In this document: piece by piece, positions 1 to 64,000 of the stretch | Layout of the letters: each line of letters begins with the position of its first letter | Numbering within the stretch: position 1 is the first letter of the stretch | Position numbers and translations under genes: made by a program | Source of the DNA: Liolophura sinensis | Taxonomy: Eukaryota > Mollusca > Polyplacophora > Chitonida > Chitonidae | Direction: 5' to 3' | Length of the DNA: 64,000 nucleotides | NCBI RefSeq assembly: GCF_032854445.1 | Contig: NC_088300.1 | Location: 2,110,001 to 2,174,000 of the forward strand | Notes under the pieces: generated by a model | Databases searched by the model: none | Seen by the model: only the letters and a program-made list of their open reading frames with translations | Told to the model about the DNA's origin: nothing

Positions 1-867
1 TAGTCGGAATGCCAGTTGGTGGACGTGTGCAACAACATAATAGAAGGACACCCTTAATCACATGTCAGGGTAGTCTTCGTACATTGTTTGCATTTCTTGA
101 AGTTTTACAGGCGCTATATGTTGTAAAATCGTGAACTACATCAAAGCAAAGCCTTTTCATTTATGGCAGACTATGCATTAGCCAGCCATGTATATACATG
201 GTGCCTGCCTGAAGAGCAAAATTTCTTATCTATTAAGATCGGCTTACACATGCAAAGTGTTCATATAAGGTTGCTGTTGTATTGTGAATGTTAGCAGGCC
301 TTACACATAATCTGTTTTAATCTGGTCTTGCAGTGGAACTGTAGGCTTGGTGACCACCTACTGTTTTAATCCACCGCAGCGCTGCATATCAGGACCAGTC
401 ATGTACGTTATTGTTAGAAATGTATGTCTGTAAACCTTGTTAAAACTTGTTTGTTACTATGCTGTATGTTTTTGTATAAAAATGTACTGTCACTTGTCAA
501 GTGAACCCAGAGCCCCGGAACCACCGACTCTGCGATACAATTGTGCCAGAGCTGAAGTAACACCAGCTAGTGTGAATCTGATTACAAATTGTGACCGGCA
601 TCACAATATTGTTATACAAACACATGTTACGACAGAGACGTCCCGGTGCCATAAAATGAAGGATCCTATAGGGTATATTTTTCATTAAACAATAACATTT
701 TAAAAATAGGCATTATAAAAAAGTTGGTGAAATTGGTGAAACATGTAGGATTTGTGAGGTGTATTCTGGTCAGGGCAACATTTTTCAAGTCATTTGCCTG
801 ATAAGTAAATTTTCCTGTAACAATGAACACCTTTCCATTACACTGGTTGTCAGATATGCATTTTCAC

Positions 868-1048
868 TTTATCTGATTGGTGTTTAACACCGTATGACCA
901 TCCGCAGGTTGTAGCAGACGTTCTCACGTTCAACCGGAGAGGATGCAAGCATGAACTGGACTTCAACTCACAGTGACCAGCTTGATTCGAGCCTCCTGGG
1001 TCATATTGCGACGCGACATCACGCTAACCACCTCGGCCACGGAGGCTC
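868..1048 (-). mobile_element. SINE family A, internally deleted (copy 1)
   Basis: Tail gattggtgtttaacaccgta is joined directly to accatccgcaggttg, missing the central block that contains the aaaccgggcagagcccggg segment. Head ends at cctcggccacggaggc. Confidence 0.8.
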
Positions 1049-1299
1049 GTGCGTTTTCAAAGTGTTTCACTGTATATAACGGACAACAAAAAGCGATAGT
1101 CATTGTGAAGGGCATGCAGCTTTTCAGTGAAACTGATGTCATAGCATCTATACATAACCACATGACTATGCAGGGTCCTACACTTTACAGCTCTCCTCAT
1201 TTGTACTTCCAATAGGATTTGCTTTACAACTTGAATATATAAACGCAGAATTCCATAATTCCATACAAAGCAGATTTACATAATATCCCGTTTAATTAC

Positions 1300-1375
1300 C
1301 ACAATCCTTCCAAGGTGACGTCTTAACAGCTGCAAGCAAAGCCATACACAGGACAAAGGCGTAAGCTTCCATCAT
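1300..1375 (-). CDS. NPC2: NPC2-like exon 1, signal peptide (copy 1)
   Basis: Same as 33124-33199 with one silent Val codon difference (GTC against GTT). Start at 1375, donor TGTG|GTAATT. The rest of this gene copy would lie left of the window. Confidence 0.87.
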
Positions 1376-1980
1376 CAGCTTCAAACAGCAAGTGGCACAG
1401 CGCACGTTAAGAAAGACGTTGCCTCAGACGTCCACTTTTAGCTGAATAAGAACTCCATCTGTCCTCTGACATGAGACCTGACTGCGGATAAAGTTATTTT
1501 CACCCAGGGGAGGATTTTAGCTCCTTTTCTGCACAGAACGTACAGGGTCACTAAGAGACTCGAGTGCATAACCCCCATTTTCAAAAGGAACATTAGGGCT
1601 CTATAAAACAGGCTACACCTTCCAGATGTTATCCAACAGGAGGTGAACATTAACCACGCATTTGCATGTCTGTGATAGTTGTTCAGATGTTTTTGACAGG
1701 TGTACTGCAAGACATCTGCATATCTAAGAAGAAAATCCCGCGAAACTTAATTATATCAGTCAGTCTAAACATACAATAAGTTTTGTCATTCATACATGCA
1801 TTTATTAGTTTTATTTGTCTGTCGGAGTCCTTTAACTGGTCAACTGTTTCGATCACATTTTGTAGGAGTCATTGTAAAAAAAAATTATAACCAAACGTTT
1901 CTTTCTTTCTCACATCAAAAAGCATGAAGGTGGAGACAAGATTAGGAAATTTTATTGTCCTGTTCGTTAATTTTACTAAG

Positions 1981-2085
1981 TTGTCTGTCTGTCCGTTTCA
2001 TATTGTCTGCGCAACTCCTACAGTTTTCTACAGATTTTTATGAAATTCGGCACGTGTGTTAAGAATGAATATGTGGATGTGAGTG
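1981..2085. repeat. Possible dispersed repeat (copy 1)
   Basis: gtctgtctgtccgtttcata followed by cgcaactcctacagtttt and tgaaattcggcacgtgtgtt resembles a dispersed invertebrate repeat type with a 'tgaaat.cggcac' core. Based on recollection; no second copy outside the duplication is in the window. Counterpart 33801-33905. Confidence 0.3.
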
Positions 2086-2251
2086 CGGCTTATGAGTTCT
2101 ATTCTTTTCCAAGGTGTCGTCGTTTGAAGATAGACTTTGGAATTGAATAAAATGATACTCTAGACCTGGTGCTAACTAAACTGCTTCTAACGTTCTCTAA
2201 CGTTTTCATGAAACTTATAGCTGACATATGTGAGCTTTATATATACAATAT

Positions 2252-2507
2252 GGGGGACCTCCGTGGCTCAGTTGGTTAGCGCGCTAGCACAGCGCAATGA
2301 CCCAGGAGCCTCTCACCAATGCGGTCGCTGTGAGTTCAAGTCCAGCTCATGCTGGCTTTCTCTCCGGCCGTAGGTGGGAAGGTCTGGCAGCAACCTGCGG
2401 TTTCCCCCGGGCTCTGCCCGGTTTCCTCTCACCATAATACTGGCCGCCATCGTACAAGTGAAATATTCTTGAGTACGGCGTAAAACATCAACAACTAAAC
2501 AAAAAAA
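2252..2507 (+). mobile_element. tRNA-derived SINE, family A, full length (copy 1)
   Basis: Pol III A-box-like tggctcagttgg at 2264-2275 and B-box-like gagttcaagtcc at 2332-2343. A GC-rich body follows, then the 3' tail gaaatattcttgagtacgg with an A-rich end. Non-autonomous; would need a LINE partner, none of which is seen here. Confidence 0.85.
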
Positions 2508-2768
2508 TATACATATACAATATGTAAATAAATCCATTCCTTGAATTATTTCCCAAGGTACATGCGTCCCCGTATGAAGACTTGGTTCGAACTGTTGTGA
2601 AAAATCCCATCTTTTCAAGCCGGGCGTTAACTGTTCCTAGGACAACACAAATTGATAACAAGCGAAAGATTATAGAGCTACGGCACGGTAACATTTATAT
2701 AGGATTTACGAGTTTTTACATTTAGCGTTGGCTTATGAAGTGAAAAAATCTCCTGAAACATTTATTTG

Positions 2769-3014
2769 TTTTATTTATTTGATCGGTGTTTTACGCCGTA
2801 ATCAAGAATATTTCACTTATACGACGGCGGCCAGCACTATGGCGGGAGGAAACCGGGCAGAGCCCGGGGAAACTCACGACCATCCGTAAGTTTGTTGTAG
2901 ACCTTCCCACGTACGGCCGGGGAGGAAGCCAGGATGAGCTGGATTTGAACTCACAGCAACCGCATTGGTGAGACGCCCCTGGGGAATTACGTTGCGCTAG
3001 CGCGCTTACCAACT
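2769..3014 (-). mobile_element. SINE family A (copy 1)
   Basis: Reverse orientation: T-rich start, ggtgttttacgccgtaatca, then the body, ending with the tRNA-like head near gcgctagcgcgcttaccaac. Confidence 0.85.
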
Positions 3015-3417
3015 TTGCGTGAAGCATGATTATTTCCACCTTGTATTAAGTGCATTTCTTGTAATAATAAGACCATTTTCGATGGGGAAATAGCACTTTT
3101 TGCAACCAAAACACTTGATTTCGTTTATAGTAGTAAATATGACATTTTTTCAACAAGCAGGTGAGCTTGAATGGCTATTGGCAATAGCGAAAACGGTAAA
3201 GCTTTCACTTCAGTTTTTCGGCGTTTTAGAGTTGAACATTTTACACATAGAGGCCACCTAGTGTTAAAGTGTTTACTCAAGGTTCACATGTGGCCAGATA
3301 AATTAAGTTTTAACCCTTGGTGCTGTTTTTTGACATCTTACATTAGTAGGTACACAGGCCTACACAGTATAAGGTAAGTTTTTAATTCTTGTTTCGACCA
3401 TATACTTAGTTTTATAT

Positions 3418-3670
3418 TCATTTATTTATTTGATTGGTGTTTTACGCCAAACCCAAGAATATTTCACTTACATGACGGTGGCCAGCATTATGGTGAGAGA
3501 AACCGGACAGAGCCCGGGGGAAACCAACGACCATCCGCAGGTTTCTGTCAGATCTTCCCACATGCGATCAGAGAGGAAGCCAGCATGAGTTCGCTAGACT
3601 GAAAACTGACAGCGACCGCATTGCGCGGGAGGCTCCTGAGTCATTGTGCCGGGCTGGCAGGCTAACCACC
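3418..3670 (-). mobile_element. SINE family A (copy 1)
   Basis: Reverse orientation, tail at 3418 (ttatttatttgattggtg), head ending at ggcaggctaaccacc. The A-box end is truncated. Confidence 0.85.
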
Positions 3671-3976
3671 ATTTAGATTTATATGGATGTGAATATAAGC
3701 ATGAACACTCTTATTCAAACATCCCAAGAAAAGTCGCCCGCACAAGAAGCACTCCATTATTTTGACGTGATATGTTTACCTGAAAACCGCAAAGTACGTG
3801 TGGCAAATCCATTTTGTGGGCGTGTCTCGTGTGAATAGCAATAGAGTTATGTCCCTTGGTTGTTCTGAGCATGCTCACAAAACCGCCATTTGTTTTATTA
3901 TGGAGCTTCGGAAGAAATGTCGTCTGATGCTTTTGGATGTCAGAAAAGACGCCTCCGAGTAGGCGCCGACCATGCC
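3671..3976 (+). promoter_or_regulatory. RALGAPA 5' leader and proximal promoter region (copy 1)
   Basis: Counterpart of 35491-35796 with the YY1-like motif at about 3891-3900. Several 1-nt indels relative to copy 2, mostly in homopolymers. Confidence 0.3.
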
Positions 3977-4090
3977 ATGGCCATGTTTAGAAAAATCGAC
4001 AACATGGAGATGTTAGGAATCCGCACAAAAAGTTTCTGATCCAAAGAAAGATACGCCAACCCGTCTGAAACAACTTAAAAGTTGTGCTAG
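3977..4090 (+). pseudogene. RALGAPA1: RALGAPA exon 1 (copy 1), frameshifted
   Basis: Against copy 2 there are three single-base insertions and one single-base deletion (net +2), in or next to short homopolymers. Translation from the start reaches a TGA at 4037-4039, after 20 codons. Start context and donor are unchanged. The surrounding ~3000-4400 shows the same scatter of 1-nt indels. Confidence 0.88.
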
Positions 4091-4692
4091 GTAAGTGCGT
4101 CAGTTTTCCTGGTGAAAAATTAGCATCTGCCTGAGCCAGACTGGCAGAGGAATGGACGTTTTATTTGGAGTATGATTAGCTCCGTAATTGAGGAATCTTT
4201 GGCAGAGCGCCTGCTTCACACTAACCCAGCAATCTGCAATGGAGACTAGGATCCTGTCCAGAGTTTCCCCTGAGGTATTTAGCCGTGTACAACCATATGT
4301 ACAGAATGTTGGCCTGACGTGTGATTGATGCTGCTACTAGATGGAGTACTGTACTAAATACCTCCCCAGCCTTAGAGTGACTGAAGACGAGCTCAACATA
4401 GTGCCATTACTGGGACTATAATGCAGTATTTTACCAAATCCAAAATACATCGAATACTATTAATTTGCACTGCCACCTCGCCTAATCATTCTTTAACTTT
4501 GAGATTAGAAATATTACGATGTGTTTTTGTAATTAAACAATGCTACTTTCCCTTAGCTAATGACATGTATAGCTTGCACATTGTTATTTTGACAACTGAC
4601 ATCTTGTGTCCATTAGAATTCCGAGAGCCCTCTCACCAACAATCTATGGACGTCCTAGGTGGAATCTGTTATGTTTGTTGGAAAGGCAGGGG

Positions 4693-4720
4693 AGAGGGTG
4701 GGGGTGGGGGGGGGGGGGAT
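4693..4720 (+). repeat. G-rich tract, intron 1 (copy 1)
   Basis: Near-pure G run with a few T/A. Copy 2 (36511-36539) has a gtgtgtg version, so it is length- and sequence-variable. Could form a G-quadruplex and is also prone to sequencing error. Confidence 0.7.
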
Positions 4721-7700
4721 GTGCATTTTATTTTACATCACTCGTGGTGTTTGTGCTTTGCACACGTACACTATGCTTTTAGGTTTTAGTAAGGTGTTGT
4801 GGTGTACATTAAAGTGTTGTTGACTGCAGTTCACATGGAGATGAATTGCAAGCATAGTAACATGTATTGCCGACTATTGTGATCCTGAAGATTGTGTCAA
4901 AACCTAATCAATGCACAAATCAGTAGGCTATTATACCCCAAGGTATATTGATCTAGATAACTTCCTGAACACACGTGAGTAAATCACATGTCAACAGAAC
5001 TGGGAAGCTCAAATTTTTATGAAGGCCATGCATGGTTTACTGCAGGAATAATTGAAATTGATGCATGTCAAGTCCCTGGAGATTGAGTTGTTCATTTACA
5101 GATGCGTTGATTATTAAGTGTCTAAATGTTGTATGGCAAAGTGAATTAAGAATTGTTTGTACATGGATATTGCGTATGGTGCACAGTATACCATTCTTTA
5201 CTAAACTTGCAAGACTTGAAAGTCCAACAGCCAGGTTGTCTCTCAACTTAGTAATAGTGTGGTAAAATTTCTCTGTCGGAGACATGAACTGATATTTAAA
5301 TAGCATAGTCTTGGGTTTACTTTGATAGCATTCCTTTCAAATATACAAACTCAGTGTTCCAATTTTCAGACTCGCTAGAACACCCACATTGTAAACATAT
5401 AAGAATGGAAGTCGAAGACTAATCAACAATATACTTGTAGATATGATCAAGTTTAATTGTGAAGTTATCTTTTTTTCCATGTATTTTTGAGGTTTAGGTG
5501 ACATCAAGCTTTTGAGATTCAGACACATGCTTGCTTTTTGTGATTTGTGTCTTAAATTTATCCATGATATGACATGTACGGACAATACTGTAATAGATGA
5601 AACTCCATGTAAGTAGCCAACATGTCTAATAAGCATTGGCTTCATCAGATTTTAAGGTGTGGGGGTAACCTTTGACCTCATTTCAGGCCTTTTTGGGTGG
5701 TCGGGGTAGCACTGTGTCAGATGGTAAAAACATTCAATTGGTGCGATTTCGGCAGCAGTCTTAAGTCAGTTGGCTTCTCAGGTACCTGGATAAGGTTGAT
5801 GGGTTACTGCAGGCAATCCGCTTTCCTTCACCAAAAAAACTCAGGGCTGTCTTGTGAGTGAAAAAATCTCATGTATTGCATTAAAACACCAATGACAAGC
5901 AAGGAAAAATGAATAAATTTGGGTTGTCTAGCATGAAGTTGGTTGGAGATGACTTGCCTGCCATTATTCTGGCATACACAGCAAACTCGCTCTATGGGTG
6001 AAAATCTGTCTCTCACTTGGGTTCATCAGTTCCGTATCATGCTGAACTCCTGCAAATAACTCTGGATTCTCAGGTTTCTGCCACTGTTATAGCTAACTGC
6101 CATTTTCTAAGTTAAAAATTTATGAATGCTGGTGTTAATTCACAATTAAATATAAATACAATGTTGCCTCAAGCTATACTGTATAGTAATGCTCATGAAT
6201 CAGAGTTTGCCAGTGAAGAAGTGGGCTGTTATCTTGTTAACTGGTGCTGTATGGTTTCTATTATAGCTGGTACATTTTTGAACCTGTTTAATTCTTTTGT
6301 CTTTCCTCAGAAAATTATGACATTCAGGAGGTGAAAGGATTCTTTGAAAATAACTACTCCCACATCTACTATATCTTCTATGAGGTGTTTGTCAATGTGG
6401 AAACAGACCTTAAACAGAGAGGTAAGTGAGGACATGTTAGTTACATGTGTGTTAACATTTACCTGTTTAGTGGATATGTGTAGCATTATGATATCACTAT
6501 TTTCCTGTAAAGAAGAATATGGCCAGTGTGATGTAAACCCCAGTCATTTACCGATTCTAAAGATTTCAACCCCCTAAAAAAGGAATTTTTATCTTGCTTA
6601 TTTTTAAGTGGGTGTGATTTTAGTAGGGATGGTTGGTTTCATTACTATTGGTGATTGGTGTTCAGTTGTGAAACAGAAAAGCATGAATATTTAAATTTTA
6701 CAGTTATACTGTATGTATGTACATGTATGTATCATGTTTTTCATAATTTCCATTTTAATAGCAAACAAAGCACACAGAGAAGAATTGGAATCCATTCTTC
6801 AAATATTTGAGGTGGGTAAAATAGACTCCTTTTTCCCTTTACTGTAATTGGCATTCTATGAAGTTATTGGAGTGTAACATTCACAAATTACATATTACAT
6901 TTTCTTCCCTTTGTGTGCTGTATGCCTCAATTTGCAGTTATTTCTCTTGTCACTTTTTCAAAATCTATTACATATACAAAAATGCTGTTAATATCTGGCA
7001 ACACCTGTGGTCAATCATCCAGAACCTGATGTCGCATTTATACAAAGTTAATAGGCCATTGGTAAAAAAACTACAAGTGAAAAAGTAGGGTACGGAAAAA
7101 AGAAATGCCCTCAAAACCCCCAGAGTAGGACCCTGTTTTAGAGGGTCAGTAAGGTTACACCTAATGAAAATATATTTTTTTGGCCTTATATAGTAATGAC
7201 GATGTCTGACTCGCATATCAGTCCTTTTTTGTGTGGCTTGTTTTTGGACGTTCTTATAATAAAGGGTAATTACATGTATATGACCTTGTGATCTCAGCCA
7301 TAAGATCAGAAAATCCTCTTTAAACCAGGCAGTTTTGTGTTAGTTTTTGTGTGCTTTTCACTGATGTAATGCAGAGTTGCACACTTCATTTTGGTGAAGT
7401 GGTGAATGACACAGTATCTGTTATACATATATGTACAAACATTAAGATTCAGTTTTCTTTCTGAATTGTTGATCTTCTTTTAATACCACCTTGTCTGTTT
7501 TTTTTTCTACCTTTAGAAAATTTTGTTAGTTCTGCCAGAGCTAATTCATAAAAGATGGATGTTTCACAGCATTGGTAAGTACATGTGGCCATGTGTGCCT
7601 GATTTTTTTTTTTGTGTACTCTGTTGTAATACTATGACCAGAGGAGTTTGGTTAATTTGGTTCAAAGAAAGTCAAATGATACATGTAACATGAACAGTGC

Positions 7701-8313
7701 TTCTAGCCTCATGTATTTAATTGTTATGAAAAGATGGACTGGTCATGTCTCAGAGAGGTTCATTTAATAATATTTAAGGGAAATATAAACATTTCTACAA
7801 ATTGATGTACATATTTTTATCAATTTAAAACTGGTCATTATTAGGCTTATAGTAACTGACATTAAATGTTGACCTCAAAAGTGCATGTGAAGAGGCAATG
7901 GAATGTGATAAATTCTCACTTTTGGTGCTACAACTGACATGCATCAAGTAGGATTTCATCTTACCTTCAAACAAACCTCAAAACACCTTTCTAACATCTA
8001 AAGAACTCTCAGAATCGGGCAGAATGAGTGACTTAGTCATGGATGAAGTAGCATACAGTCTGACAACTCTTCTGCAAAGTTATTTGTGTGTGGTGCCAAG
8101 GTAAGCTGTGGCTGTTTGCATTGTATTGACAGGGGCAGTTTTAATGATATTACCATGAGAAGAATCCAAAAATGTCACTTTGAGTAATCTGTTTTTTTCT
8201 GGAATTTTATTTATTTAAATCTTTTCCTGAATTTATTTATTTAAATCTGAGTTTGTATCTACCTGTCATGATTGTAATAATTTTCCTGATTTCCCCGTGA
8301 AAAATATTTTTAG

Positions 8314-8358
8314 GTCGGATTTTAAAGAAGCTGCTGCATCCTTGGAAACAGTCTGAAG
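8314..8358 (+). pseudogene. RALGAPA1: RALGAPA exon 5 (copy 1), +1 frameshift
   Basis: One extra T around 8341-8344 (CCTTGG against CCTGG in copy 2) shifts the frame after the LLHP codons. Splice sites are intact. One silent CTG/TTG difference is also present. Confidence 0.88.
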
Positions 8359-8887
8359 GTAAATTAAGTTCATGATTGTGACAAAAACTTTAGTGTAGAA
8401 ATGACTTATCTTCACAATTTGAAAATGCCGAAGGGGTCAGTTAAATAACTTCGTGTTTTCTGGAAAATAATTTTTTCTGACAGATTTGTCATACTGATTG
8501 ATGTGAAGATCTTTTTTAAAGTGCTTATGTCTTGCCGGGAATGTATTGCTTTTATATGTCATTGTTATTTGAAAATATTGGGTTTCACAGCAAATATTCC
8601 TTGGTCAAGGTCTCAGTTCAAAGAAGCGTGTGAACTTTGTCAGGATGACAATATCAGAATGTGAAACAGATGTGTACAGGTGTATTTTCATTTATGCCAT
8701 TCATTAATTTATTGAATGTCTGTTTGGTTTGCTTAGCTTCGTCGAGAGGGTGTGAGACTGTTTATGATCTGGTATCAGATCCTTCAGGAGAACGCCTCAG
8801 ACGACTGTCACCAAATGTTCTTCAAACTGGTACCTGGCCTGGGAGACACCGAAACCTTCAAGGCCTTTGATGCTCGCTTTGGCAATT

Positions 8888-10171
8888 ACGTGGCTGACAG
8901 TATGTACTTACAATTCTCATCAGTTAAAGTGTCTGCTTTGCCCATAACTTGGCTGACAGTATGTTTTTTACAGTTCTCATGAATAAAAATTCTGCTTTAC
9001 AGTTCTCATGAATAAAAGTGTCTGCTTTACAGTTCTCATGGATAAAAATGTCTGCTTTACAGTTCTCATTAATAAAAGTGTCTGCTTTGCCCATCATGTC
9101 GCTGACAGTATGTCCTTACGGTTCTCATTAGTAACAGTGTCTGCTTTGCCCATGACGTGGCTGACAGTGTGTCCTTATGGTTCTCATTAGTAACAGTGTC
9201 TGTATTGCCCATGACATGGCTGACAGTGTGTCCTTATGGTTCTCATTAGTAACAGTGTCTGTATTGCCCATAGCGTTGCTGACAGTGTGTCCTTACGGTT
9301 CTCATTAATAACAGTGTCTGTATTGCCCATAATGTTGCTGACAGTATGTCCTTACGGTTCTCATTAGTAACAGTGTCTGTATTGCCCATGACGTGGCTGA
9401 CAGTATGTCCTTATGGTTCTCATTAGTAACAGTGTCTGCTTTGCCCATAATGTGGCTGACAGTATGTCCTTATGGTTCTCATTAGTAACAGTGTCTGTAT
9501 TGCCCATGACGTGGCTGACAGTGTGTCCTTACGGTTCTCATTAGTAACAGTGTCTGTATTGCCCATAGCGTTGCTGACAGTGTGTCCTTACGGTTCTCAT
9601 TAATAACAGTGTCTGTATTGCCCATAACGTTGCTGACAGTGTGTCCTTACGGTTCTCATTAATAACAGTGTCTGTATTGCCCATAGCGTTGCTGACAGTG
9701 TGTCCTTACGGTTCTCATTAGTAACAGTGTCTGTATTGCCCATGACGTGGCTGACAGTGTGTCCTTATTGTTCTCATTAATAACAGTGTCTGTTTTGCCC
9801 ATGACGTGGCTGACAGTATGTCCTTACGGTTCTCATTAGTAACAGTGTCTGCTTTGCCCATGACATGGCTGACAGTGTGTCCTTACGGTTCTGATTAATA
9901 ACAGTGTCTGCTTTGCCCATAAAGTGGCTGACAGTGTGTCCTTATGGTTCTCATTAGTAACAGTGTCTGCTTTGCCCATAATGTGGCTGACAGTGTGTCC
10001 TTACAGTTCTCATTAGTAACAGTGTCTGCTTTGCCCATAACGTTGCTGACAGTGTGTCCTTATGGTTCTGATTAATAACAGTGTCTGCTTTGCCCATAAC
10101 GTGGCTGACGGTATATCGTTACAGTTTTCATTTGTAACAGTGTCTGTTTTGCCCATAACGTGGCTGACAGT
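8888..10171 (+). repeat. 59-bp minisatellite at exon 6/intron 6 (copy 1)
   Basis: About 20 units of 59 bp plus shortened units near 8970-9080. Each full unit carries gtggctgacagtatgtcc or a variant (gtgtgt), a copy of the exon 6 end (ACGTGGCTGACA) plus donor. The array starts inside the exon. Confidence 0.93.
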
Positions 10172-11327
10172 ACTTTATAAAGCTGACTGAAGTTATACAA
10201 TAAAATATGCTTATGTGTAAAATTACCTACATGTCTCGGCTACTCACCACTTTGATCGTCTGTTTTAATCAAATACCTACCGGTTTCCTGTTTCCTCCTT
10301 TTTCTGGTTGCCTCCACCCATAAACTATAGAACAATCAAATAAGTCAAATAGTCTTGATCAAGGCTTTATCCTACAGTCAGATAAATAAATAAATACATG
10401 TAAATACTGTAATTCTTCCACCTGTTTGCATGTTTGCAAGGTTTACTCAAGCATATTCTAAAGCACTGAAATTGGTCAATCCAACCAGTGTAGTTTTGTC
10501 TCCAATATCTATTGTAAGTGTCTATAAATTCCACTGGAAGTTGCTCTCTCTTATGCGAAAAGGTTTAGGAATTAGGATAAATGAACAAAGCACAAATTTA
10601 ATAAATAGAAATGTAAATACAAATGACATTAACAAATTGAATCTATGCACACAATGTTTTTTTTTTTCAAAAATAGATCCACACTGCAACCAGTTGTCAG
10701 AGAAAATGTCAGATCTACTGACTGTAACATTTATTTTGCCTATGTTATGTCAACGCTGGTGGTGAGTTTGTCAGATCTGCTGACTTACATTTATTTTGCC
10801 TAGGTTATGGGGGCATCATTGCTGCTGGTGAAATTGCTCCAATTTATCTGGTCACTGGAGAAAAACAGCCAGAGAACCTGACAAAGTATTTTCTGGAAGC
10901 CCTGTTAACCTTCATGGTGTCTGAGGTAAGTATGAGAAAACCTTGTCATTCTTTATGCATCCAATATTGTTTCCTTCAAACACAATAATCTGAGGCATTG
11001 GATATCCATTATACATTATTGCATTATTATCCATTTCAAGCTTTATGTGCCTTGTGTGCAGATGGACAAAGAGTTTGAAAATTTAACTGCTTTTATTTTT
11101 CAGTAGAATGATTTGAACAGTTTCATAAATCTGAGCTCAAGGGAGATAAGTACATGTGTTAATGGCTGTCCTTGACTTATTTCCCCTACTCTGTATGTGT
11201 ATTCATTTAACAGGTCACCAAAGTTGAGTGGATGAACAAGGAGATGCGGGAGACCAGCTTCGTGTTTCTGTTTGACAAGTTTAAAGAATCCTACCTAAAA
11301 TGTTTACTGCCTGACTTCAGAAAGGAC

Positions 11328-12632
11328 CGCAGTGTATATGTTCCCACGTTAGGTAGGTGAGCAGTGTATATGTGCTCACGTTAGGTAGGTGAGCAGTGTA
11401 TACGTGCCCACGTTAGGTAGCAACACAGTGCATGTGTGCCCACATTAGGTAAGTGCGCAGTGTACATGTGCCCACATTAGGTAGGACAGCAGTGTATATG
11501 TGCCCGCAGTAGGGAGGACAGCAGTGTAAATGTGCCCACGTTAGGCAGGACAGCAGTGTATAGGTGCCCACGTTAGGTAGAACAGCAGTGTTTATGTCCC
11601 CACATTGGGTAGGACAGCAGTGTATATGTGCCAGTGTTAAGTTAGGACAGCAGTGTATATGTCCCCACATTAAGTAGGACAGCAGTGTATATGTCCCCTT
11701 ATTTGGCAGGACAGCAGTGTATATGTCCCCTTATTTGGCAGGACAGCAGTGTATATGTCCCCATGTTAGATAGGACAGCAGTGTATGTTTCCTCACGTTA
11801 AGTAGGACAGCAGTGTACACATCCCCTTATTAGGCAGGACAGCAGTGTATATTTCCCCATGTTAAATAGGATAGCAGTGTATATGTGCCCACGTTAGGTA
11901 AGACAGCAGTGTACATGTCCCCACATTAGGCAGGACAGCTGTGTATATGTGCCCACGTTAGGTAGGACAGCAGTGTATACATTGTATGTGCCCATGTTAG
12001 GTAGGACAACAGTGTATATGTCCCCACATTAGGCAGGACTGCAGTGTATATGTGCCCACGTTAGGTAGGACGGCAGTGTATATGTCCCCATGTTAGATAG
12101 GACAGCAGTGTATGTTTCCCCACGTTAAGTAGTACAGCAGTGTACACATCCCCTTATTAGGCAGGACAGCAGTGTATATTTCCCCATGTTAAATAGGATA
12201 GCAGTGTATATGTGCCAACGTTAGGTAAGACAGCAGTGTATATGTCCCCACATTAGGCAGGACAGCAGTATATATGTGCCCAGGTTAGGTAGGACAGCAG
12301 TGTATATGTGCCCACGTTAGGTAGGACAGCAGTGTATACATTGTATGTGCCCATGTTAGGTAGGACAACAATGTATTATGTCCCCACATTAAGCAGGACA
12401 GCAGTGTATATGTGCCCATGTTAGGTAGGACAGCAGTGTATATGTGCCCACGTTAGGTAGGACAGCAGTGTATACATTGTATGTGCCCATGTTAGGCAGG
12501 ACAGCAGTGTATATGTGCCCACGTTAGGTAAGACAGCAGTGTATACATTGTATGTGCCCATGTTAGGTAGGACAGCAGTGTATATGTGTCTACATTAGGT
12601 AGGATCGCAGTGTATATGTGACCACGTTAGGT
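11328..12632 (+). repeat. 32-bp minisatellite at exon 8/intron 8 (copy 1)
   Basis: Roughly 40 units of about 32 bp, core gcagtgtatatgtgcccacg followed by ttaggtagga. The last ~25 nt of exon 8 are the first unit. Some units carry a 10-bp extension (tatacattgt). Confidence 0.93.
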
Positions 12633-13989
12633 TATGTCTCTATGTTCAGCTCATAACGACAGAGAATCAGTGAGGTTCAGAAGGTGGAGCATAGCCATAA
12701 AATAACGATTTAGACAGAAGTTATGGGGAAGATATAAAGTTTGTCATGGTGTAGTAGATTCATTCATAACAACTAATTCTAAATTCTTTGACAGTGTGGC
12801 ATGAAAAAAATTTAAAACTCTTGATATTAGGTGTATCGTGCTAATGAGATTCATGTTGTAGTAACAACTAAGACATATTTGGCGTCTGTGATAGTCATGT
12901 GTTGTTGTTGTTGAACTTCTTTTTGGTTCTGTTTTGTAAATAAACCTGTGCCTTGTTTGTGTGATAACAGAAATCCCAATATGGAGAAAGTTGGAAGCTG
13001 TTCACACAGAGGATGTTCCCAGCTATGTGGCAGCCTGTCAAGATTCCTTTATTAAATGGCTGGCCAACTTTGCCATCACTTCAAGGAGACCAGAAGTGCC
13101 TGTAGGACCGTAAGTTTACCTCAGTGAATACTACTTGTACAGATATCATTTTATGCAGTCATTTCAATGTTTCTAAAGTTTTGAAATTAAATACAGAACT
13201 AAATACCTCCAAGTTTTTTAGACCATGTGCCTCTTTCTATATATATTCTAGTATTTATTCCTTGCTTACGTCATTACACTTGAGCTTGCAATCTGAAAGT
13301 AACAGTCTGACCTGTGCACACATTCATGTGCTTAAAGACTACAGTAAATCATCTGAAACTGATCTAAGGGATTGTTTGGAGACAAATAAAATATTTCTTT
13401 TTGTGCTACCCTACTGAGGGCATTGTTTATTTTGTTTTATTAATTGCTTGAACTTAAGAAGAAGACATCGCAGTTTTCTTGATATATGTCAAGAGCAATA
13501 GATAAAATTATTATTCATTGTGGATGTTGATGTGTTTTGTGAATGTTTGCCAGGAGAAGTTCCAATTTTGACAAGAACCGGTAGATAATTTTTTTTTTTT
13601 TTTTTTTAGATTTTGCATCCTAGATAGAACAGTGCTTCAATATAGAGCCTAAATAAAGATTAAGAAAAAACCCTAGACTCTGTCAAGCTTAATCTGCATC
13701 ATTAGAATTATAAAAGTAGATATGCTGAGACATGGAACTACATACATGTATAGCAAGTACTACATGGTATGTTGGCATCAAGAAATATGGCATACTAACA
13801 AGGTCTTGGTTGGTCGTGAGGTTTAATTAGACATGCTCAAAACACTAACAAATCCTCAGCTTTTTCATCAGCTAATCCTTGTAATTAACTTATTACCTGG
13901 TTCATGGTTCCCTATTCCCATACCTGTGGCTTGGAGGCCCTTGTTGGGTTCTCATAGCAGATTACTTTACTATGAGGTTATGTGCTGGA

Positions 13990-14112
13990 GTCTCACTGGT
14001 TCATCAGGGTCCATAAGTCAGGTGATTTGTCAGGTGTACTGTGGTTTGCCCGGTGACTCTGGGCATGAAAGTTCAGTATTCTTGAGTGTAGTGTTAAAAC
14101 ACTAATCAAATG
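13990..14112 (+). mobile_element. Degenerate SINE 3' part, intron 9 (copy 1)
   Basis: Tail agtattcttgagtgtagtgt followed by taaaacactaatcaaat is a drifted form of the family A tail. No head remains. Copy 2 counterpart at 45776-45893. Confidence 0.55.
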
Positions 14113-15795
14113 TCACATGTCCTATTATGTTGGAAATATTGAATCCGTTGTAGATTTAAGAACATACATGTACATTAAATATTATTTTTTGGGGGTTAAT
14201 TATAGAGGGTATTAACTATGGTGATGCTTACAAGCCTATCCTGCTGGGCATGGTTTCACAAAACTTTCAAGTTCTTTTGCTTAATAATACCATACTTATG
14301 ATGGGTTTGACTGAAGTTTTATCAAGAATCACTCCATGTGGGACTGAAGCAATAAAACACTGGCTGGCAATTTACTGAACTTAGTTTGGGTTTGTGTGAA
14401 TCTGTTAGGGTTGGAGGAAACTGTCTCTTATTAAAGCATAAATGTTGAAAACCAGTCGGCTAATCAAGAGAGATAGGACATTCTTCCTTGCATGCACTTA
14501 ATACTTTGACATCATTATTGCCTTGTCTTTACGACTTACAGAGTACTATATGTACAACATTAGATGGTGGTTAAATTTTATCAGAAATTCACAATAATTA
14601 TGCCTTCATATTTGATGTCATAAGTGGCAAGGATAACTCATACATTGTACATCCTTCATCTTAAACTGTTTTATTTAATTTAAACCTAAATCCATATACG
14701 TTTTTTTACTGATTTGTGTCTATTTGTTACACTGTGATTAGATCTTTACTTAGTGTTTGTGGGTGCAGGGTTTCTTAATAATCCCCATAACTACAAAAGA
14801 GGCAGGAGCAGGGGCATATACATGTCCTAGTATACTGTTGTGTGAACACCTCGCGCAGCACATAGTTGTACAGAGGGTTCCGTTGACTAATCCTGGGCAT
14901 CTTGTAATCATCATTCACTATGCAAGCATTGCATGTATTTTGTAACCCTCTGCCATGCATGTCTGTAGCCTTCTCTCCTAACCCTGCTCTGTCTACAGCG
15001 GACTTTCATGTTCATTCCTTGCTGATCATCCCAGTGCCAACAGGTCAGATGAAGATGGCAAGGAGAGCTCAGATGACAAGGTAGACAACTCTGAGCAGCA
15101 ATCTGGTAGTCAGAGCAGCACACTGACCAGTGGTTCTCAGGCTGTGGAGAAGGACTCTGCTGACTCGAGTCTCTGCAGCGATGAACACAGCCAGTCTGAG
15201 TACGAGATTGTCCGTGGAGTTCTCTACTCTACAAGGGAGAATGTGAACATTGTACAGGAAATCTTCAGACAGGTCAGCGTTCATATCATCAAGCAAAATC
15301 AAACCAGTGGTTATCAGAAGTTTTAGTATTCTCTATGATTTGTAGTAGTGCTGTTCTTTTCGTGTGGCTGATTGTCATGGTCGATCCTGTGGGTATAAAT
15401 CTTGATGGAGGAGTTATCATGAAGTGACCCACAGTGGATGTCATGCATGGGTCAGAAATGACCACAAATTGTCCCTAGCCAATAGGAAAAAGAGGGCTCC
15501 ACAAGCTGCTTTTATTGCCTGTTGGATATTTGATCATCCATGTTGAAATTAGCACAAGTAAAATGTGAAGTGGATGAGTGAAATAAGTGTTTAACTCTAA
15601 ATTTAAAATGTTTGCACTAGCATAAAAGTCTTTGTCACAGTTTCTGTATTAAGTATACTTTATTAAGTATACGCCCATGAAAAATATGAAAATAATGTAA
15701 TGATTTTAAGGGAACTACAGGTAACAATAAATTTATAAGATACAATTTCAAGTCAAGCAGATAATGATCTAAATACCTGCAGTACAAAGCATTTT

Positions 15796-16124
15796 AATTT
15801 ACATTCATTGAGTCTACTAGCGCACAAGTACAACCTGATTCAGAACAGATGCATGTATTTGTATACATCATAGTGTTAATTTACATTCATTGAGTCTACT
15901 AGCGCACAAGTACAACCTGATTCAGAACAGATGCATGTATTTGTATACATCATAGTGTTAATTTACATTCATTGAGTCTACTAGCGCACAAGTACAACCT
16001 GATTCAGAACAGATGCATGTATTTGTATACAACATAGTGTTAATTTACATTCATTGAGTCGACTTACATACAGGTTCAGCCTGATCTAGAACAGATACAT
16101 GTATTTGTCTACAACATAGTGGTG
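15796..16124 (+). repeat. 82-bp tandem repeat in intron 10 (copy 1)
   Basis: Three near-identical 82-bp units starting at 15796, 15878 and 15960, followed by one diverged unit from 16042. Confidence 0.95.
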
Positions 16125-19100
16125 TATATATAATGTAAACATCTTTATCACCTACATTTTCTTGTTAGTATGTTGTGTATGACAGATAGCTTACAGTACA
16201 CCACCACTAGACACTACATGTGTATAGGTCATGTAGACTGCAGACCAACACACAAATACAAGAAGACGTGACAGTTCCTGGCAAATTTACCTTGGTGACA
16301 GTATAACCTTTGAATGTGGATAAGTAACCAGCTAACTTTGAGAAATGATTTTCCACTTAAATTGTATTAGTTTTCGTTATTTTGACTGTTGGATAAGAAT
16401 GATGTTATTAATGTGGACAGCGTTTTGTAACTCTTCTGTGTGCATAGATTTAAATAGACTTCAGTTAAAGACAGTTTGACAAAACACGCTTTTTCTGGCC
16501 TACCAGCAAAGGTAGGTCCAAAAATGCCAGCACTATCAGTACTGAGTGGCAATAGGTAAAAAAAAAAATATATATATATGTATACTTCTTATGTTTAGGT
16601 GTTTTTGTTGGCAAGGTATTTAAAACTATTGAGTATTTCAATAAGTTTTTTGGCCAGTGATTTTTGAGAGCTACAAAAATATATAAACTGGTCCTTCAGG
16701 TAAATGAAGGCAAACATGATCACACTGTTCTCTGATCCATCACAACCTAATCTGGCCAGTGCTGGTTCAGCGTTACTGGTCCAACCAGAGCAGTGTTGAT
16801 TTCGGGCCCAGTCATGTTGTTACAGTTTCTTTTGGGTATAAAAACGCTCAAAAAGAAAGACTAGAAATATGCAAAGAGAGGGCTTGTGTGGACTAACAAT
16901 TTCTATGCTTCCAGGCACTCCTGTTCTCCTTTGAGCATGCAGCAGCCATGAAGAGAGTTATCAGTGTATACAAAGACTGGTTTCAGGTGGGTTCACTCTA
17001 ATTTATGTCAGTACTTGCTCTTTGTTTATTTGACAGTTTTGTAGTGGAATGCAGTTTTCTACAATGATTGATTCTCTTATAAAAGGGAAACTGTCAGTAG
17101 TTTCTCTTGACACACTTATAACTGCACAAAGCATGTGTTAACAAGCAAAACTTTTAACAACCCAAAACAAGGATAATCCGGAACCAAGGCCATTTGTTTT
17201 CAAAGGACAAGACAGCACCAGGCTAAAACATATTTCAATTGAAAGCAGGATACTAAAGGTTTCTAAAAAGTATCATACTTTTTATTTTAATGAGATTTCA
17301 CCGGATAACATGTAGAACATCTGGAGAATTTATCCATTCAAACATATTGCTCTCAGATTGTGCAGCCTGAGCTGTGACATAGCCTTTACTCTTTCACTCC
17401 ATGAAGGGACATGATAACACAAAACTAGAGCATAAGACATTTATTATTGTTTACGACGATTTAGTTATGTGTAGCCAAAGCGCCATTTCACAAAGTATTG
17501 TGGGACAGATCTGCATCATTTACGGACCACCACAGATGTAAACTCGTCTTTACGAATCATCTTTGATTTACAAGCTGTGTAATGTTCAACGATGGTACGT
17601 GTATCACAAATTATGTCAGACAGAAGCATACTGTCTTGCCCCAAACCGCATGCATCTCTCCCAAATACATTTTTTGTCTTTCATTTTAGTGTTTAGTCAG
17701 CAGTTTGTAAATAACAAATATCAAAGTCAGTGCAAAATTCATTAGGGAGATGCCGAAGGTTTATTGGAATGGGAAGACGGCATCTCTCCAAACAACGCTT
17801 AAAATTAATTAAAATTCTCAGGATGCATTTTTTTTTTCTCTGAATTTATTACAGTGAAGAATTTAAAGTTTGTTTCGTCTTTCTTGCTTATAAAGGATGT
17901 TTTCTTTCTGTTTTCTTTTATAACATATAGTAAAATTATTGAAACGCCATGTTCTAGCCGAGGTGCTTTCGCTGACGCCCTTGATGACTAGGTCAGCGCT
18001 GCTTTTATCTTAGAAGCCATGGCTACAAATTTGAAGCATAAAAGCCAGTGACCGTCGAATTCCTTGATTAGCCTCCATGGTATTTAGATTTATTGACCAT
18101 GAATCTAGTTTTGTAATTTTGTAAATATTGAATGGGGGTCAAAATCACCAGCACAACTCTTCCGGAGGATATGACCTGAACCAGGAATACGGACATGGCC
18201 GTGCATCTGCAGCCAGGCTACAGAAACAGGATCGCTGGAGTTCCTTGTAAATGATATACTAGGCCTACTGTGTCAACAGTTCAAACAGTGGAAGACATAT
18301 TCTTCCAGTATATCTAATTTCCAAGAAAGCTGCATATGTCACTCGAGCCTTCATCGCCGAAGTCCACAACTTTTATCTGTTGTAGGCTACTGCTTAGTCT
18401 ATTACGTAGAAAGTACTTTTGACGTTAGAGAGCTAGAGTAAACGTTATGCCCCCTTGGCCTTGATAATGGAGACATGCTGAAGCTGTGACAAGACGAAGT
18501 TTCACTAAGCCTTTACTGGGTTGAAAAAAAATCTAAAAAAATAGTTAGTGTCCGTTTAAGATACATTGAATGGCAGTCTGTCAGTGGAAATAAACATCAG
18601 TCAGGTGCTGTCCTTCACTTTAAAATCCCATAAAGTTTAAAAAGTATCAATGTAAAACAATAGTTGTTTGTCGTTCAAGAAGTAATTTTATGGTACATTT
18701 TGTACCTAACGTAAGCATATATTGTTTCAGATCATCTGTAATAATACACTAGTAATGGTGATACATAGAGAATACTCATGTAATCATTAGTACGGAAGTA
18801 AACCATTTATAGCAATGTAAGGTTTGTTTAATCTTAATTATAGACTAAGGCAATATGTGGTTTTATTGCAGCAGTTTATACAATGTATGTTATTATTTTC
18901 TTAGTCTAATAGTATTGTTTTATTTGTGATACTTGTTGTTTGTTACTAACAATGTTTTCCTGCATTTTAGATCCTTAAAGATTGACCTGTATTGTTTTGC
19001 ATTTGATGTAGGCTTACATGCTATATGTAAGTCATTAGGATTGATAACATTTTGGCTGTACTTTACCAATATGAACAGACCCTATGTATATTTTGTTTTA

Positions 19101-21799
19101 TACTGTGGTCATCTGTGTTTATGAACATGACATGATTGAAAACTATTGGTACTTGCCATCTTCCTGAAAAGAGAACAAAAACTGAAAAAAAAAGAAGAAA
19201 AAGTTGTTTTGCTCGAAGTCAGAGTAAGTCATAATCAGTTGTATTCCTAAATATGGTGATCTAGGTCCAAGCTGAAGACGATGGCAATCTTCTCATATAT
19301 GAATTGGGCATATGAATTGTTTAGTTACTTATGTCTGACAATATAGTAAAATCATTGGTGTCCCTTCTGGCCAGGATATTGTTGATTTCTGCACAGAAGA
19401 CTATATTGTGAAACCAGAGAATGGATCACAACTCAAGTATGTAGAGTGATGGGAAATGTTCAGAACAAGTCACATTAATTTTCTGGATGACATTACGACG
19501 AGAAAGAATACAGAAATTTTGAACATAGTTTTGCTGAACAGAAAACCCCTGCCTTGGAATATGATAGGCAAGAAGCTTGAGAGTTAATGCTGAAATGTTA
19601 TACCAAGCCGCCTTAAGTAAATTAGAAATCATATACTGTAGATAGCAAGAGATATAATATGACGGAATAAAGCCCTCAGCACACAGCTTGGACCTTAATA
19701 CTGTCTATAGGAAAGAGTCCCATCCTGGCAGCCATGATGTTGTTGTTGTTGCTTGCTTTGCTGTAGTTGTATGTGGAGTATGTACTTTTGCAGCATGTAG
19801 AGCAGCGGCCCGTGTTTATGCAGGAACCAAGTGTGGATGTGACTTCGGGTCTGGAACAGAGAGGAACACCTGAATTCCACCACAGTAGTCTCTCTGACAT
19901 CATTGAGGAGAGTTCATCTGGAGTAAGACACTCTCATTACCTCCTTGATTTGAGGCTGTTGCCATGGTAATGTCAGTGGCATTACCATAGCAACACCATC
20001 TATCTATCTATCGCTCTCTCATTTTTATACCACTTCAGTGTCTTCTCTCTGTCTCTTATTTTTACCCAATTATGTAACATTTTATTTGACTATCATCTTT
20101 TTTTTTTTTTTTTTTTTGCATTTGTGCAGGTACATTGTATTTGGACATAAGCTTAACCACAATATCTGGTTGCTTAACCACATTATCTGGTTTTCCTTAA
20201 CTTGGATCCTCTGGATGATTTATTTCTTGAAATTTCTGTCTGGTTGCATCCGTGTTGTTTGAAAATGACATGAATCCCATACCTTTCCCAAATCTGAAAG
20301 ATGTAGATGTGACAGTTCATCAGTCATGACATTGCAAATACATGTTACAGGTAACAGAATTTGTGCTCTGGAAGCTACATTATACTGTGAGACCAACAAC
20401 CCCTGATTGTTTGTCTTTGAATGTCTTTTTGTCGGTCTTTTGATTTTGTTTTTTAAGTTCTGCTGTTAGTATTTAAGTGTGATTAGTTTTTGCTCTACTT
20501 GTAAATAAAAAATGATGAAATAAGACAGTTGTCACATCATCTTATCATGGTAGCTAATTTTGAAGTAAAACTTTTCACAGCAACTGCTGTGTTTATATCT
20601 GTGTGAAGAATTGGTCAATTAAAAGTAAAAGTTCTGTTCACATGTTGGGGTCAGAAGAGTTTCATAGTTTTCACAATATCAGTGACTGTGAAGTGAAGTG
20701 ATTTGAATGGTTTGTTTTGTGCACAGATCTGCATTAGTATTGAAAGTTTAATGTTTTAATTTATTTTGCACTTTCAATTTTTTTTGATTGATTTTTGTGT
20801 TGTTAATTATTTTTCTGCTCTAGTGTAAGTCTGTTCTCATTGTTGATCACTGACACTGGCATTGTCATAGTATTTGAAGCTAAGCACAGTATAAACTATT
20901 TGTATGACAAATTGTACGGACAAATCAGACTGTCCTCTTACCTTGACTGTGATGACAGTGGACTATCCTGAATTCCTCAAACTTTTCCCATGTAAAAAGA
21001 CAACATTGAATTCAACCTCATGCACCTGACTAGTTCAGTTTTGGAAACAAGACTAGATGTCTTGATTAACCAACTTCAAGGTTTCACAAAAAGTGCAGTT
21101 TTATCAGTCTAGATAACAGGGCTCTCAAAAAGTCTCAACATAAGCACCAGGTAAACATGGGAAAGGGTGGAGGTAGAGGAGTAGTGAGTGAATATTGATC
21201 ACTTTTATGAAGTGATCAAACACAACACATTGTAAAATGACCAATAAAATTCTTGTCTGATTGTATTTGTTTTTCAATTTCATTAAATTGCAGAACATGA
21301 AGGTTTTCCACATAAAAGTAAACTGTTTTTAATCTCAGTTATGTTGCACTAAAAATTTACAAATCTTGCAATTTCCTGCTGCTAGGCAGCTCTTGCATGA
21401 TATGATCAAACTACATTGTATGTATTAAAAAGTCAGTGATAAGTTCTACTTGTCCACTGTACTGTAGGATTCGTCTCCCTTACCCTCCACACCTCGCCAG
21501 ATGGTTTCCTTAGAGTTACCAGAGAGACAGAGAACAGTGAGGAATGCCTCTTACCTGGGTGCGATCCAGGACCTGGCAGACAGCGGGGATGAGAGTCACA
21601 TGGACGTCAAGGCAGGGCTTCAGCGCGTCTGTCAGGTGTTCATAACGAATGCCGCTAATGTGTTCCTGCAGGAGGTCCATGATGAGAACCTTTTAAATGA
21701 ACAGGTGAGAAGATGTCGAAAGGGTGAATTGTTTTTCAGTTATAAATTTACTTGTAGTCGTTTTAAGAGTGACTGAGCTGAATTTTTGTGTTAATGTTA

Positions 21800-21893
21800 T
21801 AAAATATTTACTAAATCGATTTCCTGAATCTTGATTGTCATTTTTTTTATCACAAAGATGACATGTTAAGATAGTTTATCTATTTTGTTCTTA
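21800..21893 (+). other. 94-bp segment inverted between copies (copy 1), intron 13
   Basis: This segment is the reverse complement of 53807-53900, with two or three mismatches. Flanks on both sides are collinear in the two copies. Confidence 0.95.
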
Positions 21894-22659
21894 ATAAGAT
21901 CTGTAACAGTGATATGTATATCTGGTATGCATTTTCTTGACGGAATACATATAAAAGCATTTCGTTTTCTATGTTTGCAAAGGTGGCATTATGTTCCTCT
22001 GAGGTTCTCAAGTAATAACTTGTGAAAAGTCTTCTTTGTTACCGTTCATCCGAAATTTTTTAAGGACACATCAACAAAGGCAATCAGACAGTATCTGACA
22101 TGATAGCACATCTACTAGAAGATATTCAGTATTGATTCGGTTATGTTTGCTTGCAGGTGGATTTGTGTAAGAGAGTCCTCAATATCTACAGATATATCGT
22201 CATGAACATACCCATACAGCAGCAGACATGGTGAGTCAGCCTCAGTTTTCTTCTCCGCTAAATCCAAGAGATCATAATTCCATCTATATTCCCATGCTGT
22301 TCATGTTCATTTATGTGTATGCTTGAGGGTGGGGAAATCTTGTACCAGTGCATTTGGACTGCATGGCATTGAATAAGAACTCTCTACAAACTGTAGTCTG
22401 CTTTCTTTACCCAGATACATGTTGCGTGTTGATGGGTCTTTCAGTAGTTAGCCATGTAAAGCATTTCAGCAAATTCCTTTCTGGTGTCAAAAGACTTCTA
22501 TACATGTAGTATTTATCCTTTGGAATTTAACAGGCAAAAATTTCCGGATGCCAACTGTTCAAAGTGTGACTAAAGCACTGACTGTCTATGACTTAGAACC
22601 TTGGCCAGTGAGGTGGTATGTTTGAATACAGCTCACGTTATTTCATTTGTGTCAGGAGA

Positions 22660-22895
22660 TTTATGAAGTTCATGTACCTGGTGAAGGTTGGTTTCCTCCT
22701 CTGGATACTATGGTTTCCTCCTTCAGGCTCTATGGTTTCCTCCTCCAGACACTATGGTCTCCTCCCGGAGACACTATAGCTTCCTCCTCCAGACACTATG
22801 GTTTCCTCCTCCAGACACTATGGTTTCCTCCATCTGACCACCGCCATGTATGTGAAAACTTCTTGAGCATGGTGTTAAATACCAATCAAATAAAT
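22660..22895 (+). mobile_element. SINE-like element with internal 22-bp repeat, intron 14 (copy 1)
   Basis: About seven units of roughly 22 bp (ctatggtttcctcctccaga) lie in front of a tail with cttgagcatggtgttaaata and ccaatcaaataaat. The body of the SINE seems to have expanded as a minisatellite. Confidence 0.6.
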
Positions 22896-24213
22896 GCGAT
22901 AAAATCCTTGTATATTAAGGTGCTTCCAAATACATGGACTGATGAATTCGCTCTAGTTCACTTGTATCTCTGCGTGTGTTACCACAGGCTGTTGGTTGTT
23001 TCAGGGAGCAGATATTGAGGGTACTATTAGGCATCACCTCGGGAGTTCTCAGGGAATGTCCCCCTAAAGACAAGAGTAAGACCCTGGGAGGACGACTTGC
23101 TCAGCCTATTTTTCAGGTTAGTTCGATATTTACCAAGAAAATAATATAATGTTCCTGGGGCTTGTTTTAAAGTATTTAATGATGTTCTGGGCATGGTTTG
23201 AAAACCTTCCCAAGTTCAGTAAACTCAACAAGTCAGTAGCTTTTTGTGTATTAAAGTCCAACATGGAGTGTTTTATGACAAAAAGTCAAACACTTCATAA
23301 AGATTATATCATGTTGCTCGAGAAAAAAACAGACAAAAAAAAAATGGATAAATTATTTTATTAATATTTTTTTAAAGCTGGTTGAGATTGGCACTACAAC
23401 TACTGTAGTTTTATCCTGTCATAGTGATATATTGGTGTGGTGATTACAGTCTAATGCCATGGACTGAAGACTGACCCATGGGACCTGTGTCACCTACAGT
23501 AAATACGGTTTTGCCTCGATGTCAGTCCAAGGAGTGACTGGTGTCGGCCGAGGAACCAAACAGTTGATGTACCCTAATCCCTTAACCTTTTCGCACACGA
23601 AAGAGCAACTTTCAGTGCAATTTATGCTCATTTATGGTTAGATTTTGGAGACAAAACTACATAGGGTGGACTGACCAATTTCAGGACCTCACAAAGAATA
23701 TAATTTTATCTTTCTGGATTGGATAATGCCTTCAGATTAAGCTTGAATGAACATGTTGCACACATGCGAAAAGGTTGAAGAATTTCGGTGGTTGTAATAA
23801 GATGTCCGCTGACCCGCTAGTTGGTTGACATCTGAGCACATCTAATTATCACGTACATCCATGGGTTATCCCCAGCTAAATGGTTTAACATGTACATATT
23901 GTTTTTCTATTTTGTGCGGGGGTGAGGAGCAGACCGGACCAAAGCAGGTACAAGAAATATTTGTTATACATTTGATGGGGTGCAGTTATTGATTCTGGGG
24001 TTAACTCTTGTTGACGAAGACAGAGGAGTACTCATGTTTTTCTAGAGGGAAAAACATACATTTGTACATTTAACCTTTTCTTGCAGACATTGATAGTAAC
24101 GTGGATTAAGGCCAACCTGAATGTGTTCATCAGCTGTAAGCTGTGGGACCTGTTCCTAGAGGTGCTGTCCTCTCTCACCCACTGGGAGGAGCTGATCAGA
24201 GAGTGGGCTGTGA

Positions 24214-26050
24214 GTAGAGCAGTGCTAAAGCTTCATCCCCCTGTACAAAAGTGTGCTGTCTGACACATCATTTAAAAGTAGAGCAGTGCTAAAGCTTCAT
24301 CCCCCTGTACAAAAGTGTGCTGTCTGACACATCATTTAAAAGTAGAGTAGTGCTAAAGCTTCATCCCCCTGTACAAAAGTGTGCTGTCTGACACATCATT
24401 TAAAAGAAGAGCAGTGCTAAAGCTTCATCCCCCTGTACAAAAGTGTGCTGTCTGACACATCATTTAAAAGTAGAGCAGTGCTAAAGCTTCATCCCCCTGT
24501 ACAAAAGTGTGCTGTCTGACACATTTAAAAGTAGAGCAGTGCTAAAGCTTCATCCCCCTGTACAAAAGTGTGCTGTCTGACAGATCATTTAAAGTAGAGC
24601 AGTGCTAAAGCTTCATCCCCCTGTACAAAAGTGTGCTGTCTGACACATCATTTAAAAGTAGAGCAGTGCTAAAACTTCATCCCCCTGTACAAAAGTATGC
24701 TGTCTGACACATCATTTAAAAGTAGAGCAGTGCTAAAGCTTCACCCCCCTGTACAAAAGTGTGCTGTCTGACACATCATTTAAAAGTAGAGCAGTGCTAA
24801 AGCTTCATCCCCCTGTACAAAAGTGTGCTGTCTGACAGATCATTTTAAGTAGAGCAGGGCTAAAGCTTCATCCCCCTGTACAAAAGTGTGCTGTCTGACA
24901 CATCATTTAAAAAGTAGAGCAGTGCTAAAGCTTTATACACCTGCACAAAAGTGTGCTGTCTGACACATCATTTAAAAGTAGAGCAGTGCTGAAGCTTCAT
25001 CCCCCTGTACAAAAGTGTGCTGTCTGACACATCATTTAAAAGTAGAGCAGTGCTAAAGCTTCATCCCCCTGTACAAAAGTGTGCTGTCTGACACATCATT
25101 TAAAGTAGAGCAGTGCTAAAACTTCATCCCCCTGTACAAAAGTGTGTTGTCTGACACATCATTTAAAAGTAGAGCAGTGCTAAAGCTTCATCCCCCTGTA
25201 CAAAGTGTGCTGTCTGACACATCATTTAAAAGTAGAGCAGTGCTAAAGCTTCATCCCCCTGTTACAAAAGTGTGCTGTCTGACACATCATTTAAAAGTAG
25301 AGCAGTGCTAAAGCTTCATCCCCCTGTACAAAAGTGTGCTGTCTGACACATCATTTAAAAGTAGAGCAGTGCTGAAGCTTCATCCCCCTGTACAAAAGTA
25401 TGCTGTCTGACACATCATTTAAAGTAGAGCAGTGCTAAAGCTTCATCCCCCTGTACAAAAGTGTGCTATCTAACACATCATTTAAAATTAGAGCAGTGCT
25501 AATGCTTTATCCCCCTGTACAAAAGTGTGCTGTCTGACACATCATTTAAAAGTAGAGCAGTGCTAAAGCTTCATCCCCCTGTACAAAAGTGTGCTGTCTG
25601 ACACATCATTTAAAAGTAGAGCAGTGCTAAAGCATCATCCCCCTGTACAAAAGTGTGCTGTCTGACACATCATTTAAAAGTAGAGCAGTGCTAAAGCTTC
25701 ATCCCTCTGTACAAAAGTGTGCTGTCTGACACATCATTTAAAAGTAGAGCAGTGCTAAAGCTTCATCCCCCTGTACAAAAGTATGCTGTCTGACACATCA
25801 TTTAAAAGTAGAGCAGTGCTGAAGCTTCATCCCCCTGTACAAAAGTGTGCTGTCTGATACATCATTTAAAAGTAGAGCAGTGCTAAAGCTTCATCCCCCT
25901 GTACTAAAGTATGCTGTCTGACACATCATTTAAAAGTAGAGCAGTTCTAAAGCTTCATCCCCTGTACAAAAGTGTGTTGTCTGACACATCATTTAAAAGT
26001 AGAGCAGTGCTAAAACTTCATCCCCCTGTTACAAAAGTGTGCTGTCTGAC
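24214..26050 (+). repeat. 64-bp minisatellite filling intron 16 (copy 1)
   Basis: About 29 units of 64 bp, each with gtagagcagtgctaaagctt and most with a HindIII site. The first unit begins 4 nt after the end of exon 16; the last ends about 30 nt before exon 17, so almost the whole intron (24210-26081) is repeat. Confidence 0.95.
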
Positions 26051-27880
26051 TGTGCTGAGATTTGTTGTTGATGTTGTACAGAAAACAATGGAGACGTTGA
26101 CACGAGTGCTGGCTAAACATGTGTATAACCTGGACCTGTTAGACCTGCCCTTACAGAGGCTGAGTGAGCAGAAGGAAAAAAGACGGCGTGGCAGGAGTCA
26201 AGGTATTCATACAGACGGGTTGTAAGCAGCCTATTGTGTGAGCACATAATCTCAGGCACACTTAAGTGGCTTAAGTCAGCTTAAGATTTTTTTCAGGATA
26301 ATGTCATTCTTCTGAATTAATCTCAAGGCAAATGGTCTTGCAGATTGCATCCAGAGATGGTATCTTTCATAGTAATTGCATATCAAATGGTCCTATTAAG
26401 TGGCAGATTTGCATCAGAATCTGTTCAGATGTTGTCTTTCTGTCATAATAATCATATGTCAAATGACTTAGCTCCTGTACATGTAAAAGATGGCACTGTC
26501 AGGAAATGCTACTCCCAAAACCCAGATCAGAGTCATATCCACTAGATTAAAGACATAGACCCATATCCCAGACAGCTGTCTGTTTCCCTCCCTCAGCATT
26601 ATTTGTAGCAGGACTAAGGCATATGCACTAAAGGGAGAAAATTTGTATTAGCTTGATTCATTCATCGGATAATGCAGGAAACAAGAATCATAATTCAGTT
26701 ATTTTTATTTTTTACAACTTCTTTCATCCCAGTTTGGCACACATTTATCACCTTTCCTGTGCGAGGGAATGAGTACAATAGAATGGTTAATGACATGGCC
26801 TGTGTTTGATGGCAAAGTCAGTCTACCGAAAACTTCATCCTTGTGTTTACCATCTTGTAGGCCCACCAAAAGTTCAGAATAAGGATAAGACATTCTCGCG
26901 AGCTATTCTGTCACCTGCGAAGGCACCCTCTGCGACTGCAGCAAACGCCTCACCAGCCGGGGTTGATGTGCCATTTGAGCGAGGGAAGTCAAGATCAGAA
27001 GGTAAGTAAGATGGAAATGAATTATGGCATAACAGGACTTTGTGAGTAAGTTTATCTGGCGTCACACATTTAGTGCATGTATGCATTGTGTCAAAGGGAG
27101 AGTTGACTTCTTGTGACCTTATTTGGTTCCCCAGTTTATGTCTATAATTTATATCCCCAAAACTGTAAAACCATGTTAAGCAAACAGTTTTATCTGTATC
27201 CTTGCCCTTATTGTCCTGAATTTCTGAGCAGTGTAGTTTAAATTGATCATTTCACTGCTAACATTTAGAATGGTTGTGTAGCCATGTTGCATTTTTCGTA
27301 TGTTCATATAGTCATGCTAGGTTTTATTGGTTATTTCATTGCTCTCACCTAAACCAAACATTGTGAAGCCATCTTCATACCTAATTGACTAGATTCATAT
27401 AGCGTTTGTGTGATTTCTTCTCTGTGTTCATTCTTGCTTTATATCGCATTGTGCTTATCTCAGCTTTTTGTGTTAACATATACTTTTACATTCTGCTTAG
27501 TTACCTTTGTACTTCCTGTATGTAAGTTTTCGTTTGTCTTTTCTTCATAAATGAATATTATTCCTTGTATATATATACAGGTTTTTGCTTTGTGTATTGA
27601 TGGATTTTCATAACCACTACACATGTATTTATCGTAAAGACCCGAAGTAGCCTGTTTATTGCAAAGTATAGCCCAGCTAGAACCCCATGAAGCTCTGGCC
27701 AATATAAAAGAAAGTCAGAACATCTAGATATCACTGCTGACATCTTCCAGTTAATGGAGTACTAAATATTGCTGAAGTTTCACCAAGCGTTAACAACAGC
27801 CATTGCTAATGAAATCACCTGGTTTTTGCTTTAGCTTTTCTGTTGAGAATGTAATTTGAAATGTACACATCAACAGAATC

Positions 27881-28080
27881 NNNNNNNNNNNNNNNNNNNN
27901 NNNNNNNNNNNNNNNNNNNNNNNNNNNNNNNNNNNNNNNNNNNNNNNNNNNNNNNNNNNNNNNNNNNNNNNNNNNNNNNNNNNNNNNNNNNNNNNNNNNN
28001 NNNNNNNNNNNNNNNNNNNNNNNNNNNNNNNNNNNNNNNNNNNNNNNNNNNNNNNNNNNNNNNNNNNNNNNNNNNNNNNN
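27881..28080. other. Assembly gap, 200 N
   Basis: Exactly 200 Ns, a round placeholder length. Left of it is RALGAPA intron 18 of copy 1, cut off in mid-intron. Right of it is a 36-bp satellite. The two flanks are not necessarily adjacent in the chromosome. Confidence 0.99.
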
Positions 28081-28556
28081 GAAGTGGGCGTTAAGAGGAC
28101 GGTTAGGACTGACGGATGAAGTGGCGTTAAGAGGACGGTTAGGACTGACGGATGAAGTGGCTTTAAGAGGACGGTTAGGACTGACGGATGAAGTGGCGTT
28201 AAGAGGGCGGTTAGGATTGACGGATGAAGTGGCGTTAAGAGGACGGTTAGGACTGACGGATGAAGTGGCGTTAAGAGGACGGTTAGGATTGAAGGATGAA
28301 ATGACATTTAAAACAAATTAGGCTTGACGGATGAAGTGACGTTTAACACGTGTTAGGATTGACGGATGAAGTGACGTTTAAAAATTGTTAGGATGAAGTG
28401 ACGTTTAAAACGGATTAGGATTAAAGGATGATTGATGCTTAAAGAGAAATAGGCTTGACGGATGAAGTGACGTTTGAAACGTGTTAGGATTGATGGATGA
28501 AGTGACGTTTAAAACGGGTTAGAACTGACGGATGAAGTGACGGATGAAGTGACGTT
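28081..28556 (+). repeat. 36-bp satellite next to the gap
   Basis: Six or so near-perfect 36-bp units (ggcgttaagaggacggttag then gactgacggatgaagt) to about 28300, then diverged versions of about 35 bp with gtttaaaacgg. The array probably continues into the gap. Confidence 0.92.
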
Positions 28557-28793
28557 TGTTTATTTAATTCATTTGATTGGTGTTTTACGCCGTACTCCGA
28601 ATATTTCACTTATACGAAGGCGGTCAGCATTATGGTGAGAAGAAACCGAGGGGGGAGGGGGTGAGACCCACGATCATCCGCAGGCTGCTGTAAGACCTTC
28701 CCACAAATGAGCTGGACTTTAACTCACAGCGACCGCATTAATGAGAGGCTCCTGAGTCATTGCGACGTGCTACCCCCCTAGGCCATGGAGGAC
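28557..28793 (-). mobile_element. SINE family A inserted in the satellite
   Basis: Tail tttgattggtgttttacgcc at the left, head ending ggccatggaggac. Satellite units are on both sides. Confidence 0.82.
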
Positions 28794-28813
28794 ATTGAAG
28801 TTGGATTGACCGA

Positions 28814-28884
28814 TGAATGAATGAATAAATGAATGATTGTGGCTTAACGGCACATTGGCAATATTTCAGCCATATCGTGGCGAG
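28814..28884 (-). mobile_element. SINE tail fragment, second family
   Basis: (gaat)n-type end, then ggcttaacggcacattggca and atttcagccatatcgtggcg. In reverse this is a 'gatatggctgaaatattgcc' tail, which resembles a repeat tail I associate with gastropods (recollection, not checked). Confidence 0.6.
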
Positions 28885-28885
28885 G

Positions 28886-29345
28886 ATTGACCGATTAAGT
28901 GACATTTAAAACGGGTTGGATTGCCGGATGAAATGATGTAAAAACGGGTTAAGATTGATGGATGAAGTGACGTAACAGGTTAGGATTGACGGATAAAGTG
29001 ACGTTTTAAACGGGTTAGGATGACGGATAGTCACGTTAAAACGGTTAGGACTGACGGATACGGTGACGTAACAAGTTGGCATTGAAGGATGAAGTGTGGT
29101 AATTGACTTTTCTTGACGGACGAAGTGAAGTAATTGACTTTTCTTGACGGACGAAATGAAGTAATTGGCTTTTCTTGACGGAAGTGAAATAATTGGCTTT
29201 TCTTGACGGAAGTGAAGTAATTGGCTTTTCTTGACGGATGAAATGATCTAACACGTTTGATTTGACCTTCGAGGTGAAGTAAATAGCTAGGGTTAAACAG
29301 AAGAAATGACATAACAAGTTAGGCTTGATGGATGGAGTGAGGTAA
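28886..29345 (+). repeat. Diverged continuation of the satellite
   Basis: Same gacggatgaagtga core with drifted spacing. A secondary higher-copy variant with ttggcttttcttgacgg recurs five times at about 29097-29240. The SINE at 28557-28793 and a second tail fragment interrupt the array. Confidence 0.85.
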
Positions 29346-29393
29346 CGGGTTCGCCATAAGTAATAAGCTGTCGGCGGCCGGAGTTCGATCGGT

Positions 29394-29490
29394 AGGTATG
29401 TATGTATGGGGTTTAACGTCGTATTTTACAATTTTTCAATCATATGACTAGGAGGAGTCATTGTCTTCTTGTGGCAGTCCAAGGCTTTTG
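29394..29490 (-). mobile_element. Probable SINE tail fragment, third type
   Basis: A tatg microsatellite (gtatgtatgtatgggg) followed by tttaacgtcgtattttaca has the layout of a SINE 3' end in reverse. No head was recognised. Confidence 0.4.
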
Positions 29491-29610
29491 ATCTGAAGTT
29501 ATCCTAGTACATACAGGGGGATGATTGCGTTCCAGTTTTTTATTTTATATATGTGTGAATGCAATTTAAAGCTTATGTATGGCTACTAATAAACGGCATG
29601 TTATTTTTTT

Positions 29611-29757
29611 TTTATTTATTTGATTGTTGTTTTACGGCGTCCTCTAATATTTGACTCATACGAGCTTGGCCAGCATTATGGTGGGAGGAAACCGAGCAGA
29701 AATCGGAGACCCATGCACCATCATCCGCGGGCTCCTGGTAGAGGTTCCCACGCACGC
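29611..29757 (-). mobile_element. SINE family A, partial
   Basis: Tail ttatttgattgttgttttac and body with gtgggaggaaaccgagcaga; lost before the tRNA head. Lies downstream of NPC2-like exon 3. Confidence 0.75.
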
Positions 29758-30007
29758 ACACTTCGTTACATTGGACAATTGTTTTGATTTTAACAATGTT
29801 AATGTTAAGATTTACATTAATTCTTGATGAATTATTTTCGCAAAAGAAAGCTTCCACACTTTTACAGAAAGACATGGGCTGTTTGGTATCAGTAAGTTTG
29901 GCGAAAACTGAAAGCGTTGCACTTCACCTTTGATAACAGAGAGGTAACAACAGGTTAGTAATTTAACACGCCTACTTTAATTAGCAGTTCAGTAATAATG
30001 CACGTAC

Positions 30008-30183
30008 CTGTGGGTAGATTTTACGGATGGGAAGCTGTATGACATATGTGACAGTTGTTCCTGTAGAAATAGGGCAGTTTAATCCACAGTTCACACACGC
30101 GTCCGCGTTCGGCAGGGGAAATGGTATACTTGCTGGTCCAATAATACCGGCAACTTTTGCGGTGAGGAGTTTGGCATCTTCCT
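30008..30183 (-). CDS. NPC2: NPC2-like exon 3
   Basis: 176 nt, residues 64-122, ending YPQ|GTACGT in phase 0. Carries the core lipid-pocket strand segment and the cysteine loop DACVNCGLNC, which has three cysteines where human NPC2 has two (DGCKSGINC). Confidence 0.92.
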
Positions 30184-33100
30184 CTGTTAACAAATGGGCA
30201 ATGTATGGAAGCCGGACGAGGACATCTCGTCCCGCGTCCTCACCCGGCTTCCATACCAATGCAAAGAGCTTGTATTTATTTTTATGATTTGTGTTTTACG
30301 CCGTACTCAAGAATATTTAACTTATACGACGGCAGCTAGCATTACGGTCAACGACCATCCGCAGGATGCTACAGACCTTCCCACGTACCGCCGGGGAGGA
30401 AGTCATCATGAGCTGGACTTGAACTCACAGCGAACGCATTGATTAGAGGTTCCTGGGCCATTGCGCCGCACTTGCGTGTTAATAAAATTGGCCACGGTGC
30501 CCCTCCCCCGCCTCCCGCCACCACTACACACTCAGTGGTGATGAATAGCATGTGAAGCGTGACAAAAAATCACTAATGGTTAATGTCAAGTGAGAGTGTG
30601 GTGAAACACTTACTGGTGAATGTCATGTGATGTGTGAGCAAGTATTAATGAAGGTCAAGGTCAGTGAAAGGTAGTGAAAACTTACTTAGTGTGAAGGTCA
30701 TGTGGAGCGTAACGTTAGTGCCTTTCTTCAGAATACAGGATACGTCGGAGTCAGAACATCCACTTAGTTCCACAGACTTTATGGTAGCCTTAGTTGAACC
30801 TATCAAATAAACAGCAGAACATAGTTTTAGGACAAACTCTATAACGTACGGGAGGCATAGAAATTCCAAACATGTTAATTTATGGATATTCACTATTTTA
30901 GTCGCTTGATTTTTGTTTCAGATTCTTATTTTCTTTAACGTCGTTTTCAACTCTATTTCAGTCCTTACACTGGGTGAGTCGTCTTCTTGCAGCATAGTTG
31001 GTGCACAATACGTTCATATCTGTGATGCTGACTCATTGAAACGCCATACCAACGACATCAGAAATTATTCCCAGTCCAGTGTACGCCTATGTTAACCACA
31101 GGTGAACCATTTCCCCTCCCCCCCCCCCCCGAAGAAGTGCCAAATGAGAAAAAAAAACTATTTGTTTGTATAGCGTAATCCGAGTTGGGATTGAACACCT
31201 TAATTGATCTACAACGCAACTGTAAGCTACGTAATTTATTGTAAATACCATGGTGAAACATGCGGAAGGGATTTATTGCCAGTGTTTATGTATACATGTA
31301 GTGGTAATCAATTTAGCCTGTACGATTGCGTTACTTTGTCGGGTACAGCTGGTCTCTTGCTAAACGATGCGCATGCTCAAACCAAGCGGACATCAACGTG
31401 TGGCCTCTAATTCTTGAAAAGTGAATGATCTGTTTCCATACTTCATAGTCGTTTAACGCCGCACTAAAAAATGTTAAACTTATTTAGTGCCGACCAGTTG
31501 TATATATGTGTTGCGGAAGTCGGAGAGTTGGGATGAACCGACGAACGTTCCAACGTGTACAGATGGACTGGCACGTCCCATTGATGTAACTGAATAAAGT
31601 GGTCTTTGAACACGTATAAAAGTACACAAAGAACTATGTACACAGTGACCGTCAACCGATTATAGTTACCATGTCCATACGAACGAGGACGTGGAAATCT
31701 ACATACTTCATCGTGACGAGCATATACCGAATATAGCAATAGCAGCCTTAAATGATAAATTTACCACAAATGCAATTTTTTTGTAATTTTAGGTATGATC
31801 ACTTACCTGGATGAAATATTTTTCACTTAGTCGGAATGCCAGTTGGTGGACGTGTGCAACAACATAATAGAAGGACACCCTTAATCACATGTCAGGGTAG
31901 TCTTCGTACATTGTTTGCATTTCTTGAAGTTTTACAGGCGCTATATGTTGTAAAATCGTGAACTACATCAAAGCAAAGCCTTTTCATTTATGGCAGACTA
32001 TGCATTAGCCAGCCATGTATATACATGGTGCCTGCCTGAAGAGCAAAATTTCTTATTTATTAAGATCGGCTTACACATGCAAAGTGTTCATTTAAGGTTG
32101 CTGTTGTATTGTGAATGTTAGCAGGCCTTACACATAATCTGTTTTAATCTGGTCTTGCAGTGGAACTGTAGGCTTGGTGACCACCTACTGTTTTAATCCA
32201 CCGCAGCGCTGCATATCAGGACCAGTCATGTACGTTATTGTTAGAAATGTATGTCTGTAAACCTTGTTAAAACTTGTTTGTTACTATGCTGTTTTTGTAT
32301 AAAAATGTACTGTCACTTGTCAAGTGAACCCAGAGCCCCGGAACCACCGACTCTGCGATACAATTGTGCCAGAGCTGAAGTAACACCAGCTAGTGTGAAT
32401 CTGATTACAAATTGTGACCGGCATCACAATATTGTTATACAAACACATGTTACGACAGAGACGTCCCGGTGCCATAAAATGAAGGATCCTATAGGGTATA
32501 TTTTTCATTAAACAATAACATTTTAAAAATAGGCATTATAAAAAAGTTGGTGAAATTGGTGAAACATGTAGGATTTTGTGAGGTGTATTCTGGCCAGGGC
32601 AACATTTTTCAAGTCATTTGCCTGATAAGTAAATTTTCCTGTAACAATGAACACCTTTCCATTCCACTGGTTGTCAGATATGCATTTTCACTTTATCTGA
32701 TTGGTGTTTAACACCGTATGACCATCCGCAGGTTGTAGCAGACGTTCTCACGTTCAACCGGAGAGGAAGCAAGCATGAACTGGACTTCAACTCACAGTGA
32801 CCAGCTTGATTCGAGCCTCCTGGGTCATATTGCGACGCGACAGCACGCTAACCACCTCGGCCACGGAGGCTCGTGCGTTTTCAAAGTGTTTCACTGTATA
32901 TAACGGACAACAAAAAGCGATAGTCATTGTGAAGGGCATGCAGCTTTTCAGTGAAACTGATGTCATAGCATCTATACATAACCACATGACTATGCAGGGT
33001 CCTACACTTTACAGCTCTCCTCATTTGTACTTCCAATAGGATTTGCTTTACAACTTGAATATATAAACGCAGAATTCCATAATTCCATACAAAGCAGATT

Positions 33101-33199
33101 TACATAACATCCCGTTTAATTACCACAATCCTTCCAAGGTGACGTCTTAACAGCTGCAAGCAAAGCCATACACAGAACAAAGGCGTAAGCTTCCATCAT
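30008..33199 (-). CDS. NPC2: NPC2-like ML-domain protein (copy 2 locus), exons 1-3, C-terminus missing
   Basis: Secreted or lysosomal sterol/lipid carrier of the NPC2/MD-2 family. Exons on the - strand: 33199-33124, 30799-30686, 30183-30008, joining in phases 1, 1 and 0 to give 122 residues. Residues 1-19 are a signal peptide with core AFVLCMALLAAV. The mature start SPWKDCG matches NPC2 KDCGS. Exon 2 has the Cys40/Cys47 pair and KGTNVTLHMTF (human NVTF, an N-glycosylation site). Exon 3 has KVAGIIGPASIPFPLP and GLNCPI.TGT..TY...LPI...YP, matching human VYGIVAGVHVPFPIP and [25 protein letters not shown]. Family members are about 150 residues. The last exon with the final cysteine was not found between 28081 and 30007. 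An extra cysteine (Cys96) is present. Other ML-family paralogues are possible. Confidence 0.9.
30203..30256. other. Long inverted repeat (hairpin) in NPC2-like intron 2
   Basis: A 13-nt arm at 30203-30215 (gtatggaagccgg) is perfectly complementary to 30244-30256. After a 3-nt mismatch the stem continues for 5 bp (30219-30223 with 30236-30240), leaving a ~12-nt loop. In the transcript it starts about 20 nt before the exon 3 acceptor. Confidence 0.85.
30273..30502 (-). mobile_element. SINE family A, internally deleted, in NPC2-like intron 2
   Basis: Tail gtgttttacgccgtactcaa; body lacks the aaaccgg..gagcccggg block (attacggt joined to caacgaccatcc). Head ends near ggccacggtgccc. Confidence 0.8.
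30686..30799 (-). CDS. NPC2: NPC2-like exon 2
   Basis: 114 nt, residues 26-63 plus the first base of Lys64. Acceptor tttgatag, donor CTAA|GTAAGT. Encodes GSTKATIKSVELSGC through THE NVT glycosylation motif to TFTL. Cys40 and Cys47 probably pair like human Cys42-Cys47. Confidence 0.9.
30800..33123 (-). other. NPC2-like intron 1 (copy 2)
   Basis: 2.3 kb. Contains the start of the duplicated block (31828) and one deleted SINE (32693-32873). A conserved-looking open stretch at 32320-32508 is identical in copy 1 but has no recognisable homology. Confidence 0.75.
32693..32873 (-). mobile_element. SINE family A, internally deleted (copy 2)
   Basis: Counterpart of 868-1048 with the same internal deletion, in NPC2-like intron 1. 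Confidence 0.8.
33124..33199 (-). CDS. NPC2: NPC2-like exon 1, signal peptide (copy 2)
   Basis: 76 nt. Two adjacent ATGs (33199 and 33196), then 23 codons forming a hydrophobic leader and WKDC. Donor TGTG|GTAATT splits the Gly of the CG motif in phase 1, matching the acceptor phase of exon 2 2.3 kb away. Too short to be seen as an open frame. Confidence 0.88.
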
Positions 33200-33800
33200 G
33201 AGCTTCAAACAGCAAGTGGCACAGCGCACGTTAAGAAAGACGTTGCCTCAGACGTCCACTTTTAGCTGAATAAGAACTCCATCTGTCCTCTGACATGAGA
33301 CCTGACTGCGGATAAAGTTATTTTCACCCAGGGGAGGGTTTTAGCTCCTTTTCTGCACAGAACGTACAGGGTTACTAAGAGACTCGAGTGCATAACCCCC
33401 ATTTTCAAAAGGAACATTAGGGCTCTATAAAACAGGCTACACCTTCCAGATGTTATCCAACAGGAGGTGAACATTAACCACGCATTTGCATGTCTGTGAT
33501 AGTTGTTCAGATGTTTTTGACAGGTGTACTGCAAGACATCTGCATATCTAAGAAGAAAATCCCGCGAAACTTAATTATATCAGTCAGTCTAAACATACAA
33601 TAAGTTTTGTCATTCATACATGCATTTATTAGTTTTATTAGTCTGTCGCAGTCCTTTAACTGGTCAACTGTTTCGATCACATTTTGTAGGAGTCATTGTA
33701 AAAAAAAATTATAACCAAACGTTTCTTTCTCACATCAAAAAGCATGAAGGTGGAGACAAGATTAGGAAATTTTATTGTCCTGTTCGTTAATTTTACTAAG

Positions 33801-33905
33801 TTGTCTGTCTGTCCGTTTCATATTGTCTACGCAACTCCTACAGTTTTCTACAGATTTTTATGAAATTCGGCACGTGTGTTAAGAATGAATATGTGGATGT
33901 GAGTG
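33801..33905. repeat. Possible dispersed repeat (copy 2)
   Basis: Counterpart of 1981-2085. Confidence 0.3.
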
Positions 33906-34071
33906 CGGCTTATGAGTTCTATTCTTTTCCAAGGTGTCGTCGTTTGAAGATAGACTTTGGAATTGAATAAAATGATACTCTAGACCTGGTGCTAACTAAA
34001 CTGCTTCTAACGTTCTCTAACGTTTTCATGAAACTTATAGCTGACATATGTGAGCTTTATATATACAATAT

Positions 34072-34329
34072 GGGGGGCCTCCGTGGCTCAGTTGGTTAGC
34101 GCGCTAGCACAGCGCAATGACCCAGGAGCCTCTCACCAATGCGGTCGCTGTGAGTTCAAGTCCAACTCATGCTGGCTTTCTCTCCGGCCGTAAGTGGGAA
34201 GGTCTGGCAGCAACCTGCGGTTTCCCCCCGGGCTCTGCCCGGTTTCCTCTCACCATAATACTGGCCGCCATCGTACAAGTGAAATATTCTTGAGTACGGC
34301 GTAAAACATCAACAACTAAACAAAAAAAT
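34072..34329 (+). mobile_element. tRNA-derived SINE, family A, full length (copy 2)
   Basis: Same insertion as 2252-2507, so it predates the divergence of the two copies. Lies between the NPC2-like and RALGAPA first exons. Confidence 0.85.
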
Positions 34330-34590
34330 ATACATATACAATATGTAAATAAATCCATTCCTTGAATTATTTTCCAAGGTACATGAGTCCCCGTATGAAG
34401 ACTAGGTTCGAACTGTTGTGAAAAATGCCATCTTTTCAAGCCGGGCGTTAACTGTTCCTAGGACAACACAAATTGATAACAAGCGAAAGATTATAGAGCT
34501 ACGGCACGGTAACATTTACATAGGATTTACGAGTTTTTACATTTAGCGTTGGCTTATGAAGTGAAAAAATCACGTGAAACATTTATTTGT

Positions 34591-34834
34591 TTTATTTATT
34601 TGATCGGTGTTTTACGCCGTAATCAAGAATATTTCACTTATACGACGGCGGCCAGCACTATGGCGGGAGGAAACCGGGCAGAGCCCGGGGAAAACTCACG
34701 ACCATCCGTAAGTTGTTGTAGACCTTCCCACGTACGGCCGGGGAGGAAGCCAGGATGAGCTGGATTTGAACTCACAGCAACCGCATTGGTGAGACGCCCC
34801 TGGGGAATTACGTTGCGCTAGCGCGCTTACCAAC
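34591..34834 (-). mobile_element. SINE family A (copy 2)
   Basis: Counterpart of 2769-3014, in the NPC2-RALGAPA intergenic region. Confidence 0.85.
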
Positions 34835-35238
34835 TTAGCGTGAAGCATGATTATTTCCACCTTGTATTAAGTGCATTTCTTGTAATAATAAGACCATTTT
34901 CGATGGGAAATAGCACTTTTTGCAACCAAAACACTTGATTTCGTTTATAGTAGTAAATATGACATTTTTTCACAAGCAGGTGAGCTTGAATGGCTATTGG
35001 CAATAGCGAAAACGGTAAAGCTTTCACTGTCAGTTTTTCGGCGTTTAGAGTTGAACATTTTACACAAAGGCCACCTAGTGTTAAAGTGTTTACTCAAGGT
35101 TCAACATGTGGCCAGATAAATTAAGTTTTAACCCTTGGTGCTGTTTTTTGACATCTTACATTTAGTAGGTACACAGGCCTACACAGTATAAGGTAAGTTT
35201 TTAATTCTTGTTTCGACCATATACTTAGTTTTATATTC

Positions 35239-35490
35239 ATTTATTTATTTGATTGGTGTTTTACGCCAAACCCAAGAATGTTTCACTTACATGACGGCGG
35301 CCAGCATTATGGTGAGAGGAAACCGGACAGAGCCCGGGGGAAACCAACGACCATCCGCAGGTTTCTGTCAGATCTTCCCACATGCGATCAGAGAGGAAGC
35401 CAGCATGAGTTCGCTAGACTTGAAACTGACAGCGACCGCATTGCGCGGGAGGCTCCTGAGTCATTGTGCCGGGCTGGCAGGCTAACCACC
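35239..35490 (-). mobile_element. SINE family A (copy 2)
   Basis: Counterpart of 3418-3670. Ends about 300 bp upstream of the RALGAPA start codon, so it may fall in or near the promoter. Confidence 0.85.
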
Positions 35491-35796
35491 ATTTAGATTT
35501 ATATAGATGTGAATATAAGCATGAACACTCTTATTCAAACATCCCAAGAAAAGTCGCCCGCACAAGAAGCACTCCATTATTTTGACGTGATATGTTTACC
35601 TGAAAACCGCAAAGTACATGTGGCAAATCCATTTGTGGGCGTGTCTCGTGTGAATAGCAATAGAGTTATGTCCCTTGGTTGTTCTGAGCATGCTCACAAA
35701 ACCGCCATTTGTTATTATGGAGCTTCGGAAAGAAATGTCGTCTGATGCTATTTGGATGTCAGAAAAGACGCCTCCCGAGTAGGCGCCGACCATGCC
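35491..35796 (+). promoter_or_regulatory. RALGAPA 5' leader and proximal promoter region (copy 2)
   Basis: Between the last upstream SINE and the start codon. Contains aaccgccattt (35700-35710), close to the YY1 core CCGCCATNTT, and a gggcgtgtc GC-box-like element at about 35637-35645. No TATA box is evident, as is common for housekeeping genes. The transcription start cannot be placed. Copy 1 counterpart: 3671-3976. Confidence 0.35.
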
Positions 35797-35908
35797 ATGG
35801 CCATGTTTAGAAAATCGACACATGGAGATGTTAGGAAATCCGCACAAAAAGTTTCTGATCCAAAGAAAGATACGCCAACCCGTCTGAAACACTTAAAAGT
35901 TGTGCTAG
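35797..35908 (+). CDS. RALGAPA1: RALGAPA exon 1 (copy 2), start codon
   Basis: Two in-frame ATGs lie 6 nt apart (35797 and 35803). The first sits in GCCATGG, a strong Kozak context. The second matches the vertebrate start (MF...HGDV). The encoded basic segment [16 protein letters not shown] and the following RLKHLKVVL correspond to the vertebrate N-terminus. A further in-frame ATG at 35752 would add 15 residues but has weak context and no homology. Donor CTAG|GTAAGT, phase 1. Residues 1-37. Confidence 0.92.
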
Positions 35909-38900
35909 GTAAGTGCGTCAGTTTTCCTGGTGAAAAATAGCATCTGCCTGAGCCAGACTGGCAGAGGAATGGACGTTTTATTTGGAGTATGATTAGCTCC
36001 GTAATTGAGGAATCTTTGGCAGAGCGCCTGCTTCACACTTAACCCAGCAATCTGCAATGGAGACTGGATCCTGTCCAGAGTTTCCCCTGAGGTATTTAGC
36101 CGTGTACAACCATATGTACAGAATGTTGGCCTGACGTGTGATGATTATGCTACTAGATGTAGTACTGTACTAAATACCTCCCCAGCCTTAGAGTGACTGA
36201 AGACGAGCTCAACATAGTGCCATTACTGGGACTATAATGCAGTATTTTACCAAATCCAAAATACATCGAATACTATTAATTTGCACTGCCACCTCGCCTA
36301 ATCATTCTTTAACTTTGAGATTAGAAATATTATGATGTGTTTTTGTAATTAAACAATGCTACTTTCCCTTAGCTAATGACATGTATAGCTTGCACATTGT
36401 TATTTTGACAACTGACATCTTGTGTCCATTAGAATTCCGAGAGCCTCTCACCAACAATCTATGGACGTCCTAGGTGGAATCTGTTAAGTTTGTTGGAAAG
36501 GCAGGGGAGAAGGTGTGTGTGTGGGGGGGGAGGGGGGGATGTGCATTTTATTTTACATCACTCGTGGTGTTTGTGCTTTGCACACGTACACTATGCTTTT
36601 AGGTTTTAGTAAGGTGTTGTGGTGTACATTAAAGTGTTGTTGACTGCAGTTCACATGGAGATGAATTGCAAGCATAGTAACATGTATTGCCGACTATTGT
36701 GATCCTGAAGATTGTGTCAAAACCTAATCAATGCACAAATCAGTAGGCTATTATACCCCAAGGTATATTGATCTAGATAACTTCCCTGAACACACGTGAG
36801 TAAATCACATGTCAACAGAACTGGGAAGCTCAAATTTTTATGAAGGCCATGCATGGTTACTGCAGGAATAATTGAAATTGATGCATGTCAAGTCCCTGGA
36901 GATTGAGTTGTTCATTTACAGATGCGTTGATTATTAAGTGTCTAAATGTTGTGGCAAAGTGAATATAGAATTGTTTGTACATGGATATTGCGTATGGTGC
37001 ACAGTATACCATTCTTTACTAAACTTGCAAGACCTGAAAGTCCAACAGCCAGGTTGTCTCTCAACTTAGTAATAGTGTGGTAAAATTTCTCTGTCGGAGA
37101 CATGAACTGATATTTAAATAGCATAGTCTTGGGTTTACTTTGATAGCATTCCTTTCAAATATACAAACTCAGTGTTCCAATTTTCAGACTCGCTAGAACA
37201 CCCACATTGTAAACATATAAGAATGGAAGTCGAAGACTAATCAACAATATACTTGTAGATATGATCAAGTTTAATTGTGAAGTTTTTTTTTTTTTCCATG
37301 TATTTTTGAGGTTTAGGTGACATCAAGCTTTTGAGATTCAGACACATGCTTGCTTTTTGTGATTTGTGTCTTAAATTTATCCATGATATGACATGTACGG
37401 ACAATACTGTAATAGATGAAACTCCATGTAAGTAGCCAACATGTTTAATAAGCATTGGCTTCATCAGATTTTAAGGTGTGGGGGTAACCTTTGACTTCGT
37501 TTCAGGCCTTTTTGGGTGGTCGGGGTAGCACTGTGTCAGATGGTAAAAACATTCAATTGGTGCGATTTCGGCAGCAGTCTTAAGTCAGTTGGCTTCTCAG
37601 GTACCTGGATAAGGTTGATGGGTTACTGCAGGCAATCCGCTTTCCTTCACCAAAAAAACTCAGGGCTGTCTTGTGAGTGAAAAAATCTCATGTATTGCAT
37701 TAAAACACCAATGACAAACAAGGAAAAATGAATAAATTTGGGTTGTCTAGCATGAAGTTGGTTGGAGATGACTTGCCTGCCATTATTCTGGCATACACAG
37801 CAAACTCGCTCTATGGGTGAAAATCTGTCTCTCACTTGGGTTCATCAGTTCCGTATCATGCTGAACTCCTGCAAATAACTCTGGATTCTCAGGTTTCTGC
37901 CACTGTTATAGCTAACTGCCATTTTCTAAGTTAAAAATTTATGAATGCTGGTGTTAATTCACAATTAAATATAAATACAATGTTGCATCAAGCTATACTG
38001 TATAGTAATGCTCATGAATCAGAGTTTGCCAGTGAAGAAGTGGGCTGTTATCTTGTTAACTGGTGCTGTATGGTTTCTATTATAGCTGGTACATTTCTGA
38101 ACCTGTTTAATTCTTTTGTCTTTTCCTCAGAAAATTATGACATTCAGGAGGTGAAAGGATTCTTTGAAAATAACTACTCCCACATCTACTATATCTTCTA
38201 TGAGGTGTTTGTCAATGTGGAAACAGACCTTAAACAGAGAGGTAAGTGAGGACATGTTAGTTACATGTGTGTTAACATTTACCTGTTTAGTGGATATGTG
38301 TAGCATTATGATATCACTATTTTCCTGTAAAGAAGAATATGGACAGTGTGATGTTAAGCCCCAGTCATTTACCGATTCTAAAGATTTCAACCCCCTAAAA
38401 AAGGAATTTTTATCTTGCTTATTTTTAAGTGGGTGTGATTTTAGTAGGGCTGGTTGGTTTCATTACTTTTGGTGATTGGTGTTCAGTTGTGAAACAGAAA
38501 GGCATGAATATTTAAATTTTACAGTTATACTGTATGTATGTATGTATCATGTTTTTCATAATTTCCATTTTAATAGCAAACAAAGCACACAGAGAAGAAT
38601 TGGAATCCATTCTTCAAATATTTGAGGTGGGTAAAATAGACTCCTTTTTCCCTTTACTGTAATTGGCATTCTATGAAGTTATTGGAGTGTAACATTCACA
38701 AATTACATATTACATTTTCTTCCCTTTGTGTGCTGTATGCCTCAATTTGCAGTTATTTCTCTTGTCACTTTTTCAAAATCTATTACATATACAAAAATGC
38801 TGTTAATATCTGGCAACACCTGTGGTCAATCATCCAGAACCTGATGTCGCATTTATACAAAGTTAATAGGCCATTGGTAAAAAAACTACTAGTGAAAAAG

Positions 38901-41900
38901 TAGGGTACGGAAAAAAGAAATGCCCTGAAAACCCCCAGAGTAGGACCCTGTTTTAGAGGGTCAGTAAGGTTACACCTAATGAAAATATATTTTTTTGGCC
39001 TTATATAGTAATGACGATGTCTGACTCGCATATCAGTCCTTTTTTGTGTGGCTTGTTTTTGGACGTTCTTATAATAAAGGGTAATTACATGTATATGACC
39101 TTGTGATCTCAGCCATAAGATCAGAAAATCCTCTTTAAACCAGGCAGTTTTGTGTTAGTTTTTGTGTGCTTTTCACTGATGTAATGCAGAGTTGCACACT
39201 TCATTTTGGTGAAGTGGTGAATGACACAGTATCTGTTATACATATATGTACAAACATTAAGATTCAGTTTTCTTTCTGAATTGTTGATCTTCTTTTAATA
39301 CCACCTTGTCTGTTTTTTTTCCACCTTTAGAAAATTTTGTTAGTTCTGCCAGAGCTAATTCATAAAAGATGGATGTTTCACAGCATTGGTAAGTACATGT
39401 GGCCATGTGTGCCTGATTTTTTTTTTTTTGTGTACTCTGTTGTAATACTATGACCAGAGGAGTTTGGTTAATTTGGTTCACAGAAAGTCAAATGATACAC
39501 GTAACATGAACCAGTGCTTCTAGCCTCATGTATTTAATTGTTATGAAAAGAATGGACTGGTCATGTCTCAGAGAGGTTCATTTAATAATGTTTAAGGGAA
39601 ATATAAACATTTCTACAAATTGATGTACATATTTTTATCAATTTAAAACTGGTCATTATTAGGCTTATAGTAACTGACATAAAATGTTGACCTCAAAAGT
39701 GCATGTGAAGAGGCAATGGAATGTGATAAATTCTCACTTTTGGTGCTACAACTGACATGCGTCAAGTAGGATTTCATCTTACCTTCAAACAAACCTCAAA
39801 ACACCTTTCTAACATCTAAAGAACTCTCAGAATCGGGCAGAATGAGTGACTTAGTCATGGATGAAGTAGCATACAGTCTGACAACTCTTCTGCAAAGTTA
39901 TTTGTGTGTGGTGCCAAGGTAAGCTGTGGCTGTTTGCATTGTATTGACAGGGGCAGTTTTAATGATATTACCGTGAGAAGAATCCAAAAATGTCACTTTG
40001 AGTAATCTGTTTTTTTCTGGAATTTTATTTATTTAAATCTTTTCCTGAATTTATTTATTTAAATCTGAGTTTGTATCTACCTGTCATGATTGTAATAATT
40101 TTCCTGATTTCCCGTGAAAATATTTTTAGGTCGGATTTTAAAGAAGTTGCTGCATCCTGGAAACAGTCTGAAGGTAAATTAAGTTCATGGTTGTGACAAA
40201 AACTTTAGTGTAGAAATGGCTTCTCTTCACAATTTGAAAATGCCGAAGGGGTCAGTTAAATAACTTCGTGTTTCTGGAAAATAATTTTTTCTGACAGATT
40301 TGTCAGACTGATTGATGTGAAGATCTTTTTTAAAGTGCTTATGTCTTGCCGGGAATGTATTGCTTTTATATGTCATTGTTATTTGAAAATATTGGGTTTC
40401 ACAGCAAATATTCCTTGGTCAAGGTCTCAGTTCAAAGAAGCCTGTGAACTTTGTCAGGATGACAATATCAGAATGTGAAACAGATGTGTACAGGTGTATT
40501 TTCATTTATGCCATTCATTAATTTATTGAATGTCTGTTTGGTTTGCTTAGCTTCGTCGAGAGGGTGTGAGACTGTTTATGATCTGGTATCAGATCCTTCA
40601 GGAGAACGCCTCAGACGACTGTCACCAAATGTTCTTCAAACTGGTACCTGGCCTGGGAGACACCGAAACCTTCAAGGCCTTTGATGCTCGCTTTGGCAAT
40701 TACGTGGCTGACAGTATGTACTTACAATTCTCATCAGTTAAAGTGTCTGCTTTGCCCATAACTTGGCTGACAGTATGTTTTTACAGTTCTCATGAATAAA
40801 AGTGTCTGCTTTACAGTTCTCATGAATAAAAGTGTCTGCTTTACGGTTCTCATGGATAAAAATGTCTGCTTTACAGTTCTCATTAATAAAAGTGTCTGCT
40901 TTGCCCATCATGTCGCTGACAGTATGTCCTTACGGTTCTCATTAGTAACAGTGTCTGCTTTGCCCATGACGTGGCTGACAGTGTGTCCTTATGGTTCTCA
41001 TTAGTAACAGTGTCTGTATTGCCCATGACATGGCTGACAGTGTGTCCTTATGGTTCTCATTAGTAACAGTGTCTGTATTGCCCATAGCGTTGCTGACAGT
41101 GTGTCCTTACGGTTCTCATTAATAACAGTGTCTGTATTGCCCATAACGTTGCTGACAGTATGTCCTTACGGTTCTCATTAGTAACAGTGTCTGCTTTGCC
41201 CATGACGTGGCTGACAGTATGTCCTTATGGTTCTCATTAGTAACAGTGTCTGCTTTGCCCATAATGTGGCTGACAGTATGTCCTTATGGTTCTCATTAGT
41301 AACAGTGTCTGTATTGCCCATGACGTGGCTGACAGTGTGTCCTTACGGTTCTCATTAGTAACAGTGTCTGTATTGCCCATAGCGTTGCTGACAGTGTGTC
41401 CTTACGGTTCTCATTAATAACAGTGTCTGTATTGCCCATAACGTTGCTGACAGTGTGTCCTTACGGTTCTCATTAATAACAGTGTCTGTATTGCCCATAG
41501 CGTTGCTGACAGTGTGTCCTTACGGTTCTCATTAGTAACAGTGTCTGTATTGCCCATGACGTGGCTGACAGTGTGTCCTTATTGTTCTCATTAATAACAG
41601 TGTCTGTTTTGCCCATGACGTGGCTGACAGTATGTCCTTACGGTTCTCATTAGTAACAGTGTCTGCTTTGCCCATGACATGGCTGACAGTGTGTCCTTAC
41701 GGTTCTGATTAATAACAGTGTCTGCTTTGCCCATAAAGTGGCTGACAGTGTGTCCTTATGGTTCTCATTAGTAACAGTGTCTGCTTTGCCCATAATGTGG
41801 CTGACAGTGTGTCCTTACAGTTCTCATTAGTAACAGTGTCTGCTTTGCCCATAACGTTGCTGACAGTGTGTCCTTATGGTTCTGATTAATAACAGTGTCT

Positions 41901-44900
41901 GCTTTGCCCATAACGTGGCTGACGGTATATCGTTACAGTTTTCATTTGTAACAGTGTCTGTTTTGCCCATAACGTGGCTGACAGTACTTTATAAAGCTGA
42001 CTGAAGTTATACAATAAAATATGCTTATGTGTAAAATTACCTACATGTCTCGGCTACTCACCACTTTGATCGTCTGTTTTAATCAAATACCTACCGGTTT
42101 CCTGTTTCCTCCTTTTTCTGGTTGCCTCCACCCATAAACTATAGAACAATCAAATAAGTCAAATAGTCTTGATCAAGGCTTTATCCTACAGTCAGATAAA
42201 TAAATAAATACATGTAAATACTGTAATTCTTCCACCTGTTTGCATGTTTGCAAGGTTTACTCAAGCATATTCTAAAGCACTGAAATTGGTCAATCCAACC
42301 AGTGTAGTTTTGTCTCCAATATCTATTGTAAGTGTCTATAAATTCCACTGGAAGTTGCTCTCTCTTATGCGAAAAGGTTTAGGAATTAGGATAAATGAAC
42401 AAAGCACAAATTTAATAAATAGAAATGTAAATACAAATGACATTAACAAATTGAATCTATGCACACAATGTTTTTTTTTTTTCAAAAATAGATCCACACT
42501 GCAACCAGTTGTCAGAGAAAATGTCAGATCTACTGACTGTAACATTTATTTTGCCTATGTTATGTCAACGCTGGTGGTGAGTTTGTCAGATCTGCTGACT
42601 TACATTTATTTTGCCTAGGTTATGGGGGCATCATTGCTGCTGGTGAAATTGCTCCAATTTATCTGGTCACTGGAGAAAAACAGCCAGAGAACCTGACAAA
42701 GTATTTTCTGGAAGCCCTGTTAACCTTCATGGTGTCTGAGGTAAGTATGAGAAAACCTTGTCATTCTTTATGCATCCAATATTGTTTCCTTCAAAGACAA
42801 TAATCTGAGGCATTGGATATCCATTATACATTATTGCATTATTATCCATTTCAAGCTTTATGTGCCTTGTGTGCAGATGGACAAAGAGTTTGAAAATTTA
42901 ACTGCTTTTATTTTTCAGTAGAATGATTTGAACAGTTTCATAAATCTGAGCTCAAGGGAGATAAGTACATGTGTTAATGGCTGTCCTTGACTTATTTCCC
43001 CTACTCTGTATGTGTATTCATTTAACAGGTCACCAAAGTTGAGTGGATGAACAAGGAGATGCGGGAGACCAGCTTCGTGTTTCTGTTTGACAAGTTTAAA
43101 GAATCCTACCTAAAATGTTTACTGCCTGACTTCAGAAAGGACCGCAGTGTATATGTTCCCACGTTAGGTAGGTGAGCAGTGTATATGTGCTCACGTTAGG
43201 TAGGTGAGCAGTGTATACGTGCCCACGTTAGGTAGCAACACAGTGCATGTGTGCCCACATTAGGTAGGTGCGCAGTGTACATGTGCCCACATTAGGTAGG
43301 ACAGCAGTGTATATGTGCCCGCATTAGGGAGGACAGCAGTGTAAATGTGCCCACGTTAGGCAGGACAGCAGTGTATAGGTGCCCACGTTAGGTAGAACAG
43401 CAGTGTTTATGTCCCCACATTAGGTAGGACAGCAGTGTATATGTGCCAGTGTTAAGTTAGGACAGCAGTGTATATGTCCCCACATTAAGTAGGACAGCAG
43501 TGTATATGTCCCCTTATTTGGCAGGACAGCCGTGTATATGTCCCCGTGTTAGATAGGACAGCAGTGTATGTTTCCCCACGTTAAGTAGGACAGCAGTGTA
43601 CACATCCCCTTATTAGGCAGGACAGCAGTGTATATTTCCCCATGTTAAATAGGATAGCAGTGTATATGTGCCCACGTTAGGTAAGACAGCAGTGTACATG
43701 TCCCCACATTAGGCAGGACAGCCGTGTATATGTGCCCACGTTAGGTAGGACAGCAGTGTATACATTGTATGTGCCCATGTTAGGTAGGACAACAGTGTAT
43801 ATGTCCCCACATTAGGCAGGACTGCAGTGTATATGTGCCCACGTTAGGTAGGACGGCAGTGTATATGTCCCCATGTTAGATAGGACAGCAGTGTATGTTT
43901 CCCCACGTTAAGTAGTACAGCAGTGTACACATCCCCTTATTAGGCAGGACAGCAGTGTATATTTCCCCATGTTAAATAGGATAGCAGTGTATATGTGCCC
44001 ACGTTAGGTAAGACAGCAGTGTATATGTCCCCACATTAGGCAGGACAGCAGTATATATGTGCCCAGGTTAGGTAGGACAGCAGTGTATATGTGCCCACGT
44101 TAGGTAGGACAGCAGTGTATACATTGTATGTGCCCATGTTAGGTAGGACAACAATGTATATGTCCCCACATTAAGCAGGACAGCAGTGTATATGTGCCCA
44201 TGTTAGGTAGGACAGCAGTGTATATGTGCCCACGTTAGGTAGGACAGCAGTGTATACATTGTATGTGCCCATGTTAGGCAGGACAGCAGTGTATATGTGC
44301 CCACGTTAGGTAAGACAGCAGTGTATACATTGTATGTGCCCATGTTAGGTAGGACAACAGTGTATATGTGTCTACATTAGGTAGGATCGCAGTGTATATG
44401 TGACCACGTTAGGTTATGTCTCTATGTTCAGCTCATAACGACAGAGAATCAGTGAGGTTCAGAAGGTGGAGCATAGCCATAAAATAACGATTTAGACAGA
44501 AGTTATGGGGAAGATATAAAGTTTGTCATGGTGTAGTAGATTCATTCATAACAACTAATTCTAAATTCTTTGACAGTGTGGCATGAAAAAAATTTAAAAC
44601 TGTTGATATTAGGTGTATCGTGCTAATGAGATTCATGTTGTAGTAACAACTAAGACATATTTGGCGTCTGTGATAGTCATGTGTTGTTGTTGTTGAACTT
44701 CTTTTTGGTTCTGTTTTGTAAATAAACCTGTGCCTTGTTTGTGTGATAACAGAAATCCCAATATGGAGAAAGTTGGAAGCTGTTCACACAGAGGATGTTC
44801 CCAGCTATGTGGCAGCCTGTCAAGATTCCTTTATTAAATGGCTGGCCAACTTTGCCATCACTTCAAGGAGACCAGAAGTGCCTGTAGGACCGTAAGTTTA

Positions 44901-47900
44901 CCTCAGTGAATACTACTTGTACAGATATCATTTTATGCAGTCCATTTCAATGTTTCTAAAGTTTTGAAATTAAATACAGAACTAAATACATCCAAGTTTT
45001 TAGACCATGTGCCTCTTTCTATATATATTCTAGTATTTATTCCTTGCTTACGTCATTACACTTGAGCTTGCAATCTGAAAGTAACAGTCTGACCTGTGCA
45101 CACATTCATGTGCTTAAAGACTACAGTAAATCATCTGAAACTGATCTAAGGGATTGTTTGGAGACAAATAAAATATTACTTTCTGTGCTACCCTACTGAG
45201 GGCATTGTTTATTTTGTTTTATTAATTGCTTGAACTTAAGAAGAAGACATCACAGTTTTCTTGAATATATGTCAAGAGCAATAGATAAAATTATTATTCA
45301 TTGTGGATGTTGATGTGTTTTGTGAATGTTTGCCAGGAGAAGTTCCAATTTTGACAAGAACCGGTAGATAATTTTTTTTTTTTTTTTTAGATTTTGCATC
45401 CTAGATAGAACAGTGCTTCAATATAGAGCCTAAATAAAGATTAAGAAAAAAACCTAGACTCTGTCAAGCTTAATCTGCATCATTCGAATTATAAAAGTAG
45501 ATATGCTGAGACATGGAACTACATACATGTATAGCAAGTACTACATGGTATGTTGGCATCAAGAAATATGGCATACTAACAAGGTCTTGGTTGGTCGTGA
45601 GGTTTAATTAGACATGCTCAAAACACTAACAAATCCTCAGCTTTTTCATCAGCTAATCCCTGTAATTAACTTATTACCTGGCTCATGGTATCCCTATTCC
45701 CATACCTGTGGCTTGGAGGCCCTTGTTGGGTTCTCATAGCAGATTACTTTACTATGAGGTTATGTGCTGGAGTCTCACTGGTTCATCAGGGTCCATAAGT
45801 CAGGTGATTTGTCAGGTGTACTCTGGTTTGCCCAGTGACTCTGGGCATGAAAGTTCAGTATTCTTGAGTGTAGTGTTAAAACACTAATCAAATGTCACAT
45901 GTCCTATTATGTGGAAATATTGAATCCGTGTAGATTTAAGAACATACATGTACATTTAATATTATTTTTGGGGGTTTATTATAGAGGGTATTAACTATGG
46001 TGATGCTTACAAGCCTATCCTGCTGGCCATGGTTTCACAAAACTTTCAAGTTCTTTTGCTTAATAATACCATACTTATGATGGGTTTGACTGAAGTTTTA
46101 TCAAGAATCACTCCATGTGGGACTGAAGCAATAAAACACTGGCTGGCAATTTACTGAACTTAAGGGGTTTTGTGAAACCTGTCCCTGGTTTGTGTGAATC
46201 TGTTAGGGTTGGAGGAAACTGTCTCTTATTAAAGCATAAATGTTGAAAACCAGTCGGCTAAATCAAGAGAGATAGGACATTTCTTCCTTGCATGCACTTA
46301 ATACTTTGACATCATTATTGCCTTGTCTTTACGACTTACAGAGTACTATATGTACAACATTAGATGGTGTTAAATTTTATCAGAAAATTCACAATAATTA
46401 TGCCTTCATATTTGATGTCATAAGTGGCAAGGATAACTCATACATTGTACATCCTTCATCTTAAACTGTTTTATTGAATTTAAACCTAAATCCATATACG
46501 TTTTTACTGAGGTGTGTCTATTTGTTACACTGTGATTAGATCTTTACTTAGTGTTTGTGGGTGTAGGGTTTCTTAATAATCCCCATAACTACAAAAGAGG
46601 CAGGAGCAGGGGCATATACATGTCCTAGTATACTGTTGTGTGAACACCTCGCGCAGCACATAGTTGTACAGAGGGTTCCGTTAACTAATCCTGGGCATCT
46701 TGTAATCATCATTCACTATGCAAGCATTGCATGTATTTTGTAACCCTCTGCCATGCATGTCTGTAGCCTTCTCTCCTAACCCTGCTCTGTCTACAGCGGA
46801 CTTTCATGTTCATTCCTTGCTGATCATCCCAGTGCCAACAGGTCAGATGAAGATGGCAAGGAGAGCTCAGATGAAAAGGTAGACAACTCTGAGCAGCAAT
46901 CTGGTAGTCAGAGCAGCACACTGACCAGTGGTTCTCAGGCTGTGGAGAAGGACTCCGCTGACTCGAGTCTCTGCAGCGATGAACACAGCCAGTCTGAGTA
47001 CGAGATTGTCCGTGGAGTTCTCTACTCTACAAGGGAGAATGTGAACATTGTACAGGAAATCTTCAGACAGGTCAGCGTTCATATCATCAAGCAAAATCAA
47101 ACCAGTGGTTATCAGAAGTTTTAGTATTCTCTATGATTTGTAGTAGTGCTGTTCTTTTTGTGTGGCTGATTGTCATGGTCGATCCTGTGGGTATAAATCT
47201 TGATGGAGGAGTTATCATGAAGTGACCCACAGTGGATGTCATGCATGGGTCAGAAATGACCACAAATTGTCCCTGGCCAATAGGAAAAAGAGGGCTCCAC
47301 AAGCTGCTTTTATTGCCTGTTGGATATTTGATCATCCATGTTGAAATTAGCACAAGTAAAATGTGAAGTGGATGAGTGAAATAAGTGTTTAACTCTAAAT
47401 TTAAAATGTTTGCACTAGCATAAAAGTCTTTGTCACAGTTTCTGTATTAAGTATACTTTAACCCCTCCCCCCCCCGCCCATGAAAAATATGAAAATAATG
47501 TAATGATTTTAAGGGAACTACAGGTAACAATAAATTTATAAGATACAATTTCAAGTCAAGCAGATAATGATCTAAATACCTGCAGTACAAAGCATTTTAA
47601 TTTACATTCATTGAGTCTACTAGCGCACAAGTACAACCTGATTCAGAACAGATGCATGTATTTGTATACAACATAGTGTTAATTTACATTCATTGAGTCT
47701 ACTAGCGCACAAGTACAACCTGATTCAGAACAGATGCATGTATTTGTATACAACATAGTGTTAATTTACATTCATTGAGTCTACTAGCGCACAAGTACAA
47801 CCTGATTCAGAACAGATGCATGTATTTGTATACAACATAGTGTTAATTTACATTCATTGAGTCTACTAGCGCACAAGTACAACCTGATTCAGAACAGATG

Positions 47901-50900
47901 CATGTATTTGTATACAACATAGTGTTAATTTACATTCATTGAGTCTACTAGCGCACAAGTACAACCTGATTCAGAACAGATGCATGTATTTGTATACAAC
48001 ATAGTGTTAATTTACATTCATTGAGTCTACTAGCGCACAAGTACAACCTGATTCAGAACAGATGCATGTATTTGTATACAACATAGTGTTAATTTACATT
48101 CATTGAGTCGACTTACATACAGGTTCAGCCTGATCTAGAACAGATACATGTATTTGTCTACAACATAGTGGTGTATACATAATGTAAACATCTTTATCAC
48201 CTACATTTTCTTGTTAGTATGTTGTGTATGACAGATAGCTTACAGTACACCACCACTAGACACTACATGTGTATAGGTCATGTAGACTGCAGACCAACAC
48301 ACAAATACAAGATGTGACAGTTCCTGGCAAATTTACCTTGGTGACAGTATAACCTTTGAATGTGGATAAGTAACCAGCTAACTTTGAGAAATGATTTTCC
48401 ACTTAAATTGTATTAGTTTTCGTTATTTTGACTGTTGGATAAGAATGATGTTATTAATGTGGACAGCGTTTTGTAACTCTTCTGTGTGCATAGATTTAAA
48501 TAGACTTCAGTTAAAGACAGTTTGACAAAACACGCTCTTTCTGGCCTACCAGCAAAGGTAGGTCCAAAAATGCCAGCACTATCAGTACTGAGTGGCAATA
48601 GGTAAAAAAAAAAATATATATATATGTATACTTCTTATGTTTACGTGTTTTTGTTGGCAAGGTATTTAAAACTATTGAGTATTTCAATAAGTTTTTTGGA
48701 AAGTGATTTTTGAGAGCTACAAAAATATATAAACTGGTCCTTCAGGTAAATGAAGGCAAACATGATCACACTGTTCTCTGATCCATCACAACCTAATCTG
48801 GCCAGTGCTGGTTCAGCGTTACTGGTCCAACCAGAGCAGTGTTGATTTCGGGCCCAGTCATGTTGTTACAGTTTCTTTTGGGTATAAAAACGCTCAAAAA
48901 GAAAGACTAGAAATATGCAAAGAGAGGGCTTGTGTGGACTAACAATTTCTATGCTTCCAGGCACTCCTGTTCTCCTTTGAGCATGCAGCAGCCATGAAGA
49001 GAGTTATCAGTGTATACAAAGACTGGTTTCAGGTGGGTTCACTCTAATTTATGTCAGTACTTGCTCTTTGTTTATTTGACAGTTTTGTAGTGGAATGCAG
49101 TTTTCTACAATGATTGATTCTCTTATAAAAGGGAAACTCTGTCAGTAGTTTCTCTTGACACACTTATGACTGCACAAAGCATGTGTTAACAAGCAAAACT
49201 TTTAACAACCCAAAACAAGGATAATCCAGAACCAAGGCCATTTGTTTTCAAAGGACAAGACAGCACCTGGCTAAAACATATTTCAATTGAAAGCAGGATA
49301 CTAAAGGTTTCTAAAAAGTATCATACTTTTTATTTTAATGAGATTTCACCGGATAACATGTAGAACATCTGGAGAATTTATCCATTCAAACATATTGCTC
49401 TCAAATTGTGCAGCCTAAGCTGTGACATAGCCTTTGCTCTTTCACTCCATGAAGGGACATGATAACACAAAACTAGAGCATGAGACATTTTATTATTGTT
49501 TACGACGATTTAGTTATGTGTAGCCAAAGCGCCATTTCACAAAGTATTGTGGGACAGATCTGCATCATTTAAGGACCACCACAGATGTAAAATCGTCTTT
49601 ACGAATCGTCTTTGATTTACAAGCTGTGTAATGTTCAACGATGGTACGTGTATCACAAATTATGTCAGACAGAAGCATGCATCTCTCCCAAATACATTTT
49701 TTGTCTTTCATTTTAGTGTTTAGTCAGCAGTTTGTAAATAACAAATATCAAAGTCAGTGCAAAATTCATTAGGGATGCCGAAGGTTTATTGGAATGGGAA
49801 AACGGCATCTCTCCGAACAACGCTTAAAATTAATTAAAATTCTTAGGATGCATTTTTTTTCTCTGAATTTATTACAGTGAAGAATTTAAAGTTTGTTTCG
49901 TCTTTCTTGCTTATAAAGGATGTTTTTTTTTCTGTTTTCTTTTATAACATACAGTAAAATTATTGAAACGCCATGTTCAAGCCGAGGTGCTTTCGCTGAC
50001 GATGACTAGGTCAGCGCTGCTTTTATCTTAGAAGCCATGGCTACAAATTTGAAGCATAAAAGCCAGTGACCGTCGAATGCCTTGATTAGCCTCCATGGTA
50101 TTTAGATTTATTGACTATGAATCTAGTTTTGTAATTTTGTAAATATTGAATGGGGGTCAAAATCACCAGCACAACTCTTCCGGAGGACATGACCTGAACC
50201 AGGAATACGGACATGGCCGTGCATCTGCAGCCAGGCTACAGAAACAGGGTCACTGGAGTTCCTTGTAAATGATATACTAGGCCTACTGTGTCAACAATTC
50301 AAACAGTGGAAGACATATTCTTCCAGTTTGTCTAATTTCCAAGAACGCTACATATGTCACTCGAGCCTTCATTGCCGAAGTCCACAACTTTTATCTGTTG
50401 TAGGCTACTGCTTAGTCTGTTATGTAGAAAGTACTTTTGACGTTAGAAAGCTAGAGTAAATGTTACGCCCCCTTGCCCTTGATAAAGGAGACATGCTGAA
50501 GCTGTGACAAGACGAAGTTTCACTAAGCCTTTACTGGGTTGAAAAAAAATCTAAAAAAATAGTTAATGCCGGTTTAAGATACATTGAATGGTAGTCTGTC
50601 AGTGGAAATAAACATCAGTCAGGTGCTGTCCTTCACTTTAAAATCCCATAAAGTTTAAAAAGTATCAATGTAAAACAATAGTTGTTTGTCGTTCAAGAAG
50701 TAATTTTATGGTACATTTTGTACCTAACGTAAGCATATCTTGTTTCAAATCATCCGTAATAATACACTAGTAATGGTGATACATACAGAATACTCATGTA
50801 ATCATTGGTACGGAAGTAAACTATTTATAGCAATGTAAGGTTGTTTAATCTTAATTATAGACTAAGGCAATATGTGGTTTTATTGCAGCAGTTTATACAA

Positions 50901-53900
50901 TGTATGTTATTATTTTCTTAGTCTAATAGTATTGTTTTATTTGTGATACTTGTTGTTTGTTACTAACAATGTTTTCCTGCATTTTAGATCCTTAAAGATT
51001 GACCTGTATTGTTTTGCATTTGATGTAGGCTTACATGCTATATGTAAGTCATTAGGATGGATAACATTTTGGCTGTACTTTACCAATATGAACAGACCCT
51101 ATGTATATTTTGTTGTATACTGTGGTCATCTGTGTTTATGAACATGACATGATTGAAAACTATTGGTACTTGCCATCTTCCTGAGAAATGAACAAAAACT
51201 GAAAAAAAGAGAGTTGTTTTGCTCGAAGTCAGAGTAAGTCATAATCAGTTGTATTCCTAAATATGGTGATCTAGGTCCAAGCTGAAGACGATGGCAATCT
51301 TCTCTGACAAAAGGGCATATGAATTGTTTAGTTACTTATGTCTGACAATATGGTAATATCATCGGTGTCCCTTCAGGCCAGGATATTGTTGATTTCTACA
51401 CAGAAGACTATGTTGTGAACCCAGAGAATGGGTCACAACTCAAGTATGTAGAGTGATGGGAAATGTTCAGAACAAGTCACATTAATTTTCTGGATGACAT
51501 TACGATGAGAAAAAATACAGAAATTTTGAACATAGTTTTGCTGAACAGAAAACCTCTGCCTTGGAATATGGCAGGCAAGAAGCTTGAGAGTTAATGCTGA
51601 AATGTTATACCAAGCCGTCTTAAGTAAATTAGAAATCATATACTGTAGATAGCAAGAGATATAATAGGACGGAATAAAGCCCTCAGCACACAGCTTGGAC
51701 CTTAATACTGTCTATAGGAAGGAGTCCCATCCTGGCAGCCATGATGTTGTTGTTGTTGCTTGCTTTGCTGTAGTTGTATGTGGAGTATGTACTTTTGCAG
51801 CATGTAGAGCAGCGGCCCGTGTTTATGCAGGAACCAAGTGTGGATGTGACTTCGGGTCTGGAACAGAGAGGAACACCTGAATTCCACCACAGTAGTCTCT
51901 CTGACATCATTGAGGAGAGTTCATCTGGAGTAAGACACTCTCATTACCTCCCTTGATTTGAGGTTGTTGCCATGGTAATGTCACTGGCATTACCATAGCA
52001 ACACCATCTATCTATCTATCGCTCTCTCATTTTTATACCACTTCAGTGTCTTCTCTCTGTCTCTTATTTTTACCCAATTATGTAACATTTTATTTGACTA
52101 TCATCTTTTTTTTTTTTTTTTTTTTTGCATTTGTGCAGGTACATTGTATTTGGACATAAGCTTAACCACAATATCTGGTTGCTTAACCACATTATCTGGT
52201 TTTCCTTAACTTGGATCCTCTGGATGATTTATTTCTTGAAATTTCTGTCTGGTTGCGTCCGTGTTGTTTGAAAATGACATGAATCCCATACCTTTCCCAA
52301 ATCTGAAAGATGTAGATGTGACAGTTCATCAGTCATGACATTGCAAATACATGTTACAGGTAACAGAATTTGTGCTCTGGAAGCTACATTATACTGTGAG
52401 ACCAACAACCCCTGATTGTTTGTTTTTGAATGTCTTTTTGTCGGTCTTTTGATTTTGTTTTTTAAGTTCTGCTGTTAGTATTTAAGTGTGATTAGTTTTT
52501 GCTCTACTTGTAAATAAAAAATGATGAAATAAGACAGTTATCACATCATCTTATCATGGTAGCTAATTTTGAAGTAAAAATTTTCACAGCAACTGCTGTG
52601 TTTATATCTGTATGAAGAATTAGTCAATTAAAAGTAAAAGTTCTGTTCACATGTTGGGGTCATAAGAGTTTCATAGTTTTCACAATATCAGTGACTGTGA
52701 AGTGAAGTGATTTGAATGGTTTGTTTTGTGCACAGATCTGCATTAGTATTGAAAGTTTAATGTTTTAATTTATTTTGCACTTTCAATTTTTTTTGATTGA
52801 TTTTTGTGTTGTTGATTATTTTTCTGCTCTAGTGTCTGTTCTCATTGTTGATCACTGACACTGTCATTGTCATAGTATTTGAAGCTAAGCACAGTATAAA
52901 CTATTTGTATGACAAATTGTACGGACAAATCAGACTGTCCTCTTACCTTGACTGTGATGACAGTGGACTATCCTGAATTCCTCAAACTTTTCCCATGTAA
53001 AAAGGCAACATTGAATTCAACCTCACGCACCTGACTAGTTCAGTTTTGGAAACAGGACTAGATGTTTTGATTGACCAACTTCAAGGTTTCACAAAAAGTG
53101 CAGTTTTATCAGTCTAGATAACAGGGCTCTCAAAAAGTCCCAACATAAGTACCAGGTAAACATGGGAAAGGGTGGAGGTAGAGGAGTAGTGAGTGAATAT
53201 TGATCACTTTTATGAAGTGATCAAACACAACACATTGTAAAATGACCAATAAAATTCTTGTCTGATTGTATTTGTTTTTTCAGTTTCATTAAATTGCAGA
53301 ACATGAAGGTTTTCTACATAAAAGTAAACTGTTTTTAATCTCAGTTATGTTGCACTAAAAATTTACAAATCTTGCAATTTCCTGCTGCTTTGCAGCTCTT
53401 CCATGATATAATCAAACTACATTGTATGTATGAAAAAGTCAGTGATAAGTTCTACTTGTCCACTGTACTGTAGGATTCGTCTCCCTTGCCCTCCACACCT
53501 CGCCAGATGGTTTCCTTAGAGTTACCAGAGAGACAGAGAACAGTGAGGAATGCCTCTTACCTGGGTGCGATCCAGGACCTGGCAGACAGCGGGGATGAGA
53601 GTCACATGGACGTCAAGGCAGGGCTTCAGCGCGTCTGTCAGGTGTTCATAACGAATGCCGCTAATGTGTTCCTGCAGGAGGTCCATGATGAGAACCTTTT
53701 AAATGAACAGGTGAGAAGATGTCGAAAGGGTGAATTGTTTTTCAGTTATAAATTTACTTGTAGTCGTTTTAAGAGTGACTGAGCTGAATTTTCTTGTTAA
53801 TGTTATTAAGAACAAAATAGATAAATTATCTTAGCATGTCATCTTTGTGATAAAAAAAATGACAATCAAGATTCAGGAAATCGATTTAGTAAATATTTTA

Positions 53901-56900
53901 TAAGATCTGTAACAGTGATATGTATATCTGGTATGCATTTTCTTGACGGAATACATATAAAAGCATTTCGTTTTCTATGTTTGCAAAGATGGTATTATGT
54001 TCCTCTGAGGTTCTCAAGTAATAACTTGTGAAAAGTCTTCTTTGTTACCATTCATCCGAAATTTTTTAAGGACACATCAACAAAGGCAATCAGACAGTAT
54101 CTGACATGATAGCACATCTACTAGAAGATATTCAGTATTGATTCGTTTATGTTTGCTTGCAGGTGGATTTGTGTAAGAGAGTCCTCAATATCTACAGATA
54201 TATCGTCATGAACATACCCATACAGCAGCAGACATGGTGAGTCAGGCTCAGTTTTCTTCCCCGCTAAATCCAAGAGATCATAATTCCATCTATATTCCCA
54301 TGCTGTTCGTGTTCATTTATGTGTATGCTTGAGGGTGGGGAAATCTTGTACCAGTGCATTTGGACTGCATGGCATTGAATAAGAACTCTCTACAAACTGT
54401 AGTCTGCTTTCTTTACCCAGATACATGTTGCATGTTGATGGGTCTTTCAGTAGTTAGCCATGTAAAGCATTTCAGCAAATTCCTTTCTGGTGTCAAAAGA
54501 CTTCTATACATGTAGTGTTTATCCTTTGGAATTTAACAGGCAAAAATTTCCGGATGCCAACTGTTCAAAGTGTGACTAAAGCACTGACTGTCTATGACTT
54601 AGAACCTTGGCCAGTGAGGTGGTATGTTTGAATACAGCTCACGCTATTGCATTTGTGTCAGGAGATGTATGAAGTTCATGTACCTGGTGAAGGTTGGTTT
54701 CCTCCTCTGGATACTATGGTTTCCGCCTTCAGGCACTATAGCTTCCTCCTCCAGACACTATGGTTTCCTCCCGCAGACACTATAGCTTCCTCCTCCAGAC
54801 ACTATGGTTTCCTCCTCCAGACACTATGGTTTCCTCCATCTGACCACCGCCATGTATGTGAAAACTTCTTGAGCATGGTGTTAAATACCAATCAAATAAA
54901 TGCGATAAAATCCTTGTATATTAAGGTGCTTCCAAATACATGGACTGATGAATTCGCTCTAGTTCACTTGTATCTCTGGGTGTGTTACCACAGGCTGTTG
55001 GTTGTTTCAGGGAGCAGATATTGAGGGTACTATTAGGCATCACCTCGGGAGTTCTCAGGGAATGTCCCCCTAAAGACAAGAGTAAGACCCTGGGAGGACG
55101 ACTTGCTCAGCCTATTTTCCAGGTTAGTTCGATATTTACCAAGAAAATAATATAATGTTCCTGGGGCTTGTTTTAAAGTATTTAATGATGTTCTGGGCAT
55201 GGTTTGAAAACCTTCCCAAGTTCAGTAAATTCAACAAGTCAGTAGCTTTTTGTGTATTAAAGTCCAACATGGAGTGTTTTATGACAAAATTAAAGTCAAA
55301 CACTTCATAAAGATTATATCATGTTGCTCGAGAAAAAACAGACAAAAAAAAAATGAATAAATTATTTTATTAATATTTTTTTAAAGCTGGTTGAGATTGG
55401 CACTACAACTACTGTAGTTTTATCCTGTCATAGTGATATATTGGTGTGGTGATTACAGTCTAATGCCATGGACTGAAGACTGACCCGTGGGACCTGTGTC
55501 ACCTACAGTAAATACGGTTTTGCCTCGATGTCAGTCCAAGGTGTGACTGGTGTCGGCCGAGGAACCAAACAGTTGATGTACCCTAATCCCTTAACCTTTT
55601 CGCACACGAAAGAGCAACTTTCAGTGCAATTTATGCTCATTTATGGTTAGATTTTGGAGACAAAACTACATAGGGTGGACTGGCCAATTTCAGGACCTCA
55701 CAAAGAATATAATTTTATCTTTCTGGATTGGATAATGCCTTCAGATTAAGCTTGAATGAACATGTTGCACACATGCGAAAAGGTTGAAGAATTTCGGTGG
55801 TTGTAATAAGATGTCCGCTGACCCGCTAGTTGGTTGACATCTGAGCACATCTAATTATCACTTACATCCATGGGTTATCCCCAGCTAAATGGTTTAACAT
55901 GTACATATTGTTTTTCTATTTTGTGCGGTGGTGAGGAGCAGACCGGACCAAAGCAGGTACAAGAAATATTTGTTAGACATTTGATGGGGTGCAGTTATTG
56001 ATTCCGGGGTTAACTCTTGTTGACGATGACAGAGGAGTACTCATGTTTTTCTAGAGGGAAAAACATACATTTGTACATTTAACCTTTTCTTGCAGACATT
56101 GATAGTAACGTGGATTAAGGCCAACCTGAATGTGTTCATCAGCTGTAAGCTGTGGGACCTGTTCCTAGAGGTGCTGTCCTCTCTCACCCACTGGGAGGAG
56201 CTTATCAGAGAGTGGGCTGTGAGTAGAGCAGTGATAAAGCTTCATCCCCCTGTACAAAAGTGTGCTGTCTGACACATCATTTAAAAGTAGAGCAGTGCTA
56301 AAGCTTCATCCCCCTGTACAAAAGTGTGCTGTCTGACACATCATTTAAAAGTAGAGCAGTGCTAAAACTTCATCCCCCTGTACAAAAGTGTGCTGTCTGA
56401 CACATCATTTAAAAGTAGAGCAGTGCTAAAGCTTCATCCCCCTGTACAAAAGTGTGCTGTCTGACACATCATTTAAAAGTAGAGCAGTGCTAAAGCTTTA
56501 TACCCCTGTACAAAAGTGTGCTGTCTGACACATCATTTAAAAGTAGAGCAGTGCTAAAGCTTCATCCCCCTGTACAAAAGTGTGCTGTCTGACACATCAT
56601 TTAAAAGTAGAGCAGTGCTAAAGCTTCATCCCCCTGTACAAAAGTATGCTGTCTGACACATCATTTAAAAGTAGAGCAGTGCTAAAGCTTCATCCCCCTG
56701 TACAAAAGTGTGCTGTCTGACACATCATTTAAAAGTAGAGCAGTGCTAAAGCTTTATACCCCTGTACAAAAGTGTGCTGTCTGACACATCATGTAAAAGT
56801 AGACCAGTTCTAAAGCTTCATCCCCCTGTACAAAAGTGTGCTATCTGACACATCATTTAAAAGTAGAGCAGTGCTAAAGCTTCATCCCCCTGTACAAAAG

Positions 56901-59900
56901 TATGTTGTCTGACACATCATTTAAAAGTAGAGCAGTGCTAAAGCTTCATCCCTGTGTACAAAAGTGTGCTGTCTGACACATCATTTAAAAGTAGAGCAGT
57001 GCTAAAGCTTCATCCCCCTGTACAAAAGTGTGCTGTCTGACACATCATTTAAAAGTAGAGCAGTGCTAAAGCTTCATCCCCCTGTACAAAAGTGTGCTGT
57101 CTGACACATCATTTAAAAGTAGAGCAGTGCTAAAGCTTCATCCCCCTGTACAAAAGTGTGCTGTCTGACACATCATTAAAAAAGTAGAGCAGTGCTGAAG
57201 CTTCATCCCCCTGTACAAAAGTGTGCTGTCTGACACGTCATTTAAAAGTAGAGCAGTGCTAAAGCTTCATCCCCTGTACAAAAGTATGCTGTCTGATACA
57301 TCATTACATCATTTAAAAGTAGAGCAGTGCTAAAGCTTCATCCCCCTGTACAAAGGTATGCTGTCTGACACATCATTTAAAAGTAGAGCAGTTCTAAAGC
57401 TTCATCCCCCTGTACAAAAGTATGCTGTCTGACACATCATTTAAAAGTAGAACAGTGCTAAAGCTTCATCCCCCTGTACAAAAGTGTGCTGTCTGACACA
57501 TCATTTAAAAGTAGAGCAGTGCTAAAGCTTCATCCCCCTGTACAAAAGTATGCTGTCTGACACATCATTTAAAAGTAGAGCAGTGCTAAAGCTTCATCCC
57601 CTGTACAAAAGTGTGCTGTCTGACACATCATTTAAAAGTTGAGCAGTGCTAAAGCTTCATCCCCCTGTACAAAAGTGTGCTGTCTGACACATCATTTAAA
57701 AGTAGAGCAGTGCTAAAGCTTCATCCCCCTGTTACAAAAGTGTGCTGTCTGACTGTGCTGAGATTTGTTGTTGATGTTGTACAGAAAACAATGGAGACGT
57801 TGACACGAGTGCTGGCTAAACATGTGTATAACCTGGACCTGTTAGACCTGCCCTTACAGAGGCTGAGTGAGCAGAAGGAAAAAAGACGGCGTGGCAGGAG
57901 TCAAGGTATTCATACAGACGGGTTGTAAGCAGCCTATTGCGTGAGCACGTAATCTCAGGCACACTTAAGTGGCTTAAGTCAGCTTAAGATTTTTTTCAGG
58001 ATAATGTCATTCTTCTGAATTAATCTCAAGGCAAATGGTCTTGCAGATTGCATCCAGAGATGGTATCTTTCATAGTAATTGCATATCAAATGGTCCTATT
58101 AAGTGGCAGATTTGCATCAGAATCTGTTCAGATGTTGTCTTTCTGTCATAATAATCATATGTCAAATGACTTAGCTCCTGTACATGTAAAAGATGGCACT
58201 GTCAGGAAATGCTACTCCCAAAACCCAGATCAGAGTCATATCCACTAGATTAAAGACATAGACCCATATCCCAGACAGCTGTCTGTTTCCCTCCCTCAGC
58301 ATTATCTGTAGCAGGACTAAGGCATATGCACTAAAGGGAGAAAATTTGTATTGGCTTGATTCATTCATCGGATAATGCAGGAAACAAGAATCATAATTCA
58401 GTTATTTTCATTTTTTACAACTTCTTTCATCCCAGTTTGGCACACATTTATCACCTTTCCTGTACGAGGGAATGAGTACAATAGAATGGTTAATGACATG
58501 GCCTGTGTTTGATGGCAAAATCAGTCTACCGAAAACTTCATCCTTGTGTTTACCATCTTGTAGGCCCACCAAAAGTTCAGAATAAGGATAAGACGTTCTC
58601 GCGAGCTATTCTGTCACCTGCAAAGGCACCCTCTGCGACTGCAGCAAACGCCTCACCAGCCGGGGTTGATGTGCCATTTGAGCGAGGGAAGTCAAGATCA
58701 GAAGGTAAGTAAGATGGAAATGAATTATGGCATAACAGGACTTTGTGAGTAAGTTTATCTGGCGTCACACATTTAGTGCATGTATGCATTGTGTCAAAGC
58801 GAGAGTTGACTTCTTGTGACCTTATTTGGTTCCCCAGTTTATGTCTATAATTTATATCCCCAAAACTGTAAAACCATGTTAACCAAACAGTTTTATCTGT
58901 ATCCTTGCCCTTAATGTCCTGAATTTCTGAGCAGTGTAGTTTAAATTGATCATTTCACTGCTAACATTTAGAATGGTTATGTGGCCATGTTGCATTTTTC
59001 GTATGTTCATATAGTCATGCTAGGTTTTATTGGTTATTTCATTGCTCTCACCTAAACCAAACATTGAGAAGCCATCTTCATACCTAATTGACTAGATTCA
59101 TATAGCGTTTGTGTGATTTCTTCTCTGTGTTCATTCTTGCTTTATATCGCATTGTGCTTATCTCAGCTTTTTGTGTTAACATATACTTTTACATTCTGCT
59201 TAGTTACCTTTATACTTCCTGTATGTAAGTTTTCGTTTGTCTTTTCTTCATAAATGAATATTATTCCTTGTATATTTGTGTATTGATGGATTTTCATAAC
59301 CACTACACATGTATTTATCGTAAAGACCCGAAGTAGCCTGTTTATTGCAAAGTATAGCCCGACTAGAACCCCATGAAGCTCTGGCCAATATAAAAGAAAG
59401 TCAGAACATCTAGATATCACTGCTGACATCTTCCAGTTAATGGAGTACTAAATATTGCTGAAGTTTCACCAAGCGTTAACAACAGCCATTGCTAATGAAA
59501 TCACCTGGTTTTTGCTTTAGCTTCTCTGTTGAGAATGTAATTTGAAATGTACACATCAACAGAATCTAACATTTACCTCTCTGAAAAGGTGATACGGATC
59601 AAAACAATGAAAGAGTCCTTAAAATTATCTTTCATCATCACAAATGATACAAATCTTGACTTTCTGGAACCTTTCTGTAAGATTTGCCCATCTTCTATTG
59701 GTGTCAGGTAGAGATGTTATTGACAAAAAGTTTGATGAAATGTTCAGTGAGAACAACTGAGCAAATACCAAAATATCAAAAGTACATACCTTCACCCCAG
59801 AGGAAGGTTAGTGTCCTGAATACTGTAAATGCAGCTTGATTGCACCTGTGAAATAAAACGAGGCTTTCTTGTCACCATTTACAGAGAGGTACGTCTCAAA

Positions 59901-62900
59901 GATGATTATACTTAACCTGGTTAATCGTGTAATTCTGTCCCTGTGGTATTTAGAAAAGTTTCAGGGATGTTTTCGTTTAAAGGTGCAGGTGGTAATAAAC
60001 CCCGCCCAGAAATGTCAAAACAGCGATCCCTGAGCGGTGAACCTTCCCCTGCCCACTCCCGTTCTGCTTCCAATTCCTCGGACATAGCTCTCCCACGCAG
60101 TAGCAGTGACAGTAACCTCATCAGCCCTGAGCCTGAAGAATCTCTCAAAGGTAGTCTCATTAAAGACATCAATGCTGCCTAGCCATTTTCCTTGCAGATC
60201 TAATATTCTTTTTACCTTATTACTATTACCTATTTTTTCTGTTTATGATGTGAACTGTTGATTTGGGAAATTTGTGCATCTTTCAACTGTAGAGGACTTA
60301 CTTGCCATGTAAAAACCTGTTAACAATTTGGTTGCAAACTGACTGAATTCTGTGAGCCTGTAATACAGGCTCAAGGGGTTGGTTCTTCAGCAGTTAGCTT
60401 CTAAGAAATTGTGATGCTCTTCTGACATTTGAGGTAAGTGTAGTACATCGCTCAACCAGAGTGTGGTAGTTTACAAAAGTGATGTGTTTGTGCCTTTTTT
60501 TACCTTTAATTTTGAAGAGTGCTCACAAAAGAGGCTAACTGGAAACCTCACTGTTTATTTGCTGACCCCATTTGCTTCCAGTAAGAATTGACTAAGATTA
60601 ATCTAACCCCTACAGATTTGCTAATGGTTAGTAGATTGTCTTTAAGTACATGTAGGACTTAAATTATCATGTACATTCTTGCTTTATGAATTCTATGTTA
60701 AACATGATGGTTATTTTAGACTTTCCATGTGGGAAGGATTGAATATTTGTCAAAGGGTGTTAACTCTGATCTTGATTCTGTGCAGAGTTTAGTCCCTTGT
60801 ATTAACCTCCTCAGACTGTATCTTTCTGTGCCAGCCGCTGCTTCACATACATCTGACCACTGTCACTGTTTATATCGGCTGTTTATTAGCTCGTGAGAGT
60901 GTCTTATCCTTATTCTACAAGATGGTTTATATCGGCTGTGTAAATTCTGTCTTGTTATTTACAAGAGTCTCTTTGTCTTGTCTAAGTTTTATGTATGTGA
61001 TGCTGCAACAAGTCTCTTCACAAGAAAGAAATAATGAATGTGTATGAAATTATGTTCTGATATTTATTCTATCATAATTTCATTATTCCTATATGTTTCT
61101 ATTGTGGATGATTATGTATATTACGGTATGCCTTTCAGACAACATCAGCATGTTACAAAAAGATAACTAAGTTCATTACTTGTACATATTTATTGTTTTG
61201 GTGATAACGCATAAACCCTTACCTATCTCACGTATCTCATGTATCTGTCTTACACTTAGAATATGTTTACCTGTTTGGCTTTCGTATTTAAAGTCTCAGT
61301 TACATATACTGTAGATGGCAGCCTGTTTTGATTTATTTTGATCTTATTCCAATTTTGATCAAGGTCAAGGTAGATCAAACTGCATTGGTTTTATAACTTC
61401 ATTTTTCTTGTAAATCAATGTAGAATCAAATATCGCAGGTTAGGCAGTGGGCAGATACGTTCATGTGTCCATGTTCTCTAGACGTTTTACCTCTTCAGTG
61501 GATCGCTTGTTTCCCATATAGGTACCAGTTTTAGCAGCGATGTTAGTGCCAAGTCATCCGACACCTCATACAGCCTGGCCTCCGAAGGTGCAGGTAAGCT
61601 TGGCTAGAAAAATGGTAAGAATGCTGTTGGCAACATATTTTTAAGAATTTAGGGCTAAGCTCAATTTTTTCAGATAAAACTGCAATGATGTAGTGGACTG
61701 CAGTGTAGGTGTCCTTTAATCTGCCCCACACACCTTAACTATCTGAACTATTGGATCTCACTGTGTTTGATATACATATAGTCACAAGCTTTCCTCTTAT
61801 ATGAGCTTGTGAAGCTAACTTTGTTTGGTGACTGATTATTGCTTCCAGTGAAAATGGCTTATCAAACAGGCAGGTTAATGAGACTATTAAAACAGAACAA
61901 TGACTTGTAGACATTCCTGGTGTGCTTCATGCCCTGTGAAACAACAGGGTGTATACGACAATGAGATGTACACAGCTTGCAGTGTGTAGAATATAATACT
62001 CAGACACACATCTGACCTCTGAATATTATGCCTGCCACCAAAGTCCAAAATGAGCAAGTCTGGTTACTATATATTGTGATGAACAGAAGTAGTTGAGTAA
62101 ATACAACTGAGATTGTATGGCGAAACGTTACATTAAAAGGTGTAGTGCTCAACGTAGTGGAGCTTTGCCTTTTTGTTTTAGCAAATATTGCATTCTGTGT
62201 TATAGTGTTGTTGTATTGTCAGTCTGACATCTGTATGTGTGTAGGCCTGGAGGACCAGGAAGTGGCCAGTGTGACGGCCAGCCTCCTCACAGACTCCAGC
62301 AGTGTAGCCAGTGTGGACAGCACAGGGGTTCACTATATCCAGATGGAGAATGCTGGGGAGAACTGTGGTGAAAAGTCCGACTCAGATACTGTTATACGAT
62401 GTAAGTGTGCAATCAGGCTTCGTCTGCGAAAAAGAGCATAAAAAGAAATTCCCCGAGTGTGTCATAGTTTTTGTGCCATGTATATAAGATGATGTGATAC
62501 TGTCTGCTGGACAATATCGCACCTTTCTCATAACAAAATGGTTAGGTTTGCATAGGTGTGTACTACACTTTTAACTGTCCCAGTGTGATACACATTGTTT
62601 GCATAAGTGGCTTGCTGCCATTGTGTAAGTGAAATATTCTTGAGTACGGTGTAATCAAATAAATTGTTTGCTTATGTTTTTGTTTAAAATACATGTAGCT
62701 CACTTAGAGAGATCACAGGCTAGTATGACTGGCTTTCCTCATTGTTTTTAAAAAAGAAACTTGGTCATCTTCTATGGCCTCCTTTTTTGATCTTTCATCA
62801 CAAGCTGAACTCTAACCTTTGACACCTGTTATTACAGCCTCCCAGACTCCATCGCCCCTCTCCGTGCACTCTAAGTCTGGCTCGCGCACCCCTTCCCCCA

Positions 62901-63398
62901 CTAGCGAGCTGACGGGAGATGCTCGCCACATGAGCTGCCCCACCCCTGACCGAGACAGCCTGCACATAGAGGTTGTGGCCACCACAGAAGACTCAACTCT
63001 ACCTAAAGGTAAGATACCCTGCCTCAGGTGAATCATTCATCCTCAATCCTGTCATGTTCATTGTGTGAAGGAAAATGGTGAAATTGCGGCTATACTGTGA
63101 TTACTGAGTGGTCAGAATCCTTGTTTGGTGCGTAGAATTAAAGGTGAACTGCAAAAACAAAGAACTATCAGGTATATTGGTAACTATTGTTACTTTTTCA
63201 GACACAGAGTCTGAGAACTACGAGGAGTTCAAGAGCGTTTTAGCGGGTGGGACAGTTCAGGGTTGGACCCCGGATGTGGCCGTCATCCTGTGGAGGAGAA
63301 TGCTAGGTTCCCTGGGCGACATCAATAAGATCAAAGACCCCAGTATTCACGCCACCGTATTCGACTACCTCTGTGATATTTTAGAAACTTTACTCAAG
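35797..63398 (+). CDS. RALGAPA1: Ral GTPase-activating protein subunit alpha (copy 2, exons 1-23, 5' part of gene)
   Basis: The product is the catalytic subunit of the RalGAP alpha/beta heterodimer, which stimulates GTP hydrolysis by RalA/RalB in the cytoplasm. Exons: 35797-35908, 38131-38241, 38577-38626, 39331-39388, 40130-40173, 40551-40713, 42619-42740, 43029-43167, 44753-44891, 46797-47070, 48961-49032, 51801-51929, 53474-53710, 54163-54236, 55011-55122, 56096-56218, 57785-57905, 58564-58704, 59965-60150, 61522-61593, 62245-62400, 62838-63008, 63202-63398. All junctions are GT-AG and phases match throughout, giving 3003 nt or 1001 codons without a stop. Similarity to vertebrate RALGAPA1 is collinear: the N-terminus, the SHIYY segment, the [10 protein letters not shown] segment, [33 protein letters not shown] and [12 protein letters not shown]. 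The C-terminal Rap/Ran-GAP domain lies past the window. Most invertebrates have one gene for the vertebrate A1/A2 pair, so the symbol is approximate. Confidence 0.95.
35909..38130 (+). other. RALGAPA intron 1 (copy 2)
   Basis: 2.2 kb, AT-rich. Apart from the G-rich tract at 36511-36539 and a poly-T at 37283-37296 I see no gene, RNA or mobile element. Copy 1 counterpart 4091-6310. Confidence 0.7.
38131..38241 (+). CDS. RALGAPA1: RALGAPA exon 2 (copy 2)
   Basis: 111 nt, phase 1 to 1, after a tttcctcag acceptor. Encodes residues 38-74, including [17 protein letters not shown], close to the vertebrate FFDQHFSHIYYVFFENF segment. Identical in copy 1 (6311-6421). Confidence 0.95.
38577..38626 (+). 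CDS. RALGAPA1: RALGAPA exon 3 (copy 2)
   Basis: A 50-nt exon, residues 75-91, encoding [12 protein letters not shown], which matches vertebrate REELDAILFIFE. Ends in phase 0. Too short to stand out as an open frame; found by splice-phase continuity and homology. Copy 1 equivalent is 6762-6811. Confidence 0.93.
39331..39388 (+). CDS. RALGAPA1: RALGAPA exon 4 (copy 2)
   Basis: 58 nt, residues 92-110, encoding [20 protein letters not shown]. The RW.FHSIG signature is strongly conserved in the family. Donor ATTG|GTAAGT. Copy 1 equivalent 7517-7574 is identical. Confidence 0.95.
40130..40173 (+). CDS. RALGAPA1: RALGAPA exon 5 (copy 2)
   Basis: 44 nt, residues 111-125, encoding [14 protein letters not shown]. 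Enters in phase 1 and leaves in phase 0. Intact here, while the copy 1 version has one extra base. Confidence 0.92.
40551..40713 (+). CDS. RALGAPA1: RALGAPA exon 6 (copy 2)
   Basis: 163 nt, residues 126-179. Begins [17 protein letters not shown], matching vertebrate [17 protein letters not shown]. The last 12 nt (ACGTGGCTGACA) and the donor GTATGT are the seed motif of the 59-bp minisatellite that starts at this junction. Ends in phase 1. Confidence 0.95.
40702..41985 (+). repeat. 59-bp minisatellite at exon 6/intron 6 (copy 2)
   Basis: Same array as 8888-10171, nearly the same length, with a few unit gains, losses and exchanges at its left part. Confidence 0.93.
42619..42740 (+). CDS. RALGAPA1: RALGAPA exon 7 (copy 2)
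   Basis: 122 nt, residues 180-220. Ends [17 protein letters not shown], aligned with vertebrate DLTSYFLEALLKYIVIQ. The first half (a short Gly/Ile-rich stretch) is poorly conserved. Donor GAG|GTAAGT, phase 0. Confidence 0.94.
43029..43167 (+). CDS. RALGAPA1: RALGAPA exon 8 (copy 2)
   Basis: 139 nt, residues 221-266. Encodes [20 protein letters not shown] and ends DRSVYVPTL. The terminal SVYVPTLEIP (spanning into exon 9) aligns with vertebrate SLYHPILDIP, so the exon end is genuine conserved coding sequence. The same ~25 nt plus donor are reiterated about 40 times in the following intron. Confidence 0.94.
43143..44414 (+). repeat. 32-bp minisatellite at exon 8/intron 8 (copy 2)
   Basis: Counterpart of 11328-12632, about one unit shorter: copy 1 has a duplicated cccttatttggcagg unit at 11690-11750 that is single here. 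Confidence 0.93.
44753..44891 (+). CDS. RALGAPA1: RALGAPA exon 9 (copy 2)
   Basis: 139 nt, residues 267-312. Encodes [17 protein letters not shown], corresponding to the vertebrate [21 protein letters not shown] region. Ends in phase 2. Copy 1 equivalent 12971-13109 is identical. Confidence 0.93.
45776..45893 (+). mobile_element. Degenerate SINE 3' part, intron 9 (copy 2)
   Basis: Counterpart of 13990-14112, same tail signature. Confidence 0.55.
46797..47070 (+). CDS. RALGAPA1: RALGAPA exon 10 (copy 2)
   Basis: The longest exon seen: 274 nt, residues 313-404. The first two-thirds is a Ser/Asp/Glu-rich, probably disordered linker. It then enters the conserved block with [16 protein letters not shown] and [11 protein letters not shown] (vertebrate SSLCS, DIEIVRRVFSS, NVNFVTEIFRQ). 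One Asp-to-Glu change from copy 1 is the only amino-acid substitution in exons 2-18. Confidence 0.95.
47599..48173 (+). repeat. 82-bp tandem repeat in intron 10 (copy 2)
   Basis: Six near-identical 82-bp units starting at 47599, 47681, 47763, 47845, 47927 and 48009, then the same diverged unit from 48091. Twice as many as in copy 1. Confidence 0.95.
48961..49032 (+). CDS. RALGAPA1: RALGAPA exon 11 (copy 2)
   Basis: 72 nt, residues 405-428, encoding [20 protein letters not shown]. Matches vertebrate EAAAMRKVVKVYQEWI. Phase 0 on both sides, so it could be skipped without a frameshift. Identical in copy 1 (16915-16986). Confidence 0.94.
49033..51800 (+). other. RALGAPA intron 11 (copy 2)
   Basis: The largest intron of the gene here, 2.8 kb (copy 1: 16987-19793). 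No recognisable element. By eye it carries more single-base and short indel differences between copies than the exons, as expected of unconstrained sequence. Confidence 0.65.
51801..51929 (+). CDS. RALGAPA1: RALGAPA exon 12 (copy 2)
   Basis: 129 nt, residues 429-471. Starts [12 protein letters not shown], matching vertebrate EKPLFMQEP, then an acidic/Ser segment. Acceptor tttgcag; an upstream ctgtag 26 nt earlier is a possible alternative but would shift the frame. Phase 0 on both sides. Confidence 0.9.
51930..53473 (+). other. RALGAPA intron 12 (copy 2)
   Basis: 1.5 kb with a short (ctat)n tract near 52008-52020 and a poly-T of about 20 at 52107-52126. Nothing else recognised. Copy 1 counterpart 19923-21467. 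Confidence 0.65.
53474..53710 (+). CDS. RALGAPA1: RALGAPA exon 13 (copy 2)
   Basis: 237 nt, residues 472-550. Contains [18 protein letters not shown] and [14 protein letters not shown], aligning with vertebrate NGSYQGALHNASEEATEQ and VLQVFIINSSNIFL. Phase 0 on both sides. The intron that follows carries the 94-bp inversion relative to copy 1. Confidence 0.95.
53807..53900 (-). other. 94-bp segment inverted between copies (copy 2), intron 13
   Basis: Opposite orientation of 21800-21893. Left flank gttaatgttat and right flank aagatctgtaacag are the same in both. Ends are short taa/tta-type inverted sequences. Confidence 0.95.
54163..54236 (+). CDS. RALGAPA1: RALGAPA exon 14 (copy 2)
   Basis: 74 nt, residues 551-574, encoding [15 protein letters not shown] (vertebrate CKRILNIYRYMVVQV). 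Donor splits a conserved Trp codon (phase 2). Identical in copy 1 (22157-22230). Confidence 0.95.
54668..54901 (+). mobile_element. SINE-like element with internal 22-bp repeat, intron 14 (copy 2)
   Basis: Counterpart of 22660-22895; individual units differ in sequence and arrangement (for example cactatagcttcctcctcca is used twice). Confidence 0.6.
55011..55122 (+). CDS. RALGAPA1: RALGAPA exon 15 (copy 2)
   Basis: 112 nt, residues 575-612, encoding [16 protein letters not shown] and [11 protein letters not shown] (vertebrate WEQMLLVLLRVTESVL and LAGRLAGPLFQ). Ends in phase 0. Confidence 0.95.
56096..56218 (+). CDS. RALGAPA1: RALGAPA exon 16 (copy 2)
   Basis: 123 nt, residues 613-653, among the most conserved parts: [16 protein letters not shown] and [15 protein letters not shown]. 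Donor GCT|GTGAGT lies 4 bp upstream of the first unit of a 64-bp minisatellite that fills the whole next intron. Phase 0 on both sides. Confidence 0.96.
56223..57735 (+). repeat. 64-bp minisatellite filling intron 16 (copy 2)
   Basis: About 24 units, roughly five fewer than copy 1. One unit near 57297-57312 has a partial internal duplication (tcattacatcattt). The array shows that the two copies differ in repeat number. Confidence 0.95.
57785..57905 (+). CDS. RALGAPA1: RALGAPA exon 17 (copy 2)
   Basis: 121 nt, residues 654-693, encoding [17 protein letters not shown] and [16 protein letters not shown], matching vertebrate METLTKVLARNLYSLDL and LPLDKLSEQKQKKHKG. Identical in copy 1 (26082-26202). 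Ends in phase 1 with a basic tail. Confidence 0.95.
58564..58704 (+). CDS. RALGAPA1: RALGAPA exon 18 (copy 2)
   Basis: 141 nt, residues 694-740. Low-complexity Ala/Pro/Ser linker; the [11 protein letters not shown] start resembles vertebrate KVSVDKSFSR. Two silent differences from copy 1 (26861-27001). This is the last exon present in copy 1. Confidence 0.9.
59567..59964 (+). other. RALGAPA intron 18, part unique to the copy 2 contig
   Basis: Sequence immediately beyond the end of copy 1. No satellite or mobile element marks the boundary, which supports an assembly cut and not a recombination site. Confidence 0.7.
59965..60150 (+). CDS. RALGAPA1: RALGAPA exon 19 (copy 2)
   Basis: 186 nt, residues 741-802, Ser-rich. 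[11 protein letters not shown] (about 759-769) sits where vertebrate RQRSATTTGSP lies, a basophilic-kinase (Akt-type) site in mammals. [10 protein letters not shown] matches vertebrate LPRSSSTSDI. The acceptor is the least certain in the gene: tttcag at 59964 is preferred, but two downstream AGs keep the same phase and would shorten the exon. Confidence 0.85.
60151..61521 (+). other. RALGAPA intron 19
   Basis: 1.4 kb without recognised features. A short repeated phrase 'gtttatatcggctgt' occurs at about 60868 and 60926. Confidence 0.6.
61522..61593 (+). CDS. RALGAPA1: RALGAPA exon 20 (copy 2)
   Basis: 72 nt, residues 803-826, a Ser/Asp-rich stretch ([12 protein letters not shown]) resembling the vertebrate SSDLISSDSHSDS linker. 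Acceptor atatag, donor CAG|GTAAGC, phase 1 on both sides. Called on splice signals and phase more than homology. Confidence 0.78.
61594..62244 (+). other. RALGAPA intron 20
   Basis: 0.65 kb; nothing recognised. Confidence 0.6.
62245..62400 (+). CDS. RALGAPA1: RALGAPA exon 21 (copy 2)
   Basis: 156 nt, residues 827-878. [18 protein letters not shown] aligns with vertebrate EEQEVASLTTLHIDSETS. Donor CGAT|GTAAGT, phase 1 on both sides. Confidence 0.9.
62611..62665 (+). mobile_element. SINE family A tail fragment, intron 21
   Basis: ccattgtgtaagtgaaatat then tcttgagtacggtgtaatca and aataaat: only the 3' end of family A, forward orientation. Confidence 0.65.
62838..63008 (+). CDS. RALGAPA1: RALGAPA exon 22 (copy 2)
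   Basis: 171 nt, residues 879-935. [17 protein letters not shown] matches vertebrate SPVHSPLGSRSQTPSPS, a proline-directed phosphosite-rich linker. Higher GC than its surroundings. Phase 1 on both sides. Confidence 0.92.
63202..63398 (+). CDS. RALGAPA1: RALGAPA exon 23 (copy 2), last exon in the window
   Basis: 197 nt, residues 936-1001. [20 protein letters not shown] and the following [14 protein letters not shown] and [12 protein letters not shown] align almost gap-free with the vertebrate protein. Ends in phase 0 at CTCAAG|GTATGT. The remaining ~1000 residues, including the GAP domain, are downstream of the window. Confidence 0.96.
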
Positions 63399-64000
63399 GT
63401 ATGTGTTTACAGCTTTCATACTATGATTAAGAATTTATACTTATTCTGTGATGCATTAAACAATACATGTGTGTACAGGGATTCATTGAAGTCCAAATTT
63501 TAACGACAGGAAACTTAAAATTCATTTTTTTTCTGGTCCAGATTGAGTTCATTTATATTTTAAGCGCTGACTATAACCGGGTATGGAGCTTTAATTCCAC
63601 TATAGCGACTGGTAATTTTGTGAGCATGAAAGTATATATGATGTATACATATATGAGAGAAAGAGGGTTTAATTTCATTTGAGGTTCATTTCTGATCACG
63701 ATTTTATTGTTGGTACATACATATACTTTTACAAGTATGTTATCCTGCTCATAGATATGCATTGTGTAATAAAAAAAAGGTTGTAAGCCATGGTATTGCA
63801 TGTTCTGTTGTTGGTTGTTATATTAAAGGGAAGAAAGGAACTAATGAAAATTGTGTCAAATGTAAACATGTGCAAAATACAAAGATAAGGCTTATCCTTC
63901 TCAGAGGTATATAATGAAACAGTTATAAACCATCCATGTTCAGTTGTTGGTTGTTATAAATATTAGAAGAAAGAAAGGAACTAACTAGTGCTACATACAA
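63399..64000 (+). other. RALGAPA intron 23, start
   Basis: Contains an imperfect direct repeat of about 50 bp (63799-63848 and 63935-63985: gttgttggttgtta, then aagaaaggaacta). Otherwise featureless to the window end. Confidence 0.6.

Follow-up and report, generated by a model that had tools for sequence, protein, structure and literature searches.

Minisatellites that span 5′ splice sites in a RalGAP-alpha gene of Liolophura sinensis resemble the mirage repeats of amphioxus

The introns of Liolophura sinensis are probably crowded with locally born minisatellites, among which those lying by chance across a 5′ splice site (donor) are tolerated, and introns 6 and 8 of a RalGAP-alpha gene would each hold such an array, of the kind called a mirage in amphioxus. 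This reading draws on a window of 64,000 nucleotides (contig NC_088300.1, positions 2,110,001 to 2,174,000; coordinates below count from its first base, and the arrays and donors within it lie on the + strand) and on a sample of myosin genes from the same genome.

Results

The 59-bp minisatellite of intron 6 (40690..41985), which TRF reports as several overlapping rows, starts at −24 from the first intron base; its first 24 bp are the end of exon 6, followed by the donor. This combination of exon end and donor recurs in register in 19–20 copies, 20 being found at a threshold of at least 15 of 20 matches and 19 by the flanks alone, with GT kept in all 19 of the latter. We infer the donor itself (ACA|GTATGT, 40714..40722) from reading phase alone, A|GT joining the phase-1 acceptor at 42618. 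The site is weak, with a score at the 1st percentile of the 176 donors used for training, and the protein stretch around it is poorly conserved. It was absent from the spliced alignment to human RalGAP-alpha-2, which took a GC site and a spurious exon within the array instead; around exon 6 and exons 9–10, where that alignment broke down, we relied on reading phase and on inspection of the sequence. The exon-8 and exon-16 donors were both placed by spliced alignment to human RalGAP-alpha-2. In intron 8, the first 30 bp of the 32-bp array (43138..44414; start at −30) belong to exon 8 and are followed by TTAG|GTAGGT. Here the donor (TAG|GTAGGT, 43168..43176) scores at the 55th percentile, and GT is kept in 22 of the 34 copies found.

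The 64-bp array of intron 16 (56222..57753) is of another sort. It begins at intron base +4, an offset of +3, stops 31 bp short of the last intron base, and fills 1532 of the 1566 intron bases, leaving 34 bp over. The donor (GCT|GTGAGT, 56219..56227; 5th percentile) has no copy in register within the units at 15 of 20 matches. Collapsed to its length without the array, the intron measures only about 98 bp, which is why the array lies so close to the donor. It is thus an ordinary intronic minisatellite and not a mirage. The first-pass annotation had all three arrays beginning at or near donors, and the measured starts agree; the third array, though, does not overlap its donor and carries no register copies. 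The two remaining arrays, of 82 bp (47597..48170, 7 units, 526 bp downstream of the first intron base) and 22 bp (54695..54837), sit mid-intron and away from donors, as had been described.

The three arrays had also been called different and unrelated. In comparisons of their units, pairwise local scores were 12, 9 and 9, the 59- and 32-bp pair being closest, and those of shuffled controls had means of 6.8, 7.1 and 6.5 and maxima of 15, 16 and 12, so that no clear relation among the units is visible. Stretches of the three arrays used as queries matched their own locus in its two copies and nothing else. A dispersed satellite or introner-like element was rejected because the three units are single-locus, a result that is not absolute, as the search passes over very frequent words and assigns scores to the best candidates alone.

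All five arrays occur twice in the window, inside a 31.6-kb overlap, and therefore represent five, not ten, independent arrays. The overlap is bounded at both ends by a 200-N scaffold gap (27881..28080): the positions immediately flanking it, 27880 and 28081, pair with 59566 and −3739, respectively, which places the boundary precisely at the gap. From this gap-bounded geometry, the overlap is best read as the other allele, a haplotypic duplication in the assembly. The coordinates given above are those of the second copy, on the right contig. The other copies, also reported by TRF, are equal in length for the 59-bp (8876..10171) and 22-bp (22689..22831) arrays, 33 bp longer for the 32-bp array (11323..12632), 246 bp or 3 units shorter for the 82-bp array (15794..16121, 4 units), and 306 bp longer for the 64-bp array (24213..26050). 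Length thus differs in three of the five arrays (33, 246 and 306 bp), and 2 to 40 substitutions separate the copies per aligned array. With regard to length variation as a trait of mirages, the presumed alleles differ in the 32-bp array and agree in the 59-bp one. Although the unresolved overlap at a scaffold gap invites the suspicion that repeats were collapsed or mis-expanded during assembly, each of the five arrays appears in both of the overlapping contigs, with few substitutions and, in three cases, at unequal length, and an artefact of this kind is scarcely credible.

How often would three donor-side arrays meet in one gene by chance? When introns were shortened to a single repeat unit, the probability of at least three among five arrays was 0.011, or 0.017 when two further 2-copy TRF rows (40013 and 52160) were counted. 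Four larger downstream arrays reported by TRF were inspected (72905, 75507, 77798 and 81197), none of which begins at an exon-tied donor; adding them with a hand-set probability of 0.06 each gave 0.053, and adding four small TRF rows as well (65119, 73639, 77262 and 83715; hand-set 0.03) gave 0.079. All of these values were computed after the fact. A donor-like GT (75509) stands at the start of the downstream 27-bp array. The two last downstream arrays lie beyond the last human-matched exon (about 75 kb) and may be outside the gene.

The placement of arrays was compared with background in 18 myosin gene regions (261 kb of the 609-Mb genome, 187 introns), chosen blind to repeats; the sample is a single gene family, annotated by our own alignment script. 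It encloses 76 of the 81 myosin-head matches, the others being 2 matches in a gene at 88.56–88.59 Mb on C1, a single match at 33.92 Mb on C8, and those in outlying exons of two genes that are in the sample. Minisatellites (68 arrays) make up 21% of the intron bases. A donor lies inside an array in 10 of the 187 introns, compared with 5.9 predicted by uniform placement (observed/expected ratio, O/E, 1.70; 95% CI 0.82–3.13; P = 0.059 at the main threshold), and an acceptor in 2, against 5.9 expected. Over four thresholds the donor O/E ranged from 1.65 to 2.30 and exceeded one at each, reaching 2.30 (0.99–4.52; P = 0.017) at the strictest. When arrays starting up to +4 were admitted, as in the first-pass annotation, P at the four thresholds was 0.101, 0.087, 0.091 and 0.027. 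Donor placement is therefore indistinguishable from uniform at three of the four thresholds, and the data may accommodate a modest donor excess of up to about 3-fold. Should selection purge a part of the donor duplications, mutation would produce them in greater excess than the O/E shows.

These counts depend to some extent on which introns are admitted. We set aside 34 intron clusters in which the alignments were divided among sites and restored by hand one donor in region M9 (15307; 6 of 8 alignments, 61-bp array), which raises the donor count; without it the counts are 9 and 2, with 5.8 expected (P = 0.11). Among the dropped clusters, one in M15 (about 9459–9718) has both sites within a 153-bp array, so that counting it would raise the donor and the acceptor totals by one each. 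For a cluster in M8 (about 79–490), at least 3 of 6 alignments put the donor in an array; the same holds for 2 of 6 in M13 (about 14436) and for 1 of 6 and 1 of 9 in M18 (about 14441 and 12209, respectively), and 1 of 5 alignments of a cluster in M17 puts an acceptor in one. One listing of the ten donor arrays includes an array in M9 (2899; 18 bp × 2.2) that has no register copies and lies under the main threshold. The asymmetry between donors and acceptors (10 vs 2, p = 0.039) is suggestive and fragile. When 3 instead of 5 of the top 10 alignments sufficed as support, 223 introns were admitted; a repeated 24-mer lay at 10 of their donors and 5 of their acceptors, a weaker asymmetry.

Neither array coverage nor repeated 24-mers showed a local peak at donors in the myosin sample. 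Coverage was 5.4% at 0–19 bp, 10% at 80–99 bp and about 15% beyond 280 bp, and repeated 24-mers were found in 8 of 186 introns at the donor, 17 of 170 at +100 and 18 of 85 at +300, the far offsets representing longer introns only. Within introns of at least 650 bp, coverage rose smoothly, from 6.7% at both −10 and +5 to 17.8% at +100 and 22% at +300. These profiles bear on the suggestion, made in the first-pass annotation, of a shared mechanism seeded at exon–intron junctions. Under such seeding, something about the donor would start the duplication, be it AGGTRAGT microhomology, U1-bound nascent RNA, an R-loop, or a break or stalled fork. The three donor-side arrays of RalGAP-alpha, the three at donors among nine in region M9, the donor O/E above one throughout with its low P at the strictest threshold, and the surplus of donors over acceptors in arrays all speak for seeding, yet the smooth rise into long introns without a donor peak speaks against it, and we regard it as unlikely. 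The excess of arrays near donors that had been proposed over background was likewise not established at the main threshold. What does recur is tandem copying of the donor as introns grow, which had also been proposed: it is seen in the 10 introns counted above, and register copies of the donor were present in 12 of the 14 donor-side arrays examined, introns 6 and 8 included.

The register copies are mostly intact and have not decayed overall. GT is kept in 103 of 117 copies, 53 of 114 equal or exceed the real donor in score, and mismatch is 10.6% in the donor core and 12.8% in the flanks, a nominal difference. In one array of the myosin sample (M12 15063), all 7 register copies score as high as the real donor. 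Poorer copies were found in the 32-bp array (mean score 3.7 vs 8.9; GT missing in 12 of 34) and in two arrays of the myosin sample (M9 3785, 6.8 vs 12.8; M15 5552, 5.7 vs 11.3, two copies only). The unit length is a multiple of 3 in only one of the 12 arrays with register copies (66 bp), and reading on beyond the donor meets a stop within 1–96 nt in the 11 arrays whose phase could be assigned, so use of a later donor copy would mostly break the frame. In the 59-bp array and those of M6 and M7, the stop lies past the first donor copy, and only the frame shift would argue against that copy's use. Judged from the sequences, the frame would in most cases demand the first donor. Selection for arrays whose internal donors provide advantageous alternative or regulated splicing (an isoform or NMD switch tuned by a VNTR) would suit the many internal donors that are intact and strong, as well as human IFI6, in which two downstream repeat units are reported to serve as donors (PMC4526556). 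Against it stand the unit lengths and early stops, together with a core conserved to much the same degree as its flanks, which leaves such selection quite improbable.

Discussion

We favour the reading that minisatellites are born locally throughout the introns of this genome and that an array chancing to span a 5′ splice site would persist because the exon is unharmed. Among many donor copies, the spliceosome would take the first, which is exon-proximal and first-transcribed; donor-spanning arrays would thus be kept because the first donor is used and the exon remains undamaged. RalGAP-alpha introns 6 and 8 would be two such mirage arrays, and the array of intron 16 would adjoin its donor since that intron was tiny. 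The arrays would later grow and shrink by about whole units, with slippage or unequal exchange as the presumed mutational step. More tentatively, and with rather less confidence than even odds would warrant, donor-spanning arrays may be tolerated and acceptor-spanning ones purged: if sites are committed in transcription order and the first copy wins, the first donor copy would be the true site and the first acceptor copy a decoy. This rule is opposed by the two acceptor arrays in the sample, by the ratio of 10 to 5 in the relaxed set, and by amphioxus, where mirages are reported at acceptors as well (PMC3087553, PMC3902484).

Introns 6 and 8 look like a new case of the mirage minisatellites described in amphioxus for Adh3, troponin C, the globins BflGb6 and BflGb9, and PGBD5, where splicing is reportedly left undisturbed (PMC3087553, PMC3902484). 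As in amphioxus, the units span the exon–intron boundary, the intron-6 donor being the one placed by reading phase; unlike there, the host is Liolophura sinensis and not a lancelet, and amphioxus mirages are described as repeating acceptor-side boundaries too. Among solved structures, those of squid and scallop are the most similar to the muscle myosin of this genome, which by itself points to a probable lophotrochozoan rather than a lancelet. Our comparison of array position with background in Liolophura sinensis adds to the amphioxus work. Among the literature matches listed, no title or abstract opening named a mirage outside amphioxus. The minisatellite of human IFI6 (6-16), whose multiple splice donors are credited to Turri et al. 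1995 (PMC4526556), is similar in that its units carry splice donors; according to the same source, its two downstream units act in real transcripts, whereas the RalGAP-alpha copies are candidate donors only.

Intron gain by tandem duplication, as described for potato, ATP2A1 and fission yeast, likewise involves tandem copies with splice signals, classically AGGT; there the duplicated sequence becomes a new intron, whereas in RalGAP-alpha an existing intron seems to lengthen at its 5′ end (PMC4974935). New introns arising from a duplicated exonic AGGT segment (the Rogers model) would account for the intron-8 unit, which is an exon end plus AGGT, and would have a counterpart in two fission yeast genes in which introns are reported to cross tandem 24-bp AGGT arrays (PMC4974935). 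Before the acceptor, however, 338 bp of intron 8 and 633 bp of intron 6 are free of any reported array, and the units contain intron sequence, which indicates that the introns probably predate the arrays. Neither intron is itself a duplicated exonic segment, and we consider this origin very improbable.

Under the preferred reading of local birth and tolerance, the mirage phenomenon of amphioxus extends to Liolophura sinensis, a mollusc. Our results indicate that donor-spanning arrays require no special seeding at splice sites: with a fifth of intron bases in minisatellites, some arrays are bound to reach across a donor. Such introns would be natural experiments on splice-site choice, provided that RNA confirms use of the first among several identical donors. 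If the rate of 10 in 187 holds, natural introns with multiple donors would number in the thousands in this genome, and in many of them the competing donors would be identical; they would read out the first-copy rule in vivo, if it is true. Should the asymmetry persist in a larger sample, the order of splice-site commitment would become a prediction that can be counted genome-wide.

Tandem arrays at the donors of the RalGAP-alpha gene

The translated exons matched human RalGAP-alpha-2 (PDB 9qwp; 7e-56 and 7.2e-63), identifying the gene product as the alpha subunit of Ral GTPase-activating protein. The first-pass annotation held that three mutually unrelated minisatellites in this gene, with units of 59, 32 and 64 bp (introns 6, 8 and 16, respectively), all start at a donor. 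No clear relation was found when the units were compared with each other, and each matched only its own locus in a search of this genome. Two of the arrays span the donor. The 59-bp array starts 24 bp before its exon ends and the 32-bp array 30 bp before, so that each unit is a variable copy of the terminal exon sequence, the donor and the start of the intron; 20 and 21 donor copies in step with the repeat unit (register copies) were counted in introns 6 and 8. The 64-bp array starts at intron base +4, and no register copies of the intron 16 donor were found within it. Spliced alignment against human RalGAP-alpha-2 backed the donors of exons 8 and 16; the exon-6 donor, whose position we infer from reading phase, is weak (score at the 1st percentile).

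We class the arrays of introns 6 and 8 as mirages, as boundary-spanning repeats were named in amphioxus, where they occur in Adh3, troponin C, globins and PGBD5, and that of intron 16 as an ordinary intronic minisatellite. The amphioxus reports, in their sections on these repeats, describe a globin gene in which repeat length differs between haplotypes and mention no harm to splicing (PMC3087553, PMC3902484). In human IFI6, two downstream repeat units serve as donors (PMC4526556). Intron gain by tandem duplication, as outlined in PMC4974935, is related to donor-spanning arrays but is a different process.

We modeled chance by letting each array be born at a random place in its intron as before expansion, success being a first unit overlapping the donor or lying within 4 bp of it. 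The per-array chances were 0.084, 0.090 and 0.42 for introns 6, 8 and 16, the last being high because intron 16 would measure 98 bp if stripped of its array; the mid-intron 82- and 22-bp arrays had chances of 0.058 and 0.039. The probability of three or more successes among the five, which like all P values in this paragraph is after the fact, the gene having been chosen for its pattern, was 0.011, or 0.017 once two 2-copy TRF rows from the same stretch were included. Adding four larger downstream arrays (31, 27, 134 and 25 bp; chance fixed by hand at 0.06 each), none of which starts at a donor that could be tied to an exon, gave 0.044 without and 0.053 with the 2-copy rows, and four small rows raised it to 0.079.

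Array placement in myosin introns

A Pfam myosin-head search of the genome (609 Mb, 632 contigs), blind to repeats, listed 81 exon matches, 76 of which fall in the 18 regions sampled (261 kb). Introns were modeled with a spliced-alignment script, the references being solved myosins and proteins predicted from the genes themselves; 186 were retained that had the support of 5 or more of the 10 top-ranking alignments, and a 187th was added following inspection of 34 split clusters. The predicted muscle myosin scored 1183, 1081 and 999 bits against solved chains that, from their entry codes, we take to be squid, scallop and human cardiac myosin, respectively. With squid and scallop ranking first among the solved structures, the source animal is probably a mollusc or some other lophotrochozoan. 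In region M6 (L010), different references chose differing exons (4072-4157, 4513-4627, 6201-6299 and 7294-7386) for the same muscle-myosin stretch, as if these were mutually exclusive. Region M13 contains a 158-bp duplication (2.0 copies) at 18816-19143 (L024 8816-9143), whose unit presumably resembles coding sequence of the myosin neck (putative, IQ-like).

Arrays (TRF period at least 15, score at least 100) occupy 21.0% of the sampled intron bases. The donor lay inside an array in 10 of the 187 introns and the acceptor in 2, against 5.9 each expected under uniform placement. If arrays were seeded at exon-intron junctions, an excess at donors was predicted; the observed/expected ratio was 1.70 (95% CI 0.82-3.13, P = 0.059), or 1.65, 1.70, 1.76 and 2.30 at four thresholds (P = 0.061, 0.059, 0.061 and 0.017), and no local peak stood at donors. 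Junction seeding was not supported in this sample. Array coverage was 4.1% over the final 20 bases of the exon, 5.4% at intron positions 0-19, 10% at 80-99 and approximately 15% beyond 280; among the 90 introns that reach 650 bp or more, it was 6.7% at both -10 and +5, 17.8% at +100 and 22.2% at +300. Independently of TRF edges, the 24-mer centred on the site had a near copy at 8/186 donors and 2/186 acceptors, compared with 17/170 at +100 and 18/85 at +300 from donors, these far offsets retaining longer introns only; this check likewise gave no local peak. The profile is that predicted by uniform birth with protected exons. A modest donor excess remains compatible with it, and if selection purges some donor duplications, the true excess would exceed that measured. 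A second gene region with three arrays at donors is M9 (L016-L018, gene-strand coordinates), where three of nine span the donor (1275, 3785 and 15307).

The donor versus acceptor counts differed at two-sided p = 0.039 (0.023, 0.065 and 0.039 at other thresholds). This asymmetry is suggestive only, because the 24-mer counts were 10 donors versus 5 acceptors in the 223 introns with at least 3 supporting alignments, and because amphioxus mirages sit at acceptors as well as donors (PMC3087553, PMC3902484, in the parts dealing with these repeats). Transcription order may offer a simple reason: the first donor copy would be the true one, and the first acceptor copy a decoy. On the acceptor side, the rarer case, a 95-bp array in M17 (L028, 1255-1550; 3.1 copies) repeats the acceptor and exon start (TTTTCAG/CCAACCCC), and a 32-bp array in M13 (L023, 2145-3505; 43 copies) extends across the acceptor, where the intron ends at base 3496.

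State of the donor copies

Located by flanks alone, 117 donor copies were found in twelve arrays; GT was retained in 103 and the entire nine-base donor in 45. Mismatch was 10.6% across the donor core, compared with 12.8% across the flanks; overall, then, the copies are neither clearly degraded nor specially kept; poorer copies occur in three arrays (the 32-bp array of RalGAP-alpha, M9 at 3785 and M15 at 5552). Among register copies, 53 of 114 equal or exceed the real donor in score. Unit length is divisible by three in only one of the twelve arrays, and in all 11 arrays with assigned phase read-through past the donor hits a stop after 1-96 nt; the protein would therefore mostly need the first donor. 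For M6, M7 and the 59-bp array, read-through would reach the first donor copy before that stop, and the frame shift alone counts.

A duplicated overlap at the scaffold gap

A scaffold gap of 200 N lies at 27881-28080. The last base of the left contig pairs with 59566 and the first base of the right contig with -3739, upstream of the window, giving a 31.6-kb overlap (1-27880 versus 31828-59566) both ends of which are set by the gap. This is the pattern expected of two unmerged alleles, which the overlap probably represents, judging from the sequence; on that reading, the arrays at 8.9-26 kb are probably the allelic counterparts of those at 40.7-57.8 kb. The two copies differ in the length of their 82-, 64- and 32-bp arrays, by 246, 306 and 33 bp, respectively, and the 59- and 22-bp arrays are of equal length. 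If the overlap does consist of unmerged alleles, the RalGAP-alpha gene would be annotated twice.
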